DNA of 64,000 nucleotides from Polychytrium aggregatum (lineage: Eukaryota; Chytridiomycota; Chytridiomycetes; Polychytriales): assembly GCF_025602895.1 (NCBI RefSeq), contig NW_026516234.1, forward strand, positions 372,001-436,000. Reading direction: 5' to 3'. Every line of letters begins with the position of its first letter. The first letter of the stretch is position 1. A program made the translations under genes and the position numbers. The notes beneath the pieces were generated by a model, which searched no databases, had not been told where the DNA came from, and worked only from the letters and a program-made list of their open reading frames with translations. Positions 1 through 64,000 of this stretch are shown here, in pieces.

Positions 1-1
1 T

Positions 2-613
2 CCACATCCCGCCGCCCTCGGAGTCAATCCCACCGCCACGACCACTCCGACCATCGTGCGCTACGACGTCTTCCTGGTTCCAGGCCAGTGGCCCACGACT
101 CAGAGTCGCAATCAGCTGTTTCACCACTACGCCCGCATCGGCTTCCAGAGAATCAACGGCCGCTTCGAGCTGCTTCTCTACTTGATGCACATCTTGATGG
201 TTGGCATCGCCGTCTCCGGAGTAACCGAGCTCGAGCTCCTGGGGATGCTCTATTCGCTTGGAGTACAGATTGGGGACATCGTTGTTCGAGGCACCACGAG
301 GAGCACATCCTCTCCGTCCGCTCCTCCGTCCTCCTCTGTGCCTCCAGTCGTTATTCCCAACCCCATGATCGTCGACGGACAGCCCCCAATCGTCATCAGC
401 ATCGAGGATGTATTTCGGAGACTCCTTCCGGAGATCTACCGCACTCGCTCTGCGGCAATCCAGCAGGAGTTCATCCCCTCTCCCCAGAGCTTTGTTGCCC
501 CCGGCAACGCAGCACCAACAGCCCCTCCCAGCAGAGGCTTCGATGGCAATGCCATCATGCTGATTGTTGCCGTGCTGGTCTTTGTCTTGATCAAAAGAGC
601 GACTACTCGATAG
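2..613 (+). CDS. 3' part of unidentified protein with C-terminal membrane anchor (partial)
   Basis: The frame is open from the left edge to a TAG at 611-613, so the start lies outside the window. About 203 residues are visible. The first half is mostly hydrophobic/amphipathic with a likely membrane-associated stretch around LLLYLMHILMVGIAVSG. A Ser/Pro-rich linker (SSPSAPPSSSVPPVV) follows, and the protein ends in a clear hydrophobic helix (AIMLIVAVLVFVLI) followed by the basic tail KRATTR. That layout resembles a tail-anchored or C-terminally anchored membrane protein. I do not recognise the family. No intron is needed within the visible part. Confidence 0.5.
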   Translation, partial: PHPAALGVNPTATTTPTIVRYDVFLVPGQWPTTQSRNQLFHHYARIGFQRINGRFELLLYLMHILMVGIAVSGVTELELLGMLYSLGVQIGDIVVRGTTRSTSSPSAPPSSSVPPVVIPNPMIVDGQPPIVISIEDVFRRLLPEIYRTRSAAIQQEFIPSPQSFVAPGNAAPTAPPSRGFDGNAIMLIVAVLVFVLIKRATTR

Positions 614-1393
614 TCCCAGCCTCATTGCTCAGAGCCTGCCTCTGCAGCTGTCCCCAAGACTCATCCAGCCGTGTTCCGCAACGGAGCCTGGACATTCTTC
701 GTCTCCTGATCTGTCCGGTCTCAAATCCACAAATTTACTTGTTACCTGCCCTCTGCTTTCTCCTCCTCCCCCCCTTCCACAAATGCACGGTGTCTCGTTC
801 GTCCGCATCCATACGCCTGTGCGGGTGTGTTTCTGATGTCACCGACTCCACTCTCTTTCGAGTCTCGCTTGCTCCATTTCCGTTTGATTACTTTTCCTAT
901 ACATACATATTGCCATCCCACTCCTCAGAACAAGTATCTGTGATCCCGGCGTTGGCCACCATCAATACATGCATTCGTCGCACTTGCTTCTTCGCGACAC
1001 CAAGCCTGTCACCTGGCTCGTTTTGCAATCTGAATCCATGCAGCATTCGCATTGCTGCGCCAGCTGTTTCTTGATCGCTGTCGAGCGGCTACACGGCCCA
1101 ATTCATGTTCGACACTTCCACCAGCTGCATACTCTCCACATGCCGCCAGGTTCGCCGCTGCATCCGCTCCGTTTCCCACAGAGGCCGGCAATGACTTGGC
1201 GCGAATGAATTTCATTTGGTGCAGTCACGTGCACCGGCCGTTTCCTGACCGCCGCTCGCCGCCCTCGAATCGACAAGCACACCAGGCCCGTCAACAGATC
1301 CGTTTCTTGCCCCGGTCTTGTCTCATCTGCTCCCGCCCTCCCCCCCTTTCCCCGCTGGGCCTGCCGCTCCACCTCATCCGAGAGCACTGGGCC
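614..1393. other. Intergenic, no feature seen
   Basis: About 780 bases of pyrimidine-rich sequence between the first gene and the next plausible start. I see no coding region with convincing composition. The overlapping open frames here are short or low in complexity. Confidence 0.5.
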
Positions 1394-1655
1394 ATGTCGT
1401 ACCACAACCATGGCGGTGGATACTCCTCAGGGACGAGTGCCAACGCCATCCCCGTCGTCCCTCGGCGCCGCAATTTCGCTCAGAGCCAGTCCGACGACGG
1501 ACCAGCCCCGTCTCCAAGCGATCACCACCACCCGTCCTACGGCGACAGCCAGCGCTCCGACAGTCCTGTGAGGAGCTATCACAGCCAGAGCACGCACGAT
1601 CGGCCAGAGCCGCATGCTGATTCTACTTCGAGTAGAGGACACGATCAAGATGAAG
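1394..1655 (+). CDS. Possible first exon of a low-complexity Ser/His/Asp-rich protein
   Basis: An ATG in good context (gccATGtcg) opens a frame encoding MSYHNHGGGYSSGTS followed by Ser, His, Asp and Pro-rich sequence, reaching a plausible 5' splice site (GAAG|gtacgg) at 1655/1656. Beyond that the frame continues into a GA-rich minisatellite and a stop near 1886, which looks non-coding. No domain is recognised and I could not find a downstream exon before the SF1 start at 2313. It could be the first exon of a short gene, an upstream exon of the next gene, or not a gene. Confidence 0.25.
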
Positions 1656-1696
1656 GTACGGATCGTATCGATCCCGAGAGATCTGGGCGAAAGCTG

Positions 1697-1793
1697 CAGG
1701 GAGGGAGGGACGGATGGAGGGAGGGAGGGACGGATGGAGAGAGGGAGGGACGGATGGAGAGAGGGAGGGACGGATGGAGGGAGGGAGGAGGTG
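1697..1793 (+). repeat. Minisatellite, about 20-bp unit, 4-5 copies
   Basis: Tandem repeats of roughly GACGGATGGAGGGAGGGAGG with one variant position (gagg/gaga). On the minus strand it makes open frames rich in PSIRPSLPPS, which are repeat artefacts. It lies in a presumptive intron or intergenic region. Confidence 0.85.
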
Positions 1794-2312
1794 GGCCGAT
1801 AGATAGCGGGCATGTTCGTCGGCTGGCTGGGCGACTGGGCTGCCTGGGCTCTGCCACGGTAGATGGCTATCGGGAGCAGAGAAAATGATCTCGTTTCTCG
1901 CCCTTTTGATCTCCCCCCATTGCATTCGGCGCTCCTTGTGTTTCTCTGGGGTTCACTTTCCTCTTTTATGCTATTGCTCTTTTGATCGGCTTTCTCATCG
2001 ATCGACCGATCGAGCGGCCCTTCCATATCGCAACGCTATGATCTTCCCGATCAAGAGAGAGTGCCTCTCAGAGTTGCTTCGCAGCTCTGTTCTGTGAATC
2101 AAATCCTTCCTTGTGCTCATGTTCTCGGCCAACCCCTTTCGTGTGTCGTCGGGTTCTTTCGGATCGGGTGCTGTTCTAATCTCCCGATCGTATAACCTCG
2201 TATGTGCACAATCCCCTCCGCTTAACCGCTTGGGCACGACCTCATGCGCACGGAACGGAACCGACCTGACCTGACCTGAACGGAATCGGCGCCCACTTTC
2301 CTCAACACAACG

Positions 2313-4900
2313 ATGGACGCTCTTGATCCGCAAAAAACACGTCCCGGCGGAACCATGCTCGTTCCTCGTCAACCCGGGCATTCGATAGACCCAGAACGCG
2401 AAGGGCGCCCCAGAAAACGAAAGTCTCGCTGGGGCAACGAAGAAGCAAAGGTCAACATCCCTGGGCTGACGACCGTCATTCCCTCCAATCTCACTGGCAC
2501 GCAACTCGAGTCCTATCTGATCAACCTTCGACTGGAGGAAATCGGTCGAAAGCTTCGAAGCGGCGACTACATTCCGTCGGACCGTGAACGGTACGTGTCT
2601 TTGATGCAGGCATATGTGAAAGGGTAGCTTGAGACGCATGCGTGTGCGTGCCCGTGTGCATGGGGTGATCTTGGGATAGTGTGTGGATATCACGGATGGC
2701 CTTCGATCGGTGGTATCGCGCCGATTGCTCCTCGCTCGCACCCTCTATCTGACGCACGTCCGATTACCTTTGAGCAGATCCAAGTCTCCGGAGCCCATCT
2801 ACGGCGCCGACGGCAAGCGTATCAACACACGAGAATATCGATATCGCAAGAAGCTGGAAGATGAGCGCCATCGCCTTGTGGAGGAAGGGCTGAAAAAGAT
2901 CCCCGACTTCAAACCCCCCGCCGACTACCGTCGCCCAACCAAGCTCATGGACAAGCTCTACATTCCCGCGAAAGAATATCCCGAAATCAACTTTATCGGA
3001 CTTTTAATTGGTAGGTTTGCATCTGGGTGACGTTTACGACATACGGGCTGCTCATCGCGCCTGAGCCGGTGGATCCATGTCCGGTTTGATAGGTGCGTGT
3101 GCTCATGTCTATGGACGACCCGATCTCCATCGTTGGACAGGTCCGCGCGGAAATACTCTCAAGAAGATGGAGGCGGATTCCGGGGCCAAGATCAGCATCC
3201 GCGGCAAGGGCTCCGTCAAGGAAGGCAAATCTCGCGCCGATGGAGGGCCGGCTCCAGGCGAGGAGGAGGATCTGCACTGTCTCATTAGTGCCGATGCTGA
3301 GTCCAAGATCAAGAAGGCCATGGAGCTGATTGAAGAAATCATCCAAACGGTAAGTTCCGACACTGCCGCTGTGTCGTTATATCGTCGTGTCGATATGTCG
3401 TCGTGTCGGACACACGCCCGAGAGACCTGAGCTTTGCCATTGTTACTCCGTCGTGCGAGCGAGCTCCCCACAAGCGCCCAACCCATCGCGCCCGTTTGAT
3501 TCATTGTGTGCGTCTCACCTCTCTGCTAATCCGAGCGCCATCGCTCATTATTGTTCATTATCTACCCCCTCTGCCCACAGGCCGCCAGCGTTCCTGAAGG
3601 ACAAAACGAACTAAAGCGGCTGCAGCTTCGTGAGCTGGCATCGCTCAACGGCACGCTCCGCGATGACGAAAACCAAATCTGTGCCAATTGCGGCGGAACA
3701 GGTGTGTGTCTGCGCAGCGCTTTGCCAGCGCGTCCCATCAAGCTATTCGGATCGCAAATGCCACTCTCCCGCTTGAGTCGATTCGTCTTGGCATCGGCTT
3801 GGTTGGACGGGTGGCATCGATCGGCTCATTACTGACTGGGTGATAACACAAATGCCTTCCAGGACATCGCCGATTCGAGTGTCCCGAACAAAGAAACTTC
3901 ACCAACAACCTTGTCTGTCGTATCTGTGGTGGTGTCGGACACACTGCTCGCGACTGCATGCAACGTAACAACCCCGATGCCCTTCGTGAGGCCGACCAGC
4001 GTGACAAGAAGCTGGACGATGAATATGCCAACCTCATGGCTGAGCTTGGCGAAGCCGTACCGTCCTCTGGCGGCGGCGGCGCCGCCAGTATCAGCAGTGG
4101 TGGTGTTGGCGGTGGCATGATCGGCTCTGGACACCGAGACGGCGGCGAACCTGGATCCGGACGCAGCGTAAGTCACTTCCTTGATGTCCACAGAGCGACG
4201 GTGTATCGGGTCTGGCTAGCACCGACTGATCTGCCGTGCATCTGCTTGACGCTGAAATGCGCTGCGCTGACACTGACTGTTTGCTCTCGCGCTTTGCCAG
4301 GGCCACTACGGACCAAGTGGCGGGCGAGGCAGTCGTCCTCCTTGGGGCTCTGCTGGCCCTGCCCCTCCCCCTGCTCCGTCGGGAGGACCGCCTCCATGGG
4401 CGAGACAGGGCCGTGATCGCGATCGGGATCGAGATCGAGATCGTGACCGCGACCGCGATTTCGACCGAGGTGGTCCTGCACCCTGGCACCGCGATCGCGA
4501 TCGAGACAGGGGGCCGCGGGGTCCCCCTGGTCCTCCCCCTGGCCCTCCTGACTCCCCAGGCAGGTCGCCGCCCCCGCCGGGCGCCTCTGTGTCTGCCGGT
4601 ATGCCGCCGGGCCCTCCCGGAGGCTCATATCCTGGCTCGGCTCCGCCACCGCCTCCCCCTGGCGGCGACTATGGACAGAGCTATCCACCCTATCCCAGCG
4701 ATGTCCCTGGCGCTGGTGCGAATCCCTGGGCGCCCCCTCCTCCGCCTCCGTTCCATTCATCCAACGGCTACCCCCAGCCTCCCCCTCCTCCGCCTTCGTA
4801 CATGTACGGATATCCGCCCCAGCCTCCCCCTCCTCCTGCGTGGGCACCGCCGCCACCACCGCCGCCCGCTGATGTCCCTCCTCCTCCTCCTCCAGAGTGA
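2313..4900 (+). CDS. SF1: Branchpoint-binding protein / splicing factor 1 (BBP/SF1)
   Basis: Binds the intron branchpoint sequence during early spliceosome assembly in the nucleus. Exons read as 2313-2590, 2778-3010, 3141-3349, 3581-3701, 3863-4167 and 4301-4900; all junctions are GT-AG and keep phase. Domains in order: an N-terminal SF1 helix-hairpin region ([13 protein letters not shown], then [19 protein letters not shown]); a KH domain with the conserved [18 protein letters not shown] and [11 protein letters not shown]; the QUA2-like [19 protein letters not shown]; two CCHC zinc knuckles ([28 protein letters not shown]); and a long C-terminal tail with an RD-dipeptide run and polyproline tracts (PPPPPP), typical ligands for FBP/WW-type splicing factors. 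The ATG at 2313 begins MDALDPQK just upstream of the conserved region. Length is in the usual range for fungal BBP. Confidence 0.95.
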
Positions 4901-5434
4901 GGCTGGATTGACGATGACTGGGCGGTGGTGCGCGGAATCGGCGTTGCACCTGTGGATGAAGCGAGTTGATTGGGCCAAGCATATGGCAATACAGCACACT
5001 TCAAAGAGAAAAATGGTCTCCCAAGCGCATATTGTTGGCTCTTGCGCGTGTCATCGACAGACGACTGAGCCGGTTCGCATGGGTTGCTCTGGATGCTTGT
5101 TTGTGGCAGACGAGGATTGGGATGCTGTTGGTGCCGAGCCATGGCGAGAACGCATGCTCTTCTCGTCGAGAAGGCGCTCTCGCTCTCGCCCCGACCCACT
5201 CTCGCGAACGAGGCGAGAAGAGCACACGCGTTCTCGCCTGGATGCCGTCCATCCTCTCGTCATCGATCTGCCCGCTTGTTGCTTGTCCTGCTCGTTTTGC
5301 CAACCGACCCATCTGCAATCGACGTTCTGCGGCCGCAAACAGACGACTTCCATTCGCCGGGCATCGAAACTCCTCCACACCGCAACCTCAACCGCTGCCG
5401 CCGGATTTCATTGTGGAATAGATCCTCCATAGCC
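4901..5434. other. Intergenic between SF1 and PRPS-like gene
   Basis: Contains the SF1 3' end and the upstream region of the next gene. Several shadow frames exist but none shows protein-like conservation. No motif was recognised. Confidence 0.5.
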
Positions 5435-7589
5435 ATGCGCAAGGTTCGTTTGATGGTGCTCTTGGCTGTGTTGGATTTTTGGATTTGATGTCAAAGCCAC
5501 AGCCTATTGCGCCGGTTATTGCGCCGCAGGGCTCGGTCGCTGGGCGGGTCTTCGGAATGCCGCACTCGGCCGTTGGCAAGGCGGTGTCGTCGTCGTGGAG
5601 GGTGGGAGTATCGGCTCGCTTGGCTGCTCCCTGGGCCTCGCTCTGCTATGCGTTGCTGGATGCCCTCCTCTGCCTGAAGTCTCGTTGGAGGTGCTGCTCG
5701 CACATTCATCGATGTGCCGCTCAATACCGATCATCTGAAAGCTTTGTGTCTTTATTATTGGTTTTGTTGTTGCTGAACGCCACCACGCCTTTCGCCATGC
5801 TTCTCCATCGAATACCAGGTCCAAATCTTTTCGGGCACTTCCCACCCCGAGCTCTCGAACCAGATCGTCCAGAAGCTCGGGCATTCTGTTTCCCTCGTTC
5901 ATCTCAAGCACAGCGCCAATAAGGAAATCACGGTCGAGCTCGGAGTCTCGGTCCGTGACGAGGATGTGTTCATCATCCAATCGGGCAGCGATTCCATGAA
6001 CGATCATCTCATGGAGCTCTTGATGATGGTCAATGCCTGCAAGGCGGCCTCGGCCAAGCGCATCACAGCGGTGTGAGTGCTCGCGAGAAATGTGTGCCTC
6101 GGACAGTGGCACGGACTGAGCCACGCTGTGAAAAGCGGAGGTCTTGTATAGCAGAGCAAAACCGAGCGGAGGATGCAAAGAGGAGAGGAGCTGGTGAAAT
6201 TTGGGACCGAACCGAGACTGCGAGTGCTGATTTTGGGTGCAGAGAATGAGCGGCGCCGTCACTGAGCCCACAATCCTGCGATGCAGAATCCCGTACTATC
6301 CGTACAACAAGCAGTCCAAGAAGAAGGGTCGAGGAACCATCTCGGCAAAATGTGAGTTCCCGGAGACAAATGGCAAACGACTGCCCGTGATCCCGACACA
6401 TGCCCGGTATCAAGCGGCATCGTGGCTGACAACCACCTCTGCTTGCCTGCCTCCTCCATGCGGGCTCACCGTCCTTGTGTCTCGGCACGTCGGCCCGGCG
6501 CTGAACAGTGGTGGCCAATATGCTGGCCGTGGCCGGCGTCCAGCACATCATCACGGTCGATCTGCATTCGTCGCAGATGCAGGGGTTCTTCAGCATGCCC
6601 GTGGACAATCTCGTGGCGGAGCCGTCGATTGCAAAGTACATTCACGAAAAAATCCCCAACTACGAGACCGGCGTCATCATCTCCAAGAATGCGGGTGCCA
6701 CCAAGAGGTATGCAAGACGCCCTCCGAACTCTGCCTGCGACTGAGACTGCGGTGCAAGTGGACCGGGATGAGCCGCTCAGTGTCTGACTGCGATGTGATC
6801 TGGCCGCAGAGTGACTTCCCTGGCCGACCGTCTGAACATGGACTTTGGCCTGATCCACCGAGAGAAATACCATATCAACGAGCAAAAGGCGGCCGATTCC
6901 GAGAAGGGCGGCTCGAAGGGCTTCACAAGGCTGACCCTCGTGGGAGACGTCCGTGATAAGATATGCTTCTTGGTGGTAGGCAGCACGTCCCCTCCGGATT
7001 CCAGTGGCCAGCGACTTGATTCAAGGCCCGCATGCACACACGCTTCGCTACACTCGTGCTCTGGTCGCGACTTTGTGCTTGGTGAGCTAAGCATTTCATC
7101 GATTGCGTTGTGGAAATCGCTCATCGGGCGCACAGGACGATATCATCGACAGTCCCAAATCGTATCTCGACGCGGCCCAACACCTCAAAACGGTGTGCGG
7201 TGCGACCACCGTCTACATCATTGCCACCCACGCGATGCTTTCGGGCAACTCGCTACAGGAGATCGAGGAGTGTCCGCACGTTCACCAGGTAGGTTCTGCC
7301 CCGACACAGGGCAGGAATGGCCACCGGATGGCCCAAGTGTATCTTGACGATGGTGTGCGAGTATGTTTTGTGTGTGTGAGAGTGGATGGGCGTTTGGCGG
7401 CATGAGAACTCACAGCCGGACGACCCGTCTCTGCAGATCATCGCGACCAACACCTACCCTATTTCGGAAGAGAAGCGTAAGATTGCCACCAAGCTCCAGG
7501 TGATCGACATCAGCTCCGTACTTTCCGAGGCAATTCGAAGAACTCACAACGGAGAGTCGATCTCGTACCTTTTCCACAACCTGATTTGA
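5435..7589 (+). CDS. Ribose-phosphate pyrophosphokinase family subunit (fungal Prs1/Prs5-like)
   Basis: PRPP synthetases make phosphoribosyl pyrophosphate from ribose-5-phosphate and ATP for nucleotide, His and Trp synthesis. Exons read as 5435-5443 (ATGCGCAAG, a 9-nt first coding exon), 5819-6072, 6287-6351, 6509-6707, 6810-6975, 7136-7288 and 7437-7589, all phase-consistent. Recognisable blocks: [75 protein letters not shown] with [35 protein letters not shown], and the C-terminal [20 protein letters not shown]. The usual catalytic flexible loop and the PRPP-binding loop (normally DDxxDTxGT) are divergent: here the latter reads [10 protein letters not shown]. This fits the auxiliary, probably non-catalytic subunits of fungal PRS complexes rather than the active ones. 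The family call is firm; the subunit role is inference. Confidence 0.9.
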
Positions 7590-7831
7590 ACAGATGCCGA
7601 CCTGTCGTCGATCTGGTGATTGTCTGGTGTGTGTCTAATGCTGATCTTGTGTTTGTCTGGTGTTGCTCACCGGTTCCGTGAATGTAGCCGTAGCCTGCTG
7701 TGTTGGGGCTTTGTTCGTTCGTTCGTTCGCCGTGCTTGCAGATACCGCTATTGGCCGAGGAGTTCCACCGTGGGATGGCGAATCCGAGCATGCCGCATAT
7801 ATTCCTGGCTGATTCACGGAAGTGCCGGATA

Positions 7832-7860
7832 CAGTCAATCCAGAAAATAACGGGACAGTC
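7832..7860. repeat. TIR-like terminus, preceded by TA
   Basis: Begins CAGTCAATCCAGAAAA and continues to ACGGGACAG, with TA immediately before (7830-7831). TA target sites and short CAGT-starting ends are usual for Tc1/mariner/pogo elements. The same sequence, slightly varied, occurs at 53920 and 62088. Confidence 0.6.
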
Positions 7861-8410
7861 ACTTTCTGGCTTCAGCGGCCTGCAGCCTGCCGATCCGTAG
7901 GCTCCAGTGAGCAAGCCGTGCGATTGTTTCCCGTCCTGGTTGGCAATCGTTTTGTTTTTGTTGGTTTGGGAAGCACAGTCTTGAATACACTCGGTCGATC
8001 TCCTGTGGCGATGTGGGAGTGTGGTGCATCCACTCGATCATCTGGACAGCTCCATGGTTTCTCGATATCAAGATGCTCGGCCTTCTCGAGCCGCTTAGCT
8101 TCCAGCACTCTGAGCACACCTGGGATGTGTTGAACTCGTTTACCGAGTACACAGGATACCTTCCTCTGGAGAATGGACTCGAGTAGACAGCGGACCATTG
8201 GACCAGTCTGGAACGGATCCTGTTCAATAAGGGTGCGAATGACTGGACATGCCTGCTCAACGAAAGTGGATCTGCGACCTGCTTGTGGGTCGCTGCACTG
8301 GTCTCGGAGTACCAGCGATGGATGATGCTCTTGGACACACTGAAGATGGCGCCCTTGCGCAAGCTGTGGAGCAGTATAATATCATCTCATCGCATCAAGC
8401 AATCTGGCCA
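7832..8410 (-). mobile_element. Relic D: mariner-type transposase N-terminus joined to TnpB/Fanzor-like C-terminus
   Basis: On the minus strand the relic starts (near 8400) with a degraded match to the transposase at 62172: IFSVSKSIIHRW versus IFSVSKSTIHRW, and in another frame LESILQRKVS versus LESILQRKVS. Around 8150 it switches directly to the nuclease block SVNEFNTSQVCSECW (8105-8143 for VNEF..C), then to degraded sequence shared with the other relics. The HRDIN block seen in other copies is deleted here. It ends in a TIR-like sequence at 7832-7860. Stops and frameshifts make it non-functional. It shows both gene types in one element and one orientation. Confidence 0.75.
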
Positions 8411-9247
8411 TATATCCATGACCCCCACCGGCTGGTGCCGAGCTGTGTGCTGAGCAAGGACGGTCGAGATTGTTGGGTATCATCAGCAGAGTGGCCCGGA
8501 GCATGACCGCGACACACAGCTGACTGGGCCGACGGACGAACAAGAGGATTGCATGGCCAGCCAAGGCCAAGAGCGGGTACGAATGGCACACCGTGGCATC
8601 GAGAGTTGCTACATTCGGTGGAAGCAAGGCGCGGGCGCCCCATTAGCTGGGCTGAGCCGGGGTGAGTTGAGCTGTCGGCCTGTTTGGGACACGAGGTGCC
8701 TCAAATGGGCCTTGCTCCTTGGAAGGAGATTGCCCTGGTGATTCGGGGCTGTGTGGAGCCGGGTGTGTTTGCGTGTGCCGGACATGGCGCAAAGCATGGC
8801 AACAGAGGCCACCGCGAGGAGGCATGCTGGACCTGAAGCGCACGGCCGACGCCGTCTGTTCTTTGGCTGGACGGCTGCAGATGCCCTTGGCAGTGCTGTG
8901 GATGCATTTGGCGGTCCTGGAGATGCATTTGGGCAGGGGTGCTTGCGGTTTGCCGCGCCGATGGGGTGGCCCCAGGTTTCTCGGGCCGGTGTGCACGGCT
9001 CACGTGCAACGGGCCCCGCGTGCTCAGGCGCCCTTGTGTGGACATACAGAGCGGTACAGTGTCGCCAAAGTAGCTGGCTGGGCTGGCGGGCCGGGGCCGC
9101 GAAGGTTTTAGCGGCAGGCGGACCTGCTGGCGGTGGGCTTGTCGCCGACGGGCTGTGCTATCGCGAGGGAGAGAAGCAAGGTTGCGGCGACGAGGATTGG
9201 CGGAGGACATCGGCGATGATGCTGGCGAGGGCCATGTCCTCGACGAC
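8411..9247. other. GC-rich intergenic region, no supported gene
   Basis: Long open frames occur on both strands (including about 311 codons on the minus strand across 8701-9636), but their composition follows GC bias and tandem repeats, and no domain is visible. Possibly old transposon-derived sequence. Confidence 0.4.
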
Positions 9248-9335
9248 GACAGGCAGGATGCCCGAGGATGCCCGAGTATGACCGAGGATGGCCGAGGGTG
9301 GCCGAGGATGCCCAAGCATGGCCGAGAATAGCTGC
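9248..9335 (+). repeat. Minisatellite, 10-bp unit (GATGCCCGAG variants)
   Basis: About seven to eight imperfect copies of a 10-bp unit, GATGSCCGAG, in tandem. Confidence 0.8.
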
Positions 9336-9600
9336 CTCCGGGACGGTGCGCATCCGATGCATCGGTCGATCGGCAGGCCGGAGCCTCGCGGAGAGGAGGG
9401 ATGGACCGGGGGACGCGGCTGGCGCCGCGGCTGTATGCTCTCCCCGTGCGACGAAACCTTATCCGCGGCCTGTGGCTGTGCACCGACTCCTTGGTCGTCG
9501 CCCACGGCCTTTGCGGGACGAAGACGTGCTGGGCTTGCTGGGGAACGGCGATCATGCCGGCGCTTGCATTAGCCGTTGTTGCGACGGGGTGTCTGTCTCT

Positions 9601-9700
9601 CGCTCCATCCACCACTCCATCTAACCACCACTCCATCTAACCACCACTCCATCTAACCACCACTCCGTCTAACCACCACTTTAACCACCACTTTAACAGC
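9601..9700 (+). repeat. Minisatellite, 16-bp unit (CCACCACTCCATCTAA)
   Basis: Four to five tandem copies of CCACCACTCCATCTAA, decaying at the right into shorter CACCACTTTAA units. Confidence 0.85.
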
Positions 9701-10475
9701 CCACCAACTCCACCAACTCCATTTAACTACCTCCTCCTTGCCGCTCTCGCTGCCACTTCACCACTCTCGCAACCGCTCTCGCAACCGCCGTTCCCGGCCA
9801 GCCAGAGCACCCACCCCCCCCCTTGAGGCCTTGTCGGCTGTCGCCCCTCCCCGGCTCGCCTTTCTTGCTCTTGTGCGCCGGCCTCGTCTGTTTTGTCCCG
9901 TTTCCTGTCCGCTGTCCCTGTCGGCTGCCCGTCCAGGCCCTGCTTCCTTGATCGGCCATCCCGTTTAAATATTGGCCCCCCCACGTTCCCGCTTCCTCGC
10001 CCCAGTCGCCCCGTCTCCCAGCCTGCTTCCTGCGGATCTTTCTCCCTGATCCTGGAAGCCAATCGCCGAACCCTCACTTTCTCGAAAACAAAACCTTGCC
10101 TCCCTCAACCTCCCGTTTCCACCGCCCTTCCCTCTTGCCAGCGGCCCTGCCTGGCTCCTCTCGTCTGACGACTGCTTTTCTGCGTCGAACGGATCTGCTT
10201 CCTGTCGTCGCCTCTGTCCCTCGTTAAAGGCAATCCGGTCAGGTCATTCTCGCCCTCCAACCTCTATCCCGGACTCACCTTTGACTCCTGCTCGCCACCA
10301 ACTCAAAACCAGACGACTCTCGACCCTCGCTCATATCTATCCATCGTCTCGCTCACCATCAAACTCTATTCTCTCGCCAATCGTCTGGACTCTCTGCTCG
10401 CAGTGTCGTGATCTGCTGGTCGTCTGTCTGTTCATCACCTCTCCCCTCCGATAACTCCAAAAATTATCCCCAAAG
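9701..10475 (+). promoter_or_regulatory. Long pyrimidine-rich leader/upstream region of the WOPR gene
   Basis: About 770 bases, strongly C/T-rich on the plus strand (runs such as CCTCCCTCAACCTCCC and CTCTCGCC), lead into the WOPR regulator gene. Long CT-rich leaders are common upstream of fungal regulatory genes. No coding feature or clear TATA box was seen. It is interpreted as promoter plus 5' UTR, possibly with an intron ending at ccccaaagcag (10475). Confidence 0.4.
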
Positions 10476-13230
10476 CAGAGCCATCCTTGGGCGTCTTGGC
10501 CCCTCCCGGAGATAACCTTCGGCGGCCCTCCTTTGGCCTCACTCCAGCGGCGTCCCCAAAGCCGTCGAAAGGAGAGTCCTTTTATGGCTTTGTCGACACT
10601 TCCGATGACGCCGTTTTGCTGGTCGAGGCTGTCCACCGCAACATGATTCCCCGGCTTCAAGCAAGACTTACAGCCGAGCAGCGGGCGGCCACTCGATCGG
10701 GCTCGGTGTACATATTCGACGAAGAGGAGGCCGGGATCAAGCGATGGACCGTAGGGCCTTTTTTCATTCCTCTTTGTAACGACAACTGGAGAACGGAGTA
10801 GCAGCCGCATACGCCTGCAAACCTGCCCACCAGCACACCGGAATATGACGGTGTGCCAGTGTCGCTTGCTTGCTTGCTGCCAACACCTCCGCTCTGCGCA
10901 CTCACTCATCCATGCTCGTTTCGCTTCCATCTCGCCCTGTGTAGGACCAATACAACTGGAGTCCGAGCCGAATTCATCACTCTACCTTCCTCATATACCG
11001 CGAGCTCGAAAAGATACCTGGCGGAGAGCTCGCCATGCAGGATGAGGTCAAGGAGGAATCGACTGCTCTGGCCAACAACCCCAGCATTAGCAGTTCCTCA
11101 ACGCCCAACACTGCCTATGCCGAGTCCGATTCGAGGCTCGCACAGCCTGCGTTTACCGCTCAGCTCAAAAACAACATGCAGCTCAAGCCCAATGGACTCG
11201 TCAAAAAGACATTCTCCATCAAGGTGTACGGCCGACAGTTCCACCTTGTCTCATACTACTACGTCGATGATGTCCAGAGTAACCTGCTGCAAGCACCCTC
11301 GCAGTTCCCCGAGCTAGCCACCATCACCCCGACCGATGAGATCAAGGACCAGCTTGGCAAAATCACTCTCGGTCGATCCACAAGCGATTCAAAGGCGAAA
11401 AAGAGTGCCAAGAGGCAAAGCCCGATGCCCGGCATGGTCGAAGGCGCCGCGATTCCGTTCCCTCTTGGATCCTTCGACGGAAATCCTGGAGATATGCTCA
11501 TGCACCAGTCCTTCATCGGCAGTCCTTCCAAAGCCACACCCATTCTGCAGATCACCACCTCCCACCATGATTCGGATACCTCGGGCTCGCTGCTCATATC
11601 CTTTGGCCCCTCTGGCGGATCGCTGAGCCCCGGATGCTCCACCACAGACGGCAGTGATGATGTTTTCTCGTACGACCACCATACCAACAGCCTCAACCGT
11701 CGTCATCGTCGGGGCTCCTCGAGGTCAATGTCAAAGTATAGATCGGTGTCGCCTTACCAGTCGCCGTCGTCGCCAACTCCGTCGTTCACCCCAAGCCTTT
11801 CGCCTGTATCGCCTCATTCGTTTGTCCCCAGCCCCAGTCTTTCCTCGGACCCCAGCTCGATCCTGATGGACGGCTCCGAGCTCGGCGAGGCTTTTGGCAC
11901 ATATATCGGTATCGATGGTATACCGAAATCAAAGGCCTATGCCGACGGCACTGTCATGAACCTAATCAACGGCGGCCTGGCTCCGCCCGTGCCTCGCTCT
12001 CAGTTCGTCGGCATTCCTTCGGCCGGGAACATCACTCGCACTCACACACTCCCGGACTACCGGCACTTTGGCTTGCGAGAATCGACCTCACCTTCCGGCA
12101 CCGTTGGCTCACCCTTTGACGACCCGGTCGCGGCCGCTGGTGTGCGTCGGGTTGCAACGGTGCCCCCGACTTTGTCTCTGGACACCAGCGGCCAGCGCCC
12201 GCCTCCTTTCACAAGCCCTTCGTTTGCCGGCCCGTATGGCCATCTTAGTCAACCTTTGATGTCAGGGGCGCCGACTGACTTTGGCCTGATGGATGCTCGC
12301 TTCGCACGGTCGACGGGCTCCTCGTCCTCCTTTCCGACCACCTCTTCCCAACGACCTTCCCCCCAGACCTCAATTAGCGAGAGTCTAACCCCTGCCAGCG
12401 GTAGTCACCACCCGTCGCCTTCGCCCCAGTTTCATCGCTCTGTCTCTCAGTCGTCCCACCCGGACCCTCAGGCGCTTGGCCATATGCTGCAGCTCTCCCA
12501 ACCGATGCCGTTTGATCCTACTGGAGTACGAGCGCCCCCCATGGCGTCGTCCGGATCATTTTCTCAGCTCTACAGTGCTGCCCTACCTCACACAAGCTCC
12601 AACTCAAGTAGCCTATTGATGAGCACCTCGTCACAGGCGGCCTACAACCCCTCGTTTGCGCATGCTGGAATGCCTCAAAACACCATGTTCCTGGGCATCG
12701 ATGCGATGACGGCGCAACATGGGCACGTCCTTGGCTATCCCATGTCCGGCGGCGAAATAGGAGGGCAGTTCCTGGATGTCCATAACTGGGGCGGCGGACA
12801 CATTCCGGCTGCCACAGACTCGGGCCAGTCACTCAACTTTATGAACCTCGCCGAGCCCCATCGCGGCGCCCCGGGTCAGTACCCGCTCGTGTCTTCGAGT
12901 GCCATCGGTGATCCGCTTCATGACCAAGCCTTTGCCTTTGGGGCTCGAGCTTTGGCCAATCCATCGCTACGCCAACCGCCACATCCGTCCCAGCCCCATA
13001 CCGTCGATGTGGCTGCCGCCGCTCCACAGGCAAAGTCCGCAAACTTTATATATAGCCCAGCACCTCCCGCAGAGATGTCTCTGCATAACCCGGCGATGAT
13101 GACACGGACCCCGAGTCCTCCAAAGCTCCTCACCGATCCAGCTGGACAGCTACGGGCAGCGCCAGAGCTGATGCTACCCAAGACCGCTCCGCAAAGCCTC
13201 GGTATCGCCCCCGAGTCACAATTTCTATAG
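10476..13230 (+). CDS. WOPR-domain (Gti1/Pac2 family) transcription factor
   Basis: WOPR proteins (Wor1, Ryp1, Gti1, Pac2) are fungal DNA-binding master regulators of morphology and development. The domain is bipartite. The first half is in exon 1: GFVDTSDDAVLLVEAVHRN, RLTAEQRAATRSGSVYIFDE and EEAGIKRWT. An intron at 10751-10944 separates it from DQYNWSPSRI and TFLIYRELEKIPGG. The second half is LKPNGLVKKTFSIKVYGRQF with HLVSYYYVDDV. After it comes a ~650-residue Ser/Pro-rich, low-complexity tail, as in other family members. Exon 2 is 10945-13230. The true start codon is uncertain: the frame is open from about 10405 with no ATG, so there is either a preceding exon joined at the acceptor before 10476 or a non-ATG start. 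Confidence 0.92.
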
Positions 13231-14132
13231 CTCCTGAATAGACGAAGACTGCATTTGCTTCGCCTTGTCCCGGCACCTCATCCTCGTCAACACCATATGA
13301 TTATTTCTATCCTTCCATCTCTCCATCGTTTCATATCTCTACCGTGCCTTTCGATCCTCTCCTTCCTTCCCCCCCTTTTTTTTGGACCATCCGTCTGGCT
13401 TGGCCTTTAGGATGAATGAGAATACAAGTGTGTTCGGTCAAGTGCAGACAAAGTGCGGGCGGGATTGTGACTGCTGGGCATGTTCGGAATGCGTTCGACC
13501 TCAAAGACACTCAACTGCAAAAAACACCCTATCCGTCCTTCACGGTATCCATCGACTGGCATACCGATATCACCGTCTCAAACGATAGGCGAGGCAGCGT
13601 GCAGATAAACCAGTGGGGACACACACTCTCTCGAACAAAACGCGTCGTGGTCGAATCAGATCATTCTGGGTGTCCGTGGCATCTCATCGGCCAGCACTGA
13701 CTGATTTCATTCAACCAGGCGATCGATCAATCTCATTCAATCCACGCAATCTACACAATCCACATGTCATCTGTGTGGTGGAGTGTCCCATCCCCACACG
13801 AGTCCGCTGTATTTTCGGGTGGCTTGGCTTTCGTGACCCACACGGCCGTGGCTGTATTCGCGATACAAATCCAAAGTGAACCATCGGACTCAAACATAGA
13901 AGATGCCTTATAGAAGGTGCTGTTGGCCGTCTTCCTGGCTGCCACAGGGCTCCGACTCATGGTCATGGCCGGGCCGCCCAAGATCCGATCTGTGACACGG
14001 CACGTGACCATTGCGCAGGATGTATCCTCCCTGGCAGAATCGACGTGGCTTTGCCAAGCCGGGCTTGGGTCGTGTCGGCTTCCTCCTCCATCTCCCGCCG
14101 TGTCCGTCGACTGCCCCTCCACCCCGACAAGC
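13231..14132. other. Intergenic between WOPR gene and IP3R-like gene
   Basis: About 900 bases. Only short overlapping frames without recognisable content. A T-rich stretch at 13374-13383 may lie in the 3' region of the WOPR transcript. Confidence 0.45.
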
Positions 14133-17100
14133 ATGTCCAAGGCGTCTGCGGAGAGGTAGTTGCCGCCCCCGTGCCCAGCTGAGAGGTCTTGCGTGTTGCC
14201 CCCAGTAGCTCAAAGAGCCGGTTGCTAGCTCACGGTCCACTTCGATGTGGCACAGCCTCCCCCCGGTCCTCAGCCTCAGCCCCCGGCTCCAGCCCTGTCT
14301 GCTTTTGGGAGTTTGGTCTGCATGTTTCTTTGCGACGACCCTTCTCTTAGCGAGGTGGAGTTTGCATCAATTAACGCTCGTATCCTTGGGACGGGGCCGT
14401 TGCGCATTTTTGTCCCGACTTGCTCCAAAACTTCCATACCAGAACCCTCCGCATCGGCGATGAGATTGTGCTCGACTCCCCAAAGTTTGGCCAGCTCTTT
14501 GGGGAGGGCCCTATTCAAGAGCGATGTTTTGTCCGCCCCAACTTTGAACCGCGCTCTGCCTCATCGGGCGATCTCTTGAAATCTGTGTTTCGAGTCGAGC
14601 CCCACTGGGCCTCCTCGAATATGAAGGTGGGTTACTGCTGTCTGCGCCATCGCCGCGACAGTTTCTCCTTGGTGGCCACCCATCTCTGCCTCCATCTCCG
14701 ATCTGGTGGCTCGAATATTCCATTTTTTTTGCACCAGAACACTCGCCGCAGTGTGGCTGGTCAGACCTGACCGCGAGTTTCGTTGACATATTTTACTTAT
14801 ACCTTTCCAACCGCTTCACGTGCATATGCCGCAACGATCCCACATAGAACTTCCGCAGTGCAGTCGAGCAACACGTTGATCCCGAACTTCTCAACATTGA
14901 CACCCTCGACATATCTCTACCCGAAGTCGACCACGACAGTCTGGAGAATCTCCGCGCCTTGGCAAAGGCAGAGACACACATGAATCTCTCTGACTACGAG
15001 CGGCTTCGATCCAAGCCAGGTGAGGGCTCCGCTGAGAGTGAACGCCTGGGCCGCTGTTCGTTCGAAAATGATAGACTTCGCGTGCATGCGAGTCCCGAAC
15101 CGACAAGCTGCCGTCCTCATCTGGATCGACCTCGCGACTTGCCGCCGATCATCTCCGACACTGCCTTATACCGATATGGCTTTTAATCTGAACATCTCTG
15201 GTCTTTGTCGGCGTGTCCATCGGCGTGTCCATCGGCGTGTCCATCGGCGTGTCATCAACATGGGCCGTGTTTGCCTGCCTTAGTGACCTACGGGACAATC
15301 GTCCAGTTGCGTAATCTGCACACCAACAAGCTTCTCAAAGCCAACTCCACCGAAACCTGTCTGAATGACTCCACGGGCATGCGCGTCGAGCTCACGCGGT
15401 GTCCTCAGCGCGGCTGCGGCTTCAGAATCATGCCCAAGCTGCGGCTTCGTAACGAAGGCGATCCCGTTCGACTTAATGACACGGTGATCTTTCAGTCTGT
15501 CAAATCGGAAATCTATCTCCATGTGGCTCAGCATCGCCCCGACCCCTCTATCGGCTCTGTGCCCGACCATCTCTTCAGCCAATTGGTTCATGAGGCATGT
15601 CTGTCGTCCAACCCACATGGCTGGACCCTCTCAGTGTTCAATTCGAGCCAGCCATCCTCAGCTGCAGGCGATCGCTCCGGCAGTCGAGCCATCAAGTTTG
15701 GAAACACGATTCAGCTCTATCACCGCGAAACAGAAGGATATCTTGTCACTTCCTCGGCTACAGCCGTTAGACGCACCGACGCCGCTGTTTCGCTCATGGG
15801 CTTCAAATATGATCCCTTGAACCCACAGGACTCGTCGTCATCCCTGACTTTTTGGCAGATCGAAGCCCAGGACTCATACACAGGCGGAAGCGTCGGATGG
15901 GGACGGTCTGTTCGCATTCGCAACTGTGTGCTCAACCGGTACCTCCGTATTAGCGAAATCGCTTCCTCCAAGTCCAAGCACACATATCGACACACGGTCG
16001 ACTTTACGACGGACGTGCACGTCTCTCCCACCGGGGATGATACACTCTTCAAGATTTTTCAAGTCAATGCCGACGAGCGACAGCTCGCCGTTGGATCACA
16101 CGTGCGGATTCAACACGTCCGTACAGGCACCTGGCTGCATATAGTGCGAAACCCGGATGTACCCGAGAGCGAGCAATACGAAGCGTCGATCAACGGCCGA
16201 CTATCCTCGCGCGGCTGTCCTCGCTATGTACTGGCAGTCACCAGCGACATATCTTTGGAGGACTACTTCCTGCTCTCCGTCGTAGACCCATCGCTTATTC
16301 AAAAGTTCAACTTTAGCCAGTCCGCTGTTTCAACTCTCGCGCTCTTCACGACCAATCTAGCCATCCGACCAAGACGCGACGATAAGCAGCCTCGATTCAG
16401 AGCCTCGGAAGCAGCTTTTACCCAGATTATTGCCGTTTTGGTGAGTATCGCCCTTGCACCCTTTCATTCTCGCTTCCCTCTTCGTCCCGTTGTGCGTCGG
16501 CTTTTGATGGGTGCTGCGCTATTCTTTGACAGGCGATTCTGATGCTACATATGATGGAGATATTGCCAGCATTGTTCGTGTCGGCTCTGGGGCTGCAATC
16601 GTGATCGCCATGGGTGTATTCGCAGCTCGGGGCCAATATGGACAGCGCGGGGTACTGACTGCCGATACGTTCGCCCCATTGCCCCCCCCCAACAGACGGC
16701 CCTTATCTTCTCTTGTACCAATTCGAACGATGTCAATCCTTTGTCGCGACAAGGCCAGCCCCAGCTTGGTAACTGATAGATGCAACGTTATCGATGCTCA
16801 CATGGCGGTGCTAGCGAATTGCTTGATTTCATTTGTGGAATGGGCCGATCTAGATTGATGACTGCTGCCCGAGCCAGACAAGCCTCATTCTCAGTAGTGG
16901 TCCTTTGTGGTCTCGCAATAACCGATCATCTGCTGAATACCTCCCAACATTGCTCTCCTGTGATCTTCTGAATGGACCGCACAGTCCAACAAACCCTTCT
17001 CCGCGAAACTGGAATCATCGACATCGTACTTCATCTGCTCAAGGTTCCTTTCACTGGAAAAGCCCGCTTGGAAGCCAGGCAGCTCCTCAAGCCCCTGATC

Positions 17101-20100
17101 GTCGATTCGCTTTGTATCATCGAGACTGAGTTTGCTGATATTGATCAAGCAAGGGATGAGCTCGACAACAACCTGGACATCGACGACGTTCGCGAAGGCC
17201 ACGAATACCAGCTCTCCATGGTCATGCAATACTCGTGCCGCCTTCTCCAGCAGTTCTTACTGGGATCGGATCACGAGAACCAGTCGTATGTCTCCCGAGA
17301 GTTCCACACTCTCGCTGGTCACGTCGACCTGAAGATTGGCGCTGCCGAGACGCTGATGCAACTGATTTCGGGCAATCATTTGATTGTCCAGAGCATCTCC
17401 AACAACGAGATCGAGGGATTCTTGGAGCTTCTGCGTCGCGATAAAGAACCAAGCTACATCGCCTTCCTGATTGCCCTCTGTCAATGTGACGGATATGCCA
17501 TTCCCAAGCATCAAAACTACATTGCCGAAGAGCTGGTTCGTAAAAGCTTGGAGATTGAGGATGGCTCCATCATCCCGATCCGCATCAGCTCCAGCAACGA
17601 GCTCGAAGCTCGTGTGAACCGGGCTGGCTGTAGTGTCTGGGTTGCACAAAGCTCGCTGTTTCAGCATGGACAACGCACGCCGCCGAGTGGCGAGCGGGTT
17701 GTTCCAGGAGCCCGTGCATCGTTACATTTTCAGGACAATGCCGCCTATTTCGAGGCCCTCATGCAGCTCTATGAGGCGCTCTGTTTCGGCCACAACCGCC
17801 TCTGTGCTGAGTTGTTGTCGAGTGGTCTCGGACTCATCACCGAGGACATTTGTGTTGCTGGGATGCTCGATGAGGGTCTGCCACTGAGCATCCGTAGCCG
17901 CTATTGTTCACTTCTGCGAGGTGAGTCTGCACACTTTGATTGTTGACGAGCAGTGATATGCACCCTTGGTGTGTGAGAACCGTGGGAAGGGTCTACTGCT
18001 CAGACATGAGTGGTGCCACAGACCTGTGCGATGGTCGACTCTCCGCAGCGGTTGGCGAATGGACTATGAGCAGATATGGTAATAATCGCCGCTCATGCCT
18101 CCATGTTTGTGTGTTTATCCGGCCTTCAGTGATATTTTTGGATCGCTTCCCGGTTTCTCCTATGCAGTCTGACTACGTTTTCCCACTCGAGACGATCGAA
18201 AATCCACCAACCCTCAAGTATGTCCTGGACGATGCCGATCTTGGTGAAGACGAGCCTTTGATTTCGGATGAGTCCCTCTGTCGGGTGACTGAATGGGCAG
18301 AGGTGTATCTGCCTCGGAATACGGTTCAGTACTTTGAAAATAAGCACGAAAACGAGTTCCTGCTGTCTGTGCTGAAGCTCATCAAGTTCCTTGTCAAGTA
18401 CGGCTTTTATAAAGAGCCTGAATTGATCCTGACCTTCGTATCCACCCTGATAAGCATCCTCGACGGAAATTTGGACTCCAGGTAGGGCACACGCGTTCCG
18501 ACGCCACGCAGATAATTGATGCTCTTGCTACCGATCTCACCGAGCGTGCCCTTCACGTTCAGCAAAGCAGCGAACGTGAGTCGGCAGCAGTGATGTGATT
18601 CGGCTCACAGCACCGCAGGGCCACAGCATCACAGTATCATAGCGGACTGTGGGAATCTCTGGTCTGCTTACATCTCATACTGTCGTGAACGGGGGGGGGC
18701 TTGTCCAACGTAGAAACCCAAAACATTACGAAGAGCTCCAGTCCAAAGATAAGGCGTCTGATGCATGGTGGAGCAAGTCTCGGTTCCAGAACAACGACCA
18801 GTCGGCGATTGTGATCCAGTGCAAGATAGAGATCATCCAAATTATTGAAATCATCATGGGACTTCGCATTGAGATGAGAGTCTACTGGTATTGCCATTAC
18901 TGGCACAGATATATCAGGTTCGCAGATGCTATGCAATTCAAGTGTGGACGCTGGACGTAGCCGCCCCTGTCCAAAGGCTCGCTGTATCTGTCGGAGCTGG
19001 ATCGAATGGGATAGCCGGCGGCGATTTTTGTGGCTTAGGGTTTCGCTCTAACATGACTCTGCATCATAACATCACGGACTGTCTCGCCTATAGTAACCCG
19101 GAAGCCACCAAGGGCTCGTCGCTCCATACCTTGGGCTTTGCCTCCGCGAAGGACCTTTTTTCGTCGGTGTATCACGAGACAGAGTATTTCAAACTTGCGA
19201 TCCGCCTCACTCCGATACTACTGGATTTGCTGCGATACGACCGTCCGGCGTTGCGAAAAGTCGCTATTCGCCTCCTTCATCGCTTGCATTCTTCGACAGA
19301 AGAATTGATCGCGATTCTGAAGCGGTCGCTTCTCTTGAACAACGAGGAGTACATCAATACCTACGACTGGATCAAGGAAAAGATGGGGATCTTCATCAAC
19401 GCTGAAACCAGCACCTCGAATGACCGGCGGCTCATGGGCGATCTTGATGAGGAGATTGCGCCCGAAATCGCACAGACGCTGCGGGATTTTGCCCAACTCG
19501 CCATCTATGGGGCCAAAACGACAGGATCGAGCGATGACGATACTGTCGTTCCAGCTCCCGTTGCCTCGGTTTATCTCGAGTTTGCTCCCGACAGAATCAA
19601 CCAATGGTCGATGAAGAATTTGAATCTGTTCGACATTGTGATCCGTCTTCTCCAGAAGCGTGTGGATCACGCGAGCCGTCGCCGTGGCCAAGCACACAAC
19701 TCTGGCCTTGAGACCCCGAGCCTTTCGACATCACAGTCCCAGGCGGCTGGCTTGTCCTCGATTCTTCAGCTATCCAATGCTAACGATGCCGACAACGACA
19801 ACGATAACGAAAACGATAACGACAACAGCCGTTCGATCGAAGATGCCGTCCTGGTAGCATGTTTCGAATTCCTCCGCAACTACGCCAATCAACACAAGGA
19901 GCACCAGGATGCAGTGTTTTCCAACCTGGACCTTCTTCTCGAGGCGACGCATCCGTTGCGGTGCTGCTGCAGCCTCGCAGCCATCAGCACTTGTATTCGC
20001 TATCTCGGGGAGCTTTTCAGTCAATCTTTTTCCGCGTGCTTACGGATTACGGAGCGCCAATACCGGCGCATTCTCGAGCTGAGCGGAGGAAAGCGAGCAG

Positions 20101-23100
20101 CGTACATGGAGCTGCTGCGTCGGACTGTCAAGTCTGAAAAGAAGATCATCAAGCGGAATCAAAGCATTGTCATGCGGCTCTTGCTTGAACAGGGCGAGTT
20201 GTACGTGCCCGTCGGCGAGGTGGTCCGTTTCTTCCAGAGCGGTGCCGACTTTATTCGCTCGAGGCGCGGAATGGAGATACCGCTTTCGGATCGAAGCATT
20301 TCTGTGGACTATGTTGTTGAGTTGATCGACACACTGGCCATCTGTTGCGAAGACAAAAACCAGATTATGCAGACGGTAAGCGGAGCAACATCGCTTGTTC
20401 TGGCAGCGTGAACTCGATTGCGCTGGCGTGCTGGTCCCTGCTTGCCCTTTGTTATATGGCTCGGCATACAGCTCACGATATACTCTCATTTCACTCACCG
20501 ACAACCCAATCAACCTGGTGGCTCAAGATGGCGAACAGTCTCTTGAGTACGGAGAACGTGCTTATGATGCTCAGCTCGCCCATATCACCCCTAGCTTTGA
20601 AGCGAGTCTTGCTCCGTCTCCTGGCCTCAGTTCACACCTGGGATATCGTCCGACAGTCATCGTTCCAAAACAACGATAAGATCCAGCTGCATCCGCTGAT
20701 ATGGCGGCTGATCAAGGAGTCCATGCACCATCTCGAGACGATATCGTTCCAGGGCGACTCTGTGTTGGATGAAGAGGCCGTCAAATACTATTTCGACGGA
20801 GTGCTTGTCTTTTTGCAGCAGCTCTTCTCCAAGATGCCCTCTACGGACAGCTTTGATGAAGAGGCGCAGGCTATCAGTAATCAATATGTTGATCTGCTTT
20901 CTCAGTGGCTCCAAAGACAGGCAGACAACCCCCGTGTTTCCTCCGCAATCCAGCGACGCGTCGAGCGTTGTATCTCGACAATGCTGGGCTCTGGCTTCCG
21001 TGGCCACCTGAGACACTCCGAGCAGCACACTGTCTCTACCACGAAGCGGCTGTCCAAGACGCAGACTTTTGCCGAGAATGTCGACTCCCCACTACTCACT
21101 TGGGATCTTGTCCACGAACGAACTCTTGGTGGTGACGTTGCTGGGATGAACCAAGCATTTCAAAAATGTATCAATCTCCTCGAGGAAGACGAGGATGTAA
21201 TTCAGATAATGGAGTCCGAGCGCAGCAACCTTGGTAGGATACGCGGGACTGTTTCTGACCAACGCTTCAAACATAGCGTCGAGCGTGTTCTGTTACTGCA
21301 ATCCTTCGCGGCAGTGTCGGATCAATTTTGGCAGACCTTGACCGCAGCTAACTTGTGCTTTGTTGTCCCAGCAAAACTGTTTCATCTCGACGGCCAAATC
21401 GATCAAAAAACAAAGTCGCTCAGGATCACGACAGTCAAGTCCCTGATCCAGCACTTGGTCCAAATGAGCGATGTCTACAATGACAGTGCCGATGGAAGCC
21501 GATCCCTCGCTCAATCCAGCGAGGCGAGCGACGTTTGTGCTCAGCAGACAGCATCAGAAACAGCGATCGCCGGCGATCATCGGGATGTTTATTATGATAT
21601 CAAGACACTCGCCATATTAGAATCGTCGATTCAAAGGCACATACAGAAGTTAGAGACATGCAACCGAGCTGACGATCCCGAGAAGTGGTCCCATCTCGAA
21701 AAGCGCAAGGTCTCGTATCAGAACGAGCTCAATCGAATCGGATGCACCCTGATGGCGGAGCGATTGTTGACATCGACAGATGAAGGTATATTAGCGGCGG
21801 CACTCCAGCTCATGATCGCGATCCTCGACGGAGGAAATGCAGAGGCGCAGCGGACACTGCAAACCTACTGGCAAGGGACAAGGTCTGTTTGATTGCCGAG
21901 AGCTGCGTTGGATGGGTACAGCATTGGGATCCGTTTTTGCTTCGCCCGGGCGTGCACTCGACAGCGATCAGATACCTCAGCCACAGACAACTCACGTCGA
22001 TGTGATCACTCTGCGTTGGACGCTGTCGACTTTGCACTGGAAAGGGAGGAACGCTTTTTCTACTGCATCCACAATCGCATCCAGGGATCCATCAATCTGC
22101 TCAAGGAAACAAAAGACTTGATGCAGTATGTCAATCGCAAGGAGAGCCGCCACGCGTCCACTGTTGATCTCGGCGGCTATCCCCAGAATCTTTCTTTGCA
22201 AGACTCCATGAGCTCCCTGGCTCAGATCCAGAGCGATGTTTTCGCCGGTACTTCGAAAGACAGCGACGGCCACAGAGACTGGGCAATCACCCGGTCTGTG
22301 ATGAGGCTGCTGCAGTTGCTTGTTGAAGGACACAACTTGCCGTTGCAGGACTATGTCCGAATTCAGCCAGACAACATCAAGACCTTTGATCTCGTGAAAG
22401 ACACCGTGGAGTACTTGCACGCCGTTGTGCCTGTGGCGAGCAAAGTCAATGTTGACGTCATCGTCCAGGTGCTGAACACCATCATCGATTTGGCTCAGGT
22501 ATGGAGATGTCCAGAGGGCACTTTGTCCAAGACACGGAACGCTGTCGTGGGAGGCCCGTCAATATGTGAATTGCTGGATAGTTGCCACTCCCTTTGGATC
22601 ATATGCTCACATCCCTCTATGTAAAGGGCTGCACGGCCAACCAGGTCAATATCTTCAACGCCAAGATTATCCAGCCCATCAACATCATACTTGCGGAGAC
22701 GTTTGAAACCCTGCCTCGCAAGACCGTGTCAGATATGAAGGCCAAGGCCACTCTCTCACTACTGTCGCTATTGGAAGACGATCAAGATCCCAAAATACAG
22801 TATATCTTCAAGGAGATGAGTACCACTCTCGATATCAAGACGCTCTTGCGCATTCTGTAAGTAATTCTGCTGCAAGGCCGCCGAATGGGTGGGTGTGATC
22901 CTACTCTGATAGTACCCAATGCAATCATCAATGAAGTTGCGATGGCCTGGATCGTGCTTGACACAGCATTTAGTATCAGTGTCACCCGAGCTTCAATTGT
23001 CTGACTCGGTCTTGGCGTTGCTATACAGGAACTCGATTTACAAGTTGGGCGTCGCCGATGTTATCGAGGCTCGGCGCAAGAGACGGCCCAATAGGCAACT

Positions 23101-26100
23101 GATTGACTACGTTCGTGCGCCCAAGGATCTCCTCGACTTTTTCTCCGTCGACGAGGAGACGGAATCCGCAGAAGATGTTGCGGAGCGAGCGCTGTTGATG
23201 GACTGTGGCTTCTTGTGCGCGATGCTGCTTGTGACGTTGGAGCCACATCTATCGCGCGAAAAGGTTGGTCCCTCGCACTGCCTGGCTGTAAAGACCGGGT
23301 GCTTCGAAAATGTGTATGGATTTTCAGGCACGAGTCAGCATCTTGACGCAGCTATTCCCTCGGCTACAGGCTGAAGCATGCAACGGATCTGCCCCATTCC
23401 TGTGGTTCCGGAAGCACACAGGGCGGATTGAAATCATCCGTGATCATCACGAAAGCGGCCAGAAGCGTCTATATACAGTAAGTTGTCGTCTATGCTATTG
23501 AATTCGCCAGTGGTGAATGTTGAACCCGCTCCTGCCTCGTCCTCCAGGTTCTCTTCCCCATTCCAGAAATATGCAAGTATCTTCAGTCGGAAGCAAAGTC
23601 GCGGTTTCTTTGGGAGAAGGAGCGGTAAGACCAGCTTGTTGCGTACATTCCGGCAGTGGCCTGGCTTTTGGTGGACGAGCTAGTAATATCTACACGGAAT
23701 ATCTGCCCCTCCAGCGTGTCCCCACAAGAAAAACTCGAGGCCTTCTGCAATAGCTCGTCTGATTTGATATACGAGATCCGATTCCACGCCAAGGTGGCAG
23801 GTACGTTGGTGTTTCAGAGCCGTTGGCAGAAGCCAGCCCCTGGCCATGGCTTCCGCCGCACACCTTGCTGGCGAATATTCACTCTGCTCTGTTGATGAAC
23901 ACACTAGCCAATCGATTCCTCCGGCGATTGGCTGAAAATCGAGATATATGGTGGAGGAGTATGTACACCATCACCCTCGCCTTGAACCTGGCCAATCTAT
24001 GGTGCATCATCGAGAGCCCCAAAGACAGTCTCCGAACCGAATCCGTGTGCTCGCTTCGGTTTGAATTCATTCGGCTGATTCTGGGACTGCTACAGTTTTT
24101 ACTATGGGTAAGTATGACGATGATGCCCAAGACCGAGGGGTCGCATCGATGCCGCAACGGGCATGATCTGTTGGAGGGCCTTGCTAGTAGTTATTACCCA
24201 AAAATCACGGCGATTCTAGAGTCAATGCTGATCTGGATATGCCCATTCCAGAGCGTGTCCGTCGTTGAGTATTCGTGGACACAATATCCGATGGACTCAA
24301 ACCGCCACAGGATGGAGCTGCAGCTTGACGAGATGCGAAGGGCTCGGGCCCTTCGCCTGAAGAGTGACTGGTCGGATTCAGAAGCGCTGAACGATACCGC
24401 GCCGATCTCCGCGGACCAGGTAAAGTTCGCCATCTCGATGACTATCTATCTCCAAGGCATGCCGTTCTTTGGCTCAGTCGCAGTTTATTACGAGGTTTGT
24501 CGGCATCAACATGTGTCTTGGCACTGACGAACGCCAAATGGCGCACACATTTCTGCATCGTCAACAGACCCCGCAGCCCTCCGACTGGGTCGAGACTGCT
24601 CTTTCGTTCCTGAAGTGGCCGCGGTCTCAGTATCACACCATCATGCTACTGTTTTCGTTCTTGGGTCTCTTCCAGCCAGCATTTTTCTGCATTCATTTGC
24701 TGGATTTTGTCTACAGAGATGCTGAACTCCAAGAGGTCATCAAGTCCATCACCGTCAACGGAACATCGCTCTCACGCACAGCTCTGCTGGGTGTGATTGT
24801 GATCTACATATATTCGGTCGTGGCATTTGTTTTCTTTGGCCAAGTGTTCAAGATTGAAGAAAGCAAGCACTGCGATTCGGTGCTCTTTTGCTTTGCGACC
24901 ATTTTAAACTACGGGTGAGCGATTGAATCGTGGAGCTCGCTGTGCCGCACGTCAGCATGTTGTGGTTGAATGGATTGCTTCGGCAAGATGGATACGTACC
25001 CAGGATGCCTTGAGATACATGTGATTCAATTGATTGGTGGATGCGAGTGTCCCACTCGCATATTGCCGCTGGGTATTCATCCATACTTTCTCTTCGGCAC
25101 CCCGAAATTTTCTTGCCATCGTTTGCTGTGCATCCCTCATCACAATTCGAGCAGCATCCGATCAGGCGGTGGCATCGGTGAACTCATGGCTGTCCCTGAT
25201 CTGGCAACTGAGTCCTACTCGGCCCGCGTTGCCCTCGAGCTGAGCTTCTTCCTTGTCGTGGTTGTGTTCCTCTTGAATGCGATTTTTGGGTAAGCTGAGC
25301 GGGAGTGCGTCGATTATGCCGCAACGCCGTCTGCCTGGCGATGCAATCATCCAAATCGATTGCATGAGCCTCAATTAACTTGATGCTCATTCCTTGATAC
25401 CTTCAGTATCATTTTTGATACTTTTGGCCAACTTCGAGAAGAGCACAAAGCGATCGCCGATGATTTGAAGTCGTGCTGCTTCATATGCTCTATCGAGGCC
25501 CCTCGCTTCCAGCGCCACGGCAAGGGCTTCGAGCATCACGTTCAGCATGAGCACAATATCTGGTGAGTTGGATTCTGCAACGGCGCTGAGATTCAGTATC
25601 GTGTAGCTAAGGAGGAGCCGCGGGGATCTGATGCAAGAGCGCGGCTATCGAGGCCATTTTGCTGGCAGTTCGTGCGATCGCCTCGCTACTTCCTCTTGCA
25701 TAGGAGAGGAAGCTCTCTAACACGATCTACCATGACTGTTTGCTCGTTGATATTACAGGAACTATCTTTTCTTCCTGGTTCATTTGGAAAATAAGGACGT
25801 GTCCGAGTACACCTCACACGAATCATATTTCTCTGAAAAATTCGCCCAGCACGACCTCTCGATTTTCCCGATAAACCGAGCCATCTCACTAAACGAAGAC
25901 CAGTCTGTCGCAGCTGAGGCCCGCCTGAAATACGTGGAAGACTCCTTGGATAAGATCATCACTGAGCATCGGCTCAGTCTCCAGAATCGGTCAACCGAGT
26001 CGCGCGAAGCTGCACCAAAGAGCACGCCGTTCTCAAATGTAGCTCGCACGCTGATAGTATCACAAGCCATTTCCAAATTCAAACGGGGCCGATTGAGAGG

Positions 26101-26218
26101 CTCGAATTCAAGTAGCCGATCCGACGACATTGCCATCGTTCCGGATCTTATTGTGCCCGCACTTTCTGTGCCAGGTGTCGCCGTCCCGGTCACAAATCCG
26201 ACTCGAGCCTCCAGTTAG
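14133..26218 (+). CDS. Inositol 1,4,5-trisphosphate receptor / ryanodine-receptor-family Ca2+ release channel
   Basis: Large intracellular Ca2+ channel of the ER or vacuole membrane, roughly 3,000 residues over about 25 exons. Probable start ATG 14133 (MSKASAER, exon to 14155) joined in phase to 14443 (TLRIGDEIVLDS). Domains in order: the N-terminal ligand-binding/suppressor region (ERCFVRPN; TYGTIVQLRNLHTNKLLKAN near 15290) and MIR repeats (15690-16200); RIH (about 16970-17920 with AAYFEALMQLYEALCFGHN); a second RIH-like region (19100-21880); RIH-associated (VMRLLQLLVEGHNLPLQDYV near 22300); then TM segments from about 23960. The pore has filter SGGGIGELM (exon near 25150), S6 (FFLVVVVFLLNAIFG) and the diagnostic tail IIFDTFGQLREEH, CCFICSIEAPRFQRHGKGF, HHVQHEHNIW (zinc-binding Cys/His) and EYTSHESYF. 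The filter ends in Glu where animal receptors have Asp. An acidic DNDNDNEND run is coded near 19790. Many exon borders are approximate. Confidence 0.92.
15205..15257 (+). repeat. 12-bp tandem repeat inside an IP3R-gene intron
   Basis: About four copies of GTGTCCATCGGC in a row, lying between the exon ending near 15020 and the exon starting near 15285, so presumably intronic. Confidence 0.8.
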
Positions 26219-26496
26219 CCTCCTCCGCCATAAGCAAGGTCCTGCGCCGACCCTGCTCTGTTCTGTGCACATGCGCCCTTCCCAGACACAAATACAGAGT
26301 TTGTGTCCAATCATTTTTCCGTTGTCCTCATGTAACCGGGGTTAGTGGTTTTCTCAAATTCTCGTCCCCTTTGGCGACGACGAGAGTAGTGGCCTCTATT
26401 GAGTTCAGCGACGGGCGAATTGTAATGATCAGGCATAATTCGGATAGACGTGTTTATCAGTTAACGACATGATCACGATGGACTGGTTAACTTTTG
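26219..26496. other. IP3R gene 3' flank
   Basis: Short AT-richer spacer between the IP3R stop codon and relic A. No feature recognised. Confidence 0.4.
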
Positions 26497-27703
26497 CAAC
26501 GCTCAACCAAACGGAGCCCCGTGCACGATGGATGGGGTTTCCCACCACTTTGTGGATGGGACATGCATGCCCCATCGTTCCCAATGGCCATCCACACCGT
26601 GGAAGCTGTACAAGGAATATGCCCTCAGCCCTCGTCTGCTTCCTTCCATTCCGACAAGCTCCCGCGAGCTCCGCCACTGCCGCCACCACCATCACCAGAG
26701 AAGAATAAGCTTCATGGGACCATCGGGGTGCGTTCATGTCGTAGTAAATGTCGTTGGTGACCCGCAATCCATCGCATCGGTGCACCACAGCCCAATATCG
26801 CGACGCCAACGCAATCAAGACGACATGGTCAAGGTGTGCAAATCGAGCGTCGCTGACGGATATCGATGAGTGGGGGGGGGGAAACTTTGGACAAGCAAGA
26901 TCCAAGGTCTTGTGGGACTCCATGGCCATATGGAATCCATTGGCACTCAGCCAAGATGGACTTGGCAGCAACGATGGGCGGCAACACCAAAGATACGGCG
27001 GCTCAGCGAGACGACATCGCAGCAAGAGCTCGACTGGTGAACACTGTCCAACTTTCTCCACACACAGGATATCGGGCGTCTCATTTACATCACACCCATA
27101 ACGAGACACGTTTCTGGACGCAGGCGGGGGCTTTCTCCGCATGTGAATGCCCACAATCCATCGCCCATCGCGGCCAAACAGTGTGTCCATGGAAACTGAC
27201 ACTGGTTGCCTGTGGGAACGCATCGTGAAAGCAAGGAAAGGGAGAGATATATCCGTCGAGCCCACGGGGACTCAACTTTGCTTGGTATTTCGAGCAATCC
27301 ATGCATCACCGGGGGTGTCCACCAGGCCCATCCGTCTCCAAGATCCATGTGTGCTCGGTGAACGAGCTCAACACATCCCAGGTGTGCTCACAGTGCCCGG
27401 AGGCCGAGCGCCTCGTTTGACCTGGCTGGCTTGATATCGAGAAACCATGAAGCTGTGCAGAGGGTCGGATGCATCCACCACACTCCCACATCGAGACATC
27501 AATGCCTCACGGAACATGATCTGAGTATGCCAGTCCCGTCGCCACAGGGAATCGGTCGTGTATTCATGACCATGCTTCCCAAACCAACCAAAAACAAAGA
27601 GATTGCCAACCTAGACTGGAAACAATCTCGCGGCCTGCTCACTGGGGCCTACAGTCAGTCAGCGGGATTCAGACATCTGAAGCCAGGAAGGAACTGTCCT
27701 GTT
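26497..27703 (+). mobile_element. Relic A: decayed Fanzor/TnpB-like nuclease gene (best preserved copy)
   Basis: Fanzor proteins are eukaryotic homologues of bacterial TnpB, RNA-guided RuvC nucleases carried by transposons. Read on the plus strand this copy keeps, in order: a tentative RuvC-I-like VVGDPQS (from 26750); VACGNAS, an in-frame TGA at 27226, then KQGKGEIYPSSPRGLNF; VNELNTSQVCSQC (27358-27396), matching the RuvC-II/zinc-ribbon signature; and, after a frameshift, ETMKLC followed by HRDINASRNM (27489-27518), the RuvC-III RDxNAxxN signature. Frames change and stops intervene, so it is a pseudogene. The same sequence recurs inverted at 53920-55151 and partly at 35083-35628 and 7832-8150. 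The 278-codon open frame on the opposite strand (26429-27265) has no recognisable domain and is treated as a shadow. Confidence 0.7.
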
Positions 27704-27739
27704 TGCTTGGTGAATAGAGTGCCCATGCCTTGACCGTAC

Positions 27740-28573
27740 CTATGCGTGTTCGTGGTCCACCGGTCCTTGATGCGACGATCCCATAGCGTGGTTGGCTCGG
27801 ATAATGTCCAGACCCGTTTGACCCGATATTTCCCCACTATCCTGATCTGAGGAATCCATGAAGATCATGTGGAAATATCCCATGTGGAACAAGAAAAACA
27901 CTGCAAAAGTGATCATTCCCACATTCGTCATGAGCCGAAACTGCAGCTTGCGCGCCTGATTGAGCCCCCGGTAGTACTCCTCCGAGCGGGGGTGCTGATT
28001 GCTTGTTGGGCCGCTTGGGCTGGCGCTACCTTCGTAGTGTTGTGACTGGTGCTCGGTAAAGTTGTAGGGATTCGCCTGATATCGCTGATGTGCTCGGTCG
28101 TTTCTGAATATGATCCAGTCCTCCGGTCGCATTTGCTCGCGCCGGCGATATGTTGATCGACGTGGGCCTGTTCCAGTCGAGCTCTGTCGATACGTGCTTG
28201 AAATTGCCTCTTCATAGTCGAGCGATCGGTCATACTCGGCCCGCTTTTGCTCGTTGGAAAGTATGGAATGCGCTTCATTGATTTCAAGGAACTTTTTGTG
28301 GGCCTCGTCATCCTCGGGGTTGCGATCGGGATGGTACAGCTTGGAGAGCTCGAAGAACTTGGCCTTGACTTCCTTCCGAGAGGCCGACGGGGGGATTCCC
28401 AGAACATGGTAGAGTGTCTTTTTGGATCCAGCGTGCTCCAGGTTGCTGGGAGATGCGTGGAAAAACCTTGGCAACCCCTGCAGACGGGGCCACGCTCGAG
28501 AAGAAAATACAGCCCGGGAACCCATCGGTCCGCCGGCTCTGGCCCAAGCGATGTGTACGGGCAGCAAGATCAT
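27740..28573 (-). CDS. J-domain (DnaJ/Hsp40) membrane protein, probably mitochondrial
   Basis: A co-chaperone that would stimulate an Hsp70 ATPase. A single exon of 277 residues from ATG 28573. The N-terminus is rich in Arg, Ser and Ala without acidic residues (RAVFSSRAWPRLQGLPRFF), typical of a mitochondrial presequence. The J domain spans about residues 42-105, with TLYHVLGIPPSASRKEVKAK, the catalytic HPD in YHPDRNP, and FLEINEAHSILSNEQKRAEYD. A linker rich in Arg and Tyr follows, then one hydrophobic helix (VGMITFAVFFLFHMGYF) near the C-terminus. Together this suggests an inner-membrane J-protein with a soluble J domain. It is divergent from MetAP2, with 219 bases between the two start codons. 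The exact orthologue was not identified. Confidence 0.88.
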   Translation of the reverse strand: MILLPVHIAWARAGGPMGSRAVFSSRAWPRLQGLPRFFHASPSNLEHAGSKKTLYHVLGIPPSASRKEVKAKFFELSKLYHPDRNPEDDEAHKKFLEINEAHSILSNEQKRAEYDRSLDYEEAISSTYRQSSTGTGPRRSTYRRREQMRPEDWIIFRNDRAHQRYQANPYNFTEHQSQHYEGSASPSGPTSNQHPRSEEYYRGLNQARKLQFRLMTNVGMITFAVFFLFHMGYFHMIFMDSSDQDSGEISGQTGLDIIRANHAMGSSHQGPVDHEHA

Positions 28574-28792
28574 TGTCGACCGATGGCAAGACCGCAGGGC
28601 CGCTGTCGCGCTGCGGATCGTCCTTCTGCGCTGGTGCCGTTCTGTGGCGCGGCCCGTGCTGCCACGGACCGGGCCGTGCGCTCGAGCTTGGACGAACACG
28701 TGACTTTTTTCTTGCCTGTGGCGGCTGGGTTTTGTGTCCGCTGCTCGGCGCCCGCGGCGCACCGGCTCATCTCGCAGCAAACACCGACGACG
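28574..28792. promoter_or_regulatory. Shared divergent promoter region (J-protein / MetAP2)
   Basis: Only 219 bases separate the two divergent start codons, so both promoters and 5' UTRs must lie here or within the neighbouring coding sequence. GC-rich, with no TATA box seen. Confidence 0.5.
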
Positions 28793-31547
<2,755 letters not shown>

Positions 31548-31894
31548 GCAGCCGTGCGCGATCGGGGATGGTGACTCGTTTGGGTGGCCACATCGGCGAA
31601 CTGAAGTACGCGGACAAAGATATGGCCTCGGGGTCGAGAGTGGCGGCGCATACTGACCGATCGCTAGATCCTGGATGGCTGCTGAATACAGTACAGCTCG
31701 GGTCAGGGCCGCTACGACGCAAGGACGTGCGTTCGAGGTCACATGTTGATGACAGCCCGCGAGCGAGTCGGTCCGTTCAGAGAGCGCTTCCTTTCGTTGA
31801 TAATGGCTGAATTCATGAGATAGATATATTTATCGAAATCATTGGACATCTCGCTGACGTCCCAATGAAACAGGGTCGCGGATGCTAGACATCG
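31548..31894. other. Convergent intergenic region (MetAP2 / QCR7)
   Basis: Holds the 3' ends of both genes. No additional gene was seen; short frames only. Confidence 0.5.
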
Positions 31895-33063
31895 TTAGGT
31901 GCTCTTGTTGCGCGAGCGGAGGTTCTCGGGGATGCCGGTCAAAAGATCAAAAGTCTGTTTGCAGGCGACTTCGGCTTCAACTTCGGCGATGATGGGGCGC
32001 AGGTACGGGACGTCCTGTGGCAATTGACGAGACGAAGGTCAGGTATTGGTTAGCGTCTGAAGTGGCATGCCGCTGCCTGATAGCAAGTTGGCAACAGGTC
32101 ATGGTTCCGCGTGCTGTTTAGCATTCGGATTTCGATCGACTGTATATCGAATGCCTTGATTGTCTTGTCGGAAGTCACATCAATCGCGTAGAAAGCGATT
32201 TGACCAACAGTGTCTTCGGTGGTGCTTGGTATCATCGCACACGAGCAAGGCGAGCCAGTGCAAGAGATGACGACACTGATAGACACGACACGATCGCCGG
32301 GGTTCAATTGGTAGCAGTTCAAAGCTGATTTTGTGCGGGTACTTGTCGAGCTGCAGTCGAAACCAAAACGAATCCATGGTGCCGCTTTGATCTTGTTGAG
32401 TTTGGCTGAGATCGTGCTGAGGCCAATACTGCCCACGCCTTGTCCCCCTCACAGCCAAAGCCACTAAATTTCCGTTGACTTTGGTTCACAAAGGAACCTT
32501 CCAGGGCGTAATACGCACCTCAGAGGGCTTGGTCTGCTCGGCAACGGGGAGAACGGTCTGGTGGAGCGAAATGTTGAGAGCGCGGCGGAAACGGAAGGTG
32601 CGCTCGTTGAACTCCTGAGGAGTCAGGCGCTTCAGGGCCTCAGAGACGATGGGGCCTTCGTCGGGAATAAGATCGTCGAACACAAGACCTGTCCGTGAGA
32701 AAGTCGGGACATGCGTTAATAATGTGGAATGTACACAGGTATCGATAGGCAGAGCAGAAACTACTGATGCAAACGTGTTGGCGGGACACGCCCGCTTCCT
32801 CGGCAACAAATCGCGCCAGGATATACATCCAGGACGCACGCCAAAGGAATTGCCAGGCACGGAGCGCCGCTCTGCCGATGCCAGATCCGCTCGGCGGGCC
32901 CAGGATGCGGATTTGTGGGCCGGCTTGGTTGAGGCATATTAGGGCTGCGGCTCGCAACTTTACCCGACTTGCGGTATCCCATGAGGTTGGCATGAGTCTC
33001 GCGGAGACTGGCAAAGGCCTTGCTGGCCTTGAACTGGCGAACGGCTTGCAGGAGGTTGTTCAT
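31895..33063 (-). CDS. QCR7: Cytochrome bc1 complex subunit 7 (QCR7/UQCRB family)
   Basis: A small matrix-side subunit of mitochondrial respiratory complex III. Minus-strand exons read as 33063-32964, 32688-32519 and 32014-31895, totalling 390 nt (129 residues), with intact GT-AG junctions and phase. Recognisable blocks: the N-terminal MNNLLQAVRQFKAS; GYRKSGLVFDDLIPDEGPIV across the first junction (compare the family's GYRKLGLKFDDLI); EALKRLTPQEFNERTFR; and QTKPSEDVPYLRPIIAEVEA across the second junction, the family's DVPYL signature. The ATG at 33063 gives the standard length; a TTG three codons upstream is in frame but unnecessary. It lies head-to-head with the BCP1-like gene. Confidence 0.95.
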
Positions 33064-33366
33064 TGTGCTCAAGTCCCGACGGAGGTGCTTGGATCGGCGG
33101 TATCGACACGGAAGGGCAGATGGAGAGCAGCAGGTCTGACTGGACCTTTGGCGCTGTCCTTGATGCTGGTGGCAGCGTGCGCTGTGGCGAAAAAATTTGC
33201 GACAGGCCCCGCGCTGTGGAAGCAGCGCGCACAGTCCGCGCTTACGTAACGGCCAGGCGCGCCGGAAATGAAAACTTCATGAGGCCAAATCAGGCTACAT
33301 GGACGGGCTGGGACGGCCAGGACAGGGAAGCCGTGGCCACAAGCCGATCTCGCCTGCACTTGCTCG
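33064..33366. promoter_or_regulatory. Shared divergent promoter region (QCR7 / BCP1-like)
   Basis: About 300 bases between divergent start codons. No TATA box or specific site was recognised. Confidence 0.45.
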
Positions 33367-34907
33367 ATGCAACACTCCAGCGATACGATGAGACAAGCAA
33401 AGCGGAAGACGCGAGGCGAAGAGGGGCGGGACGACGAGGATGTGGAGATGACACACGCCGACACCTCCAATGCCATGGATGAGGTGGAAGACGACGATGA
33501 CAGCGAGAAGGTAATCGGCACGGGCTGTGCCCCATCGTTCAGAGATGCAGCTTGGGCTCCCGAGGAACGACCACGCCATGGCCGCAAAGGCAGTCGAATC
33601 TTGCGTGCTGACTGGGACTTGCTGGTCACGATCGTCGGTTAGGAGCTTGTGGATGTCGATTTTGTCTTTTCCGAGCCCCAAGAGATTGACTTCCATGGCC
33701 TCAAGTCGCTCCTCCGACAAACCTTTGGTGACGACGCAGATAACCTGCCTCTCTCCGAGCTGGCCAGCACTGTGATCGATCAAAGCTATATTGGGTCCTG
33801 CGTCAAGGTCGAGGGGGAACTTGACCCTTACGCAGTGATGTCAGTCCTAAACCTCTCAGCACCGAAGGTACAGAGTGTGTTGCCATAGAAACCTCTCGAT
33901 CGTTCCAGAGTTCAAAGTCCGATCCATTAATAGGAAACTGGGATCCGTTGCCATTTTTCATCAAGGACCGAGAGAGTATCTCGTCAATTCGAGCCTATCT
34001 TCTCCAAAAGGCCAAGAAAAACGCGGAGATGCAGCGCAAACTGGCAGCGCTTCTGGAATCCAGCGATCATCACATTGGGCTCTTGATCAACGAGCGTCTC
34101 ATCAATATGCCTCACCAAGTTGTCCCAGCAATGCTCAAAATGTTGCTCCAAGAAGTTGACAAGGCCATTCAAGAGGTTACCATCTATAGCTGGGAGCAAG
34201 GGTGGGCTGGCGAAGAGAAGCGAGGCTCAGGTGCCTTCATATACTGCGGCGATCACTGTGGCTGACCTTTCTTCACGGGATCAAACGCGCCCAGAGCAAA
34301 CCGTTCAAATTCGAGTACTACATCATGATATCCAAAACGTACAAAGAGGTAGAGTCGCAGCTGGAACAAGATAGCGATGGCGAGGACAAAGTCGAGTCGC
34401 AGGAAGCATCGAAGAAAAATAAAAAGCAAAGGCTGGTAAGTCCCGCGGATTTAGCGCTATCGACAATAACGACTTGAGTCCATAGAACGTATCCTCTGAC
34501 TCACTTCGTCATCGACGAACTCAACTCTCCCAAGGTCACGGTTTACTACTTTCAGCAGGAGGATGAGCTGATTGAGGAGGTCAGTAGTAGGCTGTAGCGA
34601 TCGGAGATCTAGTTTGAAAGAATGACCAAATCATCGGCTAGGGGCAAAAGGAGCCATCCGCTAGGAGCAATGGAGCTATCCGCTGGGATCGCAGATCGAA
34701 ATGTGATGACGTATGCCGATAACACTGCACGTTTATCAGTTCGCCGACTTCAGCTACGACTACAAGTTTTCCAAAGAGGGCTCGTCCTCTGATTCCAAGA
34801 GAGCCTTTCAGGAATACGGCATCGATCCGTCCAGAAGAGTCTTTGTCATCCACCGCTCTAAACTGCCCGAGATATTGAAGAGATTCGAGAAAGTTCTCTC
34901 TGCTTAA
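33367..34907 (+). CDS. BCP1/BCCIP-family nuclear protein
   Basis: BCP1 in yeast is a nuclear protein needed for nuclear export and as a ribosomal protein chaperone; BCCIP is the animal homologue. Exons read as 33367 (or ATG 33388)-33510, 33643-33867, 33909-34175, 34295-34435, about 34487-34578 and 34740-34907. Conserved blocks: an acidic N-terminus (DEVEDDDDSEK); VDVDFVFSEPQEIDFHGLK; DQSYIGSCVKVEGE; ALLESSDHHIGLLINERLIN; MPHQVVPAMLKMLLQEV; FEYYIMISKTY; VTVYYFQQEDELIEE; and the C-terminal ADFSYDYKF with VFVIHRSKLPEI. The junction into the exon near 34486 does not keep phase with my reading of the previous donor, so either that border is misread or there is a small indel. Homology is clear throughout. 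Confidence 0.9.
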
Positions 34908-35082
34908 CTCTTGGAACCTTGCATTGTTCTGTTAATTGGCATAGCGAGTTTGAAATGGTTCCCTGATAAATCCAAACCGCCACCACCAAGCTTGTTCGGA
35001 ACATGAACGAGCAGCGCCGATGATTACTAGAGTAACCATGAGTCTGAAGTCTGATGATCGTTTACGGCTGCATCACCTCAGG

Positions 35083-35628
35083 CGTGCGATTGTTTCCAGT
35101 CTAGGTTGGCAATCTCTTTGTTTTTGGTTGGTTTGGGAAGCATGGTCATGAATACACGACCGATTCCCTGTGGCGACGGGACTGGCATACCGAGATCATG
35201 ATCCGTGAGGCATTGATGTCTCGATGTGGGAGTGTGGTGGATGCATCCGACCCTCTGCACAGCTTCATGGTTTCTCGATATCAAGCCAGCCAGGTCAAAC
35301 GAGGCGCTCGGCCTCCGGGCACTGTGAGCACACCTGGGATGTGTTGAGCTCGTTCACCGAGCACACATGGATCTTGGAGACGGATGGGCCTGGTGGACAC
35401 CCCCGGTGATGCATGGATTGCTCGAAATACCAAGCAAAGTTGAGTCCCCGTGGGCTCGACGGATATATCTCTCCCTTTCCTTGCTTTCACGATGCGTTCC
35501 CACAGGCAACCAGTGTCAGTTTCCATGGACACACTGTTTGGCCGCGATGGGCGATGGATTGTGGGCATTCACATGCGGAGAAAGCCCCCGCCTGCGTCCA
35601 GAAACGTGTCTCGTTATGGGTGTGATGT
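35083..35628 (-). mobile_element. Relic B: truncated Fanzor/TnpB-like relic
   Basis: Nearly identical to the right half of relics A and C, inverted relative to A. It carries the VNELNTSQVC block and HRDINASRIM, where the last Asn of the RDxNAxxN signature is Ile. Homology to C stops abruptly at about 35628 and on the left at about 35083, so both ends are truncated; no TIR remains. Confidence 0.75.
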
Positions 35629-36028
35629 GTCCAACACTCGATCCTGGCTGTCGATGGCGATGGCGGGAAAACGCGGGAGAGCCATCACTGCAAGTGGCGG
35701 CTTTAGAAGGTGTTGCTCCACCAAGATTGAAGAAAGCCCGCCCTGCAGATGCCGACTTTGGCCCATCTCATCCTCCATCTGGGTGCTTGCTACGTTCTTT
35801 GGCGATCGAGAATATCTGCTCCGATACTATACTCGCCACATTTACACAGATCAAAGCACAATCGATCGTCGAGCTCTACTTGCATTGCATTTGGCTCTGA
35901 AGCATAGGCGTATCTACCTCGATTCCAAGGATTTATCTGCAGCGCGGAATATCAGGCTATTGGCACTTGACGCGTCTCGCTCTTGATCCGGTTCCAAGTG
36001 GTAACTTGGGGCCCGTGGGAACCCGCCG
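35629..36028. other. Upstream region of the giant ASH-protein gene
   Basis: About 400 bases of unique sequence between the truncated relic B and the ATG at 36029. No separate gene was supported. Confidence 0.4.
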
Positions 36029-39000
36029 ATGGACAAGCGAAGCCCCGGCACAGGCGGTGACAATCCTGCCAGTGCGCGAAGCGATTCCTCCAAATCAGTC
36101 CCGCGTGCTCCTTCAGAAAGCTCAAAAAAGCGTGGGACGTCACGTCAAAGTTCATTCAATTACGGGGCAGCCGGAGGTGGTCTTCTCTCAGGCGAACGGC
36201 GCCAGTCACGAACGGCGACACCCTCAGCACATCGAAGTCCAAAGTCCGCACGTGCCAAAGCGCGGCAGGATTGGGATCGTCTGAAGAAACATGTGGTAAA
36301 CACCCACTCTCTCTTGGCACAGACCGTTTTCGAGTAATATCATGGCTTTGGTTAGCTGCCACGCGATTTCCTATTCAACTCACCATCCCGCCATCTCTTT
36401 CAACATGTCCCGAAACGTTGAAGCGCCTCGGCTTTTTCAACTCGCTTCTGAACCACAGGGCCCAATCCACCAACACATTCATGGCCATGGTGGACAAACT
36501 CTGGACAGCGGTTCATAAATACGCCCCGTGTGGCACCCAAAACATCCAAAGAGACAGTACTGTCGAGTTTGTAATGGCTGGATGGGTCAAGATCAAGGCT
36601 GCTCAGCATGCAGTTGCCCGGGGTGCGACCGAACAAAAAGCGACGCACGTATCAGAAAGTTCATCGGCTCGAGTTATGAACGTTGCCGTGAAAGTACAGG
36701 ATGACGTGTCCACAGCTCCGGACGATGATGTCGCCGCTGGGAGCACCTTGAACTTGGGCGAGCGCTTCAAGCAAACCAACAATCACATTCCGATTCAAAC
36801 AAGCGGCGGAATGGGTTTAGAAGGCCTGAGCCTCGACTCTGTGCCTTATCCAAATATCAATGGAGAGCTCAAAACAATTGCCGAGGGGCTTCGGTCGCAA
36901 ATTATAGGCAAATATCGCAAGTTTACCTGTATTCTTTTTTTGTGTATAGTATTGTTGATACCGCGATAGAGCTGCTTGGTCTACTTTGGATGCTATTCTT
37001 GTATTTCCTTTGCAGCTCGGTTGCAGTCGCTGGTCAGAAACTGCGTGTCTCATGTGTCTGACCTTGTTCTACAGAGGAGGCCGACTTTTACACGGTTCAA
37101 GTTCATTTCAATCGGGGCTGGAAGTTGCTGCTCCTTGGTCTCACGCAGGCAGAGTCGTTTGCACGATACATCGATATGTGCTCATTACATATCGCTTTGC
37201 CATCGATCAATGACACTCTCCTCGACTCGACCACACGAGAGGTGAGATGCTCCGAGGGTATCACTGGACTATATCATCAAGAGTGTTCAGAGCGATCATT
37301 GGACTGTGTTCTTTAGCTTTGGTACTGACGAGACCGCACGTGATTCCGCTTGTGAAGAGTCTTATCAGGATCTTGATCAATCTCGTAAACTCAGATGAGC
37401 GTTTTGAGAACCGCCTTAAAGCCGTGTACCTTCTTGGAGAACTCGGCCATTATCTAGGGAGGGTACGAGAGCATGATCACCTCATCAAACTGGTAACTAT
37501 CGTCCAATGCTTGAGCGCTTCGACATCCGCTTCCGCTTTTCCAGTGGAACCGAAGGGAGCACATTCCTCATTACGTAAAAAAGCATTCGACCGCGATCAT
37601 CGCCAGCACGCGAGCTCATATGGGCGAAATCTCGTTTCTGTACAGGCTTTCAAGCAAATGATCACCAAAATTCTTGAAATTCAGATCTACGAAAAGGAAC
37701 GCATGGTAAGATGGTATCGGTGTAGCACGAGTATGCCGTAGTACCGATGCAGTACTGATGTAGAGAGGGATGGCCGGCCTGACATATTTTGTTCACGGAA
37801 TCGGTGATTTGGATCCGTAGCAAGAGCATTGATTGAAAGCTTGCCATAGTTTGCATCATAATGCACACTGACCCATCACAATTTGTTCGAATGTAGGGAA
37901 TGAACGATTCATCGCGTTTCACTGACGAAAACAGAGCTTTCAAGATTCATCTGCTGCATTCAATCGGACGACTTTCAACCAGTCTCCAGTACCAGCCAAA
38001 GCATTTCGAGGATATGGTCATTTATATTATCCACGAAGAATTTTCTCAGGGCGACAACAAACCCAAAGTGATCCGTTCTAAGGCTGATGGAAAGCGGCAG
38101 GACTCTGGCGCCACATTTGTCATAAGAGCTCTACTCGGAATCTTGAATAATGATGTATGAGCTGCTGGCTCACAGTCTGGAATGTGACTGCAAGAGACGT
38201 GGATTACAATCGTAGTAATTCAGCGCTTCCATCATGTAGCACAGCTCCGAGAAAGAAATTGACAAGAGCTGACACAATCTGTACCTTGCACTCAATCCAG
38301 ATCAAAAAAACAGAGGCGAATCAAAAGTATATTGGAGCTCTTTTCCGTCCATATGTGCACCCTTTAATGCGCTCACCAAACCCCGCAATACAAATGATGG
38401 CGGTTCAATTCATCAGGTGAGCAAGCTGATCACTGCCAAAGATGTTGATCCTTTGTCGTTGTCCTGGAAGGAATACAGGGAAAATGATCGGTTCTGGAGT
38501 TGCACAACTTCAACTCAGCGCATTTGGATTTGACTTTCGGGGATCTTTACACCGCTCGTTTCTGTTTGGCAAGCAACTGGTTCCCAGTCGTCTATGAGGA
38601 TGCAATTCTCTTGGGGATCGAAAACATGATATCGGGTCTCAAGTCTACCAAGGATATTGATGTTCCTAACTTCAACGCCTTGTTGTGGGAACAGGAACTT
38701 AAAGTTTTGATGAAGGTTTGCATATATCTGTGGGGCAATAACCATTTGTATCTCCGTGCTGTACCAAATGCGGCGGCTTCACTTGATTGGATATCAACGA
38801 TCTGAAGGGACACGTTCCATTATTGACGGTTAATACCGGAAAATCCAAAGCTATCCACGATACAGCCCTCCTCTGAACAGTGATTTCTGGTAATTTATCT
38901 TTCGTTTGACGACAGAAACGCCTGGCGGCTGAGTCGCGTCGGGCCCTTCGGGCAAAGTTGCTGAGACAAATGCTTCAAATCCCTGGGACCTACTGCAAGC

Positions 39001-42000
39001 TGCATCCAGTCCAGGATTATCCTGGATTCTTCGCCGAGGATTCAGCTACTCTGATCCACACAGAAAGTATCGTTGTCAGCCTGCCTGTCAATCCTCTATC
39101 CAACATCATGATCACATGTCCGTTGCCGCAGATTCCTGGGATCCCAAATGGAGCAACCACTGTGCCCTATCCATTCATGGTACTCAACCGAAGATGACAT
39201 GGCTTGCTGCACCTATGGCGCTTCAACAGTATTTTGGCGGCCTCCGAGGATGCTCTTTATTTTCTGAAACTTCGTGCTTTGCACGCAGTAGAGTGCGTGG
39301 CCGTCGACTTTCTATTGATTTTTGGACGGGTACTCTGTGGGCACGACATAGTCCCGAGCCGTGTTGTGATTGTATCGAGCGCTTTCTGTCATAGATTTTG
39401 GATCGGAGTCGTACTTGACACCCGGGTAGATGTAAAAGGGTCGACTGACGGTTGCTAGCGCATCACCTTTGCTGGTAATTTATTCACACCGACTTTTCCG
39501 CCCGACTTTGACTGCCCACAGGATCAATCTGCTCAGGATAAGCTTAACAAACCGCCAACCCACAAATACGAGTATTTGGAGCGCACCGGCCGAGTTCCTG
39601 GCCTACCATTTGGATTTACCTATGCCCCTGGTCCCTTTACTGAAGTTAAAGCTCCACATGCTGAAGGCACAGACACAAAGGGCGGCGACAATGAGAAAAA
39701 ATCTGCAACCTTGCAAAATTCGCTCAAGATCCTCAGAAGAGTTTCGATAGTTGCTGGGACGATGGGGGCTCTTCGCAGAAGCTCCACAGTCAAAGGCCGT
39801 CCCTCCATTTCGGAGGAATCTCGGGATGAATGCCATTCCGTCGAGAGTAGTCTTCGAGACGAAGGCGACCTGGAGCGATCTGTCGTTCCGGCCGGTATGA
39901 CGAAAACGCCTCCACGAAGTGATGTCAGCGACTACAAACGTGGGCCGCCCGGATTCTTCAGCGTGTGTCCCTTCCCAGGCTACGACCCAGATAGAATGCA
40001 TACAACGCCACCGTCGCTTATCTACGCCAATGCATCGGCACACCCGATTGGCAGACAACCATCAATATCGGGCGATTCTGGACCAATGTTTCTTCGCGGA
40101 GCTCGAGAGTCGAAGGCCATCAAAAGCCCCATTGACAATCCGAGTCGAGTAGCAGAGGATATTCCGGAAGGATACATATCAGATCGGCATCCGGTGCTAT
40201 GGCCAAGCCAGATTCCGTAGGTTTGGGCTGAATACTCTGGGGCCGCAGGATTCAAGACTCTTTTGCTGATTTCCAGTACCTTACCTTGCCATATGCAGAG
40301 GTCTAAAGGCCGGAGGCACATCCAGTGATTTTCTGGTCAACGGTCCCGTCATCTTTGACATTATTCAGCCCAGAACCCAGAAGTTGCAGAGGGTGTTCAC
40401 GACTGTACTCAGTATCAACAAAGAACTGTCGGCGATTCATGTCCAGAACAGTACCAGCAACTCGTGGGTACCCAATGACGCTGTTTGTGTTGAATGCAAG
40501 CTTGAAAATGCAGCAAAACTGATGCCTCCAGCCTTATTTCTCAGCAATGTTCTGGAAATAGGTGCAACGTTCAATATCTTTATTAGATCACGAGCCGATC
40601 CGGATAAATGGGTATCCGTCAACCTAGAAGTCATCGACGACGACTATGATGACGGTAAGAGGCGTCCATCATGAAGCGTTATTGTGATTTTGTCGATGCT
40701 GTTGAATTTATGGCTGAATCAGTTGCAGCGCAATTCGCTAGATTGCCCGGAGGGCCTCCTGTCGACTGTGTGGATGGGGTGGCTGACCTGATTGCAATTT
40801 CATTCGGCTGTGAAATCTAACTGGACTATATATGTATTTCTCATGTTCGTCGCCCACACGTCTGTGATATTCTCCGTGACTTTTACAATGTGAATTGGGT
40901 CCATCTAAGATATGTCGCCTGGACTCCCAAAGTACCGCTCAAATGCTATTCAAGTTCCGGTTGACGCATCGAATGCTTCGGAAGTCGCTACAAAGGCGGC
41001 AAAAGTGCCCAGTGACCGGTTGTTTCACTTCCCCATACCGTCGGGCTATAGTGGAACTAACGAGCCATATTTTGCACCGCCCTTGAATCTACCTCCTTTC
41101 CCTATCGGGTACACCGCGAACCGCATCCCATTTTATGGAAAAACGGCGAGCATCAAACCCATTCCAGCTGGAATGACAAACTTTGGAACCCGATTTTACA
41201 TCGAAGGGCGGTCCACACCAAATGACTCGGCCAAAAATCTCGTTGCCGGCTACGATAATAGTGGTTTCCCCATATTCCTGCCGAGGGGTTGCAACCTTCC
41301 ATCGCCCTCGGGATTCACTCCGGATGGAATCGCCTTTTACGACATTCCATCCATGATGCAGCAACGAGGAATAATGGTCCTCCCAGCCTCACTGAGCATT
41401 CAGGCAACGTGGCCATTGCTGGGTAAGAGTGCTGAGCCCGAGTCGCCCGATGCAGACGCTGGGCAAAGGCATGATATTCTGCAGAAGAAGCATCAGGAAC
41501 GACTTCGAAATCTTGTCGTCTCCCTGGAGTCGTCTATGACCCAAGTTAGCGGCCACTTTCTTCGCGGTAGTCAGAGGCCAGTAGGCGATCTGAACAGGGT
41601 CTCACAATTCAATCGGGTGCGACAGCAAGACGAAGACTGTGGGACCGAATATCTTGAGGATCCCGACGACATCATTGGATTCCTCCGAGAGAGCGAAGAC
41701 ACAGGTTACCTCAAAGCGCATGGAATGAAGGTTATGATCGATCCAGACATACTCAAGTTCCAAAGCGTCCACGCGCCTGTCACCAACAGTACGGTTTTGC
41801 GCTATCGTGCGGGTCGCGGCGACCATGAAGAGCGCGATTTCTTTGTTTCCGTCGAGCCGGTCGACATATTTTCGGTCAAATCATTCCATTTCCGCCTTCA
41901 AGGAGAAGGTGTACTCGAAATGGCAGTATCATTCAATCCCAAAGCGATGAAAGCGGACCAGGTCGATGGCTCTCTTCACCTCATCGACGACTCTGGGAGG

Positions 42001-45000
42001 AAGCTTGCCATGTGCCGACTGGTTGCCCTCAAGCAGAGCTTTGTTCGAGTCTCGCCGCTTTCCATCGATGCAGGCTGGATCCTTCCGGAGAGGCGCAAAG
42101 AGAGCATTCTCAAGATTGAGAATGTATCTTCTGGCGCTGTCAGCATCAATTTACGCATGCAAAGCGATGCAGCCACCACCAGCGGGACCCCGCAAGCTCC
42201 CAGTCGACCTCAAACGTCCAGAAGCGGACCCTTTAGCGTTGCACTCAAGACACTCAAACTTCAGCCGTATGAACAAAAGTCTGTCCCGATCTCGTTTGAG
42301 TCAGCCAGCCTCGGTCGGTGCAGCGACGTGCTGGAAATTCATTCGCCTGGAGGCGACATGATCAAGGTTCAGCTCGTGGGGATCGCCGGAATCCCAATTA
42401 CCTTGTATCCCGAGGACGCCGAGAGCTCCATGGCCGGCGCAGCCGCATTGACTCGCGAGCGATGCGAGTTTATGCGAAAATTCCAGCGAGGCGACTCCAA
42501 AGACAAGCCTCATCTCAATTTGTCTCCGACCGATACGGCCATCTTGAAAAACATGATGTCGGCCACGTCCGATCAAGAATCCCGACGCGAGGCGCACACC
42601 TTGGATTTTGGAATATCGCCCATGGATTCACATGTGCAAATGAGATGCCTAACATTGATGAATCTTTCGGATGTCTCCATCACCGTCGGGCTCTACTGCC
42701 AGCATCCGGCCATCAAATGCCCATATTTGGTCCGCATAGCCCCTCGCATGGCCAACACCGTCGAAGTTGTGTTGAGCATGGCGAGTTCGCTAGCCGGCCG
42801 TGCCACAGGGAATATCAAGACCATCATCGAGGTTATTTGCCCAGAGTTTCAAAATATTCCGCTGACAGTCCGAGCATTCATTGGCCAGCCACTGTATTTT
42901 CCATCATGGGAGCTGGCCTTCTTCAAGCCCGCACGCATCGGCGACACCGAATCGGTCACATTGTTCCTCATCAACGAGTCGCAGTACAACATCAGTTTCA
43001 TAGCTCGTGGAATCGAAGCCCCACCACCCGACTCGAATCAGAACTTTATTATTTCATCCATATCGACAGATGAAGCATCGCCTTCGCTCATCTCTCCAGT
43101 TTCGGCTATACCTGTGACGTTTGTGTTTAACGCTCGACAGCGGGGACCACTTCTCCAGTCAGTCAGATTCAAACTTCTCACGCCGTTTGAACTAGAAAGT
43201 CCAAGTGCCATGTTTGGGAAACCGCTCTCGCTTGTGGGAATCTGTGTTGAACCGTACATCCATCGACCCGGAGAGCTCCCAGATAAAAACGGCATTGATT
43301 TTCTCAGAATGTGGATGTCGCACCCCAAACGCGTGCTGGATGAGTATCCATCGCCAGAGGAGATGGCCCAAAGGTTTGACCTGCAGCCGGTTCTCAAGCC
43401 GCTTTCACGCGGGTCGATGGTTCCGTATACTCCACCCGCCGGAAGTAATCAAACCACGGCTTGCGCCACTTACTGCGAGGCCGTCTTCATTCGCGACAAT
43501 ATCGAGTTCAAGATGGGCGCCAAACTCGTCGGCCAGTCCGACAACTTTCGGAGATCTCAGCTGCAGCCCGTGCCCGTCAAAAACCGAAGCAACCATGAGC
43601 TTACCGTATCTTTTCTTGCCAGCACGCTGTTCACCATCGATCCAAGATCAAAGACGATGCCTCCACACGACTCTGGCAATGTCGACGTCATGTTCGTCCC
43701 GCCTCTCGAAAGCCCGGATGTATTGCGATTTTACGGGTTTGGAATGGCCTTGCTTGAGCATGACCACAGCTTTCACGCCATTCAAATGATTGGCAAGAGC
43801 GATACCGACTTTTTGATCTTTCCACCTCCAAACAAGGATAAGCAGATCACCCTCGACTTTGGCCGCGTGGAGGTATCGTCGTTAGAGATCAGCCAAAAGA
43901 CACTGCTTCTGTGCAATACCTTCCCAGCATCATATTCCTGGAGCGTCAAGATGATCAGCGGAAAGTCCAAGTTCTCGGCCTTTGAAATCGGAATGATCCT
44001 CGGGGAGCTCCACGCCTACGAAACATATCCGTTGGTATTCAAATTCCATGCCGACTCGTCCGGGACTTTTGAGAGCATGGCCGAGGTTCACATAGCCGAA
44101 ACGCTTGATCGGCACGCAAAGCCCACGAAAGTAGCAACCGTGCTTCTGCGTGGACAGATGGTCAACACCTCACTCTTTGGATGTCCCGATGTCCTCGAGT
44201 TCGGGAGCACCGTTGTCTTTCAGAAGAAGGAGAAAAAGTTCACCATCACCAACAATGGATCAACCGAAACTTTGGTGACAATCCTCGTCAAGCCCCCGTT
44301 CTACGTGGGTATCAAGTCCTTTCATCTGACCCCGAAAGCGCAGCAGGAAATAGCGGTATCGTACCAACCGACCGAGTCCCGATCGACTGTGATCAAGATG
44401 CTGGTATTCTCAAACCTGAGGCTCTACATTGTCAATCTCTCGGGCACGGGTGGAACGGCCCAGTTGATATGTGAGAAGTACGAAGACAGGGCCATAGACT
44501 TTGGATACCAGCGTGAGGGTACGGTGGCTTGGCTCCCGATATACGCCACCAACAAAGGGACCCTTCCACTTTCTTTGAAAGCAATAACAAGCGACAGCCC
44601 AGACTTGGTTAAAATCGAATTCCTGAACATCACCTCCACCGTGCCATACGAGGGGACGACCTCCGGCGCTGGAATGATGCACATCAGGATTCGCAAAGAT
44701 TACTGGAGCATCCTAAGAAGGAAGTTTCAAGTTTTCAACGCCTTGAAGGACCTACTGAAGGTGGCCAAGGGAGCAAAGAGTCGGTCCGACTATTGGAGCG
44801 ATGGCGATCGCAAGGATGATCTGGGAATATCGGTGCAGATCCACAAAACAGACACAATCGATATCTTGGGCAGCAGCATCCCCGAAATCACACCCATTCT
44901 GCGGCCCTTTTATTCGTATCATTTTCTGATCGGATACTGTAACAAGTATCAGACCAAAACGGACACCTTCATCGATTTCCACTACATGCCCGTGACGACC

Positions 45001-48000
45001 GAGGAATCGACAAACAATCTCCCGCTGTTGCTCAAGTCGATGAGACTGCATGTGGACGGAAACGCATATCGACCACTCGAATTCTTTCCACCTTTCCATG
45101 ATTTCGGCATAGTCGCGACGGAAGCATATTCGGGCAAAACAGCGAAAGAGCCCGAGTCTGCTCCCTCGTTCCCGTACGGCGTCGTTCGCCAGGAAGACGA
45201 GTCAAAATCACATACGCTGATGTTGCAGATCATCAACATGTCGATGGAGACCCAAAATCTCTCACTCCAGTATATTCATCCGGAGTTTTCCATAAGCGGG
45301 CGATCATGGCACCTTCAGCCCGGAGAAAAGCTTCATATTCCTGTTGATTTCCATCCTCCAAAGGAGCAGGTTCAATATCGGGGCGAAGCTAGGTTCCTCC
45401 ACAAACATGGCGTCTCCACCATCCGACTCGCAGGCACGGGAGCTTCAGCAGATCTTATCTGCGATCGCACTCTCGACTTTGGCAGTCTCAAGATCGGCAC
45501 AACCGGAACGCGTGCCCTCAAACTCAGCAATCGCGGTCTGATGATCTGTCGGTTCTGGATATATATCTGCCAAAGCAACGGCGACTTTAAGCTTCATGGG
45601 AGCGACCCAAGCGAATACGAAGGCTCGGTGGAATCTGGCTGCTCCACCACTGTTACGGTTGAGTGCTCAACCCAGTCACCTATCGAAAAGCCCGCCCATT
45701 TGCGTATCAAATGGCTGCGCGTTCCCGGAGGAATCTGGGAGCAGACCTTGGTCCCGCTGTTTGTCCGCATCGGCATACCTATATTCAAGATCCATAAGTC
45801 CGAGCTCGACTTTGGAACGACCTATATTAATGTCAACAAAGTGCTGAGTCTTCTGGTATCGAATGACGGAAACGCTGTGTGCATGTGGAGTTCTCGTTCA
45901 GAGAGCGTCAACATCGAAGCGTTTCCAAGCACAGGTGTGATCAATCCTGGAGAAACATTCAGCATCCGAGTCAAATACTCACCGTTGGACTATCAGCCTC
46001 TCTCTACATCGCTGTCCTTTGAAACGGATGCCGGGAACAAGGTTGCGATGTGCTACGGAATCGTCGGAGTTCCATATTTGATGATTTCCAAGGAGCTCAT
46101 GGCAATTGATTTCGGCATTGCGGCTATCAACAAAACGCATACGCGCTCCATCGAAATGGAGAACACGGGGAGCAAGCCGATCGAGTTCGAGGTTTCGATC
46201 TTTGAAAATACCCAGGATGGGGTTCCTTCGTACGATGAGGACTATGACATATTTTTTGCGGATCCGCCAAGCGGAGTGGTTCAGCCCGGCGAAAAGGCAA
46301 AGATCATGTTCCATGGCATTCCACGAGAGTACGGGGCAATCAACACCGCAAAGTACATGATACGTACGCGGGATGGGGAGCAGTATACCGGTAGCATCTG
46401 TATCACGGGTGGGAAGGCAATCATCAAGCTCGCACCTCCAAAAGTAACCGATGAGACAACCAAGCCGACGACCGCAGAGCAATCCCGCTCTACCCCTCAA
46501 TCGCGGCTTGGGAGCACACCGACAGCGCGGAGCACAACCACTTTCGAAGCCGGGCAGATGGCCATGTTCTCCCACATTGAAAATTTACAGGAGATTCTGG
46601 CTGGACTGCGTGCTGCCGAGCTCGATAACGGTCTTGCCGAGTCGAAGAGACAAGGGCGCCCAGATGGCTCCAGAATTCATCAGAGACACGGGACACGGGT
46701 ATCGACTTTCAGCCGCGAGTCTGTTGACAGCCGCCAGCCTTTCACACCCACTTCGGCTCACACTTCTACAGCGGCATCAGGAACTCCGCGCAGAAGACGA
46801 GAGGGATCGGTAGGTTCCGAAGTCGGCGGGAGAGGTACCACGGACGACGAGGCGCTGCGTTTCATACAAGGAACTCGGGTCTTTGATGGCTCCGATTTCA
46901 AAGGCAAAGCTACATCTGAATCCGGAAAGCAGGTCCGATTTGGGTATACCCCCAAATCGGACGAGGATGGTCAGGATGGGGCCATGTTCGATGTCCCTAG
47001 CACTGCTTCCGAGAGACGTGCGGATACCTCAAGCACTGCTGCAAGTCGAATCGAAACTGGCGATCGCGAGTCTCGAGGCATCCAATCTAGACGATCTTTT
47101 GAGCGCAGATCGAGCCGCTCTCAAAAGAGTACAGCCCCTCAGGCGCTCCCGCATGAGCTGGATGATGAATCAGCGGCTGTCAAGTACATGGACGAACTCA
47201 CAGCAATAGAGGCTGAGCTGGAAAAGGCTCTCCTCAGCGAAATCGATATGGCCGCTGACCTTCAAGGCGAGAATGGCCAGGATAGGCGGTGGATCGGCGG
47301 ACTTGGCCGATATCGCCCTGCTCAAGAGCGGCGAAGACTCCCGGATCGATCGACCAAACCAGATGTTGCTTCCCGGACTCCTGAGCCCGATCAAGCTGGA
47401 TACAAAGGCGATTCTAAAACATCCGGAGCCAGTCCAACCGGACCGTCAAAGGGTAAAGAAGTCAATGGCGAAGGTGCCGAAGCTGCGAAGGGACGACAGC
47501 TGCGTGAGCACGGCGCCAGCGAGGGAGGCTCGGAGGAGCCGCATGCTGAAGCAGCCCAGCGCATCGAGCATACACTCGGGAACTTGATCAACATGGCACA
47601 GGGTCTGATGAATCAGTCGCGCATGATCTTGCACGGCTATACCGAGAAGACCAGCGAGGAGATTGGGCTGCTCAAGAAAAAAATCGATGCTATCAACAAC
47701 AGAGTCATCGAGAGCACAAAGTCAATCATGAAGAACGTCCGAGATCAACTCTCGGGAGAGTGGGTGCCAAATCGGGAATTTCTTACAGGCACCTTGCGAC
47801 GTTTGCAAGCATCCAACCATGTGGTCGAGACCCTCACTCAGCTTTCCGTTTCTGCCAAGAAGGACGATGACGAAGTTGACACATTCAACCTCGGGCTCTT
47901 CAGAATCGATCAAAGGAGTGAAGACATTCTCCTCTTTAACCTCCCTAACACCGGCAACCTCAGCTTTGATTTTGAACTAGTGCCCATCCTCAGCCAGACA

Positions 48001-51000
48001 TGCGTTCCTCCAGGAGTCGAGGGTGACGGATTTGAATACTTCCAGATCACGCCCTCCTCTGGTACGATCGATCCTCGAAACTCCATCAACATCTCAGCTT
48101 CTGTATTCGCGGCGACTCCCGGGCTTTATCAGCAAGGATACGAGCTGCGCTCTGCAGGAGAGGTTGTCCTGTCCTTCTATCTCAGTGCTCGCATTGGTGT
48201 CCCTCGAATCGAGCTCGCTCCAGCGATATTGGACTTTGGACTAGTGACTCGCCGAAAAACGAGCACACGGACGCTCTTGATCTCAAACGCCGGTACTTTC
48301 CGGGATATCTGGCGTATCGAGCCTATCATTGCTGATGGTGGATCCCAGGCGATGTTTTCTGGCACGGCTTCCGGTGCCAATCGTCTCCCCTTCGAGTGCG
48401 CGCAGCAGCGAGGCGAACTCGAGCCTGGAGATTCCGTGGAGGTCGGCATTAGCTTCAGTCCAACCAATGAAGGTCCATACCAACAAAAGTACCGACTAAC
48501 GTGGAGTATGGCTCCGATATCGTTCGAGACGAAGGGCATCGGGGGCGGTGTACGCATCAAACCCACATATGTCGATCCGGCAGATATCCAATTCGGCGGC
48601 CTCGACTGGGGGACTTGTGTCGTCGGTGTTGGATATACAAAAAAAATTGACCTCAAGAACATTGGAAATGTCGATGGCGAGATCGAAATCAGGAATCCGC
48701 ATCAATTCCTACAAATCGAGGCACCTAAAAACAGCCGTGGTGGAATAGTGGTTCGATCGGGGGAGTCTATTCCTGTGACCCTCACCTATCGGCCTCTCGA
48801 AAGTCTGAACACAAAAGAAGGAATCAAAATTGCCCTGCCCGAGAACGACTTTGTATCGATTCCTTTCAAGGCCACGGCAGGGGTGTGCTCATGGAAAATC
48901 GACAACAGACTCAGTCTCGTCAATATGTCAATCAACGATATTCAGAATGGTCGAATCACGGTCATTAACGATGGAGAGCTCGATATTCCTCTGGAGGTTC
49001 AGATGTCTCAGCCCATCTCTCCGAACATCAGCTTCATAACCAAAGGCTGGCGAGCCGACAAGAGCTTGATTGTTGCTGGTCAGGAGATCACCATCGATCT
49101 CACGGTAACACCAAAGAAGCCCGAACTTTTCGATGGCAGCGTGCTGTTGATGACAAATCTCGGGAGGGGAACCATCACCGAAACAATCCCGTACAAATTC
49201 AGGGCCTATGCGGAGGCCGTCGCTCTTGACGACGACGACGATGCTTCAGTCGGAAGAATCATGGTTGGCCAAACGGCTTCTGTGAAGCGAACCCTCACCA
49301 ACTTTGGTAACTCCGAAGTACGCTATCGTGTCCGAATAGAGGTATACACCCCGGAGCATGCGCTCAAAGGGTCCCTCGATAGCGTCACCGAAGGCGGAGG
49401 CGTGCCCAAGCGACTTGCCAAGAAGGGTAAGGCTGGAAGTTCGATGGGATCCCAGAGTCTCAAACAAGGTCGATCAAAGTCCAAAATCCTGGCATCGTCA
49501 GAACATGTTCCAGCGAGAACCCCATGGAAGATCAGGGGATTGTCTGGTAAGCTTGTGAAGCGATTTGCTGCGAAATATCCTTCATTGTAGATACGAAAGT
49601 TGCTTTATTTGCTCCCAATCTGACACGACACATACCAAAACTAGAGGGAATTCTTGAGCCCGATAAAACCATTGACATCGAAGCCATATTTGAATCGCTT
49701 GATGAAGATGGTGACGACTGGCACGAAGCCCGACTTGTTGTCGAAAAGTGCGAGGTGAGCACACGGTTGAATGGAATGAACCCCTCCTTCTTGCTCACCT
49801 GATCTCATCAATTTCGTGTACATCTGTTTACTAGGGGAGCGTTTGGGAGGAACTCTCCTCGCTCAAGCTCGTTGGCGCAGGCGGTAAACCAAAACTCGTT
49901 CTGGATACTCAAGCTGTGGACTTTGGACACGTTGGAATCGGGGCTGAGAAGACCGCGGTGGTTCTGCTCCAAAATGAGGTTGGTTCTTCTCGATCTGTGA
50001 GACGCTATTTGATGCATCAAGGCATGAAGGCCTATCTGGGCCATCGAACAAGGGATTTGTTCTTGCAACCGATACGAGCTGTGGAAGCCCCCCCCCAATT
50101 CATATTCTAGGTTATTGGCGGCTGGCTAAACATCATGTTGACCAGAACTTGCCCAAACCTCGTAATAGGGCACAGCAATCCTGGACTATGAGTTTGTGCC
50201 ATTCTGGGACTTTGATGTTCAAATTCGGCTAGGAGAAGCTGTCCCAATGAAGGGCCATATTGAGCCTGGGGGGTATTTGAAAATGCCCATTTATATTCAA
50301 GCCCGATCAAGACATTGATTACTCCTCGACAATCGAGATACAGACCCAGGTTGACAAACAGACGGTGGCCATGACAGGGAGAGGTAAGCGTCACAATCGA
50401 GCGATGCATGTTTAGCGTTTTCTGACTGACATCCACCGATTCACAGGTGCGGTATATCGAATATATGAGGCGGGATTGCCAAATTACATCGACATGGGCA
50501 CGATATATCTTGGAGAGACAAGTGAAAGCTTTGTAAGTTTGTGTCAAGCCCCGTAACAGATTCGAGAATAATGGAGGCGACGAGGTCGGGCTAATAGGTT
50601 TTGTGTTAACCAGATCAAAGTTATGAACGACTGTGAGTTCGAAATCAATGTTGCGGCGGCGGTGTTCCTGTCCGACCCGAACGAGCATCCAGACGCAGAA
50701 ATCGCAACACAGTTTCGGACCTTCCCCGAGCTGTTTGATTATCCCGCGAACCCGCAAGACCCCGGCAACAATCAGGTATACATTACTGATTGAGCTAGTT
50801 CTGACAAGAAATCGGCACTGAATCAACCTCTATGTAGTCGATCGTCAGTCTCGGTCTCATCCAAGTTGTTTCCACCCTTTCCGACAGCCACCGGGGCCAC
50901 CCTTGACATAAGTGAAGCAACAGCCTTGGTGGGAGGCGGCAAGAAGAAGTTTATCTGCAGGCTGAGAGTGATGGCGGACGATGCATCAGCGTCAGTGCCT

Positions 51001-53857
51001 CTTTAGTTATGGCATAAACAAGTTGTTGTTCTTCCGTCAAGCGCCTGAGCCTCTCGACACGCCTGAGCCTATGGATCAGCTGGACTTTTGGAGAAACGGT
51101 AGGGTTTTGCTGCTCTACTTTGCTCCTGACACCGTGTTCAGTTGACATCTATCCTGTACTCCAATTCTAATTTACACTGGTCTTGATGCAAACGCACGTG
51201 TAACATCGACCGTATCAGCCGATGGACTCTGGTTCGATTGTGAGCATCTATGTATTCAATCCAAACCGATTCCCTGTCCAATACGAAGCCACGATCACAT
51301 CGAGTGTGAGTAATTTTGCGATCAATCCCCCGCAATGCGCGTGTTTGGGAGGCGATCGCTCCACAACGATAAATCGGCATCGATTGACCCTTATACAACT
51401 CGAACGATCGCGATGCCATAGGAATATTCGCTCTACCATCGCAGTGCCTTGGTTGGCTCCCGCCAATTTAAAGAATTGACGCTTGAGCTATGTGCAATCG
51501 GAAGCGATTTGGATGACGAAGTTCCATCAAGCATTCTGTGTGAAGGTGTTCTCGAACTCCACACCAACATTCCGGCGATCGCAACCATCGAGCTTCCAGT
51601 CCGAGGGCTTCTTATCGACGTAGGTTGATATGATGCACCGAAGTGGGGCAGCTCTGCGCGGCACCAATGTTTGCTCACTCTCGCTACGTTGACATGCCGC
51701 ATTGTGCTGGACAACAGATCATCACAGCTCTGGATTTCTCTGAAGCAAAGGCCATCCAGTTCGGACCTGTGCTCCTCGGAAACATCAGTTCCAATAGCTT
51801 TTCCTTTCAAAACCCGCTTCGTCGGCCCTTGAACTGGAAGTTTTTTGTCGAAGATGCATATCGAGATATATTCCTTGTCTCGAGGGACTATCCCTTTGTC
51901 CAGGTGTGTTCCGAATCGAGTCTCATTTTCCAGGGCCCCATATTCATCCTCCCCATGCCGAGCTTTGGAATTGAGGACGTGCCCATTGGTAACCTCGTCT
52001 CCGATTTGGAAAAATCGCAATGGAAACCATTTTGCGCGCAAATTAGGGCACGGCAAAATCAAAGAGGGAGGTCTCCATACCGATTCAGTTCAAGCCCAAG
52101 ATTGCTGTTGGATACTTGGCCGCTGCCACACTGGAGACCGATGAAGGAACACATACCATTCAGATATCTTTTTATAGCGTCAATAGCTAGACCGGTCAGA
52201 ATGATATGGGTCCGATCTATCGTTGCGACGCCCATATATGCATTTTGACCCTACCGAGGGCTCTGTCTGACTTTCTCATGCCACCGACATTCAGTTCCGA
52301 TCCTTAACTCGATTTTTGGCGATTACATCGAAGGCACAGGGGTTGTTGCAGAAATCAAGCTCGAGATCAATAAGCTTCCGTTTGGAGTCGTTGGTATTGG
52401 AAACCCAGAATTCCGCGTGGTCAACATCATCAACCCCACCCCAGTCACAATATTACTTTCATTCCAGCTTACTAACGCAGACTTTTATATGGAATCGTAT
52501 GATCGGTAAGGGATTGCGTCAATAGATTGAGCACACTTGCCATGAATCTGACCGACCCGCTTTCCCAGGGTACCGTTGCCTCCGGAGCAACCGACAGAAA
52601 TCAAACTTTACTTTGACCCCAAGGTCACTGGACCAGCAGAGGGTGCCGTGCACATTTTCCACTTTGACGAAGCACAAGGACGCAAAACTAAACAGCTCGG
52701 CACTCTTCTCTTGACTGGGTCCGGGGGCGTTTTTGGGATGCAATCCGTGGGCGACGAACCGGGAAAACCCACTGCCGCAATAGTGATCAATTATCCGAAA
52801 ATCCCAGAGTCCGCACGAGCCAAAAAGCATTTTGAAGTCGAGAATTGCGGAGAAACTGTCATCCATGTTGGCATTGTGGACAACAGCGGCAATGAGCTTG
52901 CGCGAGACACAGAGATTCGGTGCGAGAACTTCTCGGTTCTCATCAGTCCCTCTGTCGCGCTGATCAAGCCCAAGAGCAAGCACCGCTTTGCTGTTACGGT
53001 TCGGGTCGGTATAGTGTGCTTGTGGAGGGATGATTGTTGGAACGAGAGAAGCGGATTATCTTCCCATGGGCTTCCCACGGACTTCCCGACTTACGCTGTC
53101 GACAACGATCCTCAGGGCATCCGGGTAGGCGAAGCAACATGCCATTTACAGCTGCGAACCAAGACCCTCGCCAAACCAAAAACAATCCCCATCGAGATCA
53201 CGGCTACGATTGTCAACGCCTTTGCTATGATGATCGATAGCATCAAAGCCTTTTCCCGAGCAGACAACTCCATCGAAACAACTCTGAACGTGATGTTGCA
53301 AGAGGAAGGGAAATACGACTCGGAGATTGAGCTGTGGAAGATTTTGCTGCCGGTCATTCGCATCTCTCCGTTCGCCCCAAGCGACATGCTGCGCTCCATT
53401 CCTTGTGCACAGGTAGGGCAGGTATCAATATTCTTTGGTGTGTGTGCCGTATCAGGCATCGCGATCTAATCCTGATTCTTCGGCATAGCCCAACGTCACC
53501 GACGTTGATATTCAGCCCTACACTGTTCGCCCACCGGCAATTCCAAGGGAGTTGCCTCCGCGACAGAAAAAGTGGTACATGAACCGGGTCTCCATGGCTC
53601 TTGATCAAGGAAACAAGGTAAGATACGAAACAAAAGCCACAAAAGATGATCATTACAGGCTTGTTGGGTCCGGATTTCTCCGCTACGTAAGATAGGGCGG
53701 CGGGTAGCTCCACTAAGCATATACTGTGGATATCGCTTAAAAGGACCGCCAATCGTCACCCTCGGATCTGGAACGACGACAAGAGGCACTGCGCTTCACC
53801 CAGCCCATTGAGAAAAAAGTGCACCTGACTTTTGATAAGCGACTTCGTCTCGAGTGA
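36029..53857 (+). CDS. Giant ASH/MSP-domain protein, probably flagellar
   Basis: About 25 exons and roughly 5,000 residues if spliced as read. The N-terminal part (exons 36029-40655) begins MDKRSPGTGG, is Ser-rich, then helical and armadillo/HEAT-like in feel (VIPLVKSLIRILINLVNS; YIGALFRPYVHPLMRSPNPA). The donor at 40655 (GAC G|gtaag) joins in phase to ...AT ATG TCG at 40910, so what could be taken as a separate gene is one transcript. The next exon, 40910-49546, is about 8.6 kb. It starts with five tandem aromatic repeats (GYTANRIPFY, GMTNFGTRFY, GFTPDGIAFY) and then many ASH-type beta-sandwich units, recognisable by LDFG starts: LDFGSLKIGTTGTRALKLSN, LDFGTTYINVNKVLSLLVSN, IDFGIAAINKTHTRSIEMEN. 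It includes a Ser-rich linker and a coiled coil near 47160-47750. Further exons carry more ASH units to KKVHLTFDKRLRLE. Multi-ASH proteins such as HYDIN and CFAP47 work in axonemes; the specific orthologue is unknown. Confidence 0.8.
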
Positions 53858-53919
53858 TGTTGGTTGATGAAAATGTCACAATAGACCACCGCAGATTTTT
53901 GCAGAATACAATGCTGATA

Positions 53920-53957
53920 CAGTCGATCCAGAAAAAAAAAAAAAAAACGGGACAGTT
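53920..53957. repeat. TIR-like terminus of relic C with poly-A run
   Basis: TA (53918-53919) then CAGTCGATCCAG, a run of 17 A, and ACGGGACAG. Same layout as at 7832 except for the expanded A tract. Confidence 0.6.
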
Positions 53958-55160
53958 CCTTCCTGGCTTCAGATGTCTGAATCCCGCTGACTGACTGTAG
54001 GCCCCAGTGAGCAGGCCGCGAGATTGTTTCCAGTCCTGGTTGGCAATCTCTTTGTTTTTGGTTGGTTTGGGAAGCATGGTCATGAATACACGACCGATTC
54101 CCTGTGGCGACGGGACTGGCATACTCAGATCATGATCCGTGAGGCATTGATGTCTCGATGTGGGAGTGTGGTGGATGCATTCGACCCTCTGCACAGCTTC
54201 ATGGTTTCTCGATATCAAGCCAGCCAGGTCAAACGAGGCGCTCGGCCTCCGGGCACTGTGAGCACACCTGGGATGTGTTGAGCTCGTTCACCGAGCACAC
54301 ATGGATCTTGGAGACGGATGGGCCTGGTGGACACCCCCGGTGATGCATGGATTGCTCGAAATACCAAGCAAAGTTGAGTCCCCGTGGGCTCGACGGATAT
54401 ATCTCTCCCTTTCCTTGCTTTCACGATGCGTTCCCACAGGCAACCAGTGTCAGTTTCCATGGACACACTGTTTGGCCGCGATGGGCGATGGATTGTGGGC
54501 ATTCACATGCGGAGAAAGCCCCCGCCTGCGTCCAGAAACGTGTCTCGTTATGGGTGTGATGTAAATGAGACGCCCGATATCCTGTGTGTGGAGAAAGTTG
54601 GACAGTGTTCACCAGTCGAGCTCTTGCTGCGATGTCGTCTCGCTGAGCCGCCGTATCTTTGGTGTTGCCGCCCATCGTTGCTGCCAAGTCCATCTTGGCT
54701 GAGTGCCAATGGATTCCATATGGCCATGGAGTCCCACAAGACCTTGGATCTTGCTTGTCCAAAGTTTCCCCCCCCCACTCATCGATATCCGTCAGCGACG
54801 CTCGATTTGCACACCTTGACCATGTCGTCTTGATTGCGTTGGCGTCGCGATATTGGGCTGTGGTGCACCGATGCGATGGATTGCGGGTCACCAACGACAT
54901 TTACTACGACATGAACGCACCCCGATGGTCCCATGAAGTTTATTCTTCTCTGGTGATGGTGGTGGCGGCAGTGGCGGAGCTCGCGGGAGCTTGTCGGAAT
55001 GGAAGGAAGCAGACGAGGGCTGAGGGCATATCCCTTGTACAGCTTCCACGGTGTGGATGGCCATTGGGAACGATGGGGCATGCATGTCCCATCCACAAAG
55101 TGGTGGGAAACCCCATCCATCGTGCACGGGGCTCCGTTTGGTTGAGCGTTGGATTGATCT
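53920..55160 (-). mobile_element. Relic C: near full-length copy of relic A with TIR-like end
   Basis: Inverted, almost identical copy of relic A, from a TIR-like end at 53920 (TA before it; CAGTCGATCCAGAAAA, a 17-A run, then ACGGGACAG) through the nuclease blocks to about 55151. The other end shows GGATTGA near 55151, a weak match to an inverted TIR. Compared with A it has Ile in HRDINASRIM, and a C-run near 54770 changes the opposite-strand frame. Non-functional. Confidence 0.7.
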
Positions 55161-55309
55161 GACTCACTGCTATCTCCCTGACACATTGGATTTCGCATAG
55201 GTATGAAGGGTCCAGAATATTGTGATCTAGTCCTGCCCAAAGCAGCGACAACGACCAGTGCGCTATTGCATCCACAGAACCCAAAAGCACCTTATATTGG
55301 TTGACTTCA

Positions 55310-58300
55310 TTATTTCGTGTGAAGGTCGCGTGTGATGTGGCTTATGAATGCAGCACCAACAACATCAATCAGAACGAGGGCCAACGCAGCACAAAGCAAG
55401 GTGAACCATGAAAACATTGTCAGCAGCAACAGCGACAATAATAATGCATAAACATCGTTCACAACGTTTGCCAGCATCCTGATTGATTTGAAGTTATAGT
55501 CGGGGATCCAAGGGAGGATGGCCTTCAGACATGCCCACTTGATTCATTTGATTTTGGGCGATTTTGGGTGAGAGGCAAGTACAGATATTAGCGCTCGATT
55601 CGACTTTCGAGTCAGGCTTACATATGCGACGATCAACATGGCTGCTGTCAGTTTCAATATAGCCTCTCTGAGCTCCCCCTCCCCAACAAAAGATCATGGA
55701 TGGATATGTACACGAGATTGTCTCATCTCGTCCGACCGCGACTTCAAAGTATCACGCAATCCATTTCATCAAGGGACGGCTTACCCATCCAGCGAGCTGT
55801 TTCGTGAGCCAAATGGAAATATGCACCAAAATCGCAATTTCGCCTGTTTGAACGATGGCTTCGGACCTTTCGGTCTCAATGACCCTGACGTCAACATTGA
55901 CGCATTTTCTTTTGCCGCTCTTGATCTAGCGTGTCGGCGGCCAGCAATGCCATTATTTCAGTGATGCGGTACTCCAAGGGTTCATCAGATTTACAGCCTT
56001 CGGACAGAGTAGATCGATGCTGAAGAACGCGCTCCACCTTCCAACGCGATAACACCGATATCCCTAACAATAGCACCGACGACAGTAAGAGCAATAAAGC
56101 TTCACTACGCACCTGCTCTCTGCCTTCCACCGAGAGGGACGTAGGATGACTATGGTCCAGCATGTCATATGATTCCGCATCAATTGTATCCAAATACGGG
56201 CTGGCTTGAGGCTTGGTCGTGTAAAGGGCCGAGTTGTATCGGATGCTGCACAGCGCAGGCCAGAGCTCTTGCAGGCATTCGCTCAGCTTTCTTAATCGGT
56301 TCATTGCTCTATCAACATCGGCTAACAGGCGAAGATTTTCTGAGCTTCCTCGGTCGTCACTGCTCATATAGCCATGAAACAAATCGAAAAACTTTCTTAT
56401 CCATCCAACGCCGGTCAAAATGGTCCACAACAACCAAGCGACTCCGGAGGTGGTGGTGGGGTAGTCCGGAAAAACCTTGGGCAGTCGCCTGTTCTTCTCG
56501 AAATCGGAGGGGCGTAAAGGTGCCAATGTTGGCCGATCTGGGCCGTCGGCCGCATATGAACCACTTCGTGACATGGATGGTGTGTTTGAAGTGGTTGGTA
56601 TGAGCAGCGGCGAGTAAGTTTCCAGCCGGCCGATGGAGTTGTAGATATTGTTCATCAGCCAAACAGTCTAGAAGAGTCGGGGAAAGAGACGTGTTAACTG
56701 TGGCTTGAGTAGAAACGCTGCTTGTGCACGCTGTAGCTCTGCCAGAGGACTCAAGTTCCACGTAAGCTACATCTGCCGCAGCCACAGTAGCTCAGAGGCT
56801 GGGATCCATCTGGGGCTGTGTCTCGGTAGCTTGACTGAGGAACAGTGACTCTCTGTCTCACTAATTCAAAGGGAGCTCGAGTTCTCCAACAAAGCCCTCC
56901 CCCTTTGGGCCACTCAATCCAGCCTCTTGTTGTTACCGTAGTTTTGATTCCTGATTCTTCGTCCTTCTGGAACACGGGTTCATATTTTTCCTCGCCAAGC
57001 ATGGATAGAAGGTGTTGTCGAACCGCAGGGCCAGCATTCGAAAGCGGGGAAACAGTTGAAGGACGGGGTTTCGGAAGATTGCCCGGGACATTCGAAAGAC
57101 TCAACGTCGGTGAGGAGGATTTCAACAGCGCAGAATATGATCCTTCTAAGGCATCAAGAGTGCTTCGCAAATAGTCGCTGCTGTAAGCAAACATGACCCT
57201 CTCCAACATGTCAAGAAAATCCATGCCTGGAGACAATCGCTTTGTGATAATGTGGCCGGAATGTGTGGAGCGCCTGTCTACTGTATGTCGGACCGCCGAA
57301 AACAAGTCGAATTGCACAGATCGCTCAATGAAGATGCGGAGCAAAACTGAATAAAAGGCAAAGTTGTGGACAATGAAAAATAGCCTAAACATCGAGTTTG
57401 TAGATTGATCTTGTGTTAGAGAGGTCGCCGTGTCGGATCCACAGGCAACACAGTGATCTCGCGATTTTCAGGGCTTGGGAGCCTACCAGGATTCATCAAG
57501 ATTATTCGGCTCGTATGGCGTGATATATTTGAGCCAGATTTCGACAATCTACAGAGATTCCCTGGTCGTTAGAGCATGATGGGATGGAGTCTCGGTCTTT
57601 GGTCACAAATCACGAATCTTACTGAGGAATAACCTTCATCGATTGGCCAGAACTCGAGAGAGTTGTGGAAAAAATGAAAGAGTTTCTTTTGGAGGGAAGA
57701 AATGACCCGTCGCTGTATGATAACCTCGACAGGTTGATCTACCCATGGACTGACGTCGTGAAGAGGAAGCCCCGTGAAGATATCTTGGAGATTAGACTTG
57801 GAAAGATGGGCTACCAAAGTGTGTATGCATTTGATCCTGAGTGATGATGGGCGCTCGTAACGCTGGATTGTTTCATGCGTGAAGTTGATCAGAGATGGGT
57901 ATGTCCTTGGAGCACCTTAACGATCGTATTGCGGCACCGGCACCTCCCGATCCTGGCTGCAGTGATGCTGACTACAACTTACATCCTCAGCCACGCGGTA
58001 TCCTTGGGTGATCCACTGGTCCGAGAGAATAACGCCTAGAGCCTCACTCATGGACAGGATTATGAATCGTTGACTGGGGTTGCTTGCGAGGCTATCTCTA
58101 TAAGTATATCAAAGTATTTCAGTGTGCTATGAGCGCTTCCACTGCAAACAAACAATACCCATCCATGCACAGCCTCGAGGAGCAAAGCATGCGTCGTGGT
58201 ACACGTGAGGCCGGCGACATACAATGACGTGATAACTGTGTCGGCCGAGGCAGCTGTCAAAGTAGAGGGCTGCGGTACCAGCGGGATAAAGTACTTGATA

Positions 58301-59630
58301 TACATTGTCACAAGTTGAAGGTAGAGAGCGCTAAAACTCTGCATGTTGTCCGCCTTGGTAGAAAGCGGATTCTTGAAACCAATCTGGAGTTCCCGCGAAA
58401 GCTTGGACAGATATTGCCCTCCAGTACTCTCGGCCGCACTCGCCTTCAGAATGCGAGGAACAAGGGTTGGGTGCGACTTAGTGCCGAGGCTTAGATTCAG
58501 CCGCTCGATCAAGTCGCTCCAGCTCATAGCTTTTTAAACACTGACCACTCCTGTCGCTCGCTCGCCGCTGCCCTGAGCCACAGACGACGCAAAGCTAAAC
58601 ATGAAGTACTCGAACATATCTGTGTGAGAGGGAAAAGCCGATTAGCTTCCATGGGTGTAGATCAGAAGCTGTCTGCAGGGCACTTCCAGCTCATCGCGTG
58701 TTCGATCAGTGCCCCTACTGAAATTGACGGATTTGACGGAGCTTATCCGTGGCTTTGAATTGTCCGACTTGCTCGCAATTGAGTCGTGGGACTTTGATGA
58801 AGATAGCTCGTCCATTATAAGCACTCGTCGATAAAGCGCTGGCAAAGACTTGTAGTCCATGCCCTCAAAGGCATTCGTGACATAGCTCTACGGTGCGATG
58901 GGACGCAGATCAGTCATGAGTCATCGATACTTGGCGAGGCAGTGTGCGCCATCGGGATCAGGGTTCGGACGCCGAGCGTGTTATATCGGTGGTAAATGCA
59001 AGGGCCAGCTGTCGCCTCCGAACAACGGGGTGAGTCAGGTGTAAAACAGAGTGCCGAGTCGGGGACACACAGGCAACCAGCGTCATCGATTGTGTTGTGG
59101 GATTGCAAGGCGCGATGCCGAGCTCGTTGAAACCGAGCCCGTAGACATCACGTAAGACTGGCCACTATGCTGGGCGAGACACCGAAACCGGGAGTAACGT
59201 ACAGGGAGTCTCTCGACAGGGACCTCGTAAGCCAGGCCAGAAGTCAGAGCTGCGTTCTGAAGTAGTTTGAGCAAGAGTCCGGTTGGCGACAACAGATCTA
59301 TCAAGAGTCGTCGCTCATCCGGGGACATCGAGAAATGAATAACCCCGCTGAACGGGTCGAATGAGGAAGACATACGGTCCAGTCAGCATCCACGACAAGA
59401 ACTTGAACACAATTTTTCTGCCATGAGGGCTGCTGGAACGATCGGACTTACGGGTAAACACGAGAGCCAAAGAGATACGCGCAGAGAGCCGGGAGCGATT
59501 GATAAAACTCCTCAAACTTTGAATCGCCCTGATCTTGGACGGTTGCCCAGAGTTTCAGAAGCGTCTGCCCAACTTCCCGAAAGGGACGGTGGGTCTGTAG
59601 GAACTGGTCGAGCTTCTCGTTCTGGCTCAT
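55310..59630 (-). CDS. SMPD4-like (neutral sphingomyelinase 3 / nSMase3 family) membrane protein
   Basis: SMPD4 in animals is an ER/nuclear-envelope membrane protein linked to sphingomyelin hydrolysis and nuclear pore assembly. Start ATG 59630 (MSQNEKLDQFLQTHRPFREV). Roughly ten minus-strand exons follow, with my borders approximate. Segments matching the family in order: FDPFSGVIHFSMSPDERR near 59350; MFEYFMFSFASSVA near 58610 (animal NPFEYYIFFFALSL); KKLFHFFHNSLEFWPIDEGY near 57660 (animal KLYLFLQHCFGHWPLDASF); WLKYITPYEP near 57520 (animal WLSYLQPWRY); FIERSVQFDLFSAV near 57320; GWIRKFF and helical regions; and a C-terminal pair of hydrophobic helices (LLLSLLLLTMFSWFTLL, ALALVLIDVVGAAFIS) ending at the stop 55310, matching the C-terminal membrane segments of SMPD4. 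The family call rests on remembered human motifs, not an alignment. Confidence 0.7.
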
Positions 59631-59957
59631 GTCGACAACGGCACGCGGATATGGGCTGGAGATGGAGCGAACGGGCTGGCCCGATGACGGGGGGCGGTCC
59701 CTGGCCAAGGCCAACCCAGGCGGTTCGAGTGCGGGATGTGTCATCCAGTGTCTGTGGAAATTGGAGGGCCCGTGCGGGGCCGAAAATGCGCCAATCGGCA
59801 GCGCGCCCGGTGCTGTGCGGGTGGCTCTTGCCAGGGCTCCGGTGGCGAAGAGGCGGACTGCGTCTGGCCTCGGCCTTTGCTCTGCGCTCTGCCTTCGTCT
59901 CCGAGTCCGCCACCAGCACTGCCTGGCGACCAGCATATCCCCCGCCGCATCCCCAGC
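59631..59957. promoter_or_regulatory. Shared divergent promoter region (SMPD4-like / metacaspase)
   Basis: About 330 GC-rich bases between divergent start codons. No TATA box was recognised. Open frames here on both strands reflect GC bias. Confidence 0.45.
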
Positions 59958-61640
59958 ATGAACTTCAACCTGGTCGAGCTTGAGGATCATCCGGTCCACG
60001 GCCACAAAACACAGGTTTGGTCCCGCGCGCGCGCCGCCAGTCGATAGAAGCGGCAGTGCTTTGTGTTGGCACTGATGGCACCCCGTCTTGTCCGCTGGGC
60101 TCCAGTTTTCGTTCACAAAGGAGACGTATACATCCACAACCAAGACAAAGGATGGAGCTGTCGTGCACCACTACGAGAGCCACTCGAGCAGCACCCCTGC
60201 TGCTCGCTCGCCTCGCAAAAAGGTTCGCCGTGTGTGTTGCTTGGAAAGCTTACATGGTTCCTGAAGCACAGGACTGTTCCCGACTGTTCCCGACAAAGGG
60301 GATTCTCTCCTAACATGGGCTGTTCAATCGCTGCCAGGCGCTGTTGATCGGCATCAACTACATTGGCTCCAAGCACGAACTCAAGGGCTGTATCAACGAC
60401 ATCAAAAACATTCAGTCGTGGCTCTTGAAGCGCGACCCGGCCTATGGCGAGCATCTGGTGGTTCTCCGTGATGACCATGAAAACCCGGTGCATCATCCGA
60501 CACGAAACAACATCATCAACGCAATGCGTTGGCTTGCTCTCGATACAGCTCCCGGAGATCGACTCTTTTTCCACTACTCTGGCCATGGCTCCACGGCACC
60601 ATCTCACGATAGCTTAGAGGACGAGCCCACCGGCCTCGACGAGACGATGGTTCCCGTTGATTTTACAACAAACGGCTTTATTATCGACGACGATATCCAC
60701 GACATACTGTGCAAGCCCATAGCCTCTGGGGTGCAACTGGTTGCGTTTGTTGATTGCTGCCACTCAGGCACAATCTTCGACCTCCCGTACACATATCGCC
60801 CCGGTAAGCGCCTTCGGATGTGCTCAACATACGAGGGTACCAGTCATTCCGTGGGCGCACGAGATGCGCGGGCGGTGAAATTTGAGCTGTTGACCGTGCG
60901 AGCGTCTCCATCCGAGGAAACGTTGAAAGAATTTCGGTGAACATCCTCTAAGGCTCCGCTCGTCGACAACTTGGGCTGTGGCTGCGAAGAGGAGCAAAGT
61001 GGACTGAACTGACTGAATCCCCAACAAAACCCTTGCAGATGGCTCCCTTGACATTGTCGTCAAGAGCAACAACTCCATCATTGATGCGCTTCATCCCACA
61101 GTAAGTAAATCCTGGAATCAATACCGATTGGAAATGCCGCGCGGTTCCGTTAACATCATCTCGATCTATGAACCAGGGCGGGTTCTTCAAACTCTTGACA
61201 GAGCATTTTCAATCGACTGACCATCAAGACATGCTCGAAGTGCTGCTCCATCATGGCGTTTCCCGCGACCAGATCGCCACACCGGCCCCTATTCCCTCCA
61301 GAAACAAGACATGCGGCGCCATCTTTCAATTTTCTGGTTGCAAAGACGTGCAAACCTCTGCCGACGCAAAGATCTCGGGGCAGGCGCGCGGCGCATTGAC
61401 GTATGCTCTGTTGGCTGTCCTTGCCAAGAAACCACACCCAACATATACTGAGCTCCTGCAAGACATCCGTGACATTTTGAGACCAACGTTCACTCAAATT
61501 CCCCAACTTTCCACGGGTTATCTGGTATGTATCCGTCGTTCTGTCTGTGAGAGAGCAGGGTTGGCAACGCTGCCCTCCAATTTCAGAAGTGTCACACTAA
61601 CCCCTTCCATACGACACGTGGCCACGTTCGCCGAACAAGA
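59958..61640 (+). CDS. Type I-like metacaspase without prodomain
   Basis: Caspase-fold cysteine protease with Arg/Lys specificity, involved in proteostasis and programmed death in fungi. Exon 1 is 59958-60014 (19 codons, MNFNLVELEDHPVHGHKTQ), spliced in phase to 60338 (ALLIGINYIGSKHELKGCI). The catalytic His is in FFHYSGHGS and the Cys in VAFVDCCHSGTIFDLPY. Exon 2 ends at 60803; exon 3 is 61039-61100 (DGSLDIVVKS). The next exon covers the p10-like part, with FSGCKDVQTSADAKISGQ and GALTYALLAVL, reaching a donor after STGYL near 61525. The usual Pro/Gln-rich prodomain is missing, since only 19 residues precede the core. The last exon is uncertain: a continuation at 61577 (KCHTNPFHTT) is possible. 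The normal C-terminal ending was not seen. Confidence 0.85.
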
Positions 61641-62087
61641 CGGATGTGCACAGCGTACGATTTGAGATTTAAGGCCGCACGGAAAGAAAGCCAGATGACA
61701 GCCACCAATTTAGTAGTACCCAGCTTGAATACCCGACTTCCCCTCCCCACCACCACTCGAAAGTTGCTTCCTCCTTGCCATGGCAAGTTGGATGCAAAAT
61801 GGCAGCTTTGTCCTTGATTGTGCAGCATCGGATTGAATGGGAGGACCTTCCAGTACATGTCCGCTCTGCACCAGGTGAATATATGTGTTTCCCAAAGCCG
61901 GAACCTCTGCCGGAGATAGGGGGGGGGTGATTCCACACGTGAGCATTACTCTTGCAATCGGTGTCTGGTGTCTCGATTGAGACTTCGATTTGGAGAAACC
62001 AGCACCGCTCTATAGCCGTTTGCTCGGGATGAAACGGGACGGCGCCAATTTATGCTCTACTGGTGCGTCGCCCCTTGCTTGTGGTTA
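61641..62087. other. Spacer between metacaspase and transposon
   Basis: No gene supported. May contain the metacaspase 3' UTR. A G-run at 61920 and short frames only. Confidence 0.4.
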
Positions 62088-62114
62088 CAAGCAATCCAAT
62101 AAAAAACGGGACAC
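62088..62114. repeat. TIR-like left end of the Tc1/mariner-type element
   Basis: CAAGCAATCCAATAAAA followed by ACGGGACA, preceded by TA (62086-62087). It matches the relic ends at 7832 and 53920 at most positions and lies 84 bases 5' of the transposase ATG, where a Tc1/mariner TIR is expected. Confidence 0.55.
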
Positions 62115-62171
62115 CCGGGTTTTTGACCATTCATCGAATATTTTGTTACCCAATGTTATCGCGCGCTGGCC

Positions 62172-62978
62172 ATGACCATTCGCCACACATCCGACTTTCG
62201 CACCGCCGCATTGCGATGCTACGATCTCATCCATAGCCTGCGTAAGGTCGCCTCCATATTCAGTGTATCCAAGAGCACCATCCATCGATGGCACCGAGGA
62301 TGCAAGCTGGATGACCCATCCCGGGTCCCAGCTCGCAGATCCACTTTCTTCGAGCAGGCATGTCCAGTCATTCGCACCCTGATTGAACAGGACCCGTTCC
62401 AGACTGGTCCTGTGTTGCGATGCAAGCTCGAGTCCATCCTCCAGAGGAAAGTATCACTCTCACTCTGCCACACTGCCATCCACCGAGCAGGTCTCTCACA
62501 CAAGAGGGCAACACACCTCTACAAGTCCAAGCGACTGGATGAGCGAGTGGCACAGTTCAGGAACCAGGTCCGCTCCATCGACCCGCGGCGATTCGTTTTT
62601 GTCGATGAGACAGGGATCAGGAGATCCATTTTTCCTCTTTACGGATACTCACCGAAGGGTGCTCCGCTTCGCCAGCGCAATCACATGAAACACAAGTCTG
62701 TCTCAGCTGCATTTGCCATCAACCACTCTGGTGTGCTGCATCGCATGTACATCCCCACATCATTCAAGACACACTCGATGGTCGAGTTCTTTGAGCGAGC
62801 GGCCTTCCCAGATGACTCTGTGGTTGTGATGGACAATGTCAGCATGCACAAGACAATGGCTGTCCTGGACTGCATCGAGCGCCGAGGATGGTCAGTGATC
62901 TTCACCCCACCTGCCTCACTCGACTTCAATCCCATCGAGAACTTCTTTGGGGTTGAGTCCCCACCGATTTGGGGTTGA
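62172..62978 (+). CDS. Tc1/mariner (IS630-type) DD34E transposase
   Basis: Cut-and-paste DDE transposase, 268 residues, uninterrupted. The N-terminal helix-turn-helix (RKVASIFSVSKSTIHRWHRG) and a second winged-helix-like region (LESILQRKVSLSLCHTAIHR) bind the element ends. Catalytic residues: Asp in RFVFVDETG, Asp in SVVVMDNVSMHK, and Glu in LDFNPIENFFG, 34 residues after the second Asp (DD34E). Only twelve residues follow the Glu (VESPPIWG then TGA at 62976), shorter than the usual C-terminal helix, and these last codons fall inside the GGGG/CCCC repeat. The C-terminus is therefore either naturally short or replaced by a rearrangement. The N-terminal half matches the decayed piece in relic D. 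Confidence 0.92.
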   Translation: MTIRHTSDFRTAALRCYDLIHSLRKVASIFSVSKSTIHRWHRGCKLDDPSRVPARRSTFFEQACPVIRTLIEQDPFQTGPVLRCKLESILQRKVSLSLCHTAIHRAGLSHKRATHLYKSKRLDERVAQFRNQVRSIDPRRFVFVDETGIRRSIFPLYGYSPKGAPLRQRNHMKHKSVSAAFAINHSGVLHRMYIPTSFKTHSMVEFFERAAFPDDSVVVMDNVSMHKTMAVLDCIERRGWSVIFTPPASLDFNPIENFFGVESPPIWG

Positions 62979-63008
62979 GCTCCTCCAATTTGGGGTTTAG
63001 TCCCCCAA
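62949..63008 (+). repeat. Three GGGG-TTGAGT-CCCC hairpin repeats, 21-22 bp apart
   Basis: Units starting at 62949, 62971 and 62992, each TTTGGGGTTGAG followed by a C-rich half (TCCCC, CTCCTCC, TCCCCC). Units 1 and 3 are small inverted repeats (GGGG...CCCC with a six-base loop). They overlap the transposase stop and precede the next gene. Confidence 0.8.
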
Positions 63009-63114
63009 TCACGCCGCCATTTTCGCGTTCACATCCCTGGCTTGAACCTCTCGGCGATTTTTGAACAGGGTCACTTCCCCAACCAGCCCGCGCAGACGGG
63101 TTCCTGCTCTCGGG

Positions 63115-63120
63115 TATAAA
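63115..63120 (+). promoter_or_regulatory. TATA box candidate for the downstream ORF
   Basis: TATAAA in context CTCGGGTATAAATGCC, followed by a CT-rich stretch (63125-63170), about 130 bases before the ATG at 63251. A good core promoter for the element's second gene. Confidence 0.5.
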
Positions 63121-63250
63121 TGCCACACCTTCGTCCTGCTGCTTTCTTCCCTCATCTCGCCTTGATCTGATCATCGCGCTATTGTACGATAAAAAAAAAG
63201 TCTCTGTTCTGACCAGTACCACTGGCAGGCATCCAGCATCCTCTGCCCCC

Positions 63251-64000
63251 ATGCCTCCGAAGCGCAAGGGTACCGGTGATGGCCAGCCTCGGCCACCAGG
63301 CCCAAGAAAGCCAAGTCACAGTCGGAGCCTGTCTCTGGTTCGTATTCTGACCCCACGCATGCTTGGTCGTCTGTTGCTCCGTCGCTCACCACCACTGCTT
63401 CTGCAGATCCAATGGATGTCGATCCCACCGAGCCTGGTCCATCTACTTCCTCGAGTACTGGCAAGCGATGTCCCAAGTGCGATGGCACCGATCACGAACG
63501 TTGCAACACCAACAAGTGTCCCGAATACCGGCCCCTCAAGAGTTCTGTCGTCCCACTCGTGGATGGAAGGTCATCCGCCCCTCAGTTCAGCTGCTTCAAG
63601 CAGACGATGGATGGCTGTTGTCTCAATCCCGCTCTCCGCGACAAGATCCAGGCCACCGTCGAGGCCATGACCCAGATCCAGTTCGAGGCATCCAGGCTGC
63701 TCAACCTGCACATCCTCCGGTGCATCGAGCAGGATCTTCCCGTCCCCGTCATCTCCAAGTCCACCCCTGCTTTCATCCGCCAATGCTTCACGATTGTCGA
63801 GGCCGGTGCCCTCTCGCCGACCGGGGACAATGAGAAATACAACGAGCATCTGGTCGCTTCCTTTCGCGACTACCAGACCACTCGGCACGCAGACCTGCCT
63901 CCGGCCCCTCGTCTGCCTGATGGTGCTCACAGTCAGCTTCTCACACTGGCTGTCAATGCCTATGCCACCAACTGCACCACCCACCTCGACCTGGCCTACT
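63251..64000 (+). CDS. Zinc-knuckle transposon protein, candidate Fanzor1-type nuclease N-terminus (partial, frame shifted near start)
   Basis: Runs off the right edge. ATG 63251 starts a basic MPPKRKGTGDGQ in one frame. From about 63283 the protein-like frame is ASATRPKKAKSQ, two bases out, continuing through ATG 63412 (MDVDPTEP) without a stop to 64000. So there is either a frameshift near 63283 or a start at 63412. The sequence then has a zinc-knuckle-like CPKCDGTDHERCNTNKC, CFKQTMDGCCLNPALRDKI, helical LLNLHILRCIEQDLPVP, FIRQCFTIVEAGALSPTGD and LLTLAVNAYATNCTTHLDLA. I believe this resembles the N-terminal region of fungal Fanzor1-like proteins, but that is from memory; the catalytic RuvC half would lie outside the window. 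The link to Fanzor is supported indirectly by the nuclease relics elsewhere that share this transposon's ends and transposase. Confidence 0.45.

Follow-up and report, generated by a model that had tools for sequence, protein, structure and literature searches.

The right-hand end of the window, the 64,000 nucleotide stretch of DNA that was analysed, raises the question of whether a transposase gene and a Fanzor-like reading frame that follow one another there belong to a single transposon and, if so, what the nuclease does for it. The window corresponds to positions 372001-436000 of contig C246, in a genome of 64.7 Mb and 418 contigs. An initial annotation had proposed that one transposon carries both genes, and extension past position 64000 bears this out. 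Together, the window and its extension contain one 3.64 kb transposon with a transposase gene, then a Fanzor1-type gene, between one pair of inverse ends. The extension was numbered as locus L001, to which 62000 is added to obtain the window position. The features of the element, and of a related relic, are as follows.

62085 to 62087, no strand assigned: TTA at the left border, made up of the TA adjoining the element and the preceding T, which 42 of the 44 left sites share; this is the predicted TAM.
62088 to 62113, plus strand: left terminal repeat; in the family form, 19 of its 26 positions match the right repeat inversely.
62172 to 62978, plus strand: DD34E transposase gene of IS630/Tc1/mariner type, a C-terminally truncated variant of 268 aa versus 310 aa.
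62946 to 63009, plus strand: tandem TTTGGGGTTGAGTCCCC-like units at a deletion junction, their number differing among copies.
63115 to 63120, plus strand: TATAAA 5' of the Fanzor gene, identified as a motif only and also present in aligned copies.
63251 to 64000, plus strand: N-terminal part of the Fanzor1-type gene, with a frameshift near 63297; the gene ends beyond the window, at the equivalent of approximately 65627 (L001:3627).
Equivalent of 65700 to 65725 (L001:3700-3725): right terminal repeat, inverse to the 62088 end.
7830 to 8374, minus strand: relic D, an old and diverged deletion relic of a related element, with the N-terminal part of a transposase, a C-terminal Fanzor fragment and a terminal repeat.

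At the left border, the TA and TIR-like end annotated at 62088 are present, as is the TATA box, and the inverse repeat that was looked for downstream ends at the equivalent of 65725. What had been read as three hairpin repeats (approximately 62946-63009) are instead tandem units that vary in number between copies; as a variable tandem repeat, they were rejected as a separate mobile boundary. The zinc-knuckle ORF does run past the edge of the window, but the basic N-terminus that had been assigned to the same ORF is in a different frame, the frame that opens at 63251 shifting near 63297. Beyond 64000 the RuvC and zinc-finger motifs that had been sought are found: the zinc-knuckle ORF reaches a GIDPG RuvC motif, and another frame break precedes a zinc finger and RDVNAARN. 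In the allelic copy of the locus (L063, on the allelic contig) the Fanzor frame is open over 809 codons. Relic D, which had been said to join the same transposase to a Fanzor C-terminus, does contain both fragments on the minus strand, but it is diverged, a 230 bp stretch being 80% identical in DNA sequence to the transposase gene. The terminal repeat core AACGGGACA occurs four times in the window against 0.45 expected, and a chance origin is excluded because the same element recurs genome-wide.

It is clear that the transposase and Fanzor genes form a single mobile unit. Two elements inserted separately, side by side, would each be expected to have ends of their own, and in the 27 copies analysed a single pair of ends surrounds either both genes or a deletion of these. 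Among the listed matches, both lists being partial, 46 of 143 for the transposase pair with one for the Fanzor at a spacing of 1215-1262 or 1321-1347 bp. With both genes between shared ends in copies that have many different flanks, the side-by-side arrangement was rejected as exceedingly improbable.

Elsewhere in the window, the host genes include those for a Gti1/Pac2 regulator, of a fungal family, and an IP3-receptor-like channel. Positions 40909-49590 hold a single open frame of 2893 codons, the first 1200 residues of which match HYDIN/CFAP65/ASH domains. Judging by these genes, the host is probably a fungus with flagella. A short tandem-like sequence at approximately 19782-19826 has many 87-92% matches in other contigs, with a 24 bp spacing.

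The transposase frame is uninterrupted, as annotated, and matches DDE_3 in a profile search (E 1.6e-19), with 34 residues from the second D to the E when counted by eye. The IS630 model NF033545 is matched at 121.7 bits, against a cut-off of 100, and DDE_3 (PF13358) is also above its cut-off. By these profile matches the element is of the IS630/Tc1/mariner type. A PF01359 profile search of the genome had no match, and control genomes likewise had none. The annotated gene is, however, a truncated variant. Homology to the 310 aa family form stops at residue 261, a short junction peptide closes the frame, and the last 49 residues are missing, which would fit a deletion between short matching stretches.

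The Fanzor assignment can best be judged on the intact 790 aa protein of locus L034, which reads D539-X178-T718S719-X2-C722/C725/C748/C753-X5-R759D760. This fits the published Fanzor1 motif, D-X(125,275)-[TS][TS]-X-X-C4 zinc finger-X(5,50)-RD (PMC3627910), and all 30 copies retain its residues. Marks of Fanzor proteins include DPG at RuvC1 and, six residues ahead of the zinc finger, an alternative glutamate (PMC10711439); GIDPG and E715-X6-C722 are present, the aspartate being kept in all 30 copies and E715 in 29. A TDG motif in the WED domain is a Fanzor1 feature (PMC10711439), and STDGIG stands ahead of RuvC1, as judged by its position in the linear sequence. The gene also sits between the ends of a mariner-type element, which is a eukaryotic, non-IS607 transposon. 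The Fanzor-type profile search that had been suggested gave a match to PF07282 above cut-off, and NCBIfam and PHROGs gave weak C-terminal matches, which were unnamed or named for TnpB, Cas12f or transposases. SpuFz1 was not found when the sequences in the PDB were searched with the Fanzor, the best match being LaTranC at E 0.79, so that membership of Fanzor1 rests on motifs, Pfam and context rather than on a direct match to SpuFz1. The viral contigs searched contained no relative of either protein. On this evidence the nuclease is very probably of the Fanzor1 type, and there is good reason to predict that the intact copies encode an active RNA-guided nuclease.

The element is abundant. With up to 2 mismatches allowed, its right end occurs 292 times in the genome, while the reversed-pattern control has no occurrence. 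Junction patterns at the same tolerance identify 142 copies with a full-length transposase, 114 with the truncated form, and 16 with an internal deletion, of which four were read, each being 1114 bp. The longest copies analysed are approximately 3740 bp and those with the truncated transposase are mostly 3611-3641 bp. Protein searches of the genome scored 143 of 523 transposase candidates and 80 of 436 for the Fanzor, and the 30 Fanzor loci analysed are the top-scoring ones; the figures for intactness and pN/pS are therefore biased toward intact copies. Of these loci, 26 have a frame that stays open for 751 codons or more up to the common end, although in two of them, L035 and L048, a stop interrupts the first 40 codons. 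The gene is interrupted in the window copy (L033), L040, L050 and L062. An intact transposase and an intact Fanzor are found together in the same copy, for example in L034 and L049. Among the copies analysed, in this biased sample, purifying selection acts on both genes: pN/pS is 0.27 for the full and 0.26 for the truncated transposase, and 0.39 for the Fanzor (0.32 without transition weighting), the variable Fanzor sites being divided 119/95/237 over the three codon positions.

The 3' end of the element is conserved in 14 copies. Fourfold-site diversity is 0.03 and 0 in the last two windows of Fanzor codons, against 0.05-0.12 from codons 60 to 720, although it is also low, at 0.02, in the first 60 codons. 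When the folding of the 3' piece was compared with shuffled sequences, 110 nt folded no better (z -0.90) and 210 nt gave z -2.35. An Rfam search of L034 had no match at the gathering score. The 1114 bp form retains both ends and the last 449 bp, and it would therefore keep a putative 3' guide RNA, in which it resembles the ghost loci of Spizellomyces punctatus (PMC10432273).

If a guide RNA is made there, a target-adjacent motif might be visible in the flanks. From 57 left ends, 44 distinct left sites were obtained, together with 26 distinct right sites. TA, a putative target duplication, is present at the left end of all 44 and at the right end of 25 of 26. The left TA is preceded by T at 42 of the 44 sites, against a window background of 16%, whereas A follows the right TA at just 4 of 26 (Fisher p 4e-12 versus the left preference). 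A symmetric preference for TTAA would raise both sides, and as the left one only is raised the preference is one-sided. In S. punctatus, a conserved CA stands ahead of the left repeat, and with TA it gives CATA, the measured TAM of SpuFz1 (PMC10432273). The one-sided T, seen with this parallel, makes TTA the predicted TAM of the family Fanzor, a prediction that is reasonably probable. There is a smaller though appreciable chance that the T instead reflects a transposase with unequal ends, which might orient the insertion without any part for the Fanzor. The two ends are indeed not equivalent, their repeats agreeing at only 19 of 26 positions, but the bases conserved before the left repeat in S. 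punctatus do belong to a measured TAM (PMC10432273).

At five sites (L036, L046, L053, L054 and L055) the first two bases of the element after the left TA are not CA. These two bases equal the first two of the right flank at 4 of the 5 sites, versus 3 of 18 sites with CA, and such ends may be occasional 4 bp duplications.

The state of each insertion site on the two homologues could be assessed since the assembly looks diploid, three 120 bp pieces of the window each being found at two contiguous places at 99-100% identity (C246 plus C3 or C163). The joined flanks of 23 sites had no contiguous empty-site match among the matches listed, in searches that scored 40 of 388 and 40 of 340 candidates. 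When ten of the 23 were rerun, the three pieces of the window were included as positive controls and ranked first. For 20 of the 23 sites a partner locus was found, and all 20 partners are occupied, as judged by sequence or by split flank matches with element matches or element-sized spacing alongside; for L039, L053 and L055 a single locus was found. The structural type differs at 7 of the 20 partner pairs. Full and truncated transposase alleles face each other at L034, L047, L062 and L050 (the last by size alone), and a 3.5-3.7 kb copy is opposite the 1114 bp form at L038, L054 and L056.

The alleles differ far more inside the element than around it. Across the flanks of ten allelic pairs, 39 of 8,204 sites carry substitutions. 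One left flank (L043/L052) accounts for 27 of them; its outer 32 bp are unalignable and its other 164 bp have 1 mismatch by BLAST. Without those 32 bp, the difference is 13 in 8,172 (0.16%). For nine of the pairs, 706 of 27,677 interior sites differ (2.6%, range 0.3-4.4%), the tenth (L054/L067) being left out as its 2.5 kb deletion was misaligned (153/1,083; by BLAST 22/1,114). At the window locus, 129 of 3,631 sites differ inside the element versus 1 of 861 outside. The median difference between random pairs among 27 copies is 3.95%, and the four complete allelic pairs rank 0, 2, 6 and 192 of 351 by difference. Most alleles are thus nearer than random pairs, yet far from identical. The L007/L012 alleles differ at just 7 of 2,387 interior sites, so exchange is not seen at every site.

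The sites with alleles of different length are particularly informative. Where a 3.5-3.7 kb element is opposite the 1114 bp form (L054/C9, L038/C93 and L056/C135), the left flanks are identical over 74-167 bp; on the right, no flank has more than one substitution, and the alignments contain 0, 6 and 18 gap columns. In addition, both L054 alleles share a left end that no other site among the 44 has. Matching flanks and a site-private left end, combined with differing interiors, indicate that the interior was replaced in place, and interiors are therefore exchanged between alleles. Independent re-insertion at the same site was rejected, since the alleles share site-private left ends. Errors of assembly or polishing within the repeat are an improbable source of the differences. 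The copies are similar enough for reads to be mixed, and the window contig has scattered one-base gaps against C163. However, the same 2.5 kb internal deletion form is present at three sites with both flanks matching, the site-private left ends are shared, the loci analysed contain no N, and a 942 bp repeat at 54 kb is unchanged between the haplotypes.

This repeat (53945-54884) served as a control: its haplotypes differ by a single indel and no substitution, whereas comparing the same allele with the 27 kb copy gives 5 mismatches in 942. On C163, the 27 kb copy has 6 mismatches versus its positional partner and 2 versus the 54 kb copy; for the 35 kb copy these values are 10/806 and 1/618. A repeat without an intact Fanzor has possibly been exchanged as well at the 27 kb and 35 kb copies, where an inversion complicates the comparison. 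The haplotypes differ at window positions 27638-35079 versus C163 (L064, L065) by an inversion or misassembly, which lies between inverted 551 bp repeat copies at 27087-27637 and 35079-35628. This 551-942 bp repeat family contains broken pseudogene fragments of a Fanzor C-terminus at 27046-27536, 35179-35516 and 54113-54603 (43-63% identity), and its 54 kb copy has a terminal repeat core adjoining; the family represents an older, related element.

A role for the Fanzor could account for both the missing empty sites and the exchange. It is the transposase of such elements that moves them, and here the DD34E transposase would insert the element at TA. An RNA that begins at the Fanzor gene's 3' end and crosses the right repeat would take in the right flank as its guide, and the Fanzor would cut the chromosome wherever TTA directly precedes that flank, which is to say at the empty site. 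Repair from an element-bearing homologue or sister would restore the insertion, so that both homologues come to carry the element at its sites, and a switch of template in the course of repair would swap interiors and spread the deletion forms. That retention driven by the Fanzor explains the absence of detected empty sites and the exchange is put forward tentatively. Taken as a whole, the reading of the family as a mariner-Fanzor1 unit with guide-directed retention is evenly balanced. Its furthest extension, which is speculative and rather unlikely, is that the Fanzor is a natural eukaryotic homing system, guided by the right flank and recognising TTA as its TAM. It would destroy empty or excised sites and force repair from copies bearing the element; the family would fill both homologues and undergo concerted evolution, and shortened forms that carry the guide would spread by replacing other copies where they stand, not by new jumps.

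About as likely as the Fanzor to be the cause of retention and exchange is ordinary gene conversion. On this account, equally tentative, the insertions are old and fixed, interlocus conversion among hundreds of copies swaps their interiors, and the Fanzor is a passenger or helps in transposition only. Conversion requires just many similar copies, a family-wide pool with a median pairwise difference of 3.95% accounts for allelic interiors that differ by 0.3-4.4%, and flanks that differ by only 0.16% imply that the insertions are older than the divergence of the two contigs. The 942 bp repeat may have been exchanging too, although its copy at 53945-54884 has no substitutions between haplotypes. 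A Fanzor that is nothing but a passenger is made less likely by the purifying selection on its gene and by the asymmetry of the TTA.

The biological role of Fanzor nucleases has been stated to be unknown (PMC10432273). Here, an intact transposase and an intact Fanzor occur in one high-copy element in a diploid-looking assembly, and the pattern of the flanks predicts a TAM. As occupancy and interior exchange can be measured on two haplotypes, retention or homing by the Fanzor is directly testable, and the system offers a way to test what these nucleases do in nature.

The same logic has been described for TnpB of IS200/IS605, which acts as a gene drive in plasmids by cutting element-free sites recorded in its guide (PMC11870625). 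That case is bacterial, experimental and without a DDE transposase (PMC11870625), whereas this one is eukaryotic, has a DDE transposase and is inferred only. The element SPu-1 of S. punctatus, which encodes SpuFz1, is similar in that its Fanzor1 gene lies in an element with terminal repeats and TA, and in having conserved bases ahead of the left repeat, a 3' guide RNA region and shortened ghost copies (PMC10432273, PMC3627910). It differs in being approximately 2.1 kb with the Fanzor only, no transposase having been found between its repeats (PMC10432273, PMC3627910). Its TAM, CATA, was measured (PMC10432273), while TTA is predicted here, and no sequence match between the two was found. With other IS630/Tc1/mariner transposons the element shares a DD34E transposase (NF033545, PF13358), inverted repeats and TA at its ends; unlike them, it carries an RNA-guided nuclease gene and has T favoured before the left TA only.

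Among the titles and the starts of abstracts searched, most subscription papers lying outside the search, no description was found of a mariner-Fanzor1 element that is equally abundant, exchanges its interiors between alleles and lacks detected empty sites. The kind of element is itself already known, since mariner-Fanzor1 elements were described in 2013, and this family is a further member. PUl-1 and PGv-1 are Mariner elements with a Mariner transposase and a Fanzor1 (Bao and Jurka 2013, PMC3627910), and they resemble the present element in combining these genes and in having TA at their ends (PMC3627910). PGv-1 is a single-copy, viral, three-gene element, and PUl-1 is only briefly named in the relevant part of that paper (PMC3627910). 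Unlike these, the element described here is present in hundreds of copies in a fungal host, has truncated-transposase and 1.1 kb forms, and exchanges its interiors between alleles.
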